From NCBI GenBank assembly GCA_000470535.1, contig CBRG010000154.1, positions 1-64,000 on the forward strand: a stretch of 64,000 nt of DNA, given 5' to 3'. This stretch comes from Streptomyces sp. AW19M42 (GTDB lineage Bacteria; Actinomycetota; Actinomycetes; Streptomycetales; Streptomycetaceae). The position numbers and the translations under genes were made by a program. Below, one piece after another: positions 1 through 64,000 of the stretch (position 1 is its first letter; every line of letters starts with the position of its first letter). The notes beneath the pieces were generated by a model. The model was not told the origin of the DNA and did no database searches. It worked only from the letters and a program-made list of their open reading frames with translations.

Positions 1-587
1 CCATCGCCCGGCGCCCGGTGCTGTTCACCGCGACCCCGGTGGCGGTCCACTACCCCGAGCCGGTAGCCGTCCCACTGCGGGAATCCGGTGACGCGGTGCA
101 GCACCCCGCCCCGGTGGTCGAGCGGCCCCGGCACCGCCGCGCCCACGCCGAGCACCGGCCGGGCGCCGTCCCCGCGCACCTCCGCCACCGCCCCGGCGGC
201 CGCCGCCACCACCTCGTCGGCCGGGGCGCCGAAGTCCAGCGGAGCCGTACGGCTCGTGACCACGGTGCCCGCGAGGTCGACGAGCACCACGGTCAGCCCG
301 TCGCGGTCCAGGTGCAGCCCCACCGCGTGGCCGGCGTCCGGCACCAGCCGCAGCACGGTCCGGGGCTTGCCGCCCGTGGAGGCGCGGTGGCCCGCCTCCG
401 TGGCCAGCCCCTCGGCCCGCAGCCGTGCGGTGATCTTGCTGACGGCCTGTGGGGTGAGCCCCGTCCGCTCGGCCAGTTCGAGCCGGCTGATCCCGCGCTC
501 GCCCGCGACCCGCAGCAGGTCCAGCACGAGCGCCGCGTTGTGGCCCCGCAGCGTCGGCAGGTTGGCGCCGCTATTACTCCTGTTCAC
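1..587 (-). CDS. ROK-family transcriptional repressor (3' end outside window)
   Basis: About 195 residues are visible, read from a GTG at 587; the nearest ATG upstream runs into a stop. Residues 20-75 form a winged helix-turn-helix (ISRLELAERTGLTPQAVSKI) followed by the GGKPR segment typical of NagC/XylR-type ROK regulators, and then the start of the sugar-kinase-like fold (GLHLDRDGLTVVLVDLAGTVV, VGAAVPGPL). ROK repressors bind operator palindromes and release them on binding a sugar or sugar phosphate. It is divergent from an oxidoreductase gene, with a perfect palindrome between them, so it very likely controls that gene and itself. The last 25-30 residues before the edge do not follow the ROK consensus well, which may mean a frameshift near position 50; the full gene is needed to tell. 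Confidence 0.85.
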   Translation of the reverse strand, partial: MNRSNSGANLPTLRGHNAALVLDLLRVAGERGISRLELAERTGLTPQAVSKITARLRAEGLATEAGHRASTGGKPRTVLRLVPDAGHAVGLHLDRDGLTVVLVDLAGTVVTSRTAPLDFGAPADEVVAAAAGAVAEVRGDGARPVLGVGAAVPGPLDHRGGVLHRVTGFPQWDGYRLGVVDRHRGRGEQHRAPGD

Positions 588-610
588 GGACCCATTGTCG
601 CTTCCGCTTG

Positions 611-637
611 CACTTTGGCAACAGCGTTGCCAAAGTG
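611..637. promoter_or_regulatory. Perfect palindromic operator, probably for the ROK repressor
   Basis: Two 12-base arms, CACTTTGGCAAC and its exact reverse complement, are separated by AGC. The site lies 24 bases from the repressor GTG and 7 bases from the oxidoreductase ATG, so a bound protein would block both. The size and symmetry suit a ROK dimer. That it is bound by this repressor is inference. Confidence 0.75.
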
Positions 638-643
638 GAACGC

Positions 644-1789
644 ATGACTGCCCACGCGACTCACGAGACCTCCGGCACGTCCGGGACCCCCCTGCGCGTC
701 GGACTCGTCGGCTACGGCCTGGCGGGTTCCGTCTTCCACGCCCCGCTGATCGCCGCGACGGACGGCCTCGTCCTGGACACGGTCGTCACCTCGAACGAGG
801 AGCGCCGGGAGCAGGCCCGCGCCGAATTCCCCGGCGTGCGGTTCGCCGCCTCGCCGGACGAGCTGTGGCAGCGGGCGGACGAGCTGGACCTGATCGTGAT
901 CGCGTCACCGAACAAGACGCACGTCCCGATCGCCGCCGCCGCGATCAGGGCCGGTCTGCCGGTGGTCGTGGACAAGCCGGTCGCCGGTTCGGCCGCGGAG
1001 GCGCGGGAGCTGGCGGCCCTGGCGGAGGAGCACGGGGTGCTGCTCTCGGTCTTCCAGAACCGCCGCTGGGACAACGACTTCCTCACCCTGCGCTCGCTGG
1101 TCGCGGACGGTGCGCTGGGCGAGGTGCAGCGCTTCGAGTCCCGCTTCGAGCGGTGGCGTCCGCAGCCGAAGGGCGGCTGGCGCGAGTCGGGCGACCCGCA
1201 GGAGATCGGCGGGCTGCTGTTCGACCTGGGCAGCCACGTCGTCGACCAGGCGCTGGTCCTGTTCGGCCCGGCGGTGCGGGTGTACGCGGAGTCGGACGTA
1301 CGCCGGCCGGGCGCGGCCGCCGACGACGACACGTTCCTGGCGATCACGCATGAGAACGGGGTCCGCTCGCACCTGTACGTCAGCGCGACGACGGCCCAGC
1401 TCGGCCCGCGTTTCCGGGTGCTCGGCTCCACCGCCGGCTATGTGAAGTACGGCCTCGACCCCCAGGAGGCGGCCCTGCGCGACGGTGCCCGCCCGTCGGC
1501 GGACGAGCCGTGGGGCGAGGAGGCCGAGGGGCTGTGGGGCCGGCTCGGCTCAGGCGAGTCCCCGCTCACGGGCGGCGGCGCCCCGGTCCGTACGCTGCCG
1601 GGCGACTACCCCGCGTACTACGCGGCGGTCACCGACGCGCTGCGCGGAAAGGGCGAGAATCCGGTGACCGCGCTCCAGGCCGCCTCGGCGCTGGACGTCC
1701 TGGAGGCCGCCCGGCGCTCGGCCCGCGAGGGCGTCACGGTCACCCTGCCCACGACTCCCGCACCCGCCACAGAGGAGCAGCCCGCATGA
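644..1789 (+). CDS. Gfo/Idh/MocA-family NAD(P)-dependent oxidoreductase
   Basis: 381 residues from an ATG at 644; an in-frame TTG at 608 lies before the operator palindrome and is unlikely. The N-terminal Rossmann fold has GYGLAG at residues 23-28, and DKPV at 110-113 corresponds to the EKP motif that contacts the nicotinamide. A C-terminal alpha/beta domain includes FDLGSHVVDQAL with the conserved catalytic-region histidine. Members oxidise or reduce sugars, inositols and related polyols in the cytoplasm; the substrate cannot be told here. The next gene overlaps the stop by four bases, so the two are translationally coupled and presumably under the ROK operator just upstream. Confidence 0.9.
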   Translation: MTAHATHETSGTSGTPLRVGLVGYGLAGSVFHAPLIAATDGLVLDTVVTSNEERREQARAEFPGVRFAASPDELWQRADELDLIVIASPNKTHVPIAAAAIRAGLPVVVDKPVAGSAAEARELAALAEEHGVLLSVFQNRRWDNDFLTLRSLVADGALGEVQRFESRFERWRPQPKGGWRESGDPQEIGGLLFDLGSHVVDQALVLFGPAVRVYAESDVRRPGAAADDDTFLAITHENGVRSHLYVSATTAQLGPRFRVLGSTAGYVKYGLDPQEAALRDGARPSADEPWGEEAEGLWGRLGSGESPLTGGGAPVRTLPGDYPAYYAAVTDALRGKGENPVTALQAASALDVLEAARRSAREGVTVTLPTTPAPATEEQPA

Positions 1790-2265
1790 ACCCCACCGCT
1801 CCGACCATCTCCGAGCTGATCGCGCAGGAGCGCAGGCTGACGCTGCCGCATTTCGGCTACGACGACGCGTACGCGCTCGGCGGCCTGCTCGTCGCCCTGG
1901 CCCGGGAGAGGCACGCACCGGTCGCGATCGACATCCGGCGCGGGGCACAGCAGCTGTTCCACGCCGCGCTGCCGGGTTCGAGCGCGGACAACGACGCCTG
2001 GATCGACCGTAAGCGCAGGGTCGTCGAGCGCTACGGAGAGAGCTCCTACCTGGTGGGAACCCGGTTCCGGGCCAAGGGGACGACGTTCGACGACGCCTCG
2101 CGGCTGAACCCGGGCACGTACGCCGCGCACGGCGGCTCGTTCCCGATCTCGGTCGAGGGCGCGGGCGTCATCGGCTCGGTCACGGTCTCGGGCCTGCCCC
2201 AGGCGGAGGACCACGCGCTGGTGGTCGAGGCCCTGGAACAGTTCGCGACGACGATCGGCGGCTGA
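1786..2265 (+). CDS. UPF0303 / heme-degrading-domain (GlcG/HbpS-like) protein
   Basis: 159 residues starting at the ATG of an ATGA overlap with the oxidoreductase stop. It opens with an alpha-helical segment and continues as a PAS-like alpha/beta fold typical of UPF0303 and GlcG/HbpS proteins, with the DIRRGAQQLFHAALPG and GSFPISVEGAGVIGSVTVSG stretches characteristic of the family. No catalytic residues are established for UPF0303. Coupling to an oxidoreductase behind a ROK repressor suggests a role in the same sugar or polyol pathway, but this is inference only. Confidence 0.8.
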   Translation: MNPTAPTISELIAQERRLTLPHFGYDDAYALGGLLVALARERHAPVAIDIRRGAQQLFHAALPGSSADNDAWIDRKRRVVERYGESSYLVGTRFRAKGTTFDDASRLNPGTYAAHGGSFPISVEGAGVIGSVTVSGLPQAEDHALVVEALEQFATTIGG

Positions 2266-2270
2266 CCGGC

Positions 2271-2309
2271 CGGAGGGGTGGGGCTGCCAAAGACAGCCCC
2301 ACCCCTCCG
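2271..2309 (+). terminator. Strong intrinsic terminator after the UPF0303 gene
   Basis: A 16-bp perfect inverted repeat (arms CGGAGGGGTGGGGCTG and its complement) with a 7-base loop begins 6 bases after the stop and is followed by ATCTTT. It probably ends the oxidoreductase-UPF0303 transcript. Confidence 0.85.
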
Positions 2310-2410
2310 ATCTTTGAAACGAAACCGAACCGTATCTCTGGACCGAACCACACCGAACCCCGCCCATCAAGCCGAGCCCGGCCAGATCAAGACGAGTCGG
2401 GCCCAATCAA

Positions 2411-2461
2411 GCCCGTCCGGCGATCGAGGACGTCTTTCCTGCCCGTCCGGCGATTGAGGAC
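2411..2461 (+). repeat. Two copies of a short dispersed repeat
   Basis: Copies at 2411-2431 and 2441-2461 share gcccgtccggcgat, then T or C, then gaggac (one mismatch). An exact inverted copy of the second lies at 58226-58246. Short repeats of this type recur downstream of genes in Streptomyces chromosomes. The rest of 2310-2501 shows no coding signal. Confidence 0.7.
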
Positions 2462-2501
2462 AAAGCGGCCCCGGGCGCACCCGGGCCCAAGCCCACCCCC
2501 C

Positions 2502-3362
2502 CTACGCCCCCTTCAGCTCCTGCCGCTGCCGCCCCAGTCCAGCGATCTCCAGCTCCACGACATCCCCCGCCCGGAGATACGGCTTGGGCTCCGGCTGCCC
2601 CATCGCCACCCCGGCCGGCGTCCCGGTGTTGATCACGTCACCCGGGTACAGCGTCATGAAGTGGCTCAGGTAGCGCACCACCTCACCGACCGGGAAGATC
2701 TGCTCGGCCGTCGTACCGTCCTGCTTCAGCTCACCGTTGACCCAGAGCCTCAGCGGCAGCGCCTGCGGATCGGCCACCTCGTCGGCCGTCACCAGCCACG
2801 GCCCCAGCGGGTTGAACGTCTCGCAGTTCTTGCCCTTGTCCCAGGTGCCGCCGCGCTCGATCTGGAACTCCCGCTCGGAGACGTCGTGCGCGACCGCGTA
2901 CCCGGCGACGTGGGCGAGGCCCTCCTCCGCCGAGTCCAGGTACCGGGCGGTGCGGCCGATGACGACCGCGAGCTCGACCTCCCAGTCGGTCTTCACGCTG
3001 CCGCGCGGCACAAGCACGGTGTCCTCGGGCCCGACGACCGTGTCCGGCGCCTTGAAGAACAGGATCGGCTCGGCCGGTATCTGCGCGCCGGTCTCCGTGG
3101 CGTGGTCGTGGTAGTTCAGCCCGATGCACACGATCTTGCCGATCCGGGCGAGCGGCGGACCCACCCGCAGCCCCTCGGCGTCGAGCACCGGCAGCTCACC
3201 GGGCGCGGCCGCGGCAGCCCGGACCCGGGCCAGCGCGTCCTCGTCGGCGAGCAGCGCGCTGTCGATGTCGGTGACGACTCCCGACAGGTCACGCAGGGTT
3301 CCGTCCCCATCCAGCAGCGCCGGTCGTTCCGCGCCTGCCGTACCCACACGAAGCAGCTTCAA
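2502..3362 (-). CDS. Fumarylacetoacetate hydrolase-family protein
   Basis: 286 residues from a TTG at 3362, chosen because GGGGAGA lies 8 bases upstream and KLLRVG is the usual start of this family; longer in-frame readings are low-complexity. The FAH C-terminal fold is clear: CIGLNYHDHATETG, the metal-binding WEVELAVVIG with its E-x-E pair, YAVAHDVSEREFQ, and the closing GDVINTGTPAGVAMG. Relatives act on 2-hydroxyhepta-2,4-diene-1,7-dioate, acylpyruvates or oxaloacetate in aromatic or keto-acid catabolism; the substrate is not set by sequence. It is monocistronic and convergent with the gene on its left. Confidence 0.9.
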   Translation of the reverse strand: MKLLRVGTAGAERPALLDGDGTLRDLSGVVTDIDSALLADEDALARVRAAAAAPGELPVLDAEGLRVGPPLARIGKIVCIGLNYHDHATETGAQIPAEPILFFKAPDTVVGPEDTVLVPRGSVKTDWEVELAVVIGRTARYLDSAEEGLAHVAGYAVAHDVSEREFQIERGGTWDKGKNCETFNPLGPWLVTADEVADPQALPLRLWVNGELKQDGTTAEQIFPVGEVVRYLSHFMTLYPGDVINTGTPAGVAMGQPEPKPYLRAGDVVELEIAGLGRQRQELKGA

Positions 3363-3498
3363 CGGTCTGTCTCCCCTTGGTCGAGATCGGGCCCGTCGGA
3401 TGGGTTGCGGCCATCGCAGGCTTGTCCGATCCTCCAAGACATCCGATCACCCCGCAAGACCCTGTTCACACACTGGACCGGCACACGCGCGTACGCGA

Positions 3499-4269
3499 CT
3501 ACGCCGCGGTGGCCATGGCGGCACCGGTGGCCGGGATGTCGCGGTACAGGTAGGCCCGCTCGATCGCGGTCCAGGTGGTGCTGGTGACGACGTACAGCGC
3601 GGCGGCCAGCGGCACGAAGGCGACGGTGAAGAGGGTGAAGAAGGACATCAGCGGCATCACCTTCGTCATGGCGCCCATGCCCGGGACCGGCTGTCCGTCG
3701 GGGCCGGTGGCCGGGGTGGCGGGATTGGCCGCCATCTGCCGCTTCGTCCGCCCGTAGTTGAACGTGGCGACGGCGGCGACGATCACGAACAGCCCCAGGT
3801 ACACGAGGCCATGGGCGCCGAACACCCCACCGTCCGCGAGGGCGTCGTGCCAGCGCTCGCCCAGCGGGGCGCCGAAGAGCTGGTGGCCGAGGAGTTCATT
3901 GGCGTCGCCGCCGATCTTCTGGCTGGAGAAGAGGTGGTAGAGCAGGAAGAAGGCCGGCATCTGGAGCAGGCTGGGCAGGCAGCCGGAGAGCGGCGAGACC
4001 TTCTCCTCCTTGTGCAGCTCCATGAGCGCCTTCTGCATCCGCTCGGGGTTCTTCTTGTGCTTCTTGCGCAGTTCGGCGATCTGCGGCTGGAGTCGGCGCT
4101 GCGCCTTCTGCCCGCGCGCCGCGGCCCGCGACAGAGGGTGGACGGCGAGCCGTACGAGCGCGGTGAACAGCACGATCGCGGCGGCGGTGGACGCGGCCTG
4201 GAAGAACGGGTGCAGAAGATCGGCGAAGGCGCCGACCAGGCTGGCGAAAGCGGACATGAAGGCGGACAT
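3499..4269 (-). CDS. YidC/Oxa1-family membrane protein insertase (short paralogue)
   Basis: 256 residues from an ATG at 4269 with GGAGGG about 9 bases upstream; a second ATG 12 bases inside (MSAF repeated) is possible. It has the family order: an N-terminal segment, a membrane helix (AASTAAAIVLFTALVRLAVHP), a basic helical hairpin (RRLQPQIAELRKKHKKNPER), then hydrophobic segments including LPSLLQMPAFFLLYHLF. The tail contains another helix and ends in a short polar region. YidC inserts and folds membrane proteins with or after Sec. The main Streptomyces YidC sits near the origin beside rnpA and is longer, so this is most likely a second, specialised copy. The DUF6412 gene lies just upstream on the same strand. 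Confidence 0.88.
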   Translation of the reverse strand: MSAFMSAFASLVGAFADLLHPFFQAASTAAAIVLFTALVRLAVHPLSRAAARGQKAQRRLQPQIAELRKKHKKNPERMQKALMELHKEEKVSPLSGCLPSLLQMPAFFLLYHLFSSQKIGGDANELLGHQLFGAPLGERWHDALADGGVFGAHGLVYLGLFVIVAAVATFNYGRTKRQMAANPATPATGPDGQPVPGMGAMTKVMPLMSFFTLFTVAFVPLAAALYVVTSTTWTAIERAYLYRDIPATGAAMATAA

Positions 4270-4395
4270 GGATGAGCCCTCCGGGGGTCTCGTCGTGCCG
4301 GGAAGTGGATCAGCTTCGGCATGACGATCCGCGCGGGGCGCCCGCATGTACGCAACGGCGTACGCACCTGGACGAAAGAGGAGGAAGAGGGAGCC

Positions 4396-4731
4396 CTACG
4401 CGGCCGTCAGGAGGACACGGCCGGGGGCTCGGGGGCGTCGGCGCCCCTTGGCGTCGGGGTCTCGTTGCGGGAGGAACGCGGTGCGTTTCTCCCGGTCGCG
4501 CATGGCGGTACGGACCCGGGTGCGGGGCACCGGGACGGCGCAGCGGGCGCTGATGACCGAGCAGGCGACCAGTGCGGTACCGGCGGCCGCGGTGGCGGCG
4601 AGCGCGACGGCGGCGGAGAGGCTGCCGCCCTCCGCGAGCAGGACCTCGGTGAGGAAGAAGAGCAGCAGCCCGGCGGGACGGAGCAGCCGGGCGAGGCCAC
4701 CGCGCAAGCGGTTCATGGCACGTGCGTCCAC
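4396..4731 (-). CDS. DUF6412-type small membrane protein
   Basis: 111 residues from a GTG at 4731 with GGAGGAC five bases upstream. Two hydrophobic segments (LLRPAGLLLFFLTEVLLA and SAAVALAATAAAGTALVAC) precede a basic cytoplasmic tail (RTRVRTAMRDREKRTAFL). I recall this type beside YidC paralogues in Streptomyces, and the 126-base gap to the yidC-like gene fits one transcription unit. No function is known. Its partner suggests a helper or substrate of the insertase, which is inference. Confidence 0.7.
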   Translation of the reverse strand: MDARAMNRLRGGLARLLRPAGLLLFFLTEVLLAEGGSLSAAVALAATAAAGTALVACSVISARCAVPVPRTRVRTAMRDREKRTAFLPQRDPDAKGRRRPRAPGRVLLTAA

Positions 4732-4799
4732 GGGTCCTCCCCCTCTCGCTCTCGCGCTCCTGCGGCCGCAGCGTCAAGCGGCACTTCAACCTTTAACCG

Positions 4800-6320
4800 T
4801 TATACACGATGGGTGTCGCCCGCTCCCGCGTCCGATACGCGGTCCTCGATCTCGTCGCGCGCCAGCACGTCCGCGTCCGGCCGTTCGTCGCGTTCGCGCG
4901 GCCCCGCGTACGTCACCGCCAGCGCGACGGCCAGATTCGCACCGAGCGCGATGATTCCGGCGTTCACACCCCACACCGGATCGTTCTCCGTGAAGACGAA
5001 CCCGCACACCACGCCCACCCCGACGACCAGCCCGCTCATCGCCCCGAGCAGCGTCAGCCGCCGCCACATCAGCCCCAGCAACACCATGGGGAGCAGCTGC
5101 GCCATCCCCTCGTACGAGATCAGCGACAGCCGTACGAGGGTGTTCGGCGCGGTGTAGGTGAGCAGCAGGGCCAGGCTCCCCGCGATCACGACGACGACCT
5201 GGGCCGCGCCCTTCTGCCGCCGTTCCCAGCGCGGCACGAGCGAGAGCACGCTGCGTCCCCACATCGTGCCGATGACCAGCATGAAAACGGCCATCGGCAC
5301 GATGGAGGAGAGTGCGGCCGCGACCCCGATGATCCCGACCGACCAGGCCGGCAGCGAGTCCACGACGAGTTCGAAGAGGGCCAGGTTGGACTCGGCCCCG
5401 ACCAGCCCCGGGACGACGAAGAGGGCCGCCATGCCGAGCAGCATCGGCACGAACAGCAGCACGTTGTAGGCGGGCAGCCACATGGCGTTGCGCCGCAACA
5501 CGTCGGCGTTCTTGGCGCCGAGGTAGCCGGCGACGGTCGTCGGGAAGATCACGACGGTGAGGGAGTTGAGGAACGAGGTGGTGATGAACCAGGCCTGCCC
5601 CATCCCGCTGTCCCCGTGCCCGGGAAAGGTCAGCCAGTCGCTCTTCTCGGTGACGAGCCGGTCGAGGAAGGGCCCGTAGCCGTCGAAGTAGTGCATCGGT
5701 ACGTAGACGGCGAGGAAGCCGAGCGTGGCGATCACCATGACGTCCTTCAGCACGGACACCCATGCGCTGCCGCGCAGCCCGCTGACGACGACGAAGCCGG
5801 TGGTGACGGCGAAGGCGATGAAATAGGCCCAGTTCAGGCTGATGGCGCCGTAGGAGATCGTCGAGACGACGACGCCCATGCCGGTGATCTGGAGCTGGAT
5901 GTACGGGAGCAGGAAGACGGTCGCGAGGACGGCGGTGAGCGCCCCGAGCCAGGGCCGGCCGAAGCGGTGGGCCACCATGTCGGTGATCCCGACGAGCCCG
6001 TGCTCGCGCGCGTACGCCCAGAGCATCGGCCCGACGACATAGCCGACGGCGTACCCGCAGGACATGTACGCGACCACGTACAGGACGGGCGCCCCGTAGT
6101 TGTAGCCCCAGCCGGCGGCGCCGAGGTAGCTGAAGCTGGTGTAGCCCTCACCGGCCATGAGCACCCAGATGAAGACGGTCCCGAGGCTGCGCCCGCCCAC
6201 CGACCACTCGGCAAGCCCACCGCCCTTCGCCCCGCGATGCCCGCGTACGGCGAACAGTCCGAGGGCCACGGTGGCGACCATGAAGACCCCGAAGACGGAG
6301 GTCGCGACGGCGGCGTTCAC
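4800..6320 (-). CDS. Sodium:solute symporter (SSS family, monocarboxylate-type)
   Basis: 506 residues from a GTG at 6320 that overlaps the DUF3311 stop by four bases. About 13 hydrophobic helices are visible. SSS hallmarks include GLAEWSVGGRSLGTVFIWVL and AGEGYTSFSYLGAAGWGY near the N-terminus, and GITDMVAHRFG after the fourth helix. The small DUF3311 partner is typical of MctP/ActP-like carriers, so the substrate is probably a short carboxylate such as pyruvate, lactate, acetate or propionate; this rests on context. The C-terminus is a charged cytoplasmic tail (about 35 residues). Confidence 0.9.
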   Translation of the reverse strand: MNAAVATSVFGVFMVATVALGLFAVRGHRGAKGGGLAEWSVGGRSLGTVFIWVLMAGEGYTSFSYLGAAGWGYNYGAPVLYVVAYMSCGYAVGYVVGPMLWAYAREHGLVGITDMVAHRFGRPWLGALTAVLATVFLLPYIQLQITGMGVVVSTISYGAISLNWAYFIAFAVTTGFVVVSGLRGSAWVSVLKDVMVIATLGFLAVYVPMHYFDGYGPFLDRLVTEKSDWLTFPGHGDSGMGQAWFITTSFLNSLTVVIFPTTVAGYLGAKNADVLRRNAMWLPAYNVLLFVPMLLGMAALFVVPGLVGAESNLALFELVVDSLPAWSVGIIGVAAALSSIVPMAVFMLVIGTMWGRSVLSLVPRWERRQKGAAQVVVVIAGSLALLLTYTAPNTLVRLSLISYEGMAQLLPMVLLGLMWRRLTLLGAMSGLVVGVGVVCGFVFTENDPVWGVNAGIIALGANLAVALAVTYAGPRERDERPDADVLARDEIEDRVSDAGAGDTHRV

Positions 6321-6505
6321 CGGCGGTCCCCCCGCCTGGTCAGCCAGACGGCGACGGGGGTCAGCACGGTCGCCCCGAGCAGCCAGAAGAAGAGGAACGG
6401 CAGCCCGAGAACGACGGGACGGACCCGGTTCACGAACGGCAGCGCCCCCAGGTAGAGCACGTAGGGAACCAGCAACCACAGCAACTGCGGACGTCGTCTG
6501 AGCAC
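6317..6505 (-). CDS. DUF3311 small membrane protein
   Basis: 62 residues from a GTG at 6505 (AGGG about 8 bases upstream); longer in-frame readings upstream are arginine/glycine-rich noise. It has two membrane helices around LLWLLVPYVLYLGALPF and LGLPFLFFWLLGATVL, the DUF3311 signature, and ends at WLTRRGDRR. It is translationally coupled to the symporter by a GTGA overlap. DUF3311 proteins act as small companions of SSS carriers; whether they aid assembly or transport is not settled. Confidence 0.85.
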   Translation of the reverse strand: MLRRRPQLLWLLVPYVLYLGALPFVNRVRPVVLGLPFLFFWLLGATVLTPVAVWLTRRGDRR

Positions 6506-6582
6506 GTCAGCGACCCTAGTGCCCCCGCACGGTCGCCCCCGGCGGCCTTCCCGCATCCCGCCCGGTATCCCCCTGCCTCGTC

Positions 6583-7374
6583 CTACCTCCCCCGCACCTC
6601 CGTCAGCTTTCCCCACACCACCAGCCGGTAGCGGGAGGTGAACTCGGGCGTGCATGTCGTCAACGTCACATAGGACCCGGCCGCCCGGTACCCGACGTAC
6701 GGCTTCACGTTGCTGCGCGGCACGGCGGCCACCACCCCGCCGTCCCCCGCACCGGTCTGCCGGAGGGTCTTGTCGACGGTGTACGTGTAGACGGCGTCCC
6801 GGGTCTCGACGGTGACGCGGTCGCCCCGGCGCAGCCGGTTGATGTAGCGGAACGGTTCGCCGTGGGTGTTGCGGTGGGCGGCGAGCGCGAAGTTCCCGGA
6901 GGCGCCGGGCTGTGCGGTGCCCGGGTAGTGGCCGATGTACCCCTTGTCGAGGACGCCGCTCCTGCTGATGCCCTGCGCGACGGGTGCGGTGAGCCCGATG
7001 CGCGGGATCCGGATGACGGCGTAGGCCTGGGACCGGCGGAACGCGGGGACGGTGGCCGGGGCAGCGCCACGGCCCTTCGTGTCGCCCGTCTCCCCCTCCC
7101 CCGCGGACACGGCGGGGCTGTCGTCCGCAGCCTCCTCTGGCACCGACCGCGGCGGCTCGGGCAGCGGCTCACCCCAGTCCCGCTGGAGGGCCCGCACGGT
7201 GTGCGCGGCGCCGGCGCGGGCCTGCCGGTTGGTCCACCACAGCTGATGGGCGACGAGCAGCAGCAGGACGACGCCGAGGGTCACCGCCACCTCGGCGCTC
7301 GTCCACAGCCCGCGCACAGCGGCCCGCCGCCCCCGCGAGTTCCGCTGCACCACCACAGGTATCCGCTCAGGCAC
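6583..7374 (-). CDS. Class E sortase
   Basis: 263 residues from a GTG at 7374; other GTG codons sit within about 15 codons either way, so the start is approximate. A single N-terminal membrane helix (SAEVAVTLGVVLLLLVAHQLWW) anchors the enzyme outside the membrane. A proline/glutamate-rich linker precedes the sortase barrel: AAHRNTHGEPFRY carries the catalytic His, TLTTCTPEF the Cys, and SRYRLVVWG the Arg. Class E sortases in Streptomyces attach LAxTG proteins such as long chaplins to the wall. No LAxTG substrate is encoded in this window. Confidence 0.92.
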   Translation of the reverse strand: MPERIPVVVQRNSRGRRAAVRGLWTSAEVAVTLGVVLLLLVAHQLWWTNRQARAGAAHTVRALQRDWGEPLPEPPRSVPEEAADDSPAVSAGEGETGDTKGRGAAPATVPAFRRSQAYAVIRIPRIGLTAPVAQGISRSGVLDKGYIGHYPGTAQPGASGNFALAAHRNTHGEPFRYINRLRRGDRVTVETRDAVYTYTVDKTLRQTGAGDGGVVAAVPRSNVKPYVGYRAAGSYVTLTTCTPEFTSRYRLVVWGKLTEVRGR

Positions 7375-7461
7375 GGCCCGCACGATAGGGCCAAGCCCCG
7401 TAACTCTCCAGAGCCCGAACAACTCTCCGCCCCGTGGCCCTACCGCAGTACGGTGTGGTTC

Positions 7462-8466
7462 ATGCGCCCCGACACGCCTGCCGACCACACCACCGAAGCC
7501 GAGCGCCTGCTGCGCACCGCGGCGCGGTACCCGGAGGACCACGAGCCGCTGCTCCTCCAGGCCGCTGCCCATCTGGAGCTCGCCGGCGAGCGCGCCCGCG
7601 CCACGGCGCTCTACGACGAACTGCTCAGCGCCCCCGGCACAGAGCACCCACACCTGGTCAAGGCGCTCAACGCCGCCAACCTGTGGGAGTACGGCCACGA
7701 GGCCGAGGCCCGCGCGATCATCGACGGCATCCGCGCGGCGGGCCCGCTGGAGGCGGCCCCCTGGGAGATCGCGGCGGAGACCCTGGAGGCCCACGACGAG
7801 CTGGAGTCGGCCCACGACTACTTCTCCACGGCCCTCACCCTGCTCATCGCGCCGGGCGAGGAAGTCCCGTACGCCACGCAGTCGTTGCTGACCGGCCGGC
7901 ATCGGGTCCGCCGGCTGATGGGCGTTCGGCACGACGCCTGGGACGAGCTGGCAGACGCCCTGCACACGGCGGCCGTCCCGCTGGACGAACTCCACGACCC
8001 GAAGCGCCTGTGGGCCCTGGGCTCCTCCGATCCGGGCGAGCTGCGCGCCGAGATCACCCGCCTGCGCGCCGAACTCGGCACCTACCGCACCGCTCTCTCC
8101 CGCCCCTTCCCGGTGGCGGTGCTGCACTGGCCGCAGGCCGAACTGGACGAGCTCCTCACCGCGTACCCGAACCTCGGCAGCGAGTACGCCTCCCACCCGG
8201 ACCACCTGGCCCGCCTGGAGGCGGCCCTGCGCGACCTGCATGCGACGGGCACCCCGAACCTCGGCATCGTGACGGGCACGGTCCCGTCGTACGAGGCGTT
8301 CGCCGCCTCCGAGGCCGCCTCCCCTGCCGACCCGGACCTGCTCCCCCAGTACGCCACCACCCTGGCGGCCCGGGGCCGCGCGGTCCCGTGGCCCCCGGCG
8401 AGGAGCGCGGCCTGCTGGTGTGGCACGGGGCGTTCGTACCGGGACTGCCACGGGGGCGCGCTGTAG
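7462..8466 (+). CDS. TPR-like protein with C-terminal SEC-C zinc motif
   Basis: 334 residues from an ATG at 7462. The first two thirds are tetratricopeptide-like helical pairs (LLLQAAAHLELAGERARATALYDELL and ELESAHDYFSTALTLL). The last 20 residues form a SEC-C motif, CWCGTGRSYRDCHG, the zinc-binding signature seen at the end of SecA and many adaptor proteins. The middle includes a conserved block around FPVAVLHWPQAELDEL. Function is unknown; SEC-C commonly mediates protein or ribosome binding. It is divergent from the sortase gene. Confidence 0.85.
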   Translation: MRPDTPADHTTEAERLLRTAARYPEDHEPLLLQAAAHLELAGERARATALYDELLSAPGTEHPHLVKALNAANLWEYGHEAEARAIIDGIRAAGPLEAAPWEIAAETLEAHDELESAHDYFSTALTLLIAPGEEVPYATQSLLTGRHRVRRLMGVRHDAWDELADALHTAAVPLDELHDPKRLWALGSSDPGELRAEITRLRAELGTYRTALSRPFPVAVLHWPQAELDELLTAYPNLGSEYASHPDHLARLEAALRDLHATGTPNLGIVTGTVPSYEAFAASEAASPADPDLLPQYATTLAARGRAVPWPPARSAACWCGTGRSYRDCHGGAL

Positions 8467-8483
8467 GAGCGCCCTTCTGCTCT

Positions 8484-8509
8484 GCCTGCCGGGTCCGGGT
8501 CCGGCAGGC
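8484..8509 (+). terminator. Hairpin terminator after the SEC-C gene
   Basis: Arms GCCTGCCGG and CCGGCAGGC with an 8-base loop start 18 bases after the stop codon. There is no T-run, as is common for Streptomyces terminators. Confidence 0.6.
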
Positions 8510-8558
8510 CGCTGATTACCGGATGCGGGGGCGGCGACCGCCCGGGTACGGTCCCGCC

Positions 8559-9062
8559 ATGCCCGAACTCCAGCGGCTGCGCGCCGACCACGCCCCGGAC
8601 CTCCTCGCGTTCGAGCGGGAGAACCGCGTCTTCTTCGCGGCCTCGGTGCCGGACCGCGGCGACGACTACTTCACCGACTTCGCCACCCGCCACGAGGCCC
8701 TCCTCATCGAACAGGCGGCCGGCACCTGCCACTTCCACCTCCTGATGGCTGGGGACAGCGGCGAGGTGCTGGGCCGCTTCAACCTGGTGGACGTGGCGGA
8801 CGGCACCGCGGACCTGGGCTTCCGCCTGGCCGAGAAGGCGACGGGCCGCGGCCTGGCCACGTCGACGGTCCACCACCTCTTCACCCTGTGCACGACCGCG
8901 TACGCGCTGACCGCGCTCCGCGCCTCGGCCGCCGTCACCAACACCGCGTCCCGGGCGGTCCTGACCCGGACGGGCTTCGTCCCCACGGGCGAGGAGGTGC
9001 AGCTGAGCGGAAAGCGGGGCCTGGCGTACGTACGGGAACTGCCGGCGGAGCAGCGACCGTGA
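8559..9062 (+). CDS. GNAT-family N-acetyltransferase (RimJ/RimL type)
   Basis: 167 residues from an ATG at 8559. The fold is recognisable from LQRLRADHAPDLLAFE at the start, VLGRFNLVDV for strand 4, LGFRLAEKATGRGLATSTV with the acetyl-CoA pyrophosphate loop (Q/R-x-x-G-x-G/A), and the C-terminal AVTNTASRAVLTRTGF. RimJ/RimL-like enzymes acetylate protein N-termini or small amines; the acceptor is not predictable. Confidence 0.85.
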   Translation: MPELQRLRADHAPDLLAFERENRVFFAASVPDRGDDYFTDFATRHEALLIEQAAGTCHFHLLMAGDSGEVLGRFNLVDVADGTADLGFRLAEKATGRGLATSTVHHLFTLCTTAYALTALRASAAVTNTASRAVLTRTGFVPTGEEVQLSGKRGLAYVRELPAEQRP

Positions 9063-9190
9063 ACCAGTAGGCGAGGCGGGCAAGTTGACGCGCTCGGGCG
9101 GAGCTCGACGAGTCCCGGTCGAACCTGTCCAACGGACCGAAGCCGCCACCCGGTTGCCGTAGGAATGGGGCAGTGGCATCACCTGAGGCG

Positions 9191-10028
9191 ATGACGACGG
9201 CCGACTACGTCCACGGGCGCTCCGACCGCGAGGCGACCCGGCTCGGCGACCAGGCGGACACCTTGGCGGCCTTCCTGCACGCGGGCACGGCCTATCCTCC
9301 CGGCAGCCGGGTGCTGGAGACAGGTTGCGGGGTCGGCGCCCAGACGGTCCACCTGGCCCAGGCCGCCCCGGAGGCCCGGATCACCGCGGTCGACCACTCC
9401 GCCGAATCCCTCTCACAGGCCCGCGCCCGTGTCGCGGACCACGCACCGGGGGCGGACGTGGAGTGGCACCACGCCGACCTGTTCGACCTCCCCTTCGCCC
9501 CCGCGGACTTCGACCACGTCTACGTCTGCTTCGTCCTGGAGCACCTGCCGGACCCCCGGCGGGCCCTGGCCGTGCTGCGGCGCGTCCTGCGACCCGAGGG
9601 CACCATCACCGTGGTCGAAGAGGACCACGGCTCCGCGCTCCTCCACCCCACCAGCGCCCTGGCCCGAGCAGTGATCAACTGCCAGGTCCAACTGCAGTCG
9701 GCCGCCGGCGGAGACGCACTGATCGTCCGGCAGTTACATCCGCTGCTGCCCCCGGGCCGGATACGACGACATCGTGGTCCACCCCCGCACGGTCTACGCC
9801 GACCGGACCCGCCCCGCCCTGGTCGACGGCTTCACCCGCAACACGTTCATCGCCATGATCGAAGCGGTCCGGGACGAGACACTGGCCGCCAACCTCATGA
9901 CCGAGGCCGACTGGGACCAGGGCATCACGGACCTGCACCGCACCGCTCTGGACCACGGGACCTTCCACTACACGTTCTTCAAGGCGGTCGCGGTGAACCG
10001 GTCCGGCGCCGGCGCCGTGGGCGGATAA
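9191..10028 (+). pseudogene. Class I SAM methyltransferase with an internal frameshift
   Basis: The start at ATG 9191 (MTTADYVHGRSDREATRL) matches the family; a GTG at 9173 is also in frame. Motif I is VLETGCGVGAQT, followed by ITAVDHSAESLSQAR and ADLFDLPFAPADFDHVYVC. Around 9750-9761, in a run of C and G, the reading frame slips by one base. The continuation (DIVVHPRTVYADRTRPALV to the stop at 10028) is in another frame and completes the usual C-terminus. So the gene is either inactivated by a single extra base or affected by a sequencing error in the homopolymer. Because of the slip, the first frame runs on by chance into the cytosine methyltransferase downstream. Confidence 0.8.
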
Positions 10029-10094
10029 TCATAGCTATTGCTCCGCCTTTGCCCCATGACCACCACCAGAGGCCGGAACGTAGGAGACTTGGCA

Positions 10095-10550
10095 ATGATG
10101 AACACCGCGAAACCGTCCTCTCCCGGCGTGTCCGCCCGGATGAGTCGCCAAGCCAGCCGCGACACCACGCCCGAAGTCGCGGTCCGGAAGTTGTTGCACG
10201 CGTCCGGATACCGGTACCGCCTCAACGAACGAGTACCTCACATGTCCCGACGGACGATCGACATCGCCTTCACGCGGGCCAAGGTCGCCGTGTTCCTGGA
10301 CGGGTGCTTCTGGCACGGCTGCCCCGAGCACGCCACGCAACCGAAGTCGAACGCCGAGTGGTGGCGGCAGAAGCTCGACCGCAACATGACGCGGGACGTC
10401 GAGACGACGGCGCACCTGATCACCGAGGGATGGACGGTTCTGCGTTTCTGGGAGCATCAGCCCCCGGTGCAGGTCGCCGACCAGGTGGCGGAAGTCGTCG
10501 ATCGCGAGAGGTCCGCGGGGCGGACGGGGCCGGAAGGTGGGGGCTCGTGA
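10095..10550 (+). CDS. vsr: Vsr-type very short patch repair endonuclease
   Basis: 151 residues from an ATG at 10095 with GGAG 9 bases upstream; ATG 10056 is an alternative. The family pattern is clear: MSRQASRDTTPEVAVRKLL, RTIDIAFT with the catalytic Asp (about 56), VFLDGCFWHGCPEH with His 74 and His 79 and zinc-site cysteines, then WWRQKLDRNMTRD. Vsr nicks next to T in T:G mismatches made by deamination of 5-methylcytosine and is normally paired with a cytosine methyltransferase. It overlaps the next gene (a C5-methyltransferase homologue) by GTGA. In defence islands Vsr-like nucleases may also act as restriction effectors. Confidence 0.93.
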   Translation: MMNTAKPSSPGVSARMSRQASRDTTPEVAVRKLLHASGYRYRLNERVPHMSRRTIDIAFTRAKVAVFLDGCFWHGCPEHATQPKSNAEWWRQKLDRNMTRDVETTAHLITEGWTVLRFWEHQPPVQVADQVAEVVDRERSAGRTGPEGGGS

Positions 10551-11503
10551 GCGGATTGCGGTTCGTGGATGTGTGCGCGGGGGCCGGAGGGCTCGCCCTG
10601 GGGCTGGAACAGGCAGGGTTCGAGCCGGTACTGCTGTTGGACAAAAAGCCCGTGGCCTGCGAGACGCTGGGCATGAACCGACCGCACTGGAAGATCCTGC
10701 AGCTGGACCTGCTGGACTTCGTTCCGGACGAGCACCCGCACACGTACGACGTGGACTTGCTGTCCGCCGGGCTCCCGCGTGTGAAGTCGAGCGCTACGGC
10801 GGCCAGAGCGGAGACCGACGAGGAGGAACAGCTTCTGAAAGCAGCGGTCCTCCTCGCACACTCGATCCAGCCCCGTGCCCTGATCATTGAGAACGTGCCG
10901 GGTCTGGTGGACGCCAGCGCCTTCGAGTCCCTGCGGGGGTTCGTCCGGGAAGAGCTGGAACATCTCGGGTACGGGCTGCGCTGGTTCGTCCTGAACGCGG
11001 CGGACTTCGGTGTACCGCAGGATCGGAAGCAGGGATTGCTCGTCGCGCTCAAGGGGCGGTACTTCGACCGCTTCCGACCGCCGGTCCCGACCGTGAAGGA
11101 TCCCGTGTCGGTGGGGAGCGCGCTGCGACACTCCATGGTGGCCCGTGGGTGGACCGGCGCCGATGCGTGGGCGGATGGGGCGAGCTCCGTGGCGCCGACG
11201 TTGGTCGGCGGTTCCGACAACCGCGGGGGCGCCGATCTGGGCCCCACGGGCACGAAGGCCGCCTGGGCACGGATGCGGGTGAATGGTGGGGCTCTGGCCG
11301 ATGAGGTTCCCGGCCCGGAGGACGACAACAGCCAGGGCCTGATCAAGCTCACGGACGCGCAGGCCGCGCTGTTGCAGGGCTTCCCGGCCGAGTGGCGGTT
11401 CGCGGGGCGGAAGACCGCTCGGTACCGGCAGATCGGGCATGCCTCGCCGCCGCAGGTGGGGAAGGCGCTGGGGCTTGCCGTCGCGGAGGCGCTGCGAGGT
11501 TGA
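10547..11503 (+). CDS. Cytosine-C5 methyltransferase homologue lacking the catalytic Cys
   Basis: 318 residues from the GTG of a GTGA overlap with vsr. Motif I (FVDVCAGAGGLALGLEQAGF), motif VI (LIIENVPGLVD, residues 112-122), motif VIII (FGVPQDRKQGLLVAL) and the closing block (GHASPPQVGKALGLAVAEAL) are all present. Motif IV should read G-G-P-P-C-Q, but here it is SAGLPRVKSS (73-82), with no cysteine. The nucleophile that attacks cytosine C6 is therefore missing, and the protein should not methylate by the normal route. It may bind DNA, SAM or the active methyltransferase next door. The reading frame is intact and well conserved elsewhere, which argues against simple decay. Confidence 0.9.
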   Translation: MSGLRFVDVCAGAGGLALGLEQAGFEPVLLLDKKPVACETLGMNRPHWKILQLDLLDFVPDEHPHTYDVDLLSAGLPRVKSSATAARAETDEEEQLLKAAVLLAHSIQPRALIIENVPGLVDASAFESLRGFVREELEHLGYGLRWFVLNAADFGVPQDRKQGLLVALKGRYFDRFRPPVPTVKDPVSVGSALRHSMVARGWTGADAWADGASSVAPTLVGGSDNRGGADLGPTGTKAAWARMRVNGGALADEVPGPEDDNSQGLIKLTDAQAALLQGFPAEWRFAGRKTARYRQIGHASPPQVGKALGLAVAEALRG

Positions 11504-11555
11504 GCGCGCGGGAAGCGGTCTGAGGCACGATGAAAGCTGGCTAGACTTCCATCCC

Positions 11556-12812
11556 ATGACCCCCAGGCCCCACCCACCACTCCTACCTGCAAGTTTCCGC
11601 ATCGTGGACTTGTTTGCCGGCCCGGGGGGCCTCGATATCGCCGCCACGGTCATGGAAGTGAAGAGCATCGGGGTCGAGTGGGACGATCCGACGCGCGCGA
11701 CGCGCGACGCGGCCGGCCTTCGCACCACAGTGGAGAAGGATGTCGCCGCCCTGGGCCCGTGCGACCCCCAGGTGAAGGATGCGAACGTTCTCACCGGCGG
11801 GCCCCCCTGTCAGTCGTTCTCCGTGGCTGGCAATCGGGAGGGCCACAAGGCCCTGGAGGACGTCAAGCGGCTGGCCGGCTGCCTGGTCAGCGCAAGAGAT
11901 CGTAAGTCCTTCGACGCCATTTGGGGCGAGGTCAAACGCGAGACCGATGCCATGTCCGACTCACGTACAGGGTTCGTGCTCCAGCCGTTGCGTTGGATCA
12001 TGGAGGCGAAGCTCAAGCGCAAAAAACCCTACGACGTTGTAGTGCTGGAGCAGGTCCCCACGGTACTGCCGGTGTGGAACCACTACGCCGAGTTGCTCAA
12101 CGGCATCGGCTACGCAGCCAAAGCCCACCTCCTGCACGCGGAGGCATTCGGTGTCCCGCAAACACGCCGGCGCGCAGTGCTCATCGCCCAGTGGGACCCG
12201 GAGAACGCGGGAAGGGATGTGTACTTCCCTGAAGCGACCCACCAGCAGTACCGCAAGGGGGTCGAGCGCCTGCTGCCCCCGCCGCATGAGAACTCGCCCG
12301 TCGAACCGCAGGAGGGTGCCCTGTTCGACCGCCCCAAGAACAGCAGGGAGCGGAAGAAGGAACCCTGGGTGTCGGTCGGGGACGCTCTCGCCGGCGCCCG
12401 CCCCCGTGACTTCGTCCTGGTCTCCAACTACGGCTCCGGCGGCGACCCGAAGAACCGGGGGCGCCGCACCTCGGAGGAGCCGGCCGCCACGATCACCGGC
12501 AAGTTCCGCCGTAACCGGCTCTTCCTCCTGAAGGAGAACGAGTCCGGCGAGAAGGAGGTCGGCGAGGAGCTGGACCGGCTGTCGTTCGAGGAGGGCGGCC
12601 TTCTCCAGTCCTTCCCCGCTCGCTACCCGTGGCAGTCCACCGACGTGGCCCAGCAGATCGGCAACGCTGTCCCGCCTCGACTCTCTCTGCACATTTTGAG
12701 CGCCGCGCTCCTGCGGGAGGCCCCGAAGGACGAGTGGTTCACGCGTCTCAAGGAATGGGAGCCGCAACCTCGACGCATCATCGAGAAGGGCGCCCCTACC
12801 GAAGGCCCCTGA
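11556..12812 (+). CDS. DNA (cytosine-5-)-methyltransferase
   Basis: 418 residues from an ATG at 11556. Canonical motifs appear in order: RIVDLFAGPGGLD (motif I), VLTGGPPCQSFSVAG with Cys 85 (motif IV), VVLEQVPTVLP as motif VI with Q in place of the usual N after the catalytic Glu, FGVPQTRRRAVLIAQ (motif VIII), ATITGKFRRNRLF in the target-recognition region, and QIGNAVPPRLSL (motif X). It should transfer methyl from SAM to cytosine C5 in a defined site, probably marking self DNA for the island. It lies 52 bases after the pseudo-methyltransferase and converges on the DUF6339-like gene. Confidence 0.95.
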   Translation: MTPRPHPPLLPASFRIVDLFAGPGGLDIAATVMEVKSIGVEWDDPTRATRDAAGLRTTVEKDVAALGPCDPQVKDANVLTGGPPCQSFSVAGNREGHKALEDVKRLAGCLVSARDRKSFDAIWGEVKRETDAMSDSRTGFVLQPLRWIMEAKLKRKKPYDVVVLEQVPTVLPVWNHYAELLNGIGYAAKAHLLHAEAFGVPQTRRRAVLIAQWDPENAGRDVYFPEATHQQYRKGVERLLPPPHENSPVEPQEGALFDRPKNSRERKKEPWVSVGDALAGARPRDFVLVSNYGSGGDPKNRGRRTSEEPAATITGKFRRNRLFLLKENESGEKEVGEELDRLSFEEGGLLQSFPARYPWQSTDVAQQIGNAVPPRLSLHILSAALLREAPKDEWFTRLKEWEPQPRRIIEKGAPTEGP

Positions 12813-12828
12813 TCCGCAGGGGCCTTCG
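12800..12828. terminator. Bidirectional terminator between convergent defence genes
   Basis: An 11-bp perfect stem (CGAAGGCCCCT and complement) with a 7-base loop overlaps the methyltransferase stop codon and ends 11 bases before the stop of the convergent DUF6339-like gene. It can serve both transcripts. Confidence 0.8.
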
Positions 12829-12839
12829 GGCCGGCCCGG

Positions 12840-13733
12840 TCAGTCCGACTCGTTGTCGTCGGTATTCTTCCCTCGCACCGGAGCTCCGGCGAAGAGCTCC
12901 GAGAAGTGATCGGTGAGGGTGGCCACGGAATCCTCCGGCGCCCTCTCCTCGTCCGGCCCGTCAGGAAGCGCTCTTCGCGGCACGGCCGGTGCCCACTCCG
13001 CGGCCTCGATCCACCGCGCCATCGGACGACCATCACGCTCGATGTCCGGTGCCATGACGTCGTACATGAGCGTGGCCGCTGACGCGTTGACCGCCTTGAC
13101 CAGAGCGTTGATCTCCCGACCGGTACGCACAGTCCCTCGACCGATCAGCTCGACCAGAGCCTGCGCGGTAGGACGGTGGTCGATCACGGAAAGTCGCAGC
13201 GCGGTGTTGAGCATGTCCTGCTGCGCACAGACCTTCACCACCGGACCGTAGTCGGACCCGTTCCGGAACAGTTCGGCGGCCCACCACAATCGGGCGAACG
13301 CCTGCGTGTCGGCCGCACCACGAAATCGTGTGGCCGCGACCCTCGGCACCTCCTCCCCTTTCCGGGGCTCGGTCAGGTGCCGCCAGACCACGTAGTCGGG
13401 CGCGACGCCAAGTGCCAGATAATTCCACAGCCTGCGGTCGGCGGCTTCACGACGACTGAGCCTGAGAGTCGCGTGAATCCGAGGCGCCAACCAGGCATCC
13501 GCAGCGGTGACCTTTTCGTCGCGGAAGGCGTGCATGGCGTCTTCCGTGAGTCCTCGGACCGGCATCAAAGCGCCTCTGGCCTCGTCGCGCGGCAGGGGTT
13601 CGGTGACCTTGTTGAGCGCTATGGCTGGCACGTCCTCCTTGCCAGTGAGTAGGCCTTCGGTGATGTAGCGGGCGGCATTGAGATCCGCGAGGAACGCCAG
13701 GCGCTCGGGCAGATGACTGGGCTTGTCGGTCAC
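12840..13733 (-). CDS. DUF6339-like protein
   Basis: 297 residues from a GTG at 13733 that overlaps the upstream stop by four bases. It is all-helical in appearance, with blocks I associate with DUF6339: PERLAFLADLNAARYITEG, ADAWLAPRIHATLRLSRREA, RRLWNYLALGVAPDYVVW and FARLWWAAELFRNGSDY. There is no catalytic motif and no membrane segment. The C-terminus is acidic (GKNTDDNESD). It is the last gene of the three-gene reverse operon behind the XRE-GHKL ATPase, so it is probably a structural or adaptor part of the same system. The family name is from memory and needs an HMM check. Confidence 0.65.
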   Translation of the reverse strand: MTDKPSHLPERLAFLADLNAARYITEGLLTGKEDVPAIALNKVTEPLPRDEARGALMPVRGLTEDAMHAFRDEKVTAADAWLAPRIHATLRLSRREAADRRLWNYLALGVAPDYVVWRHLTEPRKGEEVPRVAATRFRGAADTQAFARLWWAAELFRNGSDYGPVVKVCAQQDMLNTALRLSVIDHRPTAQALVELIGRGTVRTGREINALVKAVNASAATLMYDVMAPDIERDGRPMARWIEAAEWAPAVPRRALPDGPDEERAPEDSVATLTDHFSELFAGAPVRGKNTDDNESD

Positions 13734-14722
13734 GCGTCGGTCCCCCGGTCGAGTCGGTCGAGGCCACGGATGGTGGCGGTCAGCGCCTTCGGCACTTCTG
13801 CCCTGCGCGTCGCGGCGTAATGAATGCGCGGCTGGAGGTCGGTCCATCCGGCCGCCCCGGTCCTTCGACCGTGCACTTCCCGGAGCGCGTCCCCCAGCGG
13901 CCGACCGGGCACGACGTCCGGAAGCATCTCGCGGAGCACCTCACCCCGCCAGTCCTGAGGGAAGAGCGGGGCGCCGTCTTCCTCGATCTCCAGATCGCCG
14001 ATCGCCGTGTGGAACACGGCCGTCCACACGTCCGTGCACATCTGGGCCAGGAGCAGGTCCCGGACCAGACTCTCGACCGCCGTGCCGTTGCCGTCGACCA
14101 GTTCGGTGATGCCTTCGAAATCGGTGTTCATGTGCACGGTGGGAACCTCGCCAGAGGTGTCGACGGTCCACGGGACGTCTGCGAAGGGGCGCAGCCACTC
14201 CGGGCCCTCCCGGAACCCGACCTCGGAAACTTCGAGTTCCCGCTCGCGCAGAGGGGCATCGGCCTTCAGGTCGACGATCCAGTCCCGCTCCGACACGGCG
14301 ATCATGCGACCTGGCACTCCGTCGACCGTGGCGATCACGTGGACCGACATCGTCGCGCGGTCGAGATGATCGGCCCGCCAGAGGTCCAGATAGCCGGCCC
14401 ATTCACGGCCGCCCTCGGCGCGAGGCTCCAAACACACGCTGGTGCGTGCGTTGGTGGCTCCTTCGGTGAGTACGACCGCGACCGATACGTCGGACCAGGG
14501 CCCGTCGGGATCCGTCGCGCGTCCGGGCACGACAGCCGTGAGGGTCACCCGGGCTTTCTCCCAGTCGTCCCGCTCAGCCAGCCCCAGGGCAACCACTTGC
14601 TCAACTGTCGAGAAGGTCTTCGTGTCGAGCGGTCCCCGAGCCTCGCCCGGGCCTCGCAGTTCGACCGAGGTGACCCGCAGACTCACTGAGCCGGCAAGCC
14701 GCTTGTACGGATAGCCCCTCAT
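13730..14722 (-). CDS. Unrecognised protein of the reverse defence operon
   Basis: 330 residues from an ATG at 14722 in an ATGA overlap with the XRE-GHKL gene; its own stop overlaps the DUF6339-like start. I do not recognise the family. The N-terminal 200 residues alternate short hydrophobic strands (GSVSLRVTSVELRG, ARVTLTAVVPG, WSDVSVAVVLTEG, TMSVHVIATVDG), suggesting a beta-sandwich. The C-terminal 130 residues look helical (LVRDLLLAQMCTDVWTAVFHTAIGDLE), with the conserved-looking stretch APLFPQDWRGEVLREMLPD. There are no nuclease, ATPase or zinc motifs. Tight coupling on both sides means it is made in step with the ATPase and the DUF6339-like protein, probably as a complex subunit. Confidence 0.8.
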   Translation of the reverse strand: MRGYPYKRLAGSVSLRVTSVELRGPGEARGPLDTKTFSTVEQVVALGLAERDDWEKARVTLTAVVPGRATDPDGPWSDVSVAVVLTEGATNARTSVCLEPRAEGGREWAGYLDLWRADHLDRATMSVHVIATVDGVPGRMIAVSERDWIVDLKADAPLRERELEVSEVGFREGPEWLRPFADVPWTVDTSGEVPTVHMNTDFEGITELVDGNGTAVESLVRDLLLAQMCTDVWTAVFHTAIGDLEIEEDGAPLFPQDWRGEVLREMLPDVVPGRPLGDALREVHGRRTGAAGWTDLQPRIHYAATRRAEVPKALTATIRGLDRLDRGTDA

Positions 14723-16845
14723 GCCCGGCCTCCCTTGTCGGTCCCGAGTTCGACGATCAGCCCCGTGAATACGGCCCTCACGGGGTGCGTCGTCACGTCG
14801 GTCCTCCCTCGGAACGTCGCCTTGCGGGCACCCGGCACGAAGTGCAACACCCCATCCACCACTTCGCAGTTGTGAACAGCAACGAGCTCCGACCACGCCA
14901 GGACGGGGCGCGGCCCCGATCGCACGTCCAGCTTCGCCACGGGACTCGGCCGCGAGGAGTCCGCGCCGGCTGGGACCTTTACCTCACCGGTGACGGACCA
15001 CGCACCGTCGGCATCGACGAAGGCGTCGAGTTCCTCCAACGTCGGGAGCGCCGTCGGGCCGGCGGGTCGGGGGGCTCGCTTGCCACCCAGCGTCAACTTC
15101 TTGCGGAGCCGTTCAGCCCCGCCCGAGCGCTTCGCCTTGGGTAGAGCGACGAGTTCACGCACCGCCTTGTTGGTGTCGGTGGTGAGTTTGGCGATCCGGC
15201 GATACGCGGACGGCGAGTACAGCATCCGAAGTTCCTCCGTCTGCCCCCACTTGTTGTGCTCTGGCGGTTCGGAGGTTCGCAGGAAGACTTCCGCTTCGAC
15301 GGCGCCAGGAGCGTCCTCACCGGCGGCATGACCCGCGAGCAGTACCGCCTGGAAGGGGTTGGTCCCCACGGGCAGATCTCCTACCCGGGCCGTCCTGACG
15401 GTCATACGGTTGCCCCGCATCATGACCACGTGGTTCGGCTTGCCCACGTCGTCGGCCTCCGTCACCAGGACGACAGCCCGGTGTTCGACCTTCTCCTTCC
15501 CCCCGGCGGGGGGAGGCACATTGAGCGTCACGGTCGACATGGCCACCTGGCCGGCCTCGGTCAGCCGGTCCACGGTCGTGCCGTCCAGGAACGCCTGCAG
15601 GGCCCGAGTGCGTGAGGGCTGCGCCGTCCGAGGATCCACCCGTTCCTCCTGGATGATCTCCGCACCATTACGGAGGGTTTTGACGGACGCCTCCAACAGC
15701 GGTCGTCGTGTCTCGCCCACAGTCATGGCCGCCCAGAAGTTGCGGCCGAGGGCCTGGACGAGGCGCTTGTGCATCCGGTGCACGCTGTCGTCGTCCTCGA
15801 TGCCCTTGCTGTCGGCGTCCGGGTCCGCCTCGACGAGGCTCGCCACGTCATGGGCGCCGACGATCAGGAACGACGTGCCCGGCTCGTCACTCTCCCGCGT
15901 GAGGTGGAGACGCTCGACCTTCTCCTCGTCGGCCCACCACGAACGGGCCACGTCCGAGCTGTCCGCGTCCGGATCCGGACGTCCGAACCAGGCGGGGCCG
16001 GCCCAGGCACGGCCGCCCACTTCACGCCAGGGAAGATCGATCCGGCCGATCAGCCGTCGCTCGGTTCGCCCCTCGTGCGGCTCGGAGAGAGTGGAGTTCA
16101 TCAGGACGAGACCGAGGCGACTCGTCGCCCAGAGCGTTGCCTTTCCCAGGCCGTACGAGCCGCCTGCTCCGCTCACCGATTTGTGGCTGTCCAGTTGCCG
16201 ACGCACCACCGCGGCGAATCGACCGGTCTCGTAGTCGTCGCCGGTCAGGCCGGAGGCGTTGTAATCGTCGACCCGCAACAGAACGAGCCGGTCCCGCTCG
16301 TACATGTCACGCAGCCCGGCAGCGATGACCCGCCCGACCTTCTGGTTCTGGGTTGCAGCCGACTCATAGTGCGGAAGGAGTTCGTCCCAACGGATCTCTT
16401 CGCGGAACCGAGCCAGGGGCTCGCCCGTCAACTCGTGCAGCGTGTACCGCACTCGGACCGGCTGCTTACGGTCCAGACGCTCATCGAGGCTGTTCTGCGT
16501 CGCCTCGCGCGCCAACACCTCGACGTCGGCCTCGAAGGCGAAGGCTGCGGCGTTGCCGAAGTCGCGCCCTCCGTCGGCGTATCCGGGGCGGTGGTACCAG
16601 GAGACGGGAAGACCGGCCAGGGTGTCGGCTGTACGGGTGTGGATCGTGCCGAGATCGGTGCCGAGCGCCTCCGCGATCTTGGCGATAGTCTCCTCACGGG
16701 GGGTCGCCCGCCCGGTGATCCAGGCCGATACCGCAGCCCGCGTCATCCCGATGCGCTCGCCGAGGTCAGCCTGGCTCAAGCCCGACTGCTTCAGCTGCCG
16801 GGCGAGCCAGGGCCCGAAATCCATACCGCTGTCCAACGTCACCAC
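14719..16845 (-). CDS. XRE DNA-binding domain fused to a GHKL ATPase
   Basis: Up to 708 residues; starts at 16845 or 16842 (GTG), 16836 (TTG, best placed after GAGGAG) or 16824 (ATG) all keep the domains. Residues 12-65 are an XRE helix-turn-helix (LSQADLGERIGMTRAAVSAW). Then comes a GHKL ATPase: N box REATQNSLDERL (113-124), Mg/ATP loop RVDDYNASGLTG (191-202) and lid GAGGSYGLGKATLWA (226-240). The remaining 450 residues include beta-rich parts and a basic helix (LVALPKAKRSGGAERLRKKL). GHKL ATPases act as ATP-driven clamps (Hsp90, MutL, MORC, gyrase B). A built-in operator-binding domain suggests either autoregulation or sequence-directed loading. It starts the three-gene reverse operon. Confidence 0.88.
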   Translation of the reverse strand: MVTLDSGMDFGPWLARQLKQSGLSQADLGERIGMTRAAVSAWITGRATPREETIAKIAEALGTDLGTIHTRTADTLAGLPVSWYHRPGYADGGRDFGNAAAFAFEADVEVLAREATQNSLDERLDRKQPVRVRYTLHELTGEPLARFREEIRWDELLPHYESAATQNQKVGRVIAAGLRDMYERDRLVLLRVDDYNASGLTGDDYETGRFAAVVRRQLDSHKSVSGAGGSYGLGKATLWATSRLGLVLMNSTLSEPHEGRTERRLIGRIDLPWREVGGRAWAGPAWFGRPDPDADSSDVARSWWADEEKVERLHLTRESDEPGTSFLIVGAHDVASLVEADPDADSKGIEDDDSVHRMHKRLVQALGRNFWAAMTVGETRRPLLEASVKTLRNGAEIIQEERVDPRTAQPSRTRALQAFLDGTTVDRLTEAGQVAMSTVTLNVPPPAGGKEKVEHRAVVLVTEADDVGKPNHVVMMRGNRMTVRTARVGDLPVGTNPFQAVLLAGHAAGEDAPGAVEAEVFLRTSEPPEHNKWGQTEELRMLYSPSAYRRIAKLTTDTNKAVRELVALPKAKRSGGAERLRKKLTLGGKRAPRPAGPTALPTLEELDAFVDADGAWSVTGEVKVPAGADSSRPSPVAKLDVRSGPRPVLAWSELVAVHNCEVVDGVLHFVPGARKATFRGRTDVTTHPVRAVFTGLIVELGTDKGGRA

Positions 16846-17824
16846 TCCTCTGCTACCTGGACGACCGTGGGACTACGGTACAGGGAAATTTGACAGGCCC
16901 CCAGGAGTGACAACGGGGTTTGACACCCCCTCCAGACCCTCTGAACCGTTCATCACTCCCCTGATCCAAATGCGTAACAGGTCCCACAATAGGCGTCGCG
17001 CCCGGCTTGCAACCTCTGCCCACTTGTCCCGAATTACGCCTTCAATGCCGTACGTCAACGGCGTCCTTACATGCCGAAAAGCTCTTGCGGAGAGCCCGAC
17101 GGGACATGTACGTTCGCTGCCGGAAGGGCTCTGATCGGGCTCGGAGAAGCACCCTTTCCCAGGTGCTTAGTTTGCTGCGCTCGAACGCCAACCTCACGTC
17201 CTTATGCAGGATTTCGGCGGGTCGGCGAAACCCTTTGCTCGCACTCAAGAAATGCGGTTTGATCCTCGGCGATATCCGCATCGGATACTCATCTTCTCAG
17301 AAGAAACCTTTCATCCGAACGTGCGCAAATACTCGCGAAGCAAAACCGTGCCCGTACACACAAAATCCCAAGGGGTAAGTCCTACGGACAAGCGCCCGTT
17401 CGGCCCTCATGCCTTCTTCCTCATTCGTGAGTACGACGGCAGGAAGCCGTGGGAGAAGGACAATTTCCTGACAATCACCGGCCTTGAGGCTGCCGACATC
17501 GAACGACTTCGGGCCCTCCAGGACAGCTCTGAGGCCACCCGCGAGTCCTCCCCGGAGGCCCCGCGTCGTCGGCGCCCGCGTTCGCCCCGCCGTCCCCGGG
17601 TGATCGGGAAGCGTCCCGCGAACCGGAGCGACATTCTGTCCGCGGCCCGGAACCGCCGGGCCCGCCGCCCCGTCGTCCTTGTCATCTTCGTCATCGGGCT
17701 GAACTGAACCAGGCGTCCCCCTGGGCATCTGCCACCTATCGTTGAGTTCGTCGGCCGGCCGCACCCCCGCAGCGGCCGGCCCCGCTCCCCCACGTTCATC
17801 TCACGGCCATGAAATGGGATCACC
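16846..17824. promoter_or_regulatory. Divergent control region between the two large defence operons
   Basis: 979 bases separate the GTG of the reverse operon from the TTG of the forward operon. The stretch 16880-17400 is clearly lower in GC than its surroundings and shows no Streptomyces-like third-position bias, so it most likely holds promoters and binding sites for both operons. The XRE domain of the reverse operon's first protein is an obvious candidate regulator. I saw no long palindrome. A possible small gene lies at 17348-17707. Confidence 0.5.
17348..17707 (+). CDS. Possible small protein before the forward defence operon
   Basis: 119 codons from a GTG at 17348 with no clear ribosome site; the frame stays open further upstream but that part lacks coding bias. 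The most protein-like section is FGPHAFFLIREYDGRKPWE followed by FLTITGLEAADIERLRALQ. The C-terminal third is arginine/proline-rich. It ends 117 bases before the GHKL-helicase gene, on the same strand. I do not recognise it. It may be a real small component or regulator, or a chance frame. Confidence 0.3.
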   Translation: MPVHTKSQGVSPTDKRPFGPHAFFLIREYDGRKPWEKDNFLTITGLEAADIERLRALQDSSEATRESSPEAPRRRRPRSPRRPRVIGKRPANRSDILSAARNRRARRPVVLVIFVIGLN

Positions 17825-20800
17825 TTGAACCACAGCGACGTGACGGGTATTTCGGGAGCCCTGCCCGTCATCCAGAAGATTCTCGACCAGTCGATGCGCG
17901 TCCTGGAGACGTACCGTGTGGACCCCGGGTTGATCCTGGAGCATGCCAACGGCGAGCGAAGGATCACTCAAGGCGGTTACGGCGACCGCCAGTTGTTCGA
18001 GCTCGTGCAGAACGCGGCGGACGAGATCGCCTCGGCTCCCGGCGGGAAAGTCCATGTAGTCCTCACCCGGACGCACCTCTACTGCGCCAACGAGGGAAAG
18101 CCTGTCACGCCCGAAGGCGCCGAGACCATTCTCCGTATGAGTGTGTCGAAGAAGCGCGGTGGCCAGATCGGTCGGTTCGGTGTCGGCGTGAAGTCGATCC
18201 TGGCCGTCACGGACACCCCCCAGTTCTTCAGCACTACGGGTGCGTTCGGTTTCGACCGTGTGTGGTCGCACGAGGAAATCAGGAAGGCTCGGGGCACGTC
18301 CGCCGAAGAGGTCTTCGAAGCACCTGTACTGAGGATGGCTCGTCCGCTGGACACCGAGAAGGAGCGGCTGACGGACCCCGTCCTGAACGCTCTGCTCGAC
18401 TGGGCCACGACGGTGGTGCGGCTGCCGCTCCTGCCCGGGGCCGCCGAGCGGCTCGGTCACGACATGCACGACTCCCTGAACAAGGCCGACGAGAAGCGTG
18501 AGTTCCCGGCCAGGTTCCAGCTGTTCTCCCATCACGTCGGGACCGTGATCCTTGAGGACACCCACTCCATGCCGCCGATCCGCCGCGAGATCACGGTCGA
18601 CCACGACGGCTTCTGGCACACGATCCAGGAGTCGCGCACGGGGCGGCCGGAGTCCGGTTCCGCGTGGAAGGTATTCACGCACGCCCACCGACCGTCCGAG
18701 GTCGCTCGCGCCAGCGCGGGCGAGATGCACGACCGGGGCACCATCGACATTTCGTGGGCCGTACCCGAATACACAGGTGAGACGGTGCTCACCACTCCTC
18801 GGGGCCGCGGCGAATTCTGGTCGTTCTTTCCAACGAAGTATCCGATGACGCTGCGAGGCGCGCTGAACGGTGCGTGGAAAACGAACGAGGACCGTCAGAA
18901 CCTCCTGGATTCCAGTCCGTTCAACCAGGAAATCATTCGTGTCGCCGCCCGTCTCGTGGTCGACTCCCTGCCGCACCTCGCCCCTTCCCAGGACCCGGCC
19001 GCCTATCTCCCGTTGCTCCCGGGCCGGACCAAGGAATCGGAGACCCTGAACTGGGCGGACAAATACCTGACGGAACAGATCTGGAAGCTGGCGGCCGAAC
19101 ATCCTTCGCTTCCCGACCAGGAGGGTGTGCTGCGGGTCCCCCGTGACATTCACGTACACCCCGCGCCGCACAACAAGGTGCCGCTCAAACAGGAATGGCT
19201 CCACATGTGGAGCGCATGTCCAGGTCGGCCATCGGACTGGATCCACCCCTCCGTCGAAGCCGCGGAGTTCCGCGCCGGCAAGGTCGGGCACATCCTGGAG
19301 GAGACCAAGCAGCGACGCGCGACCGTCCGGGAGTGGCTGGAAGCGCTGGTGACCGAGGAAACGGTCGAGGCCTCCGCCGTCGCGATCCGCATCCTCGCTG
19401 CCATGATCCGCGAGTCCTCCCCCTTCGCTATCGAGGCGCGGACGGCCCGCATCGTGCTGACCGAGGAGAGCGGACTGGTGGCCCCCGTGGTGGGCAAGGT
19501 CTACCGTCGAACCGTTCAGGACGGACTGCGCGACGGCACGACCTACGTCGACCCGAGGCTGTCGGAGGACGAGTCGCTGATCAGCGACCTCAACGAGATC
19601 GGCATTCGCGAGGCCGACCCCCGAGGTCGATTCATCGGTGTGCTGGAGCAGGGGATCGAGAACTACGGCCCCCAGGACTGGACACGCTTCTGGGAGCTTT
19701 TCCACAGCGCCGGTGGCAGCCGGGTCAGCGGTGAGGTCACCGCCCGTGTGCCGGACCCGCTGGGGAGTCTGCACGTGCGCACCGTCGGCGGACGGTTCCA
19801 CCGGATGCGGGAGTGCCTCCTGCCCGGCCCCGTGGTACCGGGCGACGGTTCCCGGGACTCGTCGATCGCCGTGGATCCGTCCTTCCACTCGGACGACCTG
19901 CATGTCCTGCGCGAGTTCGGCATGCGGGACAGGCCCACCCACGGGCACAGGCCGACGAACGAGTCATGGTTCGAGGACTACCGCGCCGCGATCTACGACA
20001 GCTACTGCAAGACGTTGAGCAGCAACGCCGCACGCCCCAGCCTGGCACGGATCAAACTGGAGGGCTCCCCGGTCGGCGGCCCCCTGCACCTTCTGGAACT
20101 GCTCTCGGAAGAGGGGAGAGCGGCTTTCGTCAAGGCGCTGCCCGACGACAGCGTCATCGACACCTGGACCCTGCAGGTGGGTGTCCAGGCCTCGACGCGC
20201 AAGGTGATCCACTCGCCGCTGCGCTGGATGCTGCGCCGTCACGGACGCGTGGCGACCTCACAGGGCGTCGTCCCGATCGCCGGTGCCGTCGGCCCGCAGC
20301 TCCAGGCGTACGCGGATGTTCTTCCCGTGGCCGACATCAGTGCGGAGAAGGCGCGCAAACTCCACCTTCCCGTGCTGGTCGACGAGGTCCCCACCAAGCA
20401 GTGGGAGCGCCTACTCGAACAGCTCCGGGGCAGCGACGACGACGTCTTCGTCGGGCGCACCTACGTGATGTTGACCCGCCTCGAAGTGGACTTCCCGGAT
20501 CAACTCACCCGCTGCCGTGTGGGAGCGGAGTGGGCTGCCCGCGAGGACAACGAGATCGCCGTGGCGGCGACCGGGGCCGAGTACCGCGCACTGCGCGCCG
20601 AGCAGATCCCGGCGTTGTTGGCCGGTGGGCCGGAGGACGCGGCGCTGCTGGTCAAGACATGGGGGATGCTGCGCTACGCCGACGTCATAAGCAAGGAGAT
20701 CCGGCACGTCGGGGTCGGTGAGCCCGTCCTCCTGCAGGACGAGTTCCCCACGCTTCGCCAGCGGCTGGGCCCTGCCGTGAACAACCATCGTCTGCTGCGC

Positions 20801-22591
20801 TGTTCGGAGCTGGAGGAGGTGGTCCGGACACCCCAGGGTTCCACCACGACCCCACTCGACAGTGCGTTGCAGGGCACGACCGTACTGGTGCTGGACTCCG
20901 CGGATCGCCTGGCGACGCTGGTCGCCGCTGATCGCGAACTGCGGTGGGGGCTGGAGGAGTCGGGGTGTCGAGCGGTCCTGGAGGCGCAGACGCGCCAGGA
21001 GGCGGACCAGGAACTCCAGGCATCTCTGCGCCGTGTCCGGCAGGCGAGCAGCGTCGAGGAGAAGTTGGAGCTGCTCATCGGTGCGGCCGCACTCCGTGCC
21101 GGCCTCCCCCCGGGCCTGTTGGAGAGCGAACCGTCCGAACCGGGAGGCGGCGAGCCGTCCCCGCGTCGCATCGCTCGCCTGGCCTACAACGCCCACGGCG
21201 ACGGTGTGCTCCAGGTGCACGCACGGGACCTGCAGGCCGCCTATCCGAGTCATGCCCCGTCCAGCTTCGCCGGGGCGTCACCCGCCGTGAAGTTCGTCTC
21301 GGAGTTCGGTTTCCCCGACTCCTTCGCCGGCGCGCGGACGCCCTCGCTGCCTCCCAGGATCGAGATCCCTGGCCCGTCGGAGTTCCCACGCCTGCATGAC
21401 TATCAGGAGCGTCTCGCGGCCAAGGTCTTCGCTATGCTCGATCGCTTCACCCCGCAGCGCGGCATGCTCTCCCTGCCCACCGGGGCGGGCAAGACGCGTG
21501 TGGCGGCGGAGGCCGTCATCCGCTGGATCAAACAGGTGGGCGAGCTGAGTGGCCCCATTCTCTGGATCGCCCAGACCGAGGAACTCTGCGAACAGGCCGT
21601 GCAGAGCTGGAGCTTCGTCTGGTCGAAGGTGGGCGCGGAGACTCCTCTGGCGATCAGCAGGCTGTGGACGACCAACGAGGCCGGCCCCGTCGCCGACCGT
21701 CCTCACCTCGTCGTCGCCACGGACGCCAAACTTCGTAACTGCCTGGACACCGAGAGCTATGCCTGGCTCCGGAATGCCAGCCTGGTCATCGTCGACGAAG
21801 CCCATGTCGCCATCTCTCCCCAGTACACGGAGATCCTCACTCAACTCGGCCTCACGGCCTACGAGACGCGACGCCACCTGCTGGGACTCACAGCCACACC
21901 GTTCCGGAACACGAACGACGCGGAGACCAAGCGCCTCGTCCAGCGCTTCGGGGCCCAGCGCCTCGACGACGGTGTCTTTCCGTCGGACGATCCGTACGGG
22001 GAGCTCCAGGAACTCGGCATGCTCGCGAAGGTTACGCACCGGGAGCTGCTCGGCGGCACGATCGAACTGACCCAGGACGAGAAGACACGCGCCGATCAAA
22101 TGAGTCTTCTCTCCAAAGCCGCGGAGCAACGCCTGGCCGACGACCAGGACCGCAACAAGCGCATCCTCGATGAGATCGGAGCCATGCCGGACGACTGGCC
22201 CGTCCTGGTCTTCGCCACGTCCGTCGCTCACGCCAAGTTCCTGGCCGCGAAGCTCAAGGGCCACGGCATCACCGCGGCTTCGGTGGACTCGGCCACGTCC
22301 ACGGGCGAGCGCAGGCGGAGCATCGACGACTTCCGGCGCGGTCGCGTCCGAGTGCTGACGAACTACGGCGTCCTGACGCAGGGCTTCGACGCACCGGCGA
22401 CCAGGGCGGTCGTGATCACACGTCCGACGTACAGCCCGAACGTCTACCAACAGATGATCGGTCGCGGACTCCGTGGCCCCGGCAACGGCGGCAAGGAAAC
22501 ATGCCTGATCCTCAACGTGCGCGACAACATCACGAACTACGACAAGGCCCTCGCCTTCACTCAGTTCGAGCACCTGTGGAGGGCCCAGTGA
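17825..22591 (+). CDS. Sacsin-type GHKL ATPase fused to an SF2 (DEAD/DEAH) helicase
   Basis: 1588 residues from a TTG at 17825. Residues 45-130 form a sacsin-like GHKL domain: GGYGDRQLFELVQNAADEI (50-68), YCANEGKPVTPEGAETI, and the lid KKRGGQIGRFGVGVKSIL. Residues about 200-1190 are a long region without motifs I know. The C-terminal 400 residues are an SF2 helicase: LHDYQERLAAKVF (Q-like), LPTGAGKT (1217-1224), VDEAH (1323-1327), GLTATPF, SVDSATSTGERRRSIDDF, VLTQGFDAPATRAVV and QMIGRGLRGPG. The family resembles type I/III restriction translocases. The stop overlaps the UvrD-like gene by GTGA. Coupling an ATP clamp to a DNA motor in one chain suggests entry on unmodified or foreign DNA followed by translocation; this is inference. 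Confidence 0.9.
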   Translation: MNHSDVTGISGALPVIQKILDQSMRVLETYRVDPGLILEHANGERRITQGGYGDRQLFELVQNAADEIASAPGGKVHVVLTRTHLYCANEGKPVTPEGAETILRMSVSKKRGGQIGRFGVGVKSILAVTDTPQFFSTTGAFGFDRVWSHEEIRKARGTSAEEVFEAPVLRMARPLDTEKERLTDPVLNALLDWATTVVRLPLLPGAAERLGHDMHDSLNKADEKREFPARFQLFSHHVGTVILEDTHSMPPIRREITVDHDGFWHTIQESRTGRPESGSAWKVFTHAHRPSEVARASAGEMHDRGTIDISWAVPEYTGETVLTTPRGRGEFWSFFPTKYPMTLRGALNGAWKTNEDRQNLLDSSPFNQEIIRVAARLVVDSLPHLAPSQDPAAYLPLLPGRTKESETLNWADKYLTEQIWKLAAEHPSLPDQEGVLRVPRDIHVHPAPHNKVPLKQEWLHMWSACPGRPSDWIHPSVEAAEFRAGKVGHILEETKQRRATVREWLEALVTEETVEASAVAIRILAAMIRESSPFAIEARTARIVLTEESGLVAPVVGKVYRRTVQDGLRDGTTYVDPRLSEDESLISDLNEIGIREADPRGRFIGVLEQGIENYGPQDWTRFWELFHSAGGSRVSGEVTARVPDPLGSLHVRTVGGRFHRMRECLLPGPVVPGDGSRDSSIAVDPSFHSDDLHVLREFGMRDRPTHGHRPTNESWFEDYRAAIYDSYCKTLSSNAARPSLARIKLEGSPVGGPLHLLELLSEEGRAAFVKALPDDSVIDTWTLQVGVQASTRKVIHSPLRWMLRRHGRVATSQGVVPIAGAVGPQLQAYADVLPVADISAEKARKLHLPVLVDEVPTKQWERLLEQLRGSDDDVFVGRTYVMLTRLEVDFPDQLTRCRVGAEWAAREDNEIAVAATGAEYRALRAEQIPALLAGGPEDAALLVKTWGMLRYADVISKEIRHVGVGEPVLLQDEFPTLRQRLGPAVNNHRLLRCSELEEVVRTPQGSTTTPLDSALQGTTVLVLDSADRLATLVAADRELRWGLEESGCRAVLEAQTRQEADQELQASLRRVRQASSVEEKLELLIGAAALRAGLPPGLLESEPSEPGGGEPSPRRIARLAYNAHGDGVLQVHARDLQAAYPSHAPSSFAGASPAVKFVSEFGFPDSFAGARTPSLPPRIEIPGPSEFPRLHDYQERLAAKVFAMLDRFTPQRGMLSLPTGAGKTRVAAEAVIRWIKQVGELSGPILWIAQTEELCEQAVQSWSFVWSKVGAETPLAISRLWTTNEAGPVADRPHLVVATDAKLRNCLDTESYAWLRNASLVIVDEAHVAISPQYTEILTQLGLTAYETRRHLLGLTATPFRNTNDAETKRLVQRFGAQRLDDGVFPSDDPYGELQELGMLAKVTHRELLGGTIELTQDEKTRADQMSLLSKAAEQRLADDQDRNKRILDEIGAMPDDWPVLVFATSVAHAKFLAAKLKGHGITAASVDSATSTGERRRSIDDFRRGRVRVLTNYGVLTQGFDAPATRAVVITRPTYSPNVYQQMIGRGLRGPGNGGKETCLILNVRDNITNYDKALAFTQFEHLWRAQ

Positions 22592-24501
22592 CCGACGCGT
22601 ACCTCGACAGCCCGCCCCTCACCGAGGAACAGCAGGCCGTGGTCGACCAGCCCTGGGACACCCGGCTACTGGTGACGGCGGGCGCCGGCGCCGGTAAGAC
22701 GCACACACTCGTCCGCAGGCTCGACGCGCTCCTGAGCGACGAGGAGGAAGCACTCGAAGCACGCGAGATCCTGGTCCTCAGCTTCTCCAGGGCCGCCGTA
22801 CGGGAACTGCGGGAGCGGATCGCTCTTCATTCCCGTGAGGCACGCCGGGTCAGGGTGCAGACCTTCGACTCCTGGGCCTACGCGCTCCTGCGCGGCGAGC
22901 AGCCCGACCGGGACTGGAGCGCGCTGCGCTTCGACGAGAGGATCGGCGGGGCCACGGAGGCGATCCTGCGTGGCGCGGTCGAGGACAGTGAGCCCGGCCC
23001 GCCGGCCCACGTGGTGATCGACGAGGTCCAGGACCTGGTGGGTGACCGTCGGGACATGGTGGAGACCCTGCTCGACCGGTTCCAGGACAGCTGCGGTTTC
23101 ACCGTGGTCGGAGACGGCGCTCAGGCGATCTTCGGGTTCCAGGTGGCGGACGAGGATGCCCGCGCCGCGGAAACGAACTACTTCTTCGACTGGCTGCGAG
23201 CGTCATACCCGGACGATCTCGTGGAGCTCCACCTCTCCGCCAACTTCCGCGCACGCACCGACGAGGCGGGGGTCGCGCTGCCCCTCGGCCCCGCGCTCCA
23301 GCGTCTGCCGTCGGAAAGCGCAGCCTCGGACGCCGCTGGGGAGGCCGCCTACCGAGACCTCACCGACCTGCTCCGGGTCTGCCCCTCGTTCGGTGCCGTC
23401 ACCGACGTGTTCATGCTCGACTCGTTGAGAGACTTCCGAGGTACGTGCGCGATCCTCTGCCGGGACAACCGCCAGGCTCTGGTGCTGGCGGAGACGCTGT
23501 TCTCCCACGGCGTGCACCACCGGCTGCAGCGCGATCTCCAGGACCGCCCGGTGCCTGCCTGGGTGGCCTCGGTACTTCGTGGCACCGGATCGACCACGCT
23601 GACGGAGGAGCGTTTCCAGGATCTGCTCGTCTCCGGGTCGCTCTCCCCCGTCGGAGATCGCGCAAGGGTATGGCGGTCGCTGCGCGGCGCGGCGCGAGCG
23701 CCCCGGGGACACATGGATGTGTCCGCTGTGCGGCAGGCCGTGGTCCAGGGCAGATTTCCCGACGACCTGGCAGCGGTCGAGCCGGCCGATCTCGTGGTGT
23801 CGACCGTCCACAGGGCCAAGGGACTCGAATTCGATCGCGTGATCGTGGTCGAGCCGGCCTTGTTGGCCGAGCTCCGAAAGCAACACACCCATATCGATCC
23901 TGCGGCAGAGGTCCGCGCGCTCTACGTCGCGATGACTCGTCCCAGGGACGATCTGTTCCGCGTCGACGCGCCGGACACCGCCCTGATCCGCAGGGACCAC
24001 AGCACCGGGCGCCACTACGCGGGTGGTTGGAAGGCCTACCAGCGCTACGGGATCTCGGCCGCTTCCCTGGACGTTTCCCGCGAACACCCGCCGGGCACCG
24101 ACGGCTTCGCGTGCGACGCCGGGGCTCTGCAGGATTACCTCGCCTCCTCGGTCTCGCCGGGGGATGCCTTGGAACTGCGCCTTCAGCACGAAATGACCAT
24201 GGCCGCGGATCAGAGCCCGCCGTACACGGTGTTCCACCGGGACCGCCCTGTCGCCGTCGTCTCGGAGAGGTTCCGACACGACCTGCACACCTCACTCAAG
24301 ATCAACAAAACCTGGGACATCAGCTGGCCGACGAGCATCGAAGGGTTCCGGGTCGACTGTCTGGAAAGCGTGGCAGGCAGTACGGCCTCCGGCGCCCGTG
24401 CAGGGCTCGGTGAACACGGGCTCTGGATGGTGCCTCGCATGTCAGGGATCGGTCGCTACAGGTGGACCAGCAGGAACACGCAGGAGGACATCGCCCGATG
24501 A
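22588..24501 (+). CDS. UvrD/PcrA-like SF1 helicase
   Basis: 637 residues from the GTG of a GTGA overlap. SF1A motifs in order: LTEEQQAVVD (Q motif), TAGAGAGKTHTLVRR (Walker A, 30-44), VLSFSRAAVRELRERI (Ia), VQTFDSWAYALL, VIDEVQDLVGDRR (II), VVGDGAQAIFGF (III), LSANFRA (IV), VSTVHRAKGLEFDRVIVV (V) and LYVAMTRPRDDLF (VI). The last 150 residues have no nuclease motif and are not family-typical, perhaps for partner binding. At 637 residues it is slightly short for UvrD. It unwinds DNA 3' to 5' by family precedent. It sits inside the forward operon and is coupled to drmA. Confidence 0.92.
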   Translation: MTDAYLDSPPLTEEQQAVVDQPWDTRLLVTAGAGAGKTHTLVRRLDALLSDEEEALEAREILVLSFSRAAVRELRERIALHSREARRVRVQTFDSWAYALLRGEQPDRDWSALRFDERIGGATEAILRGAVEDSEPGPPAHVVIDEVQDLVGDRRDMVETLLDRFQDSCGFTVVGDGAQAIFGFQVADEDARAAETNYFFDWLRASYPDDLVELHLSANFRARTDEAGVALPLGPALQRLPSESAASDAAGEAAYRDLTDLLRVCPSFGAVTDVFMLDSLRDFRGTCAILCRDNRQALVLAETLFSHGVHHRLQRDLQDRPVPAWVASVLRGTGSTTLTEERFQDLLVSGSLSPVGDRARVWRSLRGAARAPRGHMDVSAVRQAVVQGRFPDDLAAVEPADLVVSTVHRAKGLEFDRVIVVEPALLAELRKQHTHIDPAAEVRALYVAMTRPRDDLFRVDAPDTALIRRDHSTGRHYAGGWKAYQRYGISAASLDVSREHPPGTDGFACDAGALQDYLASSVSPGDALELRLQHEMTMAADQSPPYTVFHRDRPVAVVSERFRHDLHTSLKINKTWDISWPTSIEGFRVDCLESVAGSTASGARAGLGEHGLWMVPRMSGIGRYRWTSRNTQEDIAR

Positions 24502-27500
24502 AGGACGAATCGAACCCGCACGCCGCCCACTACGTGGCGCGCCAGGCACTTGTCGATCAACTTCGCCGAGACCTTCTCGGCCCAGGCTCCCCCGACGAGG
24601 TCCTGAAGCAGGACCCACCGATCACGGCCTATCCCATCGGGGTGTTGTTCCCCCGGCCTTCCGACGAGAAGGCCAGACGTGCCCTGGAGGAAGACGCGGA
24701 CGAGATCGAAGGCTTGGACGACGCCCCCCTCGTGCGGGGGCGTCGGGACCTCGAGGAGTCGGCTCCGGATACCGGCGCCTCGCTCGCCGGTGACCGTCGA
24801 CCGTCCTCCATGGGACTGACATTCGCCGTCGACCCCACCGTCTCGTCGACCATCGTCGTGCACACGGAGGCCGCGATGTACGACCCCGTCGATCCCGACG
24901 GGCGTCCGATCCCCGCCAAACGGGCCGAGGCCCGCAGCACCTCCGATCAGAAGGAACACTGGCGTCGCCGGGTCCTGGACCTGCGCCCCGTGACCATAGA
25001 CGTGACGGTGCCGGAACGACACCGGCCCGCACCCCTGCACGACGGTGTGAGCGTCGAGATCCTCGTGCGTCCGCCGGCTGCCGGTACGGTCACGGTCACG
25101 GTCACCCTGATCAACACACACTCGGTGGGCGAACGAGAGCTTCAGGACGCGCACGCTCTCTACCAGCCCCGTCTCACCGTGACGACTCCGTCGGGAGCGC
25201 CCGCCTTCGTCGAGCGCCCCGCCGGCGGGCGAGCGGTCGACGGAGAAGTGGCCACGAGCAGACTGCTCCACCGGCACGCCCCCACTTTCGCCATGGGCCA
25301 CGGCTGTGCGGCGGAGTGGGATTGGACTCCGCCGCCCATCGGCGCGCCCAACAACGCACGCGCCTCGATCGCCGGCGTGCGGACCGAGTTCGTACCGACC
25401 CACGACGTGTTGCTGACCGACTCGAACCCTGACATCGACGACTCCGCCCTCACGATGCACGGTCTGGCGACCCGGCCGGAGAGCGACGTCCTGGCGTCAT
25501 TGAACGAACTGATGGCTGGGTACGCGGAGTGGATCGATCGCAAGGAGACGGAGGCCGAGTCCTTCCGCGGCACTCCGCACGAAGCTCCGGCGCGGGCACA
25601 GATCGAGCAGTGTCGTACCGCCCTCGGCCGGATGCGTCGGGGCATCCGGGTGCTCGGTGAGAACTCCGACGCATTGCACGCGTTCCGACTGGCCAATCGC
25701 GCGATGGCTCACCAGCGCGCCCGAAGCGAGTGGGTGCGGAACGGACGTGATGGAACCCCGGACGAGACGGTCGGACGCTGGCGTCCGTTCCAGATCTCCT
25801 TCGTGCTGCTCTGCCTCGAAGGGATCGTGGACCCCCACCATGAGGACCGAGCAGTCGCCGACCTGTTGTGGTTCCCGACCGGTGGGGGGAAGACGGAGGC
25901 GTATCTGGGCCTCATCGCCTTCACCACGTTCTTTCGGCGTCTGCGCCTCAAGGAGCACGGAACCGGCGTCACCGTCCTCATGCGCTACACACTGAGGTTG
26001 CTCACGTTGCAGCAGTTCGAGCGTGCTGCCGCCCTCATCTGCGCCATGGAGCGCATCCGACTCGGCTCTGTGGAGACGCTCGGTGCGGAGCCCATCTCCA
26101 TCGGCATGTGGGTCGGCCAGTCCGCCACTCCCAACCGGCTGTCGGACGCCGAGAAGAGTCTGGTCGAGCTGCGCAAGGAGAAGGAACTGCAGGAGAAGAA
26201 CCCGGTTCAGCTGCACGCCTGCCCCTGGTGCGGAACCCGTCTCGACGCCTATCAGTACGAGGTGGACGAGGAGGCCAAGCGGATGTACATCCGCTGCCCC
26301 GACACCTGGTGCGACTTCCGCGACGGTCTACCGGTCCACCTTGTCGACGAAGCCGTCTACGATGCCCGTCCGACGCTGGTGATCGCCACGGTCGACAAGT
26401 TCGCCGCGATGCCGTGGCGCGCGCAGACCGCCGCTCTGTTCAACCGGGACCGAGAGGACCGCACTCCTCCCCCGGAGCTGATCGTCCAGGACGAACTGCA
26501 TCTCATCTCGGGCCCACTCGGCACCCTCACCGGCCTCTACGAGACAGCCGTGGATCTGTTGGCCGACAGCCCGAAGGTCATTGCCTCGACTGCGACGATC
26601 CGCCGCGCTTCCGATCAGGGACGACAGCTCTTCGATCGCACGGTCGCGCAGTTCCCGCCGGCGGGGATCGACGCCCGGGACTCCTGGTTCGCCGTGGAGA
26701 CCCCGAAGGAGCGCAAGGCGACACGTCAATACGTCGGTCTGCTCACCCCGAGCACCAGCCAGTCGACGCTCCTCATCCGCACCTATGCGAATCTCCTTCA
26801 CCGCGCGGCGCGCACCGACACCACGGAAAACGTGCGGGACGCCTACTGGACGCTCGTCGGGTACTTCAACAGCCTTCGGCTGCTCGCCGCCGCCGAGCTC
26901 CAGGTGCATGACGACGTCGATTCCTACCTCGGGTATCTGGCCTCGCGCGACGAATGTCCACAGCGAAAGGTACTGGAGCAGACCGAGCTGACGAGCCGAG
27001 CCAACTCCAGCGAGATCCCGAAACGTCTCAAGCAGGTGGAGAAGCGGCTACCCGATCCCGATGCCGTGGACGTCCTCCTGGCCACCAACATGATCTCCGT
27101 GGGCGTCGACGTGGATCGGCTCGGGTTGATGGCGGTCATGGGTCAGCCGCAGACCACGGCCGAGTACATTCAGGCGACAAGCCGCGTCGGCCGACGTCAT
27201 CCCGGACTTGTCGCCGTGATGTTGAACTCCTCGCGCTCCAGGGACCGTTCTCACTACGAGAGCTTCCAGCACTTCCATTCGGCGCTGTACCGAGAAGTCG
27301 AATCGACCAGCGTGACGCCCTTCTCGTCCCGGGCGCGTGACAGAGGGCTGCACGCGGTGGTGGTCGCACTCGCGCGCATTTTGATTCCGGAGGCGCGCGA
27401 GAACGACGGAGCGGGCCGGATCCACCAGTTCCGCGCCGAACTGGAAGAGGTCGTTCGGACCGCGCTCCTCGCCCGTGTCCAGTCCGTCGCCCCGGACGAG

Positions 27501-27716
27501 TACCGCGCCACCGCAGATGCCTTCGACGAATTCGTCGACTGGTGGGCCGAAGAGGCCGACATACACGGCGGCCTCCTCTACGAGCCGAAACGGGGAAAGA
27601 AGACACCGTCCCTGTTGCATGCATTCGACAACGAGAACGAAGACGCGTGGCCCACACTGTGGAGTCTGCGCGATGTCGACGCCGAGTCCGCCCTGTTCAT
27701 GGAGGCATCCCGATGA
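24498..27716 (+). CDS. drmA: DISARM-type helicase DrmA
   Basis: 1072 residues from the ATG of an ATGA overlap. The N-terminal 440 residues include ARQALVDQLRRDLLGPGSP and TAYPIGVLFPR, seen at the start of DrmA-like proteins. The SF2 core has LWFPTGGGKTEAYLGL (Walker A near 462-466), DELHLISGPLG (II, near 665), ASTATIRRA (III) and IQATSRVGRRHPG (VI, near 890). A zinc-finger-like insert, HACPWCGTRLD with a later CPDTWC, lies between Walker A and B. DrmA with DrmB forms the core DISARM complex that binds and moves along foreign DNA. The usual DISARM neighbours drmC, drmD and drmE are missing here; a UvrD-like helicase and a GHKL-helicase precede it instead. Confidence 0.9.
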   Translation: MKDESNPHAAHYVARQALVDQLRRDLLGPGSPDEVLKQDPPITAYPIGVLFPRPSDEKARRALEEDADEIEGLDDAPLVRGRRDLEESAPDTGASLAGDRRPSSMGLTFAVDPTVSSTIVVHTEAAMYDPVDPDGRPIPAKRAEARSTSDQKEHWRRRVLDLRPVTIDVTVPERHRPAPLHDGVSVEILVRPPAAGTVTVTVTLINTHSVGERELQDAHALYQPRLTVTTPSGAPAFVERPAGGRAVDGEVATSRLLHRHAPTFAMGHGCAAEWDWTPPPIGAPNNARASIAGVRTEFVPTHDVLLTDSNPDIDDSALTMHGLATRPESDVLASLNELMAGYAEWIDRKETEAESFRGTPHEAPARAQIEQCRTALGRMRRGIRVLGENSDALHAFRLANRAMAHQRARSEWVRNGRDGTPDETVGRWRPFQISFVLLCLEGIVDPHHEDRAVADLLWFPTGGGKTEAYLGLIAFTTFFRRLRLKEHGTGVTVLMRYTLRLLTLQQFERAAALICAMERIRLGSVETLGAEPISIGMWVGQSATPNRLSDAEKSLVELRKEKELQEKNPVQLHACPWCGTRLDAYQYEVDEEAKRMYIRCPDTWCDFRDGLPVHLVDEAVYDARPTLVIATVDKFAAMPWRAQTAALFNRDREDRTPPPELIVQDELHLISGPLGTLTGLYETAVDLLADSPKVIASTATIRRASDQGRQLFDRTVAQFPPAGIDARDSWFAVETPKERKATRQYVGLLTPSTSQSTLLIRTYANLLHRAARTDTTENVRDAYWTLVGYFNSLRLLAAAELQVHDDVDSYLGYLASRDECPQRKVLEQTELTSRANSSEIPKRLKQVEKRLPDPDAVDVLLATNMISVGVDVDRLGLMAVMGQPQTTAEYIQATSRVGRRHPGLVAVMLNSSRSRDRSHYESFQHFHSALYREVESTSVTPFSSRARDRGLHAVVVALARILIPEARENDGAGRIHQFRAELEEVVRTALLARVQSVAPDEYRATADAFDEFVDWWAEEADIHGGLLYEPKRGKKTPSLLHAFDNENEDAWPTLWSLRDVDAESALFMEASR

Positions 27717-29548
27717 CCCCGCCCCCCTCACGCCGTCGCCGGGCCGGCGCTCCCGAACGCAGCTACCCGCGCCGAGGTTCGGTGCGTCGTGCCCAAATGA
27801 TCACCACGTACGGCGTGGGATCCATCATCGCCGTCGACAACGAATCGTTCATGGTGAGCGGCACCGATTCGTGGAACATCAGTGAGGCACCGACCGTCCA
27901 CGAACACCGACTGGCACGTGTGCTCGGCGTGAAGTCGTTTCGTCTCCCGCCGGCCTCCGACGACACCAGCAAGGACGGGGTCCGTGTTCGGCGCTTCCCG
28001 CTGTGGCATTCCTGCCCGGGGTGCGACGCCCTGCAGCACGTGAGCCGGTTCAACTCTCCCCCGGGTAGGAACGAGTGCGGTGAATGCGCCGAGGAACTGG
28101 TGCCGTCGCGTTTCGTCATGGCGTGCGCCAAGGGCCACATCGAGGACTTCCCGTACTGGAAATGGGCCCACCGCCACAACCGCCAGAACGCCGATACAGG
28201 GCTGTGCGGCGGAGAGATGCGGCTGCGCACCAGCGGAAAGACCGCCTCGCTCCGGTCGATTCTCATCTCCTGTACCTGCGGAATCCCGGATGTCTCGATG
28301 GAGGGGGCTTTCCGCCGCGCCGCCCTTTCGGACCTGAAGGTCTTCTGCGGCGGTCGGCGCCCTTGGCTCAAGGATGCGCCCACCGAGCGCTGCTCGGAGA
28401 AGCCGCGCACCCTCCAGCGTGGTTCGTCCGTCGCCTGGCAGCCCATCGTGAAGACGGCCCTCTCGATCCCGCCCTGGAGCGATGGGCACGCCGCCCGGCT
28501 GGAACTGCACTGGGACGCTCTTCGTGAGATGGCGAGCAACCGCGATGCGATAGAGGTATATCTGAAGGCTCTGACGCTGCAGGAGAACTACGAGTTCTCT
28601 GTCGACAAGGTCACTGCCCTCCTGGAGGCGGAGAACCAAGAGGACTACGAGCCGAACGAGGACAAGGGAACCGACAGCGCCTACGTCGCCCTGCGCAAGC
28701 AGGAGTACGAGCGACTCATCGCCGGTCGTCTCGAGAACGAGACCGATCACGAGGACCAATTCGTCTGCGAACCTCCTCGGTCGCCGGCTGCCGTTCTTTC
28801 CCCCTACGGCGTGACGGGCCCGATGCTCGTGAAGCGATTGCGCGAAGTGCGCGCACTGAAATCCTTCTCTCGGGTGGACACCCCCGAGACACGCACCGAC
28901 GTCCACGAGGCCGCGCTGTCTCTGTCCCCCATGGACTGGCTCCCGGCGATGGAGGTGCAGGGCGAAGGCGTCTTCCTGCGCCTGGACGAGCACCGTCTCG
29001 ACGACTGGGCACGAACTGCCGCCGTCGCCGCCCGAGCGGACCGCATCCGGACGAACCACCTGCGCATGCTTGCAGAGCGCGCCAACGACCCGGCGTCCGT
29101 GCCAAATTCGCCCGCTGACGCCCGCATGGTGCTCCTGCACACCTTGTCGCATGCACTCATTAACGAATGGAGCCTCGACGGGGGGTATCCGGCAGCTTCG
29201 CTCCGGGAACGGTTGTACGCGGACGAGTCGATGGCCGGCATCCTGATATGCACCGCCACCAGCGACTCCGCCGGAAGCCTGGGCGGCCTGGTCGCCCAGG
29301 GCGAGCCGGATCGCCTGGAGCGCGCTCTCCATTCGGCTCTCCTCAGGGCGCAGTGGTGTTCGGCCGACCCGCTCTGCGTCGAGTCCCGAGAAAGCGGCGT
29401 GGGCGGAATCAACCTCGCCGCATGTCATGCGTGCGTCCTGCTGCCCGAGACCAGCTGCGAGCACAACAACGGACTGCTCGACCGAGCGTTGCTCATCGGG
29501 ACACCTGAGGACCCGGCGATCGGCTTCTTCAGCGAGGCACTGCGGTGA
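27713..29548 (+). CDS. drmB: DrmB (DUF1998) protein
   Basis: 611 residues from the ATG of an ATGA overlap with drmA. The N-terminus has the DrmB entry motif SVRRAQMITTYGVGSIIAVD. A zinc ribbon follows (SCPGCDALQHV with NECGECAEEL), then MACAKGHIEDFPYW and further cysteines (SCTCGIPD). The DUF1998 part shows LLHTLSHALINEWSL, and the end carries CHACVLLPETSCEHNNGLL. In DISARM, DrmB complexes with DrmA and stimulates it. It is the last gene of the four-gene forward operon; 11 bases separate its stop from that of the convergent ATPase gene, with no terminator hairpin evident. Confidence 0.9.
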   Translation: MTPPPSRRRRAGAPERSYPRRGSVRRAQMITTYGVGSIIAVDNESFMVSGTDSWNISEAPTVHEHRLARVLGVKSFRLPPASDDTSKDGVRVRRFPLWHSCPGCDALQHVSRFNSPPGRNECGECAEELVPSRFVMACAKGHIEDFPYWKWAHRHNRQNADTGLCGGEMRLRTSGKTASLRSILISCTCGIPDVSMEGAFRRAALSDLKVFCGGRRPWLKDAPTERCSEKPRTLQRGSSVAWQPIVKTALSIPPWSDGHAARLELHWDALREMASNRDAIEVYLKALTLQENYEFSVDKVTALLEAENQEDYEPNEDKGTDSAYVALRKQEYERLIAGRLENETDHEDQFVCEPPRSPAAVLSPYGVTGPMLVKRLREVRALKSFSRVDTPETRTDVHEAALSLSPMDWLPAMEVQGEGVFLRLDEHRLDDWARTAAVAARADRIRTNHLRMLAERANDPASVPNSPADARMVLLHTLSHALINEWSLDGGYPAASLRERLYADESMAGILICTATSDSAGSLGGLVAQGEPDRLERALHSALLRAQWCSADPLCVESRESGVGGINLAACHACVLLPETSCEHNNGLLDRALLIGTPEDPAIGFFSEALR

Positions 29549-29559
29549 CGCCTCCGCCA

Positions 29560-30183
29560 TCAGACTGCTCCGGCCTCCGCCTCGAAGCGAGTCTGGACCC
29601 GGTCCAGCGCCTCGTCCACGTCGGCGCCGTGAACGCGTAGCCAATGGAGGAGGTTGGTGATCAGACCGATCGCCGCCTCCTCCATGACGGCCGCGCTCGC
29701 CCGCCCGCCCTCACAGCCGCCGGTACCCGAGTAGAGCGTCAAGCACGCCTCCCCCTTGGCCACCCGCCCGTCATCGACATGCCCGCCCGGGGTGATGAGC
29801 GACGTGGCCAGATCGCACCAGACGAGCTTCGACTCGGCACTGAGGATGACGCCCCATCGGTCCGACACAGCGTTCAGCAACGCCATACCGCGCCCCGACT
29901 CGTCGTCCGGCCCCGCATGCACAAGCGTCGGAAGTACCCGGGTGTCCGGGTCCCTGAGCGCCACCCGAAGATGTGTGCCGTTCATCTCGACGACGAGTGT
30001 CGTCGGCGTTCCTTCGCCGACGTGTCTGATGACATTCGCCGCGAGCTCGCTGACACAGATCTCAGCAGCATCCACCACATCCGAGAGACCCCACAACCGC
30101 AGGTGCAGCCGAACGACGCGCCTCAGGCCGGCTACCTCCTCGGGCTCCGCCAGGAACGGCAGCTCCCAGGGCTTTCGCGTCAT
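29560..30183 (-). CDS. Small GHKL ATPase (anti-sigma-factor/RsbW-like)
   Basis: 207 residues from an ATG at 30183 with GGAG 9 bases upstream. The HATPase fold is at residues 15-120: AAEICVSELAANVIRHVG (N box), LRVALRDPDTRVLP (D box) and DDESGRGMALLNAVSDRWGV (G box). The C-terminal 80 residues are a separate helical part. Such proteins are the ATPase member of the Streptomyces trio ATPase/WhiJ-type XRE/DUF397, whose other two members are encoded divergently next door. They are thought to act as regulators of development through unknown partners. Confidence 0.88.
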   Translation of the reverse strand: MTRKPWELPFLAEPEEVAGLRRVVRLHLRLWGLSDVVDAAEICVSELAANVIRHVGEGTPTTLVVEMNGTHLRVALRDPDTRVLPTLVHAGPDDESGRGMALLNAVSDRWGVILSAESKLVWCDLATSLITPGGHVDDGRVAKGEACLTLYSGTGGCEGGRASAAVMEEAAIGLITNLLHWLRVHGADVDEALDRVQTRFEAEAGAV

Positions 30184-30306
30184 GCAAGCTCCGATCCCAC
30201 TCACCACGAACCAACTCCTCCCACCGAGCGAGCACCGCCCATCACCCTTCGCGATGAACCGTTACTCACGGTTGCCTCAGGCCAAGGATGAGGCCTCGAA
30301 ATCCCG

Positions 30307-30342
30307 CCGTGCAATATGCACGGAGAGATTCGCTCGTACGAG
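30307..30342. promoter_or_regulatory. Candidate operator(s) before the WhiJ-type regulator
   Basis: CCGTGCA and TGCACGG flank ATA (30307-30323), and ten bases later comes the palindrome CTCGTACGAG (30333-30342). Both lie 60-100 bases before the XRE gene in the divergent gap with the ATPase, a natural place for autoregulation. Binding is inferred. Confidence 0.45.
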
Positions 30343-30404
30343 TGATGACACCCTGCGTCGGTTCGGGATGAGATGGAACCCTCACTGGTACAAGGAGAGT
30401 TGAA

Positions 30405-31253
30405 GTGTCCGGATCCCCCACCGCGCGTCGGCGCCGCTTGGCTATCGAGCTGAAGAAGCTTCGCGAGGAAAGCGGCCTCACCTGCAACGATGTTGGCAAG
30501 GAGCTCGATTGGAGCGGATCAAAGGTCAACCGGTTGGAGACGGGCCTCGGCCGCGTACAGCCATCGGACATCGATGCTCTCTGCCGCTTCTACGGGACAT
30601 CAGTCGAACTCCGTGACCTGCTCAAGTCGTTCGCCAAGGAGTCGAAGACCAAGGGATGGTGGCACGCCCACGGCGAAGCGGTCCCCGCCTGGTTCTCCGT
30701 ATACGTGGGTCTTGAGCAAGCGGCGTCCGACCTGCGCAGCTACCAGAGCGAGTTCGTTCCCGGCCTGCTCCAGACGCCGCAGTACGCAACCGAGCTGAGC
30801 AGAGCCTCCGCCGACCACTCCGAGGAGGAGATCGAAAGCCTCGTCGAAGTACGGATGCGCAGGCAGCAACTACTCACTACCGCCCCGTCACCGGACCTTT
30901 GGACGGTGATCCACGAAAGTGTTCTCAGGCACGTCGTCGGCAGCCGATCCACCATGGCCGCACAGATCAGTCATGTTCTGAGCGCTACAGCCTTGCGCAA
31001 CGTGACCGTACAGGTCCTGCCCTTCGACGCCGGTGCCTATCCGGCGACAGGCCCGTTCACGATCCTGGGGTTCCCCGAGCAGGAGGACCCGGACGTCGTC
31101 TATCGAGAGGGTCTGACCGACTCGGTCTACCTGGAGGCGGCATCGGATGTCAGCCTGTACACCAAGGCGTTCGACCATCTCAGGGCCTTGGCTCTCAGCC
31201 CTGAACGATCGGCCTCGTTGATGCGCGCGATCCTGAAGGAGCATGACCGATGA
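30405..31253 (+). CDS. WhiJ-type XRE regulator with DUF5753 (Scr1-like) domain
   Basis: 282 residues from a GTG at 30405. An N-terminal XRE domain (LAIELKKLREESGLTCNDVG, WSGSKVNRLETGLG) is followed by the DUF5753 domain: ARLWSVYVGLE-type block here WFSVYVGLEQAASDLRSY, QSEFVPGLLQTPQYA, RRQQLLTT, VIHESVLRHVVGS, NVTVQVLPFDAGAYPA and FDHLRALALSPERS. These regulators control development or antibiotic production together with a DUF397 partner. The DUF397 gene overlaps its stop by ATGA, as is usual. Confidence 0.93.
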   Translation: MSGSPTARRRRLAIELKKLREESGLTCNDVGKELDWSGSKVNRLETGLGRVQPSDIDALCRFYGTSVELRDLLKSFAKESKTKGWWHAHGEAVPAWFSVYVGLEQAASDLRSYQSEFVPGLLQTPQYATELSRASADHSEEEIESLVEVRMRRQQLLTTAPSPDLWTVIHESVLRHVVGSRSTMAAQISHVLSATALRNVTVQVLPFDAGAYPATGPFTILGFPEQEDPDVVYREGLTDSVYLEAASDVSLYTKAFDHLRALALSPERSASLMRAILKEHDR

Positions 31254-31441
31254 CGCAATTCCCTCCTCTCCCCCAGTGGCGCAAGAGCAGTTACAGCAAC
31301 GGCACGGGGGGCGAGTGCGTCGAAGTGGCTGAGCTGCACGATTCGGTCGGCGTGCGGGATTCGAAGGAACGCGAAGGCCCTCACATATCCGTGCCCCGCA
31401 GCTCCTGGGCGGCTTTCGTGACGTCACTGAGGCGTGGATAA
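31250..31441 (+). CDS. DUF397 protein
   Basis: 63 residues from the ATG of an ATGA overlap. The family signature is complete: WRKSSYSNGTGGECVEVAEL, GVRDSKEREGPHISVP and SWAAFVTSLRRG. DUF397 proteins pair with WhiJ-type XRE regulators and probably antagonise or modulate them, in a relationship sometimes compared with toxin-antitoxin pairs. Confidence 0.95.
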   Translation: MTQFPPLPQWRKSSYSNGTGGECVEVAELHDSVGVRDSKEREGPHISVPRSSWAAFVTSLRRG

Positions 31442-31508
31442 CCGCCACGACCCGCGCGACAGGGCCCGACTCCGACCGCCCGGACTGTAGCCGCCCGCCG
31501 AGGATCGC

Positions 31509-31757
31509 CTACACGCCCGGAGTCGCGCGCCCCCGCCCCGGGCGAACAGCGAGCCAAGCCCTGATTGCACTCTCCCGCCAGGCGGGGGAGCGGCCGAACT
31601 GATCGTCAGGGAGGGGGAAGTCCGCCGGCCTGACGCGGAGGCCGTCAGTCACGCGCTTGCGGGTTCGCTTGAGGTATAGGCGGACGGTGGCCGGCGTAAT
31701 CCCCGCAACTTCCGCGACACCGCCGGTGTCAAGCAGCCGCTCGGGTGTGGTGGCCAT
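31509..31757 (-). CDS. Small excisionase/AlpA-like DNA-binding protein
   Basis: 82 residues from an ATG at 31757 with GGAGAG six bases upstream. A winged-helix, MerR/Xis-like start is visible: LLDTGGVAEVAGITPATVRLYL, then FPLPDDQFGRSPAWRESAIRAWL. This pattern of a GRSP-WRE-IRAWL block is common in small helper proteins of actinomycete plasmids and integrative elements and in lone regulators. It is divergent from the replication-like gene on its right. Confidence 0.7.
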   Translation of the reverse strand: MATTPERLLDTGGVAEVAGITPATVRLYLKRTRKRVTDGLRVRPADFPLPDDQFGRSPAWRESAIRAWLAVRPGRGRATPGV

Positions 31758-31964
31758 GTCTCTCCTTCGCCCATGTCGTGAAGGCAAAGATACCGAGAGG
31801 TCAGCGGACGACAGAAGCGTCTCCCCCGTCGCATCTCCTTGATTCGCTACATGTTTGACCCTGTCATGGGATCATTTATGTACTGAAGCCGCCGCGCAGA
31901 GCTCTTCCGCCATGCGCCCCGCGCTTCTGCCGTGGCCTGCCCTCCCTCCATTTCCTGGACTGTC

Positions 31965-33161
31965 ATGCGTCGTACTCTCGGCGCGGCCCCGCGCCGCGTC
32001 TCCCAGCCATGCCCGGATCCGCATTGGCAACCCGTCCCCCGGCCGTTGCAGGAGGTGTCCGCGACCGCCGCCCGGCATGCGCAGCCCCGCGCATGGTTGC
32101 GAGCCGTGGTGTGGCTGGTCGAGGAGGCCCGGCTGCATCCGAGGGCCGGGGACGCGACGTTACGTATCGCGCGGGACCTGGCCGGGCGGATGGACTACGT
32201 CGCGGGGACCGTCCTGTACGACCTCGACGGCACGGCCACCCGCTGCGCGCTGTCGAGGGCGACGGTCAAGCGGCACGTCGGCTACCTGCGGGAGCTGGGG
32301 GCGCTGGCCTGGGTGCGGCACGGGTCACGACGCAATCTGCGTCTCCCCGGGCGTCCGTACACGAGTACGGCAACGATCTACGCGGCCACCATCCCGTATG
32401 TCTACGACCGGGCGCACGGGAACCGGATCGACGGTCGGGGGTTCACGGCCCGAGTGATCGGGGTGCCGGTGCCGCCAGTGCGCAACTCAGCAGGGGACAG
32501 TCCTGATGGCCAGGTGTGTGAGCCCCAATCTCTAGGCACCCACCCCCACGTACCTAGGATTGAGGCGGCGGGGAGGTGTAAGGACACCCCGCGCAGGCAC
32601 GGAAGGCCCCGGGCCACTCCCCTCCCCGGAAGTCGGACCTCGAGAAACCCGCTACAGGTCGCCACCGACATCCGGATCGCCGCTCAAGTCCGACCGCACA
32701 TCCCATGGGCGCAAAGCGAGGGGCTGCGCCGACTCGCATATGTCTTGCGGCCGTTGATCGATCGAGGGATCGAGGCTCACGACATCGCCGCCGAGCTGAC
32801 ATCCTGGTGGCTCTCCTGGCGCCCTGCGAGGCCCGCCGCGTACATCGCCTCGCAGCTCCGCGACCGACTGGCTACCGCTTCACACGACCCTCTGTCAGCT
32901 GATGCCCACCCGCGCACTGCCGGCCCCACCGGTAACCCGGCATGGCAGGAATGGCTTCAGCAACGCGCCACGGCAACGGAGTTCCGCGAACCGCAGCGCA
33001 CCGACGACGACCGCCGCCACGCCCGCCTCTACAGCTGGGACCGCTGGGCGGAGGTCACCGACCACTACGCCTCGGACCCCGACGACGCCCTGGACCTCTA
33101 CGGCGCCCGACTGTGCGCCTATGCGGTCAAGCGTGCTTCGGGCGGTTGGCGGAGGCCGTGA
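31965..33161 (+). CDS. Winged-helix, plasmid/ICE replication-associated-like protein
   Basis: 398 residues from an ATG at 31965 (GTG 31932 also in frame). After a proline-rich start comes a helical region (ARHAQPRAWLRAVVWLVEEA), then a helix-turn-helix, ALSRATVKRHVGYLRELGAL with a wing AWVRHGSRRNL. A linker rich in Pro/Arg leads to a second helical block (LRRLAYVLRPLIDRGIEAHD, ELTSWWLSWRPARPAAYI). I recall similar proteins as accessory or replication-related genes in Streptomyces chromosomes and elements; the exact role is unknown. Beside an excisionase-like gene it may be a remnant of an integrative element, though no integrase is seen. Confidence 0.55.
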   Translation: MRRTLGAAPRRVSQPCPDPHWQPVPRPLQEVSATAARHAQPRAWLRAVVWLVEEARLHPRAGDATLRIARDLAGRMDYVAGTVLYDLDGTATRCALSRATVKRHVGYLRELGALAWVRHGSRRNLRLPGRPYTSTATIYAATIPYVYDRAHGNRIDGRGFTARVIGVPVPPVRNSAGDSPDGQVCEPQSLGTHPHVPRIEAAGRCKDTPRRHGRPRATPLPGSRTSRNPLQVATDIRIAAQVRPHIPWAQSEGLRRLAYVLRPLIDRGIEAHDIAAELTSWWLSWRPARPAAYIASQLRDRLATASHDPLSADAHPRTAGPTGNPAWQEWLQQRATATEFREPQRTDDDRRHARLYSWDRWAEVTDHYASDPDDALDLYGARLCAYAVKRASGGWRRP

Positions 33162-33443
33162 AGCGGACGCGTCGCGCCCTCGCACCGCCGGACTCTGCGG
33201 CAGCCCGGGGACGGACCGGACGGCAGTGCACATTCACGCATCCATGCAGCGCTGTCACGATCGGCTGGACGCGGGTCCGGTCGTTTCTGCTGGTCAGCCT
33301 CGGGCGACTTCGCCGTCATCCGCCCAACTGTCCGGTCGATGCAGCGGGACGAGCAGTTGTGTTCGGGTGGCCGGAAGTCACTGCCTGACATGGTGCCGGG
33401 TGTGATCTCGGTTACCTTCGGGGGGACTGAATGGAGAACCGTG

Positions 33444-33713
33444 ATGACGCGGGGCTGGGAAGCCGATCCTTCTTCGCCGCTGGTACGCCGCTTGGGTAAA
33501 TCCCCCACCGAGCTCGGGACCACGGGCGGTGAGCAGGGCTGCCCGGACATCTGGGAACTGGAGAACGGGGACATCGCCGTCGTTGGCCGCGACCTCACCG
33601 ATTCCTACCTGCCCAGTCTCCCCCCGGGGCTCGTCGTCGCCCCGGACGAACGGATCGTCATCATCCCTCGCAGGACAGCAGCTGCGGCGAAGGCGGACCT
33701 TCCTGATGCTTAG
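33444..33713 (+). CDS. Small unrecognised protein upstream of DUF6879
   Basis: 89 residues from an ATG at 33444 (GTG 33441 adjacent), with GGAGAACC just upstream. A conserved-looking core is GCPDIWELENGDIAVVGRDL followed by LPSLPPGLVVAPDERIVIIP, the pattern of a short beta-rich protein commonly found directly before DUF6879 genes in Streptomyces. Its stop overlaps the next gene by eight bases. Confidence 0.75.
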   Translation: MTRGWEADPSSPLVRRLGKSPTELGTTGGEQGCPDIWELENGDIAVVGRDLTDSYLPSLPPGLVVAPDERIVIIPRRTAAAAKADLPDA

Positions 33714-34323
33714 CCCACAGGCCGACGGCTCCGGGCGCCGCCTGGGACTTGACGACTACTCCGAGGACTTCGGTCGCCATTTCTGGAGTTCCGGCCCCGA
33801 TGGGTTCTGGAAGCTCGAACGCCAGCAGAGCTTCCAGGAGCCCGGGGTGGAGAGCTGGGAGGCCTTTCGCAAGGGGCACTGGGACGAGTCCCTGGCGCTG
33901 ATCGAGAGACAGCGGGATCACTACGAGGAGTACTTCCAGCGAATCACCGAAAGCGGATTCGCCCTCCACCGTGTGCGCTGTGTGGAGAAGCCCATCTCTC
34001 CGTACCTTCAGTGGGAACTCCATCTGCTGCATCTGAAGGCCCAGTGCGGGGAGGACACGAGAGTCCTCGGTCGGGACGGCATCCTCCGGCACGAAGCGCA
34101 GCGCCCGCTTCCGGAGATCGTGGTCCTCGGCTCCTCGGTGATGTACGAGGTGCTGTATGACGGCGACGGGAAGCTCGCGGGCGGGATCCGTTTCGACGAT
34201 CCGCGCACCATCTCCCGGTGGCGGAGGACGATCCAGGAGATGCACCAGTCAGGTGAGCCGTTGGGCGACTTCTTCAGTCGCCGGGTCGCCCACTTGCCTC
34301 CACCGGCCGTGACCGAGGAGTAG
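33706..34323 (+). CDS. DUF6879 protein
   Basis: 205 residues from an ATG at 33706. The DUF6879 pattern is visible: LERQQSFQEPGVESWEAFRK, SLALIERQRDHYEEYF, RVRCVEKPISPYLQWELHLL and VVLGSSVMYEVLYD. The family is found next to XRE regulators in actinomycetes and resembles a non-catalytic regulatory domain; no activity is known. It is coupled to the small protein before it. Confidence 0.8.
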   Translation: MLSPQADGSGRRLGLDDYSEDFGRHFWSSGPDGFWKLERQQSFQEPGVESWEAFRKGHWDESLALIERQRDHYEEYFQRITESGFALHRVRCVEKPISPYLQWELHLLHLKAQCGEDTRVLGRDGILRHEAQRPLPEIVVLGSSVMYEVLYDGDGKLAGGIRFDDPRTISRWRRTIQEMHQSGEPLGDFFSRRVAHLPPPAVTEE

Positions 34324-34411
34324 GCCGAGTAATCGCGCCCAGAACTCGGTGGAGCGTCGTGGATGGACTTGAGAGTTCGATTGAGGGCCATTCGCACTAT
34401 AAGGGCTACAT

Positions 34412-35263
34412 ATGCGCATTATCTTGATTTCTTACTCTGCACAGGGATTCGCCCTCCTGCACAGCGTGTGCGAGCGGGCCGGGCACATGCCCGTTGCATA
34501 CCTGCATGCGCGGTCACTGCGACCGGGCGAACCGACGCGACGCGGTGCGGGCGATGTCGTGAGCGAGATCGTCGATGCGCTGCCGGCCGGGATGGATCTG
34601 CTGATTCCGGGCCGGAAGATCATGCTGCCGCAGATCGTCGCGGGGTACCAGGCCGATCTGATCGTCTGCTATGGGTTCCCCTGGAAGTTGCCGACGGCGG
34701 TGCTTCGGTCTACTGATTTGGGCGCCATCAACGTGCATACATCGATGCTGCCGAAATATCGAGGCCCCATTCCAGTCAATTGGGCGATCAGGAATGGTGA
34801 CAAGGAAATCGGCATCAGCATCCACTGGATGGAGAGCGAATTCGACTCCGGCGGAATCCTGGCCCAGGAGGCAGGGATCGCGTTGGGCGACGATGTCGCC
34901 CCCCAATTGTTGTGGGAAGAAGTCGACCGATACATCGAGCGACTTCTGCCTCGCGCGCTCTCGCTGGCCGTCGCCGGTTCGCCTGGTACACCGCAGGAGG
35001 AGAGCTCTGCTACCTACGCGGGGTGGATGGAACCCGGGTTCGCGCAGATCGACTGGAGCACCGCCAGGGAAGTGGTCCACAACCAGGTGCGCGCCATCAG
35101 GTTCGGCAGCTCGGGAAGGTCTGGCCCAGTTGCCACGGTGACTGACCGTCGTCTGCGGGTTCTGCGCACGTCGTTGAAGCCGGCAAACGGAATCAAGGTG
35201 ATGTGCGGGGATGGACCAGTCTGGATCACGGAGTCCGTCCCCGTGGCAGACTCCGAATCCTGA
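34412..35263 (+). CDS. Formyltransferase-family protein (Fmt/ArnA-like)
   Basis: 283 residues from an ATG at 34412. The formyltransferase core is present: LIVCYGFPWKLPTAVL, GAINVHTSMLPKYRGPIPVNWAI with the Asn/His pair of the active site, and ISIHWMESEFDSGGILAQE with the catalytic Asp. A C-terminal region (AGWMEPGFAQIDWSTAREVVHNQVRAI) matches the OB-fold part. It uses 10-formyltetrahydrofolate to formylate an amine. The housekeeping methionyl-tRNA formyltransferase is normally beside def and rpe elsewhere, so this is probably a specialised enzyme for a sugar or natural product; the acceptor is unknown. Confidence 0.87.
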   Translation: MRIILISYSAQGFALLHSVCERAGHMPVAYLHARSLRPGEPTRRGAGDVVSEIVDALPAGMDLLIPGRKIMLPQIVAGYQADLIVCYGFPWKLPTAVLRSTDLGAINVHTSMLPKYRGPIPVNWAIRNGDKEIGISIHWMESEFDSGGILAQEAGIALGDDVAPQLLWEEVDRYIERLLPRALSLAVAGSPGTPQEESSATYAGWMEPGFAQIDWSTAREVVHNQVRAIRFGSSGRSGPVATVTDRRLRVLRTSLKPANGIKVMCGDGPVWITESVPVADSES

Positions 35264-35285
35264 ACGGGCACCAAACCGCTGCCTG

Positions 35286-35615
35286 TCAGTTCGGGTCCGG
35301 TGACGTTGCCTCCGCCAGGGAACGCCGGTACCGCCCGAGCTTGTCCCGGATCCCTCTCGTCCACGGGTGCTCCGGACCGAGTACGCGCTCGCGCCATTCC
35401 CTGACGACTTCCGCCTGTTCGATTGCTTCCCGGTGCTCTCCGACCGTGTTCAGGACGTTGCTGAGCAGGCTTCGTGCCGCCAATGTGATGGGGTAGTCGG
35501 CTCCGAACCGGCGTTCGTGGGCCGCCAGTGCACGGCGGGACGACAGCAGTGCTTCGGCATGTTTTCCGGCACCGAGCAGAATCCCGACTTCTCGGGCGTG
35601 GAACCCGCGGGCCAT
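35286..35615 (-). pseudogene. C-terminal TPR fragment of an NB-ARC/TPR-type protein
   Basis: About 109 codons retain TPR_12-like repeats (GKHAEALLSSRRALAAHERRFG, NVLNTVGEHREAIEQAEVV, RVLGPEHPWT) ending in a short tail. Complete proteins of this type run to several hundred residues with an ATPase domain upstream, which is absent here. The frame stays open further right, but that part is not protein-like. I read it as the remnant of a longer gene. Confidence 0.6.
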
Positions 35616-36164
35616 GCCGGTCGGCGCCAACGGATTGAAGCGATCTTCGGCTCCCCTCCGAGCGCCTCGGGGAACCCGGCCCATGCGGAATAGGCGCAGC
35701 GACTCATGATGAGCATGTGACGGGCCTGCCGGCCTGAGGCTCCTGAAGCCGTCCACAACCTTTAAGGCGCACGGACCGACTACCGGGTGCGGTACTGCGC
35801 CGCGTACTGGCACCGCGAGGCACGCGAACTTCTGCCGGCGCCCGAGCTGCGCGCCGGAACCAAACGTATGGCGCGCCAGGCGGAGGAGCGGGCCGCGGAG
35901 GATCGGCGACTCCACTACGAGCGGTGGGAGTGAGACGGGCAGCTGCCGAGCGAGGAGCTGCGCGGTGCCCGCGAGAGCAGTGTCCTCGGGCTGCTCCGAC
36001 TCCGGCGTCGCGCCGAGCAGGGCCGGGGCACCAGGGCGTTCACCGCTCGGGGGTCGCAGAACGACGAACCTCGACCGGGTGACATGACGGCGGTTTCGCC
36101 TCGGCAATCAGCTCTGCAGCTCTAGCGTGCGTCCGCACCATAAAATTCGCACAGAGGAATCGCC
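35616..36164. other. Mosaic of short gene remnants
   Basis: No intact gene is seen. On the plus strand a short frame at 35787-35933 (VRYCAAYWHREARELLPAPE, then RMARQAEERAAEDRRLHY) has coding-like codon use but a stop just before it and no ribosome site. The rest lacks convincing frames on either strand. Together with the TPR fragment this marks a decayed, recombined spot. Confidence 0.45.
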
Positions 36165-36401
36165 ATGACGGCAGCTTCGGATCAGCAGCCTCCGCAGGCC
36201 GCAATGCCACCGATCATCATCAACAACAACGTGGTGGCTTCGTCCTCCGCGTCGGCCTCGGCGAACGCCGGCGGCTTCGTTGTCCGGCGGCGACGCCAAA
36301 GCCTGTGGGTCCACTTCTGGCTACTGATGCTCACGGTGGGCATCGGTAACGTCTTCTACGCGGTTCACGTCAGCCGGTGGAACCGGGACCGGGGTCTGTA
36401 G
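36165..36401 (+). CDS. Small single-pass membrane protein
   Basis: 78 residues from an ATG at 36165 with GAGGAA seven bases upstream. The N-terminal half is polar and Ser/Ala/Asn-rich (PPIIINNNVVASSSASASAN). A basic segment (RRRRQSLW) then leads into one membrane helix (VHFWLLMLTVGIGNVFYAV). Similar tiny proteins are common in Streptomyces accessory regions; function unknown. Confidence 0.75.
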   Translation: MTAASDQQPPQAAMPPIIINNNVVASSSASASANAGGFVVRRRRQSLWVHFWLLMLTVGIGNVFYAVHVSRWNRDRGL

Positions 36402-36421
36402 AAGGCCGGAACGGAACGTCC

Positions 36422-36452
36422 AGGCCCTTCCCGTGCACTTCGGGGAGGGCCT
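36422..36452 (+). terminator. Terminator after the small membrane protein
   Basis: AGGCCCT-t-CCCG pairs with CGGG-g-AGGGCCT around a 7-base loop, starting 21 bases after the stop. Confidence 0.75.
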
Positions 36453-36548
36453 CTCGCGGTTGCCGTACAGGCAGAAGTGGTTGCTCCGCCGCCTGCGGTC
36501 CTGGCGTTCCCGCCCCCCAGCGGGGCCCTGATCGGTGGGGGCGTGGGT

Positions 36549-36554
36549 TATAGT
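36549..36554 (+). promoter_or_regulatory. Possible -10 element for the tRNA-like gene
   Basis: TATAGT stands out in this GC-rich stretch 47 bases before the tRNA-like structure. No good -35 match is seen about 17 bases further upstream. Confidence 0.35.
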
Positions 36555-36600
36555 TGATCTTGAGGTCGCGGACCGTTTCGGCGGTGCGACTGCCTCCTGT

Positions 36601-36670
36601 GCGTTGGTCGTCCAAGGAAGGACGCCCCGCTTCCTGCGGGGAGATGCAGGTGCGAGGCCTGCCCAGCGCT
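36601..36670 (+). tRNA. Compact tRNA-like structure, tRNA-Gly(UCC)-like
   Basis: A 70-base cloverleaf can be drawn by hand: acceptor GCGTTGG (36601-36607) pairs with CCAGCGC (36663-36669, one G-U); U8; D stem GTCC/GGAC with loop AAGGAA; anticodon stem CCCCG/CGGGG with loop CTTCCTG (anticodon UCC at 36632-36634); variable loop AGAT; T stem GCAGG/CCTGC with loop TGCGAGG. It keeps U8, A14, A15-U48, G18, G19, A21, G53-C61, T54, C56 and A58. Odd points: a six-base D loop, G at position 55 instead of U, U at 37, and no encoded CCA. C32 and G38 could pair and close the loop. It is either a divergent tRNA or a tRNA-derived RNA. Confidence 0.55.
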
Positions 36671-36678
36671 CCGCCTGA

Positions 36679-36710
36679 GGCCCCGTTCCTGCTACGGCAG
36701 TAGCGGGGCC
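36679..36710 (+). terminator. Hairpin just after the tRNA-like structure
   Basis: GGCCCCG and CGGGGCC enclose an inner CTGC-TACG-GCAG stem. It begins 8 bases after the tRNA-like 3' end and suits a terminator for that small transcript. Confidence 0.6.
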
Positions 36711-37105
36711 TTACGCATGGGGTTCTGCCGGTCCGTGCTCCGGATGACGAGTGAGCCAGGAACCGGCTGGGTCCGTTTCGGTGTGTACGTCGTCGCGGAG
36801 TCAATGTGGCCGAGCACGGTTCGCCTCCGGCCACCGGCATCTCCGTTGGATGCGAACAAGACAGCGCAGATGCGGGCCGCCCGGGCGGATAGCGGCCGAG
36901 GGCCCCTCGTCCGGTGGTACTTCCGATCGCTCGCACTCGCCTGCGGGATCATCTGCTTGAGACGACTCCGGGCATCGTGCTGAAACGATCAGTACGAACG
37001 ACTCCGGCCGAGCCCACTCCATGGTGATCGGAACTCAGGGAGACCACGAAACCGGTCGGCCCCCAACACCCCGCCCAGGTAGGCATTTTCGAAGAACAGT
37101 GCCTG
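36711..37105. other. Stretch with no supported gene
   Basis: Short frames exist on both strands (for example plus 36717-36983), but their sequences are arginine-rich, lack ribosome sites and look like chance frames. Nothing else is seen apart from the terminator that follows. Confidence 0.5.
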
Positions 37106-37143
37106 AAGGGCTGTCCCGCGATTCCTGACCGGGGACAGCCCTT
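37106..37143 (-). terminator. Terminator of the small secreted-protein gene
   Basis: A perfect 12-bp stem (AAGGGCTGTCCC and complement) with a 14-base loop lies 15 bases downstream of the stop at 37159 on the minus strand. Confidence 0.75.
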
Positions 37144-37158
37144 GGAAGATCACTGAGA

Positions 37159-37491
37159 CTAGACGTCCGTCGAAGCGCTGGTGATGTGGCAGTTGTACGC
37201 GTCGCCGTCCACCAGGGAGTAAGGCTGGTTCGACACGCCGGACGTCCGGGACTTCCAGGGGCCGTAGATGGTGATCGAGTACGGGTAGCTGGGCGAAGCG
37301 CAGTTCGCCTTCACTCGGTACCGTCCGAAGCCCCCGTCGCAGGTGGCCTCCGCCAGGTTGTCACTGCTGTTGAACGATGCCCGGCAGTCATAGACGGCCG
37401 CTTGGGCGGGGGCCGCGCCGATCACCAGACACGTAGTCAGCCCCATGGATGCTACGGCTGCTTGGGCCGTCAGCTTGGCGATACGCTTCAT
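37159..37491 (-). CDS. Small secreted protein
   Basis: 110 residues from an ATG at 37491 with AAGGGG seven bases upstream. A Sec signal peptide is clear: MKRIAKLTAQ, a hydrophobic core (AAVASMGLTTCLVIGAAP) and an AQA cleavage site near residue 30. The mature part has four cysteines (YDCRASF, EATCDGGFG, KANCASP, YNCHITS) that could form two disulfides in a small beta-rich domain. No family is recognised. Confidence 0.85.
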   Translation of the reverse strand: MKRIAKLTAQAAVASMGLTTCLVIGAAPAQAAVYDCRASFNSSDNLAEATCDGGFGRYRVKANCASPSYPYSITIYGPWKSRTSGVSNQPYSLVDGDAYNCHITSASTDV

Positions 37492-37678
37492 TTCGCACCC
37501 CTTCAAGCATGATCATTCAATAGTCGCGCGTCATATTAGCTGATCCTTCCAGAGTCGGACCGGCACGCACCGGCGCCGATCGGCTGCACACAGACAGACC
37601 CTCCTCGCGATGGCCCATCCGCGCTGCGGGCACTCGTACGCCCAGTCCGCGGTCGGCTTCGGAGCCGGCAGGCCGGCG

Positions 37679-38322
37679 TCAGACGACCGGCTCGTGCCCC
37701 GCGACCAGCGGCCCCGCGCCCACATGTGCCGCGATGCGAGCGAGCGTGCCGGCATGGTCCGCGAACACGTGCGCCTGCATGCCCGCGGACCCGGCGGCCT
37801 CCGCCTTGACCGCGAAGTCGTCGCGGAACGGGCAGCCCTCCGGCCGCACACCCAGGGCCGCGCATGCGGCTTCGAAGGCGCGTGGGTCCGGCTTCTCGAT
37901 GCCGATCTCCTGCGAGTAGACGATCTGCTCGACCAGTTCGTCGAACCGGTACAGCGCCGTCTCCCTCTCCCGGGCACCGACGAAGCTGTTGCTCAGGATG
38001 CCCGGCCGACACTTTCGCGGAGGCCCCACACGTAGGCGATGAGTTCCTCGTTGGGCGTGCCCAGGTATTCCGTCCAGGGGTCGGCCGTCAACGCTGCGAC
38101 CTGCGGCGCGGCGAGCGCCAGGCGGGCGGCCAGTTGCTCGTGCACCTCTCGTTCGCTGATGCTCCCGATGCTCCCGGCCTGCCATACGTCACGCATCCGC
38201 TCGTGCACCGCGCCCGGCGGCAACCCCCGCCGCTTTTCCTACTGTTGCACCCGCCCCGTTGCCGGGGTGAGTTCCAGGACGCCGCCGATATCGAAGAGGA
38301 TGCACGCCTTGGGCACTGTCAT
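37679..38322 (-). pseudogene. HAD-superfamily hydrolase, disrupted twice
   Basis: It starts at ATG 38322 (MTVPKACILFDIGGVLE, the HAD motif I region). A TAG at 38239-38241 interrupts the frame where relatives have Trp, but the same frame continues (LPPGAVHERMRDVWQAGSI to YVWGLRE). A one-base shift near 38015 then moves to another frame, which carries motif II (GILSNSFVG), motif III (YSQEIGIEKPDPRAF) and motif IV (FRDDF). Both lesions sit in an otherwise well-preserved sequence, so loss is recent. Confidence 0.85.
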
Positions 38323-38345
38323 CCCCCTATCCCTTTCGTCCTGTC

Positions 38346-39470
38346 TCAACTGTTCTTCGGCCGGTCGAACCACATCGTCGCCACCGACGGCACCAGGCCC
38401 GCCCAGAAGAGGACGAGCGGGATCGTGCGTTCCGTCCAGGGGATCTGGGTGATCAGCAGCGCGCAGAGCATGGCCCATGCCGCCTGGCCCAGGACGACGC
38501 GGGACCAGGTCAGGCGCCGGATGAGGGAACGCAGGTTGACCCGGATGCCGGCGCGCAGGCGGCGGTAGCGCAGCAGGGCGCCGAGGGCCCAGATGACCGC
38601 CATCGGGACGAGGTCCCACAGGCGCTGGCCGAGGACCAGGGGCAGCTCTCGCTGGGTGTCCCCGTCCGTGGCGAACAGGTCGATGCCCGTGGCGGCAAGG
38701 GCCAGGCAGAGCAGGGCGGGCCAGCGGAGCCCGCGCAGGAGGCGGTAGGAGGCCGCGTCCAGGCCGCGTTGCATCGGGGCGGAGTCCGGGGTGGAGGCCA
38801 GCGCGTCGGCGTACAGGGTGGCGGCTTCCGTCGCCTTGACGCCGGGGGCGGTCGCCGCCGCCTTCGTCCGGCGGGCCAGGGCCTGCTCGTGTTGCGGGTC
38901 CAGCCGGAGGATGGCCTCGTCCATCCTGGCGGCGACGCTCCGGTTGGCGGACATGTCAGCGATGAGCCAGGCCACCTCGTAGGCGTACACCTGCTCGGGG
39001 CCCAGCCGGATGGCCTCCTGGGCTATCAGGTCGGCCTCCCGCAGGGCGGCCTCAAGGTCCTCGCGCCGGACCTGGCCGCCGTTGGCCCGTCCGGAGCTGA
39101 TCATCCTGATGCGCCACAGCCAGTCGGCGAGCCGCGCGTAGGTGAACCAGTAGTCGGGCGCCAGCCGGATCGCCTCGCGCAGCACGCCCTCGGTCTCCGG
39201 GAAGCGGCCTCCCACGCGCAGGGCGCGGGCATGCATGAGGAGCGCCCCGATGTCCTGGGCGTTCAGGGCCAGCGCCTGCTCGGTCGCCTCCAGCGCCTTC
39301 GCGCCATCTTCCTTGTCCTCGACATGACTCCGGGCGAGTTCGACCCAGGCCCGGATGTCCTCGGGGTCCTCCGCGAGCCGCTGTGCCAGCACCTCCCTGG
39401 CCTCCTCGTACCGCTTGAGGTCGATCAGCAGGTCGGCCCGCTCCACCGCGGGGTGCAGCATCGCGGTCAC
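38346..39470 (-). CDS. TPR protein with C-terminal membrane helices
   Basis: 374 residues from the GTG of a GTGA overlap with the AAA ATPase gene. Residues 1-235 are tetratricopeptide repeats (ADLLIDLKRYEEAREVLAQR, LARSHVEDKEDGAKALEATE, GRFPETEGVLREAIRLAPDY). Four membrane helices follow (WPALLCLALAATGIDLF, VPMAVIWALGALL, AAWAMLCALLITQIPW and IPLVLFWAGLVPSVATMW). It is translationally coupled to a TPR-containing AAA ATPase, so the two probably form a membrane-tethered complex. The process served is unknown. Confidence 0.82.
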   Translation of the reverse strand: MTAMLHPAVERADLLIDLKRYEEAREVLAQRLAEDPEDIRAWVELARSHVEDKEDGAKALEATEQALALNAQDIGALLMHARALRVGGRFPETEGVLREAIRLAPDYWFTYARLADWLWRIRMISSGRANGGQVRREDLEAALREADLIAQEAIRLGPEQVYAYEVAWLIADMSANRSVAARMDEAILRLDPQHEQALARRTKAAATAPGVKATEAATLYADALASTPDSAPMQRGLDAASYRLLRGLRWPALLCLALAATGIDLFATDGDTQRELPLVLGQRLWDLVPMAVIWALGALLRYRRLRAGIRVNLRSLIRRLTWSRVVLGQAAWAMLCALLITQIPWTERTIPLVLFWAGLVPSVATMWFDRPKNS

Positions 39471-40750
39471 AGCTTGCGCCTCTTCTTCAGGTACGTCACC
39501 AGGTCGTCGTACATGCCGCCCTCGTTGGCGAACATCGCCACGTTGCGCGCGGAGGAGAACCACGGTTCGGCGGACGGCACGACCTCGTTCGCGGCGGCCA
39601 GCAGGTCCTTCATGCCGATCATCCGTACGGTTCCGGTGCGCACCGAGTCCAGCAGCGCACGCTCCGCCGCCGCCTCGCAGACATGGGCCAGGTCCGCACC
39701 GGAGAGGCCCTCGGTGATCTTGACCAGCTTGCCCAGTCCGACGTTCTCGATGGGCCGGTCCCGCAGGTGGTAGCGGAGGATCGCCTCCCGGGCGGGTCCG
39801 TCGGGAGGGAGGACGAGGATCGTCCTGTCGAGGCGGCCGGGGCGGCGCAGGGCGTTGTCCACGTCCCAGGGCACGTTGGTGGCGGCCAGGACGAAGACGC
39901 CCTCGTTCGCCGCAGAGTCGATGCCGTCCAGCTCGCTGAGCAGCTGGTTGACCACGTTGCGCATGCCGCTGTGCCCGGTGCGGCTGCGCTTGGCGCCGAG
40001 GGCGTCCAGCTCGTCCAGGAAGACCACGCAGGGCGCTTGGCGGCGGGCGGTCTCGAAGACCTCGTGCATGTTGCGTTCGGAGTTACCGATCCACATGTCG
40101 AGCACGTCGTTCACGGACACCGACAGGAACGCGGCGCCGAGTTCGCCGGCCACCGCCCGCGCGATGAACGTCTTGCCGCAGCCGGGCGGCCCGTAAAGCA
40201 ACAGGCCGCCGCGGAGGCTCTTTCCGTACAGCTTGCGCAGCTCGGGATTGCGCAGCGGGGCGAGAAACGCGGCGTCCAGGCGGTCCTTCACCTCCTGCAT
40301 GCCGCCGACGTCGGCCAGCCGTACGGTGCCGGGGTCCTCCACGTCCCACGCGTCGGCGCCCGCGGAGTCGTCCTGCCCGTCCGCGCGGACCGGCGCCTCG
40401 GTGAACCGCGGTGGCACGGCGTCCCCGACCTGCTCCTCTGCGGCCCTCCAGTCGAAACCGCGGCGCGGGCCACGGGGTTGGGACGGGCCCGAGGCCGAGG
40501 ACTGGGACGAAGTCGGGGTCGGGGGTTGGGCCGCGGCCGGGGTCGGCACACTCATCGCCCTGACCATCAGGTCCCGGGCCTGGGCGTCGCCCGGCGCGTG
40601 TTGCAGAGCCACGGCCGCCTCGGCTACGGCCTCGTCGGACCGGTCCGCCTCCAGCAGGAGCTGGGCCAGGTGGAGCCGCAGGGGCACGTCGGCGGGCGCG
40701 GCGGCGACCGCAGTGCGCAGGCTCTGTATGAGAGGGGAGTCGTCCGACAT
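39467..40750 (-). CDS. CDC48/FtsH-type AAA ATPase with N-terminal TPR-like domain
   Basis: 427 residues from an ATG at 40750. Residues 5-65 are a TPR-like pair (RLHLAQLLLEADRSDEAVAE). The AAA module starts near 135: VGGMQEVKDRLDAAFLAPL, Walker A GPPGCGKTFIARAVAGEL, Walker B VVFLDELDALGAKRS, sensor 1 LAATNVPWDVD, arginine-finger region RRPGRLDR and sensor 2 GLSGADLAHVCEAAAERAL. There is no protease domain. Such ATPases thread or remodel proteins. The coupled membrane TPR protein is the likely partner or anchor. Confidence 0.9.
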   Translation of the reverse strand: MSDDSPLIQSLRTAVAAAPADVPLRLHLAQLLLEADRSDEAVAEAAVALQHAPGDAQARDLMVRAMSVPTPAAAQPPTPTSSQSSASGPSQPRGPRRGFDWRAAEEQVGDAVPPRFTEAPVRADGQDDSAGADAWDVEDPGTVRLADVGGMQEVKDRLDAAFLAPLRNPELRKLYGKSLRGGLLLYGPPGCGKTFIARAVAGELGAAFLSVSVNDVLDMWIGNSERNMHEVFETARRQAPCVVFLDELDALGAKRSRTGHSGMRNVVNQLLSELDGIDSAANEGVFVLAATNVPWDVDNALRRPGRLDRTILVLPPDGPAREAILRYHLRDRPIENVGLGKLVKITEGLSGADLAHVCEAAAERALLDSVRTGTVRMIGMKDLLAAANEVVPSAEPWFSSARNVAMFANEGGMYDDLVTYLKKRRKL

Positions 40751-40795
40751 GATCCACAGCCTAGCCTCGGCTTACGACACCTCAGGGCCCTCGAC

Positions 40796-40870
40796 TTCAG
40801 GCTGTTCGACGCAGGACTGGTCGACGCGGGAGAGCTCGATGCGGGAGTGCTCGACGCGGGACTGCCGGAT
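40796..40870 (+). repeat. Five imperfect 15-bp tandem repeats
   Basis: Units begin at 40796, 40811, 40826, 40841 and 40856, with consensus GCGGGACTGCTCGAC. Read on the plus strand they give pentapeptide-like steps (FRLFD AGLVD AGELD AGVLD). There is no start codon or continuing gene. It looks like a decayed pentapeptide-repeat stretch or a minisatellite. Confidence 0.6.
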
Positions 40871-40933
40871 GTGGCACGTCCCCGAGGAGATGGCCGAAGG
40901 AATGGTCGGCCGACGACGGCCGGTCGAGCCCAT

Positions 40934-40958
40934 CGGGCGGCCCGGTCGGGTCCGCCCG
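40934..40958 (-). terminator. Possible terminator of the membrane-protein gene at 41040
   Basis: CGGGCGG and CCGCCCG with an 11-base loop, about 80 bases past the stop. The surrounding 170 bases hold no gene. Confidence 0.4.
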
Positions 40959-41039
40959 TCGGGCCTGTCGCTCTCGTCGTGGTGGCAGGTGCCCGTCGCT
41001 CACGCCCCCGGGCCGGTGCTCACGCTGCGCTCCGGGCGG

Positions 41040-42563
41040 TCACAGAGCGGCCCCGGCGTCCTCGTGCGGCCCTGCCGGAGCGGCGGCGTCGGGCGCCCGG
41101 CCGGCCGGTGGCACGGCAAGGTGGTTGTCCGGCACTTCGGCTGGGCGGTCCGCTGCCGCGCGGCGACGTGTCACGAAGCCGGTCGCGATGAGTGCGAGGG
41201 CGACGGTCCCGGCGAGCGCGGGCCAGTACACGTAACGGTAGTTGGACTCGGGCGCCGTGGGCAGGTAGGCGAGGATGTACAGGAGCGAACTCGCCCCGAG
41301 GAGGCGGAGTTCCCGGGAGTGGGGTCCGGCCCAGCGGCGACGCAGCACGAGCACCAGCGAGACGGCCAGCCAGAACCAGCCCTGGAAGAGCATCGGCAGA
41401 TCGCGGGCGAAGCCGGTCACGTAGTTCTGCAGAGCGGACCTCAGCGTGTCGTTCAGTGGTTGCTTCCGCACCAGGGGATGCAGTCGGGCACCGGCATTGG
41501 CATGGGTACCGTCCCAGAAGGTCTGGTTGCTCTGGAAGAGCAGTTTGGTGAACACCCGGCCCCGGTACTCGGCGTAGCCCTTCCAGTGGCGCGGCATCTG
41601 CTGCGCCCACATCCGGACGATGACATCGGCGTGCCGATCCATGTACGTGACGTCGAACGGCTGGGTGTGCGGGAAGCACTGCAAGTACGCGTCCGAGGCG
41701 ATGTGCCGCTTCTGGCAGTTCACGGCGGCGGCAACCAGACGGTCCCGCAAGTCCGGTTCTGCGTGCGCCTGTTCTGCGGCCGAGCGCATCTGATGCGCAG
41801 TCAGCACGTGCGCGAGATCGTCCACCGGGATCACCGCGTACACGCGCGTGGCCAGCGGAGTGGTGGCCGCGGACACACCGGCGCCGCAGGCGATCACGAC
41901 AGCGGCGAAGACACCGGTGGCGGCCAGCCAGCGGCGCCGTCCCGGGGCGGGCCACGCGGCCAGCACCAGGAGGGCGAAGACCGGGATCACGGCCGGGACA
42001 CCGTTCTTGCGCACCAGGGCGGCGTACGCGAGGAACAGCAGGCCCGACGCCAGAAGGGCCCAGCGGCTCACGACCCGTTCGCGCGGCAGCTCACGCACGG
42101 TGAGCGCGATCGCGAGGACGGCGAGGAGCGCGTACGCCAGGTGCACGTCCTTCCACACCACTCCCGTGAAGTTCATGATGTGCGGCGCGAAGCCCACGGC
42201 CAGTACCGCGAGGGAGAGCGCCCGGCTGCCGGAGCTCTTCCACGCCAGCCGGGCGAGGACCCACAGCGACCCCCACAGCACCGCGGTCTGCAGCGCGGCC
42301 ATGGCAGAGAAGTCCCCCGTGATCCGGATGAGGACGCGCCACAGGAGCGCCATCACCGGGGGGTGCCAGTCGTTCACCGGCTCGTCCCCCAGCGCCTGCC
42401 ACAGCTGGGTGTTGCTGTCCGCACTGAGGTACCCGGGGTGAAAGACGGTTGCCACGGCGTAGCCGCAGACCGTCGCGACGGCCGCCAGGCACCACGGCCA
42501 CAGTGTGCCGACTCTCCAGGCCCTGCGCAGTGCTGTGGTCCACCGGTCGACGGTTCCGGACAT
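41040..42563 (-). CDS. Polytopic membrane protein, glycosyltransferase-like (DUF6020-like)
   Basis: 507 residues from an ATG at 42563. About 11 hydrophobic helices are visible. After the first helix comes FHPGYLSADSNTQLWQALG, and then NDWHPPVMALLWRVLIRITG. The Asp/His loop pair after the first helix is typical of GT-C type polyprenyl-sugar mannosyl- or arabinosyltransferases. A large extracellular loop lies around residues 260-380 (VNCQKRHIASDAYLQCFPH). The name DUF6020 is from memory. It most likely modifies a cell-surface glycan or protein. It is divergent from the GH5 gene. Confidence 0.72.
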   Translation of the reverse strand: MSGTVDRWTTALRRAWRVGTLWPWCLAAVATVCGYAVATVFHPGYLSADSNTQLWQALGDEPVNDWHPPVMALLWRVLIRITGDFSAMAALQTAVLWGSLWVLARLAWKSSGSRALSLAVLAVGFAPHIMNFTGVVWKDVHLAYALLAVLAIALTVRELPRERVVSRWALLASGLLFLAYAALVRKNGVPAVIPVFALLVLAAWPAPGRRRWLAATGVFAAVVIACGAGVSAATTPLATRVYAVIPVDDLAHVLTAHQMRSAAEQAHAEPDLRDRLVAAAVNCQKRHIASDAYLQCFPHTQPFDVTYMDRHADVIVRMWAQQMPRHWKGYAEYRGRVFTKLLFQSNQTFWDGTHANAGARLHPLVRKQPLNDTLRSALQNYVTGFARDLPMLFQGWFWLAVSLVLVLRRRWAGPHSRELRLLGASSLLYILAYLPTAPESNYRYVYWPALAGTVALALIATGFVTRRRAAADRPAEVPDNHLAVPPAGRAPDAAAPAGPHEDAGAAL

Positions 42564-42843
42564 GTGGGCGGAGCCCTCCCAGCCGAGGATGACGGGTCGC
42601 GCTGCCGCTCGACCACGTTCCAGGGGCGAACAGCGTCCCAGGAGGGAACAGCTGGCGCACAACGTGGCGGAAATCTATGCGTATTGGACCTCAAAGGACA
42701 AACCAGAACGATAATTCGCCTGCGGGTCGACGCTGACAGCGAGCCACCGCACCACACCCGGCCGGACCGTCGCTCCTTCCGCACATCCGGACCGGTCCGG
42801 TCTCTTGACGTGCCCCTGACTGAATGGCTTCATGGGAGCGCGA

Positions 42844-42865
42844 GGTGTGGGAGCGCTCCCACACC
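42844..42865. promoter_or_regulatory. CebR-like operator before the GH5 gene
   Basis: A perfect 22-bp palindrome contains TGGGAGCGCTCCCA (42848-42861), the known CebR cello-oligosaccharide repressor box of Streptomyces. A partial copy, TGGGAGCGCG, begins at 42832. It lies 67 bases before the GH5 start. Known CebR biology predicts release by cellobiose or cellotriose. Confidence 0.88.
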
Positions 42866-42931
42866 ACACCGTCAAGCCACGGAACGTCTGTCGAAGCTCA
42901 GCTCTTGACCCGTCCACCCCCTGGAGCCGCA

Positions 42932-44626
42932 GTGAGAACAGCACAAGGCACGGCGAAGAACCCAGCACGCAGGAGTCCCGTCGTCGCCGTCCTCCTGACC
43001 GTCCTGGCCACCCTCCTCGGCTTACTCGCCCTCGGCGGTCTCGCTCCGGCGCAGGCCGCCGGACAGGTTCGGCCCGCAGCCGCCGCCACCGGCCTCCACA
43101 TCAGCGACGGCCGGCTACTCGAAGGCAACGGCAGCGACTTCGTCATGCGCGGGGTCAACCACGCCCACGCCTGGTATCCGGGCGAGACGCAGTCGCTCGC
43201 CGACATCAAGGCGACCGGCGCCAACACCGTTCGTGTCGTCCTCTCCGACGGATTCCGCTGGACCGAGAACAGCCCGGCGGACGTCGCCGCCGTCATCGCC
43301 CAGTGCAAGGCCAACCGCCTCATCTGCGTACTTGAGGTGCACGACACCACCGGTTACGGGGAGGACTCCGCCGCCGGCACGCTCGATCACGCCGCCGACT
43401 ACTGGATCGGCCTGAAGGACGTCCTCGCCGGGCAGGAGGACTACGTCGTCATCAACATCGGCAACGAGCCCTGGGGCAACACCGACCCCGCCGGCTGGAC
43501 CGCGCCCACGACCGCCGCGATCCAGAAGCTGCGCGCCGCCGGATTCACGCACACGATCATGGTGGACGCGCCCAACTGGGGCCAGGACTGGCAGGGCGTC
43601 ATGCGGGACAACGCGCAGGCGGTCTACGACGCCGACGCGACCGGCAACCTGGTCTTCTCGATCCACATGTACAGCGTCTACAACACCGCCGAGAAGGTCA
43701 CCGACTACCTGAACGCCTTCGTGGACGCCGGACTGCCGCTGGTCATCGGTGAGTTCGGCGGCCCCGCCGATCAGTACGGCGATCCGGACGAGGACACCAT
43801 GATGGCCACCGCCGAGCAGCTGGGGCTCGGCTACATCGCCTGGTCGTGGAGCGGCAACACCGACCCGGTCCTCGACCTCACGATCGGCTTCGACCCCACG
43901 CGGCTCAGCTCCTGGGGTGAGCGCATCTTCCACGGGGCGGACGGCATCGCCCAGACCTCCCGCGAGGCCACGGTCTACGGCGGAGCCGCAGAGCACGACA
44001 CCGAGGCCCCGACCGCGCCCGGCACCCCGGCCGCCTCCGCCGTGACCGACACCTCCGCGACCCTCGGCTGGGCAGCCGCCACCGACAACGTCGCCGTCAC
44101 CGGCTACGACGTCGTCCGCGTCAGCGGTGACACGGAGACCGCCGTCGCCTCCACCACCGCCGCCTCCGTTACGGTGAGCGGCCTCAACTCCGGTACGGCG
44201 TACACCTTCGCCGTGTACGCGCGCGACGCGGCCGGGAACCGCTCGGCGCGCTCGGCCACGGTAGGCGTCACCACGGACGAGGGCGGTACGACGCCCGGGG
44301 CCGGCTGCTCCGTCGGTTACCGGGTCGTCGGTGAGTGGTCCGGCGGCTTCCAGGGCGAGATCACCATCCGCAACACCGGCACCACCGCCATCGACGGCTG
44401 GACGCTCGGGTTCGCCTTCACCGACGGCCAGACCGTCACCAATATGTGGGGCGGAGTCCCCGCCCAGACCGGGGGTTCGGTGAGCGTCACCCCCGCCTCT
44501 TACACCTCCACGATCGCCGCCGGCGGGTCCGTCACCGTCGGCTTCACCGGGGGGCGGAACGGAACGAACGCCGCCCCGACCTCCTTCACCCTCAGCGGCG
44601 CCACCTGCGCCTCCTCCGCCGCCTGA
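42932..44626 (+). CDS. Secreted GH5 glycoside hydrolase (mannanase/cellulase) with Fn3 and CBM2
   Basis: 564 residues from a GTG at 42932 with GGAG seven bases upstream. The signal peptide (VVAVLLTVLATLLGLLALGG, cleavage after AQA) is followed by a GH5 catalytic domain: GRLLEGNGSDFVMRGVNHAH, ANTVRVVLSDGFRW, VINIGNEPWG with the acid/base Glu, and PLVIGEFGGP with the nucleophile Glu. Then come a fibronectin type III module (TAPGTPAASAVTDTSATLGW) and a CBM2 (CSVGYRVVGEWSGGFQGEIT, WTLGFAFTDGQTVTNMW). The layout matches subfamily GH5_8 beta-mannanases of Streptomyces best; a cellulase is the alternative. The CebR-like box ties it to plant-biomass induction. Confidence 0.92.
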   Translation: MRTAQGTAKNPARRSPVVAVLLTVLATLLGLLALGGLAPAQAAGQVRPAAAATGLHISDGRLLEGNGSDFVMRGVNHAHAWYPGETQSLADIKATGANTVRVVLSDGFRWTENSPADVAAVIAQCKANRLICVLEVHDTTGYGEDSAAGTLDHAADYWIGLKDVLAGQEDYVVINIGNEPWGNTDPAGWTAPTTAAIQKLRAAGFTHTIMVDAPNWGQDWQGVMRDNAQAVYDADATGNLVFSIHMYSVYNTAEKVTDYLNAFVDAGLPLVIGEFGGPADQYGDPDEDTMMATAEQLGLGYIAWSWSGNTDPVLDLTIGFDPTRLSSWGERIFHGADGIAQTSREATVYGGAAEHDTEAPTAPGTPAASAVTDTSATLGWAAATDNVAVTGYDVVRVSGDTETAVASTTAASVTVSGLNSGTAYTFAVYARDAAGNRSARSATVGVTTDEGGTTPGAGCSVGYRVVGEWSGGFQGEITIRNTGTTAIDGWTLGFAFTDGQTVTNMWGGVPAQTGGSVSVTPASYTSTIAAGGSVTVGFTGGRNGTNAAPTSFTLSGATCASSAA

Positions 44627-44645
44627 CGCGGCCGGATACCCTCGG

Positions 44646-44678
44646 CCGACCGGCACGGGGCCGCCCCGTGCCGGTCGG
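44646..44678 (+). terminator. Very strong terminator after the GH5 gene
   Basis: A 15-bp perfect stem (CCGACCGGCACGGGG and complement) with a 3-base loop starts 20 bases after the stop. Confidence 0.9.
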
Positions 44679-44758
44679 CGTGCGAAACCTGCTGGCCCCT
44701 CCCCCGACGCTCCTGATCTACTGATCGGGGCTCGGGCCTCGGGGCTGGAGGGATCTCT

Positions 44759-45202
44759 GTGACGGACGACGGATGCGTGTTCTGCTCGATCGTGCGCGGC
44801 CGGACGGATGCGAGCGTGGTCCACGAGGACGAGTCGGTGCTCGCCTTCATGGATCTCCAGCCCGTGAACCCGGGCCATCTACTGGTCGTTCCCAAGGTCC
44901 ACGCGGTGGGGTTGGAGGACCTTGAGCCGGACGTCGGCGCCCAGGTCTGGAAGGTCGCGCACCGGCTCGGGCGGGCCATGCGCCGGTCGGGCCTGCGCTG
45001 CGAGGGGGTCAACCTCTTCCTCGCGGACGGCGAAGCGGCGTTCCAGGAGGTCTTCCACGTGCACCTCCACATCTTCCCCCGTTTCGCGGGCGATCCCTTC
45101 CGCATACAGGCCGACTGGCACGCGCACGAGCGCGGGCAACTCGACCGCTCGGCCGCCGCCGTCCGCCGCGGACTCGCCGCCCTGGACGGCCCGCAGCCCT
45201 GA
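44759..45202 (+). CDS. HIT-family nucleotide-binding protein
   Basis: 147 residues from a GTG at 44759. The N-terminus has the zinc-site-like CVFCSIVRGR, then LAFMDLQPVNPGHLLVVPK. The histidine triad is FHVHLHIFPRF near residue 100. HIT proteins hydrolyse nucleoside phosphoramidates, Ap4A-type dinucleotides or AMP-lysine; at this size it is Hint-like. It is 99 bases upstream of the alpha/beta hydrolase and may share its transcript. Confidence 0.93.
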   Translation: MTDDGCVFCSIVRGRTDASVVHEDESVLAFMDLQPVNPGHLLVVPKVHAVGLEDLEPDVGAQVWKVAHRLGRAMRRSGLRCEGVNLFLADGEAAFQEVFHVHLHIFPRFAGDPFRIQADWHAHERGQLDRSAAAVRRGLAALDGPQP

Positions 45203-45302
45203 CGCCCGGCGCCTGATGCTCGGCGCCCGACGCCTGCCCCCTGGTGCCTGGTGCCGGGCCCGTTGTGAACCCCAACCCCACCCCCAAGTCCTGGAGGCCC
45301 GT

Positions 45303-46103
45303 ATGTCCTGGTCCGAGCGCACGGTGACGCGGGACGGTGTCCGGCTGGTCTGCCGGGACTGGGGCGGGTCGGGGCAGCCCGTCATCCTGCTGCACGGACT
45401 GGCGGGCCACGCCGGGGAATGGGACACCGTGGCCCGGTCCCCGAGCCCCGGACTCCGGATCGTCGCCGTCGATCAACGCGGGCACGGCGCCGCCGAACGC
45501 CGTCCGCGGGAGGTCTCCCGCGCCGCCTACGTCTCCGACGTCGTCGCCGTGGCCGATCAGCTCGGACTGCGACAGCCCGTCCTCATCGGCCAGTCCCTGG
45601 GCGCCCATACCGCCATGCTCACCGCCGCCGCCCACCCCGCGTACGTACGCGCACTCGTCCTCATCGAGGCGGGGCCGGCTCTCGCGGACCCGAACACGCC
45701 CTCCAAGATCGGCAGTTGGCTGGACACGTGGCCGACGCCGTTCGCCTCGCGCGAAGCCGCCGTCCAGTTCTTCGGCGGCGGACCGCTCGGTGAGGGCTGG
45801 GCGGGCGGACTGGAGGAACGCCAGGACGGCTGGTGGCCACGGTTCGACCGGGACGTCATGGTCGGCGCCCTCACGGAGAACGCACAGCGCCCCTTCTGGG
45901 ACGAGTGGGACGCCGTCGCCTGCCCGACCCTGCTCGTCCTGGGCCAGACCGGCTTCGTCCCGTCGCAGGAGGTCGACGAGATGCTGCGCCGACGCCCCGC
46001 CACCGAGGCCGCCTGCCTCCCCGGTACCGGCCACGACCTGCACCTGGAGCGGCCTGCGGCGCTGCACGACCTGGTCTCCGGGTTCCTGGCCGGAATCGGC
46101 TGA
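45303..46103 (+). CDS. Alpha/beta-fold hydrolase
   Basis: 266 residues from an ATG at 45303 with GGAGG six bases upstream. The oxyanion block is VILLHGLAGHAGEWD, followed by VAVDQRGHGAAERRP. The nucleophile elbow is VLIGQSLGAHTAM (Ser), and the His is in GTGHDLHLERPAAL; the acid is probably in the LVLGQTGFVPSQEVDE region. The substrate is unknown. A short duplicated ggcgcc-rich stretch fills the gap before it. Confidence 0.9.
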   Translation: MSWSERTVTRDGVRLVCRDWGGSGQPVILLHGLAGHAGEWDTVARSPSPGLRIVAVDQRGHGAAERRPREVSRAAYVSDVVAVADQLGLRQPVLIGQSLGAHTAMLTAAAHPAYVRALVLIEAGPALADPNTPSKIGSWLDTWPTPFASREAAVQFFGGGPLGEGWAGGLEERQDGWWPRFDRDVMVGALTENAQRPFWDEWDAVACPTLLVLGQTGFVPSQEVDEMLRRRPATEAACLPGTGHDLHLERPAALHDLVSGFLAGIG

Positions 46104-46237
46104 GGGGCGGGGTGCGGAACCGGCTGACCGGATCCGTGGGCTCGCTGCTCAGTCCACCATTTCGCACCACGTCTCCGCCCAGGCCGAGGCACGGTACCTG
46201 TTGGCCGGGCGGATGATCCTGTCCGGACGCGAACGGT

Positions 46238-46840
46238 TCAGCGCCGGTCAGCGGCACGGTCGTACGTCAGGAACATCGCCCCGCTGTCCAGGACCTTGTG
46301 ATCCGTGAGCGTCCAGGCGTTCGGGCTGAACGTGGCCCCGCCCGAGAAGAGCGGGATGCCCGCGCCGATGGTCATCGGGCTCAGCTTGACGATCAGGGTG
46401 TCGATCTCGGAGTACAGCGCGCCCGCGAGTTCCCCGCCGCCGACCAGCCAGATGTCCTTGCCGTCCGCCTGCTTGAGCTCCCTGACCCGGGCCACCGGGT
46501 CGTCCGCCACGACCTCCACCGCGGGGTCCGGGCTTTCGCCGAGTGTCCGGGAGAACACGATGTGCCGCAGATGCGGGTAGGCGTCGGTCACCCCGGCCTT
46601 GAGGCCGGTCTCGTAGGACCTGCGGCCTTCGAGGACGGTGTCGAAGTGCGTGCCCGGCGCCGATATGGACAGCGCGGTACGGGCCGGGCCGGGCAGGGTC
46701 TCCGGGTACTCGGCGATCATGTGCGCGATGTAGTCCTCCGGGACCGGCCAGAATCCGTCCGGACCGGTGGGGTCGGCACCGTCCGGGCCGGCGATGAAGC
46801 CGTCCAGCGTGGTGGCGATGTAGTACACGAGCTTGCGCAC
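46238..46840 (-). CDS. Dihydrofolate reductase-family (RibD C-terminal-like) protein
   Basis: 200 residues from a GTG at 46840. The fold signature is RKLVYYIATTLDGFIAGPDG at the start, FDTVLEGRRSYETGL, HIVFSRTLGESPDPAVEVV, and the NADPH loop DIWLVGGGELAGALYSEIDT near 135-155, ending with LMLSPMTIGAGIPLF-like KLSPMTIGAGIPLFSG. Members of this family reduce assorted substrates; most are not true DHFR. Monocistronic, convergent with the hydrolase. Confidence 0.9.
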   Translation of the reverse strand: MRKLVYYIATTLDGFIAGPDGADPTGPDGFWPVPEDYIAHMIAEYPETLPGPARTALSISAPGTHFDTVLEGRRSYETGLKAGVTDAYPHLRHIVFSRTLGESPDPAVEVVADDPVARVRELKQADGKDIWLVGGGELAGALYSEIDTLIVKLSPMTIGAGIPLFSGGATFSPNAWTLTDHKVLDSGAMFLTYDRAADRR

Positions 46841-46986
46841 GGAGGCCCTTTCGTCCACGGCGGCCGCCACGGGGCGGGCGGCCCTCGGGGGTCATGATCA
46901 AACAGGCCCGCCCGCCGCGCAACGGGAATCGCTGCTTCCGTGCACCCGCCCCGAGGCGTCCCTGCGCCCCGGGGCGGAGTACGACG

Positions 46987-47253
46987 TCAGCAGTACGGGA
47001 GGCCGGGCGCCGGGTCCACGTCGGTGAAGACGCGGGACGCCGGGATGTAGCCGTAAGCCCCGTGGTCATCGCCGTTGGTGTAGTACCAGACGTTGTTGCC
47101 GCCGCTGTGCTTCTCGCCGCGCACGTAGCACTTGAACCAGCTGTACGTGGTGCGCGGCGTGTCGACCTGGGAGATGCGGTTGCCGCGGGTGGCTGAGGGC
47201 TCGGTGCACGGGTGGTTGAGCAGGCCGCTCGGAGCGTAGTTGCCGCAGTTCAT
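46987..47253 (-). pseudogene. Truncated secreted-type protein, signal peptide missing
   Basis: 88 residues from an ATG at 47253. The sequence CGNYAPSGLLNHPCTEPSAT, then TTYSWFKCYVRGEKHSGGNN and WYYTNGDDHGAYGYIPAS, is that of small secreted SH3-like Streptomyces proteins with paired cysteines. Such proteins need a signal peptide, but upstream of the ATG is the 20-bp inverted repeat and sequence belonging to another gene. The 5' part was therefore lost, or moved, at the repeat. Confidence 0.6.
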
Positions 47254-47292
47254 CCCCGAACTGTCCCCGGAGCAGTTCGGGGATGAACTGCG
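47244..47292. repeat. 20-bp perfect inverted repeat at a gene junction
   Basis: Left arm 47244-47263 and right arm 47273-47292 are exact complements with a 9-base spacer; each arm also contains CAGTTC...GAACTG. It sits exactly where two unrelated gene fragments meet. Confidence 0.85.
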
Positions 47293-47413
47293 CGGCGGGC
47301 CGACGCGGGTGGAGCTGTCCGCCGGGGCGGCCGATGCGGCGACCGGCCGCCGGCTGTGGGAGCTCTCGGAACGGGCGACGGGGGTGCGGTTCGCGTTCCC
47401 CACCCGTGCCTGA
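47261..47413 (+). pseudogene. C-terminal fragment of a short-chain dehydrogenase
   Basis: The plus-strand frame ending at TGA 47411-47413 reads AATGRRLWELSERATGVRF near its end, the tail commonly found in Streptomyces retinol-dehydrogenase-like SDR proteins. The Rossmann and Tyr-x-x-x-Lys parts are absent. It begins within the inverted repeat, so it is a remnant joined there to the truncated secreted-protein gene. Confidence 0.5.
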
Positions 47414-47529
47414 CGCCCCTTCCCCCTGCCCCTCCTCCTTCCCTCACCCCTCCCTGCCTCACGGGTGCTTCGGGCCCGTCCGGAGTGTTTCCGACCCGGC
47501 GCGGGAGCCGGCCGCGCAGAGTAGTGCGT

Positions 47530-48276
47530 ATGACGACACCCGCAGAGCTGCTCCGCTCGTTCGCCCGCACCCGCGCCTCGCTCGACGGCGAGGAGGTCAC
47601 GTACTGGTGGTCCGGCGACGTGTACGCCTGGTCCCCCGACGAGCCCTACCAGCGCGTCTTCGGCCTCGAAGGGCTCAACGTCGCCCGTCTGGTCCAGGAC
47701 GCCGAGGCCGGTCCCGACGCCTACCAACTGCTCACCCGTGAGGCTGCCTTCTACCTGGACCCCGCGAGCCGCGAGATCCTGGAGACCTGGCAGGACCTGC
47801 CCGTGGTGCACATCTGGAACGACCCGGCGAACCAGAAGTGGCGGCCCTTCCCGATCCCGGTGACCGAGCTGGGCGGGCAGGTCTGCTTCAGCCTGGAGAT
47901 CCCCCTCGCCTACCCCTCACCGCTGCCGGTGGCCCAGTACCCCGTCCACTCGGCCGGTGACACGTACAAGGCCCTGGAGCTCTTCCAGTTCTTCGCCGGC
48001 CGGGCAGACCTGGCAGGGCCGGCACCCAGCGTGCCGGGCACCATGTCGTGGACCCGGATGTCCCCGTGGCTCCCGTGGATGGCCCGCGGTCAGCGGCCCG
48101 GTGGCCTCACCTACCACTGCCGGGGCCGCAAGCTCGGCTCGTACGCCGAGGTCCCCGAGCGGACCCGGGCCTATATCGCCGCCCACCATCCGGAGTTCGC
48201 CCACGCCCCGGAGAAGTGGAGCGAGCCGAACGAGACCAGCTGGACGTACTTCCGCAAGCTCAACCCGCCGGAGTAG
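47530..48276 (+). CDS. DUF1838 family protein
   Basis: 248 residues from an ATG at 47530. DUF1838 features are visible: DGEEVTYWWSGDVYAWSPDE near the start, FGLEGLNVARLV, DLPVVHIWNDPANQKW, SWTRMSPWLPWMARGQRPGG and YHCRGRKLGSYAEVPER. No activity is established for this family, which often neighbours SDR-type genes; an SDR fragment indeed lies just upstream. The 3' end overlaps the convergent GNAT frame by 17 bases. Confidence 0.85.
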   Translation: MTTPAELLRSFARTRASLDGEEVTYWWSGDVYAWSPDEPYQRVFGLEGLNVARLVQDAEAGPDAYQLLTREAAFYLDPASREILETWQDLPVVHIWNDPANQKWRPFPIPVTELGGQVCFSLEIPLAYPSPLPVAQYPVHSAGDTYKALELFQFFAGRADLAGPAPSVPGTMSWTRMSPWLPWMARGQRPGGLTYHCRGRKLGSYAEVPERTRAYIAAHHPEFAHAPEKWSEPNETSWTYFRKLNPPE

Positions 48277-48709
48277 CAGTCGGACCGGCCCCCGCATCGG
48301 CACCCGCATCGGCCTCGACCGCCCGGGGGCACAGGCCCCGGCCGCGGGCCGACGGGACGGTCCGGTAGGCGAGTTCGGCCGAACCGCCCCGCAGCTCGGA
48401 GGACTTCAGGGCGACTCTGCCCAACAGCGCGTCGATCTCCGCGTCGACGAGTGCCCAGTGGGCGCCCCGCTCGGACGGCCATTCGCTCCGCCACGCCTCG
48501 ATCCGGCCCCGCGCCTCCGCCACCGAGTCGGCCCGCCGCACGTGCCAGTGCTGGATCGCCGGGTCCCGGAACGCCTCCCGTACCGCGTCGGCGTCGGTGA
48601 GCAGCCAGGGCCGCAGCACGGCCTCGGCCGCGACGGGCAGGGTGGGCCGGCCGGCCGGTCGCGGCCGGCCCACCCTGCCGGGTACCGCGGAAGCAACCAG
48701 GTACGGCAT
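48260..48709 (-). pseudogene. GNAT acetyltransferase with a damaged C-terminus
   Basis: 149 codons from an ATG at 48709. The first 115 residues follow RimJ/RimL-type GNAT proteins (LRPWLLTDADAVREAFRDPA, HWALVDAEIDALLGRVAL, AELAYRTVPSARGRGL). The acetyl-CoA loop should then be followed by another 60 residues, but the frame turns into low-complexity ADAGADAGAG and stops. The family is usually about 180 residues. It is probably non-functional. Confidence 0.65.
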
Positions 48710-48834
48710 GAGGGGAATTGTTACAGACGGGGTCCGGCCGCACCGGCTCGGCCCGAGAGCTCCGGCGCTCCCTGGCCCGGATTTGGATAGGGTGCCGTTT
48801 CGACAGCAGCGCTCTGCGGGGGAGATACGAGTTC

Positions 48835-50757
48835 ATGAGCGGTCAGCAGCCAAGCGGGGGCAGCGGCTCCCAGGTATTTCAGCCACTCACAGCCGACGAT
48901 CCGGCCACCATCGCCGGGTACCGGCTGGCCGCCAAGCTCGGTGCGGGCGGCATGGGGAAGGTGTACCTGTCGTACACGCCCGGCGGGCGGCCCGTGGCCA
49001 TCAAGGTGATCCGGCCGGAGTTCGGTGAGGACCCCGAGTTCCGGCGGCGGTTCACCCAGGAGGTGCAGTCCGCGCAGCGCGTGCAGGGGCTGTTCACCGC
49101 GCCGGTCATCGACGCGGACACCAACGGCGCGCAGCCGTGGCTGGCCACCGCCTACGTGCCGGGGCCCTCGCTCGCCGATGCGGTCGTCGCGCACGGGGCG
49201 CTGCCGGTCGAGGCGGTCCTGCTGCTGATCGCCGGTATGGCCGAGGCGCTTCACGTCATCCACGGCGCGGGCATCGTGCACCGCGACCTCAAGCCGTCCA
49301 ACGTGCTGCTCGCCGCCGACGGGCCCCGCGTCATCGACTTCGGCATCGCGTACGCGGCCGACGCGACCTCGCTCACCGGCAGCGGCGTCACCATCGGCAC
49401 CCCGTCGTTCATGGCCCCGGAGCAGGCGGCCGGGCGGCGGGTCACCCCGGCCACCGACATCTTCGCGCTCGGCCAGGTCGCGGCGTTCGCGGCGGCCGGG
49501 GTGCCCGCCTTCGGGGAGGGGACCTCGCACGGGGTGCTCTACCGGATCGTCCACGAGGAGCCCGACCTCAGCCGCGTTCCGGAACGGCTGATGGAGCTGG
49601 TGAGCCGGTGCCTGGCCAAGGACCCGGAGGCCAGGCCCTCGGTGGCCGAGGTCATCGAGCTGTGCCAGACCGCGAACGCGGAAACGGTGCTGCGTCGCCC
49701 CGAGGACTGGCTGCCGAGCCCGGTCGCCGCCGACATCACCGTACGGGCGGCGGCCCCGGCCCCCGCCCAGACCCCGCCGCCCCCGGCCACCGCCCCGGCC
49801 ACGCCTCCCGGCCAGGCCGCCGGATACTCGCCGACCACTCCGGCGGCGCCGAGCACCCCGCCCCCGGGGTTCGGTCCGGCTCACACGCCGCCGCCCGGCC
49901 AGTACGCCGAGACGGCCCAGGGCTCCTATCCCCTCCAGCCGCCGCACGCGCAGCCGACCCAGCCCGCCCACCCTGGCCAGCAGTACCCCACCGGTCCTCA
50001 GCCGCAGGCCCAGCACCAGACCCCGGCCCACACGTCCGGCTCGTATCCCGCCCAGGCGCAGACCTACCCCGGGCATCTCCCGCCCCAGGGGCAGCAGACC
50101 CACCCCACGCCCCCGCCCGCGAAGAGCCGGCGCGGCCGGATCGCCGTCATCGCCATCGCCGCCGCGCTGGTCTTCGCCATCTCGGGCGCCGGAGCGGCGT
50201 ACTACGTGCTCAAGGACGACGGCAAGGAGACGCAGAACAACGCCTCCCCGAAGACCAGTGCCTCCCCCAAGGACAACAGCTCCTCGCGTGACGACGCCTC
50301 GCCGGACGCGGCCGGTTCACCGGCGGGCGACCAGGGCAGCGAGGCCGAGGCCGACCGGACCCCGCAGGCCGACCCCGAGCCCGCCGAGTACAAGTCCATC
50401 AATCTCACCGAGGGCTACCACCTGACGCTCGGGGACGAGAACCTCCGGCCGCAGGAGGGCGAGGACGAGGGGTACGAACTGTCCTACGACAGTGGCGGGG
50501 ACCTCGACGCGGAGAGCGACGAGGGGAAGCTGATCCTGCTCAATCCGGGGCAGGAGGGCTCGCTGGACATCTGCCGCGCGGACACCCGGTTCGCGAAGAA
50601 CATCCCCTTGGAGAAGCTCACCAAGGGGCGCCAGGTCTGCATCATCACGGGTACGGGGCACATCGGCCTCCTGACGTACCAGGGCCACTCGCCGGAGGAC
50701 TCGCCCAGTACGTACATGACGGTGGACGTGACCGTCTGGCGCAACGCGGACCAGTGA
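48835..50757 (+). CDS. Membrane Ser/Thr protein kinase (PknB-like)
   Basis: 640 residues from an ATG at 48835 with GGGGAGA upstream. The kinase domain spans about 28-285: glycine loop LGAGGMGKVYLSYTPGG, VAIKVIRPEF (Lys), HRDLKPSNVLLA (catalytic loop), VIDFGIAYA (DFG), FMAPEQAAG and LVSRCLAKDPEARPS. A Pro/Gln-rich linker of about 150 residues follows, then one membrane helix (IAVIAIAAALVFAISGAGAA). The extracellular part is about 185 residues: a Ser/Asp-rich stalk and a compact domain with two cysteines (LDICRADTRF and RQVCIITGTG). It lacks PASTA repeats, so its signal is unknown. Confidence 0.93.
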   Translation: MSGQQPSGGSGSQVFQPLTADDPATIAGYRLAAKLGAGGMGKVYLSYTPGGRPVAIKVIRPEFGEDPEFRRRFTQEVQSAQRVQGLFTAPVIDADTNGAQPWLATAYVPGPSLADAVVAHGALPVEAVLLLIAGMAEALHVIHGAGIVHRDLKPSNVLLAADGPRVIDFGIAYAADATSLTGSGVTIGTPSFMAPEQAAGRRVTPATDIFALGQVAAFAAAGVPAFGEGTSHGVLYRIVHEEPDLSRVPERLMELVSRCLAKDPEARPSVAEVIELCQTANAETVLRRPEDWLPSPVAADITVRAAAPAPAQTPPPPATAPATPPGQAAGYSPTTPAAPSTPPPGFGPAHTPPPGQYAETAQGSYPLQPPHAQPTQPAHPGQQYPTGPQPQAQHQTPAHTSGSYPAQAQTYPGHLPPQGQQTHPTPPPAKSRRGRIAVIAIAAALVFAISGAGAAYYVLKDDGKETQNNASPKTSASPKDNSSSRDDASPDAAGSPAGDQGSEAEADRTPQADPEPAEYKSINLTEGYHLTLGDENLRPQEGEDEGYELSYDSGGDLDAESDEGKLILLNPGQEGSLDICRADTRFAKNIPLEKLTKGRQVCIITGTGHIGLLTYQGHSPEDSPSTYMTVDVTVWRNADQ

Positions 50758-50782
50758 CGCCGGGCGCGAAGTAGTGCGCGTG

Positions 50783-50829
50783 CGCGGGTGAGGGCCGGGA
50801 GGGGATGCCCCCCCCGGCCCTCACCCGCG
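50783..50829. terminator. Bidirectional terminator between the kinase and the acetamidase
   Basis: A 17-bp perfect stem (CGCGGGTGAGGGCCGGG and complement) with a 13-base loop lies between two convergent stops. Confidence 0.88.
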
Positions 50830-50848
50830 ATGCCGTCTACGTCCGCGC

Positions 50849-51772
50849 CTACGCCCCGCCCAGCAACTCCCGCTCCACGTGGGCCGACACCACCCAGTTC
50901 GGCGCGTCCACGATCTCGGAGATCCTCAGGTCCGCCGCCACGCTCGCCAGCAGGTAGGCGTCCTCCGGAACGAGCCCCGTCCGGGCCGAGATCTCGTCGA
51001 TCAGCGCGCGGACCGCGTCCTTCGCCGCCTCCATCAGGTCCGGCCCGATGCCCGTCGTGGCCAGGGCGGCGCCGGGCCTGGCGCTGACCGGGTCCGTCTC
51101 GATCACCGGTGTGCGGGGCGCCGCACCCTTGCGGACGTCCACCCGCAGCCGCACCGTCGCCCGTGTCTCGACGCCCGTACCGCAGACCTCACCGTCGCCC
51201 ATCGCGGCGTGCGCGTCGCCCGCCGAGAGCAGGGCGCCCGGTACCCCGACGGGCAGGATGAGCCGGGCGCCGGGGCCGATGTGGCGGATGTCCATGTTGC
51301 CGCCCCAGCGGCGGGGCGGGATGACCGAGTGCGGTCCGGGCTCCGGCGGGGCGACGCCGATCGTCCCGATCATCGGCACCACCGGAATCCGCAGGCCGGG
51401 CAGCAGTTCGGCGTATCCGCCTGTGATCGTCGAGATGCGCAGGTACGGGTCGGGAAAGTCGTCCGTGAGCAGCCCGAATCCGGGCAGGCAGGCCGTCCAG
51501 CCCCACTCCCCGACCTGTACGTCGATGATGTCGACGACCAGCGCGTCACCGGGCTCTGCCCCGGCCACGTGCAGGGGGCCGGTGACGGGGTTGAGGGTGC
51601 CGAAGTCGAGCTCGGCGAGGTCTGCGGCGGTCGATCCGGCGACCAGCTGGCCGCCGCTCGCGTCCTGGAACTCCAGGACCGCCTCGTCACCGGGGGCGAG
51701 CGTGGCGACGGGTTCGACCGTCCGGTCCCAGGCGTGGTGCACCTGTCCGCTGTGGATGCTGAAGTCACTCAT
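50849..51772 (-). CDS. Acetamidase/formamidase family protein
   Basis: 307 residues from an ATG at 51772 (MSDFSIHSGQVHHAWDRTVE). FmdA/AmdA blocks include LAPGDEAVLEFQDASGGQL, LNPVTGPLHVAGAEPGDALV, GTIGVAPPEPGPHSVIPPRR, the metal/active-site region GNMDIRHIGPGARLILPV and LLSAGDAHAAMGDGEVCGTG. It should hydrolyse short amides to ammonia and a carboxylate in the cytoplasm. Length is normal for the family. Confidence 0.93.
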   Translation of the reverse strand: MSDFSIHSGQVHHAWDRTVEPVATLAPGDEAVLEFQDASGGQLVAGSTAADLAELDFGTLNPVTGPLHVAGAEPGDALVVDIIDVQVGEWGWTACLPGFGLLTDDFPDPYLRISTITGGYAELLPGLRIPVVPMIGTIGVAPPEPGPHSVIPPRRWGGNMDIRHIGPGARLILPVGVPGALLSAGDAHAAMGDGEVCGTGVETRATVRLRVDVRKGAAPRTPVIETDPVSARPGAALATTGIGPDLMEAAKDAVRALIDEISARTGLVPEDAYLLASVAADLRISEIVDAPNWVVSAHVERELLGGA

Positions 51773-52132
51773 GAACGGCGGGGCCTCCAGGTCGGGTTCG
51801 GTGCGGTGCGCGCGGTCGGCGGGGCTGCCGTCCGCACGGCACCGCCGATCCTGGCGCGGCCGTGCCGGTTGCACAACACAGCCGGTCCGGGGCGGTCCGC
51901 CTCCCGGCGTGACCCACATGGCCGAAGGCGGGACCGGGAGGCGGTTCCCGTTCGAGTGAGCACGTGCCGCGTGCGAGTGAATCCGTGGCCAGTCGGGGCC
52001 GGCGCCGGGCCAGACTCGGGCCGGAACGATCTTGCATCGTTCCGCGCCCGTCCCCGTCAGACCGTGCCGGTCCGGCCCCGATCGAACCGTGCGACGAACA
52101 GCACGGCGAACCCCACAAGGAGTGCCCCCACC
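51773..52132. promoter_or_regulatory. Divergent gap with one small inverted repeat
   Basis: No gene is seen. CGGAACGAT and ATCGTTCCG (52022-52044, 5-base spacer) form a possible operator about 90 bases before the small secreted-protein gene. The rest is GC-rich without other clear signals. Confidence 0.5.
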
Positions 52133-52480
52133 ATGCGACTTCGTACCACTGCGGCCGCCGCCCTCGGCGCGCTCGCGCTCATCGTCACCCTCCCCGGCTC
52201 CGCGAACGCGGCCGAGGGCCAGTTCGCCTACACCTACACCACCCCGTCGGGACACCGGCAGGCGGTCGTCCTGCTCGACCCGCCCAGCCGGGAGTGCGTC
52301 ACCCTGCCCGGACTGAACGATGCGGACACCTCCGACTCGGCCGACACGCCCTGGAACAACACCGGTTCGACCGCGACGGTCTTCACCGGCCCGGACTGCG
52401 ACGGCGCCTACTACACCCTGCGGCCCGACGGCGGCCACGCCTCCAGCCGGCTCAAGCTCCGGTCCGTCGTCTTCAGCTGA
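52133..52480 (+). CDS. Small secreted protein
   Basis: 115 residues from an ATG at 52133 with AAGGAG eight bases upstream. A Sec signal peptide (RLRTTAAAALGALALIVTLP, cleavage after ANA) is followed by an 88-residue mature part with two cysteines (SRECVTLPGL, GPDCDGAYYTL). The pattern resembles the small beta/gamma-crystallin or peptidase-inhibitor-like secreted proteins of Streptomyces. Function not assigned. Confidence 0.85.
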   Translation: MRLRTTAAAALGALALIVTLPGSANAAEGQFAYTYTTPSGHRQAVVLLDPPSRECVTLPGLNDADTSDSADTPWNNTGSTATVFTGPDCDGAYYTLRPDGGHASSRLKLRSVVFS

Positions 52481-52592
52481 TCCGGCTCCGGGGTCGGGCA
52501 GGACGTGGCGGGGCGGTGCGTGGCGAGGCGGACCAGGGCAGGGCGGCCCGTATTCGCGCGCGGGTTTCCGGCTACTCGGGTAGCTTGCGGGA

Positions 52593-53084
52593 ATGTCCTC
52601 CTCGCCCCGCCTCGTCACGGTCACGTCCGGCAACGTCGAGGACGCCTGCGCGCTGCGAGTCCGCCCCGACCAGGACGGACTCGTGAAGCCGGTCGCCTGG
52701 TCACTGGCCCAGGCCTACGCCTCGCCCGAGACCGCGTGGCCCCGGCTGATCGTCGACGACGAACTGATCGTCGGCTTCGTGATGGCCTTCCTCGATGTGC
52801 GTTTCTCCCCCGAGAAGCCGGACGACCGGACGCGCTCCGGGCTCTGGCGGCTGAACATCGCCGCCGGACAGCAGACCCGGGGCTACGGCCGGTTCGCGGT
52901 GGAGGCCGTCAACGACGAGCTGCGCCGGCGCGGGCAGACGCGTACGACCGTCTCGTACGTGCCCGGCGAGCACGGGCCGGAGGGGTTCTACCGAAAGCTC
53001 GGATTCCGGGCGACCGGTGAGCTGAGCGGCGACCAGGTGGTGGCCGAACTGGAGCTGGCACAGGCCCCGGCCCGGCAGCGGTAG
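52593..53084 (+). CDS. GNAT acetyltransferase (spermidine/diamine-type)
   Basis: 163 residues from an ATG at 52593. The fold is clear: VTSGNVEDACALRVRPDQDG, VDDELIVGFVMAFLD (strand 4 region), LWRLNIAAGQQTRGYGRFAV with the acetyl-CoA loop, and FYRKLGFRATGE. PaiA/BltD-like diamine acetyltransferases share the opening N-V-E-D-A-C-x-L-R-V block. The acceptor is not proven. Confidence 0.88.
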   Translation: MSSSPRLVTVTSGNVEDACALRVRPDQDGLVKPVAWSLAQAYASPETAWPRLIVDDELIVGFVMAFLDVRFSPEKPDDRTRSGLWRLNIAAGQQTRGYGRFAVEAVNDELRRRGQTRTTVSYVPGEHGPEGFYRKLGFRATGELSGDQVVAELELAQAPARQR

Positions 53085-53148
53085 CCGGGCGGGCCGGGGC
53101 CTGTGCGGATACGGGAATGACCCGCCGGGTCCGCCGGGTTGTCCGTAC

Positions 53149-53733
53149 ATGCCGACGCCACGCGTGATCCTTCTGCTGTCCGGAAGCCTGCGGTCCGGTT
53201 CCTCCAACGAGACCGTGCTGCGCACCGCACGGGCCGTGGCCCCCGCGGGGGTGCGGACCGTGCTCCACGAGGGACCCGCGGCCCTTCCGCACTTCAACCC
53301 CGACGACGATGCCGAGCCGCTGCCGGAGCCGGTGGCCCGGCTGCGCTCGGCGATCGACACGGCGGACGCCCTGCTGATCTGTACGCCGGAGTACGCGGGG
53401 ACCCTGCCGGGGGCGTTCAAGAACCTGCTGGACTGGACGGTCGGCGGGACCGAGATCTGCGACAAGCCGGTCGCCTGGGTCAGCGCCGCCGCACCGGGCC
53501 GTGGCCTGGGCGCGGAGGCGACGCTGCGGACCGTGCTCGGATACACGGGCGCCACCATCGTCGAGGCCGCCTGTGCGCGGGTTCCGGTGGACCGGCAGGC
53601 GGTCGGCCCGGACGGGGTCATCACGGAGGCGGGGGCACGGGAGCGGCTCGCGAAGGTGCTCGCGGTGCTGGCGGAATCGGCTTCGGACGCGGACGACGAC
53701 GCGGACGCGGACACGGACGTCGTTACAAAATAG
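53149..53733 (+). CDS. NADPH-dependent FMN reductase family protein
   Basis: 194 residues from an ATG at 53149. Flavodoxin-like motifs: LLLSGSLRSGSSNETVL (phosphate loop), ALLICTPEYAGTLPGAFKNL with the P-E-Y-x-x-x-x-P flavin contact, and LDWTVGGTEICDKPVAWVSA. The last 20 residues are Asp-rich (SDADDDADADTD), an odd acidic tail. Such enzymes reduce FMN, chromate or quinones. Confidence 0.92.
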   Translation: MPTPRVILLLSGSLRSGSSNETVLRTARAVAPAGVRTVLHEGPAALPHFNPDDDAEPLPEPVARLRSAIDTADALLICTPEYAGTLPGAFKNLLDWTVGGTEICDKPVAWVSAAAPGRGLGAEATLRTVLGYTGATIVEAACARVPVDRQAVGPDGVITEAGARERLAKVLAVLAESASDADDDADADTDVVTK

Positions 53734-53734
53734 G

Positions 53735-53893
53735 CACCCCGGCCGCCCCTCGGCCAGGCCCCTGGTTACCAGCTCCCGGTAGGCCTTCAGGACCGTGTTC
53801 GTATTGATGGCCGACGACTGGGCCACCGAGCGGACCTCGGGCAGCTGATCGCCGGGAGTCAACTGATCGCCGGATGCCACCTGCTCGACGGGC
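53735..53893 (-). pseudogene. GntR-family helix-turn-helix fragment
   Basis: Immediately after the ArsR gene stop, the minus strand reads LTPGDQLPEVRSVAQSSAIN, then TNTVLKAYRELVTRGLAEGR, the core of a GntR (YtrA-like) DNA-binding domain. The N-terminal 20 residues and everything after the wing are missing, and there is no start codon. It is a remnant. Confidence 0.65.
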
Positions 53894-53895
53894 CG

Positions 53896-54519
53896 TCAGG
53901 CCGACGGCAGCTGACCGGGGTTGTCCGCCAACAGGGGGAACAGCCTGGTGACCGCAGCCACGGCCACGGCGCCTGCGGGGCGCGCCCCGGGGTGCCGCTC
54001 GCGGTAGCCGGCCAGCAAGTCGCGTACGGAGGAGGCGAGTTCGGCGGTCTCTGCCGGAGTGAGATGGACGACGGCACTGATGGACTCGTCCTGCCGCCAC
54101 TCGGCCGGCGCCCGGTCGCGATGGCTCAGCCAGTGCTGGTAGCTCTCGTCCTCCAGTTCACGTGCGAGCAGCCCGCGCGCGAGCGCGTCGAACCCGTCCG
54201 GCTTCCCCGACTCCGTTGCGCTGTGCGGCGCCTCACCACCCGGCTCATGGGAGGTCTCCCAGCGCAGCCGCCACGGCCGCACCCGGCCGCCCTTGTGCGG
54301 TGCCTCCTCGATGAGGCCGTACGCGGCGAGCTGGCGCAGGTGGAAGGAGCAGAGGCCGGAGCTGTGGCCGAGACGGGTGGCGGCCTCGGTGGACGTCACG
54401 GTGCCGGCCTCCGCGAGCAGGTCGAGCAGGGCCACCCGGACAGGGTGGTCCGGGAGCGGCTTGCGGGCCCGGTACGGCAGCGGGCCCGTGGACCCGGCTT
54501 GACGCTTTTCATCGCTCAT
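53896..54519 (-). CDS. ArsR-type winged-helix regulator
   Basis: 207 residues from an ATG at 54519. A winged-helix domain at 25-85 (HPVRVALLDLLAEAGTVTST, ATRLGHSSGLCSFHLRQL, YGLIEEAPHKGGRVRPW) is followed by a 120-residue helical effector or dimer domain. There is no clear metal site. It is divergent from the peptide deformylase with a palindrome over its own start, so it probably autoregulates and may control the deformylase. Confidence 0.85.
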   Translation of the reverse strand: MSDEKRQAGSTGPLPYRARKPLPDHPVRVALLDLLAEAGTVTSTEAATRLGHSSGLCSFHLRQLAAYGLIEEAPHKGGRVRPWRLRWETSHEPGGEAPHSATESGKPDGFDALARGLLARELEDESYQHWLSHRDRAPAEWRQDESISAVVHLTPAETAELASSVRDLLAGYRERHPGARPAGAVAVAAVTRLFPLLADNPGQLPSA

Positions 54520-54544
54520 TTTGCAAAGAGTGCTACTTTGCAAA
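54520..54544. promoter_or_regulatory. Operator between the ArsR regulator and peptide deformylase
   Basis: TTTGCAAAG and CTTTGCAAA flank a 7-base spacer; each half is itself nearly palindromic. It abuts the regulator's ATG and lies 66 bases before the deformylase ATG. Confidence 0.75.
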
Positions 54545-54609
54545 GCATTCGGTCAAACCGGCCGCCCCGCGGCCGACTCCCCTGTGCGCGGAAGGCGTTG
54601 ATCATCCCC

Positions 54610-55269
54610 ATGGCCGCTCGGTTCGATGACACCTCGCAGGACCGTCGGGTACGTGTGCAGGGCGTGCCCGTCGACTCCTTCCCCCGGTTCGCACCGGAGA
54701 GCGAACGGGGCTCGGTGCGCCGGATCACCGTCGTCGGGGAGGAGGTCCTGCGCCGCCCGTGCCGGGACGTCACCGAGTTCGGCACCCCCGAGCTCTACCG
54801 GCTGGTCGACGACATGTTCGCCACCAACCAGGTGGCGGAGGGCGCCGGACTCGCCGCCAACCAGGTCGATGTGGACCTGCGGTTGTTCATGTGGGACATC
54901 ACGGACGACTGGGGGGTCCGCCATGTCGGGCACATCGCCAATCCCGTCCTGGACGAGGTGCCGCCCGAACAGCGCAGGCTGGTCGAGGAGTCCGAGGGGT
55001 GCCTGTCCGTCCCGGGCCCCTACCGGATGGTGGCCCGGCTGGACCGTACCGTCGTACGCGGCCGCGACAAGGACGGCAATCCGCTGGTGATCGAGGGCCG
55101 GGGCTACTTCGCCCGCTGCCTCCAGCACGAGACGGACCACCTGCGCGGGCACCTCTATCTGGACCGGCTCGCCCAGCGGGACCGGAAGACGGCCCTGCGC
55201 GAGATGGACGCCGCCAAGGAGGAGACGTTCGCCAGGCGTGCCGCGCGGGCGGCGAAGCTGGGCAAGTGA
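54610..55269 (+). CDS. def: Peptide deformylase
   Basis: 219 residues from an ATG at 54610. All three active-site motifs are present: GAGLAANQ (78-85), EGCLS (129-133, Cys metal ligand) and QHETDHLRG (172-180, HExxH). It removes N-formyl from nascent proteins. An N-terminal extension of about 35 residues and the location next to an ArsR regulator, away from fmt, mark it as one of the extra deformylases of Streptomyces. Such copies can give tolerance to deformylase inhibitors; that role here is inference. Confidence 0.95.
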   Translation: MAARFDDTSQDRRVRVQGVPVDSFPRFAPESERGSVRRITVVGEEVLRRPCRDVTEFGTPELYRLVDDMFATNQVAEGAGLAANQVDVDLRLFMWDITDDWGVRHVGHIANPVLDEVPPEQRRLVEESEGCLSVPGPYRMVARLDRTVVRGRDKDGNPLVIEGRGYFARCLQHETDHLRGHLYLDRLAQRDRKTALREMDAAKEETFARRAARAAKLGK

Positions 55270-55279
55270 CCGCGGTCCG

Positions 55280-55507
55280 TCAGCGGTAGTCCTCCGGGTG
55301 GCCCTGCATCCAGGAGTTGACGCGGTCGCGGGTGCCGACCAGGTCCTTGAAGTGCTTCTCCAGGTTGGCCGTGGAGGTGTCACCGGCCAGCGTGGTGCGC
55401 AGCGTCGCCGTCCACTCCAGGGGCTCCTCGAAGTGGCCGGGGCCCTGCGGGTCCACCTTCATCGAGGCGTCCGTACCGGTGAGTTCCTCGTTCACCCGGC
55501 GCTCCAT
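55280..55507 (-). CDS. Small unrecognised protein
   Basis: 75 residues from an ATG at 55507. The sequence (MERRVNEELTGTDASMKVDP, WTATLRTTLAGDTSTANLEK, DRVNSWMQGHPEDYR) is soluble and partly helical with no known motif. Codon use is typical of the genome. It is 10 bases convergent with def. Confidence 0.65.
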   Translation of the reverse strand: MERRVNEELTGTDASMKVDPQGPGHFEEPLEWTATLRTTLAGDTSTANLEKHFKDLVGTRDRVNSWMQGHPEDYR

Positions 55508-55581
55508 GTCTGCGGGCGCGGATACGGTCGGTCGCAGGAGGCCCCCCCACGTCGGATGGCCCAGGCCATACCCTGAGCCGC

Positions 55582-56163
55582 TCAGCCCGTGATCAGCTTC
55601 TGGAGTGCGGGCGCGTAGAGGTCGGCGATGTGTTCCGGGGTGGCCAGGGCGCCGGCTCCCTCGCGGTGCAGGCTGAGGGTGGCGCCGAGGCCGAGCAGGT
55701 GGCCGGCCAGCAGCTCGGCGCGCAGCGCCCGGTCGGGGCCGGAGAGCCGGGCGGTCAGGACGTCGGTGACCTGTTCGTGGAAGCGGTCGCGCAGCAGCGA
55801 GCGTTCGTCCTGGTTGCCGAGGGAGAACACCACGCGCAGGAGCGGGTCCGACTTGAGCTCGCGGCGCCGGGTCACCAGCGTGACGACCAGGTGGCGGCCC
55901 AGCAGGGCGAGCGGGGCGTCGAACAGTTCGGCGGCGGCCGGACCGAAGTCGGCCACGGTGTTGAACAACTCCTCCTTGCGGCCGAAGTGCTTGACCACCA
56001 GGGCCGGGCTCACCCCGGCGTCCGCGGCGATCTGGCGGATCGTCACCTCGGCGTACGGACGCTGCGTGAACGCCCGCCGTGCCGCACGCAGGATCGCGCC
56101 CCGTCCGGTGCCCGCGTCCGCGGACCCGGTGGCCGGTGTGGCGGGGGCCTGGCCGCCGGTCAT
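55582..56163 (-). CDS. TetR-family repressor of the adjacent efflux gene
   Basis: 193 residues from the ATG of an ATGA overlap with the MFS gene. The helix-turn-helix is ILRAARRAFTQRPYAEVTIR, then IAADAGVSPALVVKHFGRKE. The C-terminal ligand domain contains LLRDRFHEQVTDVLTARL. Coupling to a DHA2 exporter with a long inverted repeat upstream is the classic arrangement of a drug-responsive efflux operon. Confidence 0.92.
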   Translation of the reverse strand: MTGGQAPATPATGSADAGTGRGAILRAARRAFTQRPYAEVTIRQIAADAGVSPALVVKHFGRKEELFNTVADFGPAAAELFDAPLALLGRHLVVTLVTRRRELKSDPLLRVVFSLGNQDERSLLRDRFHEQVTDVLTARLSGPDRALRAELLAGHLLGLGATLSLHREGAGALATPEHIADLYAPALQKLITG

Positions 56164-57671
56164 GCGCCCTCCTGGATCTGTGCTGTCCGTACACCGCCCT
56201 CGCGGATGCCCGGCGCCTTACGGCTCTCCCCGACCGTACCCGCCCCGGCCCGCCTGTGGCCCGGCAGGAACAGCGTGACGACCAGGGAGGCGAGCGACGC
56301 GCCCGCCGCGATCACGAAGACCAACTGGTACGCGTGGAGGGTCGGAGCCGTACGTCCCCCTGCCTGGAACGTGATGTTGGCCAGGACCGCGGCCACGGTG
56401 GCGCTGCAGAAGGACTGCCCGATCGACCGCATCAGGGTGTTCAGACCGTTGGCCGCCCCGGTCTCACTGACCGGGACCCCGCGCATCACGAGGGCGGGCA
56501 GGGCCGAGTAGGCGATGGCCGTGCCCGACGCGACGACGGTGGCTCCGGCGATGATCAGCCACAGGCTGTGGCTGGTGAAGTAGCGCACCCCGTAACCGAC
56601 GGCGATGATCCCGGCCGCCAGCGCCAGACTGACCTTGGGGCCGCGCTTGGCGGAGATCCGCGCCGAGACGGGCGAGAGCGCCACCATCGCCAGGCCGCCG
56701 GGCAGCAGGCACAGACCGCTGACGACGAGCGAGGCGCCGAGCCCGTATCCGGTGGCCTTCGGCTCCTGCACCATCTGGGCGGTCACCAGCGAGTTGGCGT
56801 AGAACGCGAAGCCGATCAGCAGGGCGGCGATATTGGTGAGCAGTACGGCCGGGCGGGCGGAGACCCGCAGGTCGACCATGGGCGTCGCGACGCGGAGCTC
56901 GTACGCGCCCCAGAGCAGCGCCACCACGACGGCCGTCACGAGCAGGCCCACCGTCCGGACCGAGCCCCAGCCCCAGTCGGCGCCCTGGGTGACCGCGAGC
57001 AGCAGGCAGACCAGCGCGGCGGACAGGCCCAGCGCGCCGACGGCGTCGAAACGGCCTCGGCTGCGCAGCGGGGACTCCGGCACGCAGCGCAGGACCAGCG
57101 CGATGTCGATGAGTCCGATCACGCCGGAGACCCAGAACATCGTGTGCCATTCGAAGTTCTCGATGACCACGGCGGCGACCGGCAGGCCGATGGCCGCGCC
57201 GATCCCGAGCGTGGAGCTCATCAGCGCGACGGCGGACAGGACGCGCTCGGGCGGGAGTTCGTCGCGCAGGATGCTGATGCCCAGCGGTACGACGGCGATC
57301 GCCGCACCCTGAAGGGCGCGGCCGGCGATCAGGACCCCGATGTGCGAGCTGACCGCGCAGAGCACAGAGCCCACCACCAGCACCGCGAGCGAGGCGACGA
57401 GTACCCGCCGCTTGCCGTACATGTCACCGGCCCGGCCCAGGACCGGGGTGAAGACCGCGCCGGTGAGGAGCGTGACGGTGACCAGCCAGCTCGCGGCGGC
57501 GGGGGTGGCGCCGGTCAGCCCGGGGATGTGCGGCAGCAGCGGCACGACGATCGTCTGCATGACCGCGACCACGACACCACAGAACGCCAGCACGCCGACG
57601 GCGAAGCGGGGGTGCGGGGCCTCGGCGGCAGGGGTGGCGGGATCGGCTGGGGCGGGTATGTCCGCGGGCAT
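56160..57671 (-). CDS. MFS drug exporter (DHA2, 14-helix)
   Basis: 503 residues from an ATG at 57671. About 14 membrane helices; motif A GRAGDMYGKRRVLVASL and motif C-like ALMSSTLGIGAAIGLPV are present. DHA2 carriers expel antibiotics or dyes by proton exchange. It is transcribed first, followed by its TetR regulator in the same operon. Confidence 0.92.
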   Translation of the reverse strand: MPADIPAPADPATPAAEAPHPRFAVGVLAFCGVVVAVMQTIVVPLLPHIPGLTGATPAAASWLVTVTLLTGAVFTPVLGRAGDMYGKRRVLVASLAVLVVGSVLCAVSSHIGVLIAGRALQGAAIAVVPLGISILRDELPPERVLSAVALMSSTLGIGAAIGLPVAAVVIENFEWHTMFWVSGVIGLIDIALVLRCVPESPLRSRGRFDAVGALGLSAALVCLLLAVTQGADWGWGSVRTVGLLVTAVVVALLWGAYELRVATPMVDLRVSARPAVLLTNIAALLIGFAFYANSLVTAQMVQEPKATGYGLGASLVVSGLCLLPGGLAMVALSPVSARISAKRGPKVSLALAAGIIAVGYGVRYFTSHSLWLIIAGATVVASGTAIAYSALPALVMRGVPVSETGAANGLNTLMRSIGQSFCSATVAAVLANITFQAGGRTAPTLHAYQLVFVIAAGASLASLVVTLFLPGHRRAGAGTVGESRKAPGIREGGVRTAQIQEGA

Positions 57672-57701
57672 GGTTCTCCGTACGGTGCTCGACGGCAGGG
57701 A

Positions 57702-57749
57702 GGGGGTGTACGTGCGTTCACCCCCTAGGGTAAACGCACGTACACCCCC
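57702..57749. promoter_or_regulatory. Long inverted-repeat operator before the MFS/TetR operon
   Basis: GGGGGTGTACGTGCGTT and its exact complement (17 bp each) flank a 14-base centre, starting 31 bases upstream of the MFS ATG. It probably contains the promoter and the TetR binding site. Confidence 0.85.
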
Positions 57750-57848
57750 TCGGCGACGGGACGCCGGAAAGCCGCGTTAGCCTCGGATCCGGGATCCGGG
57801 CCCGAGAAGCGGCACCGGACGACGGACGCGAAGGTGAAGGTGGCCGCG

Positions 57849-58151
57849 ATGGCGAGGATTCCGGCAACGGCAGTGGCGGCGGGCGGACTGGTCGGCGGCT
57901 ACGCCGTCGCGCGGTGGACCAGGAAGCGCCCGCTCGGCGGCGTCGCCCTCGCCGCGGCGGGCACCGCGGCGGCGTACGAGTGGAACCGGCAGGCCGGGAC
58001 GCGCGCCGCCGTCGGGCTGACCACCGCCTATGTCGCCGCCTTCGCGGGATCGCACCCGCTCGCCAAGCGGATCGGCGCGTGGCCCGCGGTCTTCACCGTG
58101 GCGGGCACGGTGGCCGCCGCGTCCTGGGCGGTCACGCGGCGAGCGGCCTGA
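57849..58151 (+). CDS. Small Ala/Gly-rich membrane protein
   Basis: 100 residues from an ATG at 57849 with GAAGG eight bases upstream (GTG 57834 is in frame). Hydrophobic segments at TAVAAGGLVGGYAVARW, GGVALAAAGTAAAYEW, AVGLTTAYVAAFAGSHPLA and FTVAGTVAAASWAV suggest up to four short helices separated by basic turns. Function unknown. Confidence 0.75.
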   Translation: MARIPATAVAAGGLVGGYAVARWTRKRPLGGVALAAAGTAAAYEWNRQAGTRAAVGLTTAYVAAFAGSHPLAKRIGAWPAVFTVAGTVAAASWAVTRRAA

Positions 58152-58160
58152 TCCCTGGGC

Positions 58161-58203
58161 GGGGCCCGTCCCGGGCGGACCGGGCGAGGCGCGGACGGGC
58201 CCC
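58161..58203 (+). terminator. Terminator after the small membrane protein
   Basis: GGGGCCCGTCC pairs with GGACGGGCCCC across a 21-base loop, 10 bases after the stop. Confidence 0.6.
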
Positions 58204-58225
58204 GGGGGCGTCCGGGGAACCGTGT

Positions 58226-58246
58226 GTCCTCAATCGCCGGACGGGC
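58226..58246 (-). repeat. Third copy of the dispersed 21-bp repeat
   Basis: Exact reverse complement of 2441-2461, again in a gene-end region. Confidence 0.75.
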
Positions 58247-58278
58247 TCGATGGGCCCGCCGGACGTGACCGAGCTGCC

Positions 58279-59655
58279 TCAGCCGCCCAGGGCCCGTGAC
58301 ACCGTGTAGATCGCCAGACCGGCCAGCGCGCCCACCACCGTGCCGTTGATGCGGATGAACTGCAGGTCGCGGCCGATGTGCGCCTCGATCTTCTTCGACG
58401 TCTGGTCCGCGTCCCAGCCTGCCACCGTGTCGCTGATCAGCGACGTGATCTCCGTCCGGTACGTCGTCACGACGTACACCGCCGCGTCCTCCAGCCAGCC
58501 CTCCAGCTTCGCCTGGAGGCGGCCGTCCGTCGCCAGGCGGGCACCCAGGGACATCAGGGAGGCACGGGCGCGCAGCCGCAGTTCGCTCTGCTCGTCCTCG
58601 GCCGCCGCGATGACCATCGCGCGGACCGAGGACCAGGCGGACGCGATGACGTCCTGCACCTCGCCGCGCCCCAGCACCTCCGACTTCAGCCGCTCCACCC
58701 GGGCCCGGGTCTCCGAGTCCGTCTGGAGGTCGGCCGCGAAGTCCGTCAGGAACGTGTCGATCGAGCCGCGCGCCGGGTGCCCCGGCATGTCGCGCATCTC
58801 CGTGAGGAAGCGCAGCAGTTCCTTGTAGACCCGCTCCCCCACCCGCTTGTCCACGAACCTCGGGGTCCAGCCCGGCGCGCCGCCCTGCACCGCGTCCATC
58901 ACCGAGTCGCCGTGCAGCACCAGCCAGTCGTGAGCCCGGACACACACCAGGTCCACCACCTTGCGGTGGCCGCCGTCCGCGACGACCTTCTCCAGCATCT
59001 TGCCGAGACCCGGACCGATCTCCATCGCGTTCGCCCGCCGGGTGATCGCCTCACCCACCACGGCCTGCACATCCGAGTCGCGCAGCACCGTCAGCGCACC
59101 GCGCAGCGCGGTCGAGAGTTCGGCCGTGACCCGGTCCGCGTGCTCCGGTTCCGCGAGCCACGCACCGAGCCTGCCGCCGATGCCGAGGGAGTGGATCCGG
59201 TCCCGTACGACACCGCCCGAAAGAAAGTTCTCCCCCACGAAGGAACCGAGTGAGGCCCCGAGCTGGTCCTTCTTCGTGGGAATGATCGCGGTGTGCGGAA
59301 TCGGCAAACCGAGCGGACGCTTGAAGAGCGCCGTGACGGCAAACCAGTCGGCCAGCGCACCCACCATGCCCGCCTCGGCGGCCGCGGCGACGAAGCCCGG
59401 CCAGCCACCCACCCCCTCGTTCTTCGCCCAGGTGGCGAGGACGTACACCAGCGCGACCAGCAGAAGGAGGCCCGTGGCCGTGGTCTTCATCCGCCGTACG
59501 CCGCGCCGCTTCTCCTCGTCCGCGGCGGTGTACGAGAACGAGGCCAGGGAGGCCGGGCGGCGAGTGCCCGCACCTCGGCCCCCCACGCCCGCGCTCCCGC
59601 CCTCCTGCGCACCTGCCTCCCGCTCGCCGGGCCCGGTGCCTTCGATCCGTTCCAT
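58279..59655 (-). CDS. DUF445 family membrane protein
   Basis: 458 residues from an ATG at 59655 (GTG 59664 is also possible). After a polar start come a first helix (TGLLLLVALVYVLATW), the DUF445 hallmark GMVGALADWFAVTALFKRPLG with IPHTAIIPTKKDQLG, and FVGENFLSGGVVRDRI. The long middle is helical. The C-terminal IRINGTVVGALAGLAIYTVS ends with a membrane helix. DUF445 proteins are conserved, and their role is unknown. Confidence 0.9.
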   Translation of the reverse strand: MERIEGTGPGEREAGAQEGGSAGVGGRGAGTRRPASLASFSYTAADEEKRRGVRRMKTTATGLLLLVALVYVLATWAKNEGVGGWPGFVAAAAEAGMVGALADWFAVTALFKRPLGLPIPHTAIIPTKKDQLGASLGSFVGENFLSGGVVRDRIHSLGIGGRLGAWLAEPEHADRVTAELSTALRGALTVLRDSDVQAVVGEAITRRANAMEIGPGLGKMLEKVVADGGHRKVVDLVCVRAHDWLVLHGDSVMDAVQGGAPGWTPRFVDKRVGERVYKELLRFLTEMRDMPGHPARGSIDTFLTDFAADLQTDSETRARVERLKSEVLGRGEVQDVIASAWSSVRAMVIAAAEDEQSELRLRARASLMSLGARLATDGRLQAKLEGWLEDAAVYVVTTYRTEITSLISDTVAGWDADQTSKKIEAHIGRDLQFIRINGTVVGALAGLAIYTVSRALGG

Positions 59656-59799
59656 CCACTCCACCCGTCCGCGTACTCGTCGTCCCCCGACGCCCCGTAC
59701 GCATTGTCCCTACCCGACCTACTCCCGGGCCGCACGTTGAGTTCCCCGCGCCCTGCCGCATCATGGAACCGGCCCACCAACAGAGGAGAAACACCGCCC

Positions 59800-61044
59800 A
59801 TGCCCAGGCGCCAGGGATACGCCCTGCTCATAGCTCTCGTGACCGGCACCGCCGCGCTCGCCGCCGTCGTGGCGTTCGCCGGCTCGATGCTGTTCTCCGG
59901 GCCACGGGCGAAGGCCTCCGCGTCCGCCGCACCGCAGAGCACGGCCCGGCCGCGCGCGGCACCGGCCCACTCCACCGGACTCTGGCTCGCCACCTGGGCG
60001 GCCGCGCCCGTCCTCGGGTCCCCCGACCCGAACCACGACCAGGACCTGAGCCACCGCACCATCCGCAACGTCGTACACACCAGCATCGGCGGCAACGCGG
60101 CCCGCGTCACCCTCTCCAACCTCTTCGGTACCCAGCCGCTGCTGATCGACAACGTCACCGTGAACACCCGCCCGGTGACGTTCCGCGGCGCCCCGGCCAC
60201 CACCGTCGCCGCGGGCGGGAAGGTCGTCAGCGACCCCGTCGTCGTTCCGGTCGCCGCCGACGCCGACCTCGTCATCACCGTGCGCACCCCCCACGCGAGC
60301 GGCCCGGTCACCGCGCACCCCAACAGCCACCAGAGCTCCTACGTGGAGACCGAGCAGGGCACCTGGCGCAGCACCGCCTGGCGCTACCTCACCGCCGTGG
60401 ACGTGCGCAGCACGACCGCCACCGGAACCGTCGTCGCGCTCGGTGACTCGCTCACCGCAGGCACCGGCTCCACCACCGACGCGAACAACCGCTGGCCCGA
60501 CGTCCTCGCCGACCGGCTGAACGGCCGCTACGCGGTGGTGAACCAGGGCATCGGCGGCAACCGCGTCCTGCGCGACGGCATCGGGCCGCGCGCCCTCGAC
60601 CGCTTCCAGCGCGATGTGCTGGACATCAGCGGCGCGAAGACCGTCATCATCGCCCTCGGCATCAACGACGTGCAGGGCTTCCCCCAGGAGACGGACCCAC
60701 AGCGGATCACGGGCGCCCTGCGCGGCATGACGCAGCAGGCCCACGCGCACGGGATGCGGGTCGTCGGCGCGACCCTGATGCCGTACGACGGCTACCGCAG
60801 CTGGACCCCCGCCCAGGACGCCGTGCGCAACCGGCTCAACGAGATGATCCGGGCCGGCGGGGTCTTCGACCAGGTCCTGGACTTCGACCGCGACATGCGC
60901 GACCCGGGCCACCCGTACCGGCTGCACCCCGCCTACGACTCCGGTGACCACCTCCACCTGAACGACGCGGGCTACCAGCGTCTGGGCTCCCTGGTGAACC
61001 TGGCCGACCTGGCAGGCGTCCGGCCGTCGTCCGACGCTCTGTGA
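59800..61044 (+). CDS. Secreted SGNH/GDSL hydrolase
   Basis: 414 residues from an ATG at 59800. An N-terminal membrane/signal helix (LLIALVTGTAALAAVVAFAG) is followed by a 160-residue beta-rich domain and then the SGNH fold: block I VVALGDSLTAGTGS (Ser), block II GIGGNRVL (Gly), block III ALGINDVQG (Asn) and block V DHLHLNDAGY (Asp/His). It is an extracellular esterase or lipase, perhaps acting on plant or cell-wall esters. Divergent from DUF445. Confidence 0.93.
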   Translation: MPRRQGYALLIALVTGTAALAAVVAFAGSMLFSGPRAKASASAAPQSTARPRAAPAHSTGLWLATWAAAPVLGSPDPNHDQDLSHRTIRNVVHTSIGGNAARVTLSNLFGTQPLLIDNVTVNTRPVTFRGAPATTVAAGGKVVSDPVVVPVAADADLVITVRTPHASGPVTAHPNSHQSSYVETEQGTWRSTAWRYLTAVDVRSTTATGTVVALGDSLTAGTGSTTDANNRWPDVLADRLNGRYAVVNQGIGGNRVLRDGIGPRALDRFQRDVLDISGAKTVIIALGINDVQGFPQETDPQRITGALRGMTQQAHAHGMRVVGATLMPYDGYRSWTPAQDAVRNRLNEMIRAGGVFDQVLDFDRDMRDPGHPYRLHPAYDSGDHLHLNDAGYQRLGSLVNLADLAGVRPSSDAL

Positions 61045-61106
61045 GGGACGACGGAACGGGACGGGGCGGCGGAACAGGGCGGGGCGGACGCCGGGGCTGA
61101 CTGAGG

Positions 61107-61805
61107 CTACCTGCCCTTCCCCCTGCCCCCGTCGCCCTTCTCCAGCCGGCCGCGCGAGCGCTCCGCCTCCCGCAGCCGCTGCTTCTCCGCCTTGCTCCGC
61201 TTGCGCTCCACGCCGACGCCGCCCATCAGCGCGAAGCCGGTGACCCGTACCCGGGGGGAGTCGGGGGCCGGGACGCCCTCGTCCTTCGTGTTCTCCCCGA
61301 AGCCGCCCATCACGCCGATGCCCCGGACCTCGACATGCAGGTCCGGCGGGACCGTCACCTGCATACCGCCCATGATCGCGAAGCAGCGGATGACCACCTC
61401 ACGGTCCTCGAAGTTCGCCTCGCGCAGGTCGATCTCACCGCCGCCCCACATCGCGAACGCGGTGAACTTCCGGCCGACCGTCCAGTTGCCCCGGCGGCGG
61501 AACCCGCCCCAGAACGCGAAGGCGCCGCCCGACGTCGCCGGCGTGCCCACCCGGTCCGACCAGCGGGCCATCGAACCCGTTCGGGGCTGCCCCGCGGCCA
61601 CCGGCGCCACCGCCGCGCCGACCGCCGGAAGGTCGCGGACGATCGGTTCCAGCTCCCCGTGCGTGCGGGCCCTGTAGGCGGCGTCGAGGCGCTGCTCGAA
61701 CTCCTCCATCTCCAGCCGCCCCTCGGCCACCGCCTCGCGCAGAATCTCGGCGATGCGTTCACGCTCGGCGTCGGAGGCACGCATGTCCGGAAGTTCGCTA
61801 GTCAT
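61107..61805 (-). CDS. DUF1707 and LiaF-like (DUF2154) domain protein
   Basis: 232 residues from an ATG at 61805. The DUF1707 SHOCT-like start is RASDAERERIAEILREAVAE, then GRLEMEEFEQRLDAAY. Residues 110-205 hold the LiaF-like repeats (FAMWGGGEIDLREANF, FAIMGGMQVTVPPDLHVEV, GIGVMGGFGENT). The C-terminal 35 residues are basic (KRSKAEKQRLREAERSRGR). Similar proteins are envelope-stress associated; there is no membrane helix here. Confidence 0.88.
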   Translation of the reverse strand: MTSELPDMRASDAERERIAEILREAVAEGRLEMEEFEQRLDAAYRARTHGELEPIVRDLPAVGAAVAPVAAGQPRTGSMARWSDRVGTPATSGGAFAFWGGFRRRGNWTVGRKFTAFAMWGGGEIDLREANFEDREVVIRCFAIMGGMQVTVPPDLHVEVRGIGVMGGFGENTKDEGVPAPDSPRVRVTGFALMGGVGVERKRSKAEKQRLREAERSRGRLEKGDGGRGKGR

Positions 61806-61845
61806 AGCGCGCAGCCTATTGAACGCCCGTGCTCCCGTCACCGGA

Positions 61846-62973
61846 CTACCTGCCCTCAGCCGGTGCTCCCGTGGCCGGTGCCTCCGTGGCCGGGCGCTCG
61901 GGCGGGCCCTTGGCCGACGCGTACATCTTCGCGATCACGGCCTCGATATCGGGCTCCCGCACCGAGAGGTCCACCATCGGGTACTCCGCGGCGATCCGCG
62001 CCACCAGGGGCGCCGCGGAGGCGGATGCCGGGAACGCCAGCCACTGTCGCGGCCCCTCCACCTTCACGGTGCGCACCTGCGGCTCCGACTCCAGCCGGAT
62101 GGGCGGGAGTTCGCGCTCCAGGTCGACCACCAGCGTCCGCTCGCTCTCCCCCACCTCGTGCAGGCCGGCCAGTGCCCCGTCGTACATCAGACGACCGTGG
62201 TCGATCACCATCACCCTCTTGCACAACTGCTCGATGTCCGTCAGATCGTGGGTGGTGAGCAGCACCGTCGTACCGCGCTCCGCGTTCAGGTCCCGCAGGA
62301 ACCCACGCACCTTGGCCTTCGACACCACATCGAGGCCGATCGTCGGCTCGTCGAGGTACAGCACCTCCGGATCGTGCAGCAGAGCCGCCGCGATGTCGCC
62401 GCGCATCCGCTGCCCCAGCGAGAGCTGCCGTACGGGTACGTCCAACAGCTCCTCCAGGTCGAGGAGTTCGACGCAGCGCTCCAGATTGACCCGGAAGCGG
62501 GCGTCGGGGACCCGGTACATCCGGTGGACCAGCCGGTACGAGTCGCGCAGCGGCAGGTCCCACCAGAGCGTGGTGCGCTGCCCGAAGACCACGCCGATCC
62601 GGTGCGCAAGCCTCGTACGCTCCCGCGAGGGGTCGACGCCCGCCACCCGCAGCGAGCCGCCGCTCGGGGTGAGGATGCCCGTCAGCATCTTGATCGTCGT
62701 CGACTTCCCCGCCCCGTTCGGGCCGATGTAGCCGACCATCTCACCGCGCTCCACCCGGAAGCTGATGCCGTCGACGGCCCGCACCTCGCGGCGTTCGCTG
62801 CGCAGGAAACCCGTACGTCGGCGGACGTCGAACACCTTCTCCAACCCGTCCAGTTCGATGAAGCCGCCGCCGGTTTCACTGCCGATGCCACCGCCGGTCT
62901 CACTGCCGGTCCCACTGCCGACGCCGCCGCCCACGCCCATGCCCGATGCCCCGCCCCGCTCGATGACCGTCAA
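61846..62973 (-). CDS. ABC-2 exporter ATP-binding protein
   Basis: 375 residues from a TTG at 62973 in a TTGA overlap with the permease stop; ATG 62940 is an alternative. A Gly-rich repeat (SETGGG twice) precedes the ATPase domain: YIGPNGAGKSTTIKMLTG (Walker A), VFGQRTTLWWDLPL (Q loop), LSLGQRMRGDIAAAL (signature), VLYLDEPTIGLDV (Walker B) and LLTTHDLTDIEQL (H loop). The type resembles YadG/DUF-like exporters with two permeases, which fits the two permease genes upstream. Confidence 0.93.
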   Translation of the reverse strand: MTVIERGGASGMGVGGGVGSGTGSETGGGIGSETGGGFIELDGLEKVFDVRRRTGFLRSERREVRAVDGISFRVERGEMVGYIGPNGAGKSTTIKMLTGILTPSGGSLRVAGVDPSRERTRLAHRIGVVFGQRTTLWWDLPLRDSYRLVHRMYRVPDARFRVNLERCVELLDLEELLDVPVRQLSLGQRMRGDIAAALLHDPEVLYLDEPTIGLDVVSKAKVRGFLRDLNAERGTTVLLTTHDLTDIEQLCKRVMVIDHGRLMYDGALAGLHEVGESERTLVVDLERELPPIRLESEPQVRTVKVEGPRQWLAFPASASAAPLVARIAAEYPMVDLSVREPDIEAVIAKMYASAKGPPERPATEAPATGAPAEGR

Positions 62974-63839
62974 CTTCCCGTACTCCGGTACGCCCGCAGC
63001 CCCGCCCGCCAGGCCAGACCCGCGACCACCCAGCACAGCGCCGCCACCGCCGGCGGCAGGAACGCCACCCAGTCCGGCAGGTCCAGCGGATACTCCCGGC
63101 CCAGCACGTACAGCGCCGGCAGCCAGTTCACGAAGGCCAGCGGCACGACGAACGTGACCCCGCGCACCAGATCCTTCGCGAAGACCGTCGGCGGGTACTG
63201 GAGCAGCGTGTTACCCCCGTACGTGAAGGAGTTCTGCACCTCGGAGGCGTCCTGCGCGAAGAACTGGAACGCCGCCCCCGCCACGAACACCGCCCCGAAG
63301 ATCGCCGCCCCGCTCAACAGCATCAGCGGCACCATCAGCACCCTCGCGACGGTCCAGTCGATGTCCAGGGTCACCAGCGCATAGCCCAGCACCAGCACCC
63401 CCTGCGTGATCCGCCCCAGCCTGCGCAGCGCGAACCGGTCCGCCGCCACCTGCGCCAGCACCGGGACCGGCCGCACCAGCAGGGTGTCCAGCGTCCCGTC
63501 CCGCACCCGCCGGCCCAGCCGGTCCATCGAGCCCATCACCAGATCCGCCAGGCCGAACGCCGTGCCCGCGGCCCCGTACAGCAGGGCGATCTCCGGCAGC
63601 GTGTAACCGCCCAGCACGTCCACGTGCGAGAACATCAGCATGATCGCGACGAAGTCGAACGCCGTCGCTGCGAAGTTACCGAACGCCGTCATCACGAACG
63701 ACGCCCGGTACGCCATCGTCGAGCGCAGCCACATCGCGGCGATCAGCCCGTACGCCCTGACCCCCTCGACCACCCGCGACCGGGGCTCGAACACCGCGGC
63801 GGGCGGCTCCGCCACTGCCGCCTCCAGCGCCTCAGCCAC
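62970..63839 (-). CDS. ABC-2 type permease
   Basis: 289 residues from a GTG at 63839. Six membrane helices are visible, including FGNFAATAFDFVAIMLMF, GVLVLGYALVTL and AAIFGAVFVAGAAF. The family block GRRVRDGTLDTLLVRPVPVL is the cytoplasmic coupling region. With the neighbouring ATPase and the second permease it should form an exporter of unknown substrate. Confidence 0.9.
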   Translation of the reverse strand: MAEALEAAVAEPPAAVFEPRSRVVEGVRAYGLIAAMWLRSTMAYRASFVMTAFGNFAATAFDFVAIMLMFSHVDVLGGYTLPEIALLYGAAGTAFGLADLVMGSMDRLGRRVRDGTLDTLLVRPVPVLAQVAADRFALRRLGRITQGVLVLGYALVTLDIDWTVARVLMVPLMLLSGAAIFGAVFVAGAAFQFFAQDASEVQNSFTYGGNTLLQYPPTVFAKDLVRGVTFVVPLAFVNWLPALYVLGREYPLDLPDWVAFLPPAVAALCWVVAGLAWRAGLRAYRSTGS

Positions 63840-64000
63840 CCTGGACCACCACCCTCCGCGTCGCCGCCGACTGCATCAGCCGCCCGGCGAACAGCAGCAC
63901 CAGCGCCCAGCCCGCCTGGAACCCGTACGCGCCCACCAGGCCCCAGCCCGTGCGCTTGCCGAGGAACACATCGGCCGGCACCTGGAGCAGCGCCGACCAC
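63832..64000 (-). CDS. Second ABC-2 type permease (5' end outside window)
   Basis: The last 55 residues are visible: ALLQVPADVFLGKRTGWGLV, then a membrane helix (AYGFQAGWALVLLFAGRLM) and the end SAATRRVVVQGG. The stop overlaps the start of the next permease by eight bases. It matches the C-terminus of the partner permease in three-gene ABC-2 exporters. Confidence 0.8.
   Translation of the reverse strand, partial: WSALLQVPADVFLGKRTGWGLVGAYGFQAGWALVLLFAGRLMQSAATRRVVVQGG

Follow-up and report, generated by a model that had tools for sequence, protein, structure and literature searches.

Staphylococcus aureus carries tRNA-Gly(UCC) genes with low tRNA scores and altered D and T loops; the one that has been studied is charged, binds EF-Tu poorly and serves pentaglycine synthesis (PMC8007984, PMC4052509). 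An A51-U63 pair is reported in the weakly EF-Tu-binding tRNA-Gly of this bacterium, and FemX and VanK of Streptomyces coelicolor are named as users of aminoacyl-tRNA (PMC4052509). The pseudo-tRNA tRNA-Other of Bacillus cereus is a precedent for a tRNA-like gene outside translation that can act in regulation (PMC3399842), whereas the accessory tRNA-Asp(AUC) encoded in streptomycete chromosome arms decodes (PMC9262613).

The gene analyzed here, a 70-nt cloverleaf at positions 36601-36670 (plus strand) of a 64,000-nucleotide stretch of DNA from Streptomyces sp. AW19M42 (hereafter, the window), shares features with each of these systems. Like the non-proteinogenic tRNA-Gly(UCC) of Staphylococcus, as described in the cited papers, it combines a low tRNA score, a UCC anticodon and altered loops with an A51-U63 pair (A-U in 105 of the 112 distinct versions of the element that we compared) and, by prediction, acceptance of glycine. 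However, the replacement of G18G19 by UU or CU in the staphylococcal tRNAs is not found in the element, where G18 is present in 112 and G19 in 111 of the 112 versions, and the staphylococcal combination of A49-U65 with A51-U63 is only half reproduced, position 49-65 being G-C in 112/112. In this comparison, made by description, the six-base D loop, the many mobile copies, and the 6-nt and 4-nt anticodon loops are seen in the element only. The B. cereus tRNA-Other is similarly a tRNA-like, non-translational gene in accessory DNA but has a Trp anticodon, occupies a single locus, is part of a longer RNA and is poorly aminoacylated in vitro (PMC3399842). The tRNA-Asp(AUC) is likewise an accessory Streptomyces tRNA of variable regions; unlike what is proposed for the element family, it decodes, with a readable anticodon, and it is rare (32/4649 genomes; PMC9262613).

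ARAGORN calls a tRNA-Gly(tcc) at 36601-36672 and no other tRNA in the window. The cloverleaf, which is also supported by the alignment of 27 copies, pair counts and the fold, consists of a 7-bp acceptor stem (36601-36607/36663-36669), a D arm (36610-36623), an anticodon arm (36625-36641) with the loop CUUCCUG, a T arm (36646-36662) with the loop UGCGAGG, and U73 (36670), all on the plus strand. It is followed by CCG (36671-36673), where CCA is encoded in 65 of 124 distinct copies and absent from the other 59; a CCA-adding enzyme could supply the unencoded CCA. The initial annotation had drawn the 7-bp acceptor, U8, A14, A15, G18G19, G53-C61, U54 and A58, and had singled out the six-base D loop, G55 and U37 as oddities. 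The sequence and the alignment of 27 copies bear out all of these features and also show C56, and comparison with homologs supports the proposed resemblance to tRNA-Gly(UCC). A covariance score, suggested as a check, came out differently: the Rfam tRNA model (RF00005) sees the window copy at background, with nothing at gathering score within the window and nothing up to E = 10 within the 501 bases around the copy, which is also absent from the 70 RF00005 matches of its own genome (lowest match, 15.8 bits). No family of Rfam 15 reaches gathering score in the window; the weak match with the lowest E-value is skipping-rope (19.6 bits vs 36.7).

A DNA search produced matches in 24 of 100 genomes, its own included; 21 of these carry the element, and the remaining three (G035, G065 and G081) contain only short, 22-32-base matches. 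Sequence identity ranges from 75% to 95%, mostly 87-95%, most matches end at the edges of the tRNA part, and mean column identity across 27 aligned copies is 97%. A covariance model (R1) was built from these 27 copies, which are of type A only (see below), so that other types may be missed, all the more in the large searches that used stricter filters. Against its own genome, R1 scores the window element at 100.1 bits and the next match at 16.9; in a lax search of ten genomes, everything listed besides this element and one 47.7-bit tRNA-Gly falls at 15-29 bits. At E <= 1e-5, R1 matches 226 of 392 Streptomyces genomes, leaving 166 without a match. Recheck of 32 lower-scoring genomes revealed six with only other tRNA genes (G206, G244, G270, G278, G343 and G359; for G278 and G359, the verdict is based on the score and on an adjacent tRNA-Gly call) and one with a truncated copy, so that about 220 of the 392 remain. 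Across the order, at E <= 1e-10, 201 of 391 genomes match, all in one of the ten genera, Streptomyces, and 190 do not. A class-wide sample searched at E <= 1e-5 yielded 26 of 296 genomes, 16 of them Streptomyces, with the other ten at 37-41 bits; the seven readable ones among these ten are ordinary tRNA-Arg(UCU). The largest number of matches in one genome is nine (G260).

An exact pattern retrieved at least 80 named records, and among the matches listed, all are from Streptomyces save one from Actinacidiphila. Seventy plasmid records match, 68 of them from Streptomyces and two from Streptantibioticus. The PLSDB feature table was considered as proof of missing annotation and dropped because it comes without RNA genes. 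Phage origin was considered as well and rejected, with no match in 50,697 phage records nor in viral contigs, the latter searched by exact pattern only. The copies are intergenic and lie at many unrelated sites, on both chromosomes and plasmids. On 29 selected linear chromosomes, 24 of 49 copies fall within the outer 10% on each side, compared to 9.8 expected, a count that treats copies as independent and takes in terminal-repeat duplicates and two decayed copies. Twelve pairs of copies from the same genome were compared: in 11, the likeness begins 41-77 bases ahead of the tRNA part; in ten, it extends at least 28 bases past it, to about where the terminator ends; and in one, it is confined to the tRNA part. 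In G016, G020 and G003, the unit occupies one conserved site, downstream of the same gene. In two relatives with an empty site (G017 and G007), the flank matches are 43 and 25 bases apart, compared to about 220 in G016, and several other relatives have different sequence at this site; by eye, no target-site duplications were seen in this comparison. Judging by these sequence comparisons, the window element is one copy of a widespread, mobile Streptomyces RNA gene family.

At six loci (L204, L205, L206, L057, L286 and L325), two or three complete units in the same orientation are spaced 1.1-2.1 kb apart, with one or two genes between them. Reading these arrays as cassettes was rejected, given that the intervening genes differ by locus and each unit is complete in itself.

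Base pairing is preserved across the family. In the alignment of 27 copies, 95.8% of the cells are paired vs 94.5% in shuffles, and four pairs are changed on both sides vs 1.6; among the 112 distinct versions, the respective values are 95.3% vs 88.8% and eight vs 4.9. Thus, the covariation among homologs that the initial annotation had proposed to look for is present, with compensatory pairs in both sets. Outside the 112 lie L130, L227, the truncated L154 and L237, and the relatives L226 and L229; decayed copies were left out, such as L227, in which the acceptor stem no longer pairs properly. Position 13-22 is a C-A mismatch in 98 of the 112 versions, so that the D stem usually comprises three pairs; in the window copy, this pair is restored by G22.

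The versions fall into three types that differ in the anticodon loop. Type A, to which the window copy belongs, accounts for 84 of the 112 and has a 7-nt loop, CUUCCUG or a close variant; one type A copy (L192) has a short variable loop. The other 28 versions form two subfamilies that lack a 7-nt loop; theirs has 6 nt, or else 4 nt above a stem lengthened to 6 bp. In type B (22 versions), there are six loop bases, e.g., CAACCG, the outer pair of which can close to leave 4 nt, and in type C (six versions), the loop is CUCCAA or close to it; removal of base 34 from CUUCCAA, the loop of the ordinary tRNA-Gly(UCC) of the AW19M42 genome, would give CUCCAA. None of the type B and C copies examined is called as tRNA-Gly by ARAGORN. 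The window copy folds with a minimum free energy of -40.7 kcal/mol (z -4.4), equaled by 0 of 200 shuffles, and four other copies (types A, B, B and C) fold more weakly, with z from -1.5 to -2.4 and 4 to 21 of 200 shuffles equally good. Complementarity between the D loop and the anticodon loop (AGGAA/UUCCU) in type A was considered and rejected as a family feature, since it is not kept in types B and C. When the copies were read genome by genome, none of 18 multi-copy genomes mixed types, compared to 10.7 expected, which could reflect amplification within lineages, gene conversion or a fit between the type and a partner. Same-genome copies of one type are found at different sites in, e.g., G390, G214, G038 and G058.

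Each copy looks like a transcription unit of its own. The TATAGT that the initial annotation placed upstream is present at 36549-36554 (plus strand), and a TANNNT box at a like distance is found in 152 of 157 distinct units vs 23 expected from shuffles; most commonly, the putative -10 box starts 47 nt before the tRNA 5' end (60/115 units). If there is a -35 box, it is a weak one. A conserved GATCTT (36556-36561, plus strand) marks the presumed transcription start. Within 60 bases upstream, GATC occurs in 144 of 157 units vs 28 in shuffles, and GATCWT occurs in 99; in an anchored profile of 129 units, GATC mostly follows the -10 box directly. GATCWT is the binding site of the nucleoid protein Gbn (PMC9239103), which the window motif fits, and Gbn might be tied to the element. 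From the promoter position, positions 36562-36600 (plus strand) would constitute a 5' leader, presumably removed by RNase P; copies in one genome have similar leaders. The terminator proposed downstream corresponds to a strong, intrinsic-terminator-like hairpin at about 36676-36713 (plus strand), followed by only a short T run; the 36671-36720 segment folds at -33.8 kcal/mol (z -5.3). A 3' hairpin below -12 kcal/mol is found in 124 of 124 distinct units, and none of the 157 distinct units with context overlaps a gene predicted by the simple codon-usage script that we employed.

The bacterial glycine identity set comprises G1-C72, C2-G71, G3-C70, U73, C35 and C36 (PMC9976931, Table 1). All nine nucleotides are invariant in 112 of 112 distinct versions of the element, although much of both ends and the T arm was fixed in the search pattern, which allowed five substitutions, so that the invariance of these parts is in some measure built into the search. 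The free gap of the pattern contains C35 and C36; in versions with 16-nt anticodon arms, the gap was placed to align CC, and no row was dropped for want of CC. Altogether, 30 of the 70 positions are invariant, and all nine identity nucleotides would fall among these by chance with a probability of about 2e-4, assuming independence. In the anticodon loop, C35 and C36 are the sole invariant bases, base 34 or 37 being deleted in 28 of the 112 versions. G55 replaces the usual U55 in 112/112, so that the U54-U55-C56 of a translational tRNA is not found. Because the identity nucleotides are kept while two subfamilies have lost the 7-nt loop, selection appears to maintain charging by glycyl-tRNA synthetase rather than decoding. 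The AW19M42 genome also encodes ordinary tRNA-Gly for UCC, GCC and CCC, and thus, the element is not needed for decoding. A duplicate glycyl-tRNA synthetase (GlyRS) serving as a dedicated enzyme was considered and rejected: each of 24 genomes, of which 12 carry the element and 12 lack it, has one GlyRS gene, so no special synthetase is seen.

A candidate parent is the second tRNA-Gly(UCC) of the AW19M42 genome (UCC-2; G000:C172:11545-11617, minus strand; L082:1654-1726), which lies outside the window, next to a tRNA-Gly(GCC), and is matched in 121 of 121 Streptomyces genomes sampled. Among four tRNA-Gly of this genome that were compared, UCC-2 is the nearest to the element, with 47 of 74 aligned columns identical, compared to 41-43 of 73-78 for the others. 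ARAGORN misses it in L082, and the Rfam tRNA model gives it 53.5 bits. Its T arm, GCAGUGUGCAAUUCCUGU, contains the stem and the UGCAA loop start of the element plus one extra U. UCC-2 shares with the element the GUGC T-arm motif with G55, the T-stem bases, U73 and CUUCC; unlike the element, it has a seven-base D loop, a 7-nt anticodon loop (CUUCCAG) and a T-stem bulge, and is a core gene detected by Rfam. Staphylococcal tRNA-Gly also carry GUGC in the T arm. UCC-2 would seem to be a core tRNA-Gly with a non-ribosomal use, perhaps by FemX, and the element would seem to be its mobile descendant, with a modest margin of identity. Two more divergent tRNA-Gly(UCC)-like relatives, L226 (G172:C41:16945-17019) and L229 (G112:C253:14556-14628), have longer D loops and the T loops UGCGAGC and UGCAAGU, respectively; they are possible links between UCC-2 and the element.

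No recurring partner gene was found when the ORFs within about 8 kb of the element at 39 loci were compared all against all. Around the 157 distinct units, 282 proteins within 600 bases form 182 clusters without a recurring family; the largest cluster, of ten proteins, appears to represent one conserved site. Pfam and PADLOC searches of 125 of the 182 cluster representatives similarly found nothing that recurs (commonest Pfam family, 5/125): no toxin or nuclease, with GNAT domains in only two of the 125, and no biosynthetic gene recurs beside the element, and no mobility genes were seen there. FemAB family genes are present in 24 of 24 genomes, with no difference in copy number between the 12 with the element (43 HMM pieces) and the 12 without it (40). 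In the window itself, about 7 kb before the element, a defence island (10571-29545) encodes two type II-like DNA methyltransferases, a TmtA-like protein, a UvrD-like helicase, DrmA and DrmB, and resembles a DISARM-type system. A plasmid of Streptomyces coeruleorubidus (NZ_CP137525.1) carries an element copy and, about 160 bases past it on the opposite strand, a tRNA-Asp(AUC) (L067:6231-6307).

The explanation that we favor, with moderate confidence, is that the element is a mobile, glycine-charged, non-decoding tRNA that likely donates glycine to a non-ribosomal acceptor. The family would descend from a tRNA-Gly(UCC) and would spread in Streptomyces as an independently transcribed unit. Transcription would begin at the unit's -10 promoter and stop at its terminator; the RNA would be trimmed to the tRNA-like body and, judging from the kept identity nucleotides, charged with glycine by the ordinary synthetase. 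Types B and C, with no 7-nt anticodon loop, are placed outside decoding by their sequence; G55, U37 and shared ancestry suggest the same for type A. Donation of glycine to a non-ribosomal acceptor, as by the staphylococcal cell-wall tRNA-Gly and with a FemX-type ligase as the foremost candidate, is the most likely next step and the least certain one. This scheme is supported by the promoter-like and terminator-like signals in nearly every copy, by the nearest tRNA of the same genome being a core tRNA-Gly(UCC) with the same GUGC motif, by the occurrence of FemAB family genes in all 24 genomes, by the invariance of G55 and by A51-U63, the pair reported in the weakly EF-Tu-binding tRNA-Gly of S. 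aureus. Against it, type A, the commonest type, might decode with the UCC in its 7-nt loop; the element retains G18 and G19, in whose place the S. aureus cell-wall tRNAs have other bases, and 49-65 is G-C; FemAB counts do not differ between the 12 genomes with and the 12 without the element; no neighbor family recurs; and 59 of 124 copies lack CCA. Because about half of the sampled genomes have no match, no essential cell-wall task depends on the element. The initial annotation had considered a non-translational role, comparing the RNA to tRNA-Gly species that feed peptide or cell-wall synthesis. The former part gains from the loss of the 7-nt loop in types B and C with glycine identity kept; the latter finds no support in the FemAB counts, which do not differ, or in the neighbors, among which no biosynthetic gene recurs.

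The same features have to be weighed under other explanations. The element could be a decoy or sponge, a tRNA-Gly mimic that binds a protein with tRNA-Gly or its glycylated form as substrate, such as a glycyl-tRNA-acetylating GNAT toxin, a tRNA nuclease or GlyRS, and thereby protects the cell or plasmid or tunes charging. An accessory, multi-copy, mobile distribution, with 70 plasmid records and enrichment at chromosome ends (24/49 vs 9.8 expected), would suit such a role equally well, as would the single type per genome (18/18 multi-copy genomes, where 10.7 would be expected to be mixed), which looks like a fit to a partner specific to the lineage. TacT, a GNAT toxin, recognizes U73 and G71 (PMC9976931), both invariant in the element. 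Given, however, that no toxin or nuclease recurs nearby (GNAT in 2/125 neighbors) and that retention of C35 and C36 alongside U73 is not required of a decoy, we consider this unlikely. Phages and islands carry tRNAs, and an extra translational tRNA-Gly(UCC) might help mobile DNA to translate GGA and GGG codons. Type A has a 7-nt loop with UCC and U33, CCA is encoded in 65 of 124 copies, and decoding is documented for the accessory tRNA-Asp(AUC) found in streptomycete chromosome arms (PMC9262613), a gene of this type, matched to the published one by anticodon only, being located about 160 bases beyond one plasmid copy of the element. Yet types B and C, a quarter of the set (28/112 versions), cannot present a normal anticodon, G55 is found in 112/112, the Rfam tRNA model is blank for the window copy and the AW19M42 genome has all glycine tRNAs, which makes a decoding role rather improbable.

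The many unrelated sites, the relatives with an element-free site and a resemblance between same-genome copies that is limited roughly to the stretch bounded by the -10 box and the terminator are what a selfish, SINE-like tRNA-derived element, kept by its own spread more than by host use, would produce. For a mere passenger, though, invariant identity nucleotides in the compared versions would be needless, and the tRNA part shows 97% column identity and compensatory changes while the leader and terminator drift; with mobility genes and target duplications not seen either, this interpretation is highly unlikely. Least probable of all appears to be a regulatory small RNA in which the CC loop pairs with mRNAs or tRNA-sensing leaders. 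CC is indeed the sole invariant part of the loop, and the B. cereus pseudo-tRNA provides a precedent (PMC3399842), but the acceptor end, the discriminator and the T loop are just as invariant, and loop length and the bases flanking CC differ among types.

Among the papers listed from an open-access library, none describes this family. Non-ribosomal and pseudo-tRNAs are a known kind; what we rate as new is that the family is mobile and that the anticodon loop has been lost while glycine identity persists. Tentatively, and going by sequence, the family members may be dedicated glycyl carriers, or glycyl-tRNA decoys, that descend from a core non-ribosomal tRNA-Gly that has gone unrecognised and have spread via plasmids and chromosome arms. 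Tools for tRNA detection miss such genes or file them as ordinary tRNA-Gly. If the favored explanation is correct, a charged, non-decoding tRNA is encoded by mobile genes in roughly half of the Streptomyces genomes sampled, and a core Streptomyces tRNA-Gly with the same odd T arm would be the likely parent. The natural series of 7-, 6- and 4-nt loops would then provide a measure of what GlyRS needs from the anticodon, and the setting aside of aminoacyl-tRNAs for non-ribosomal use would become testable in an antibiotic-producing genus.
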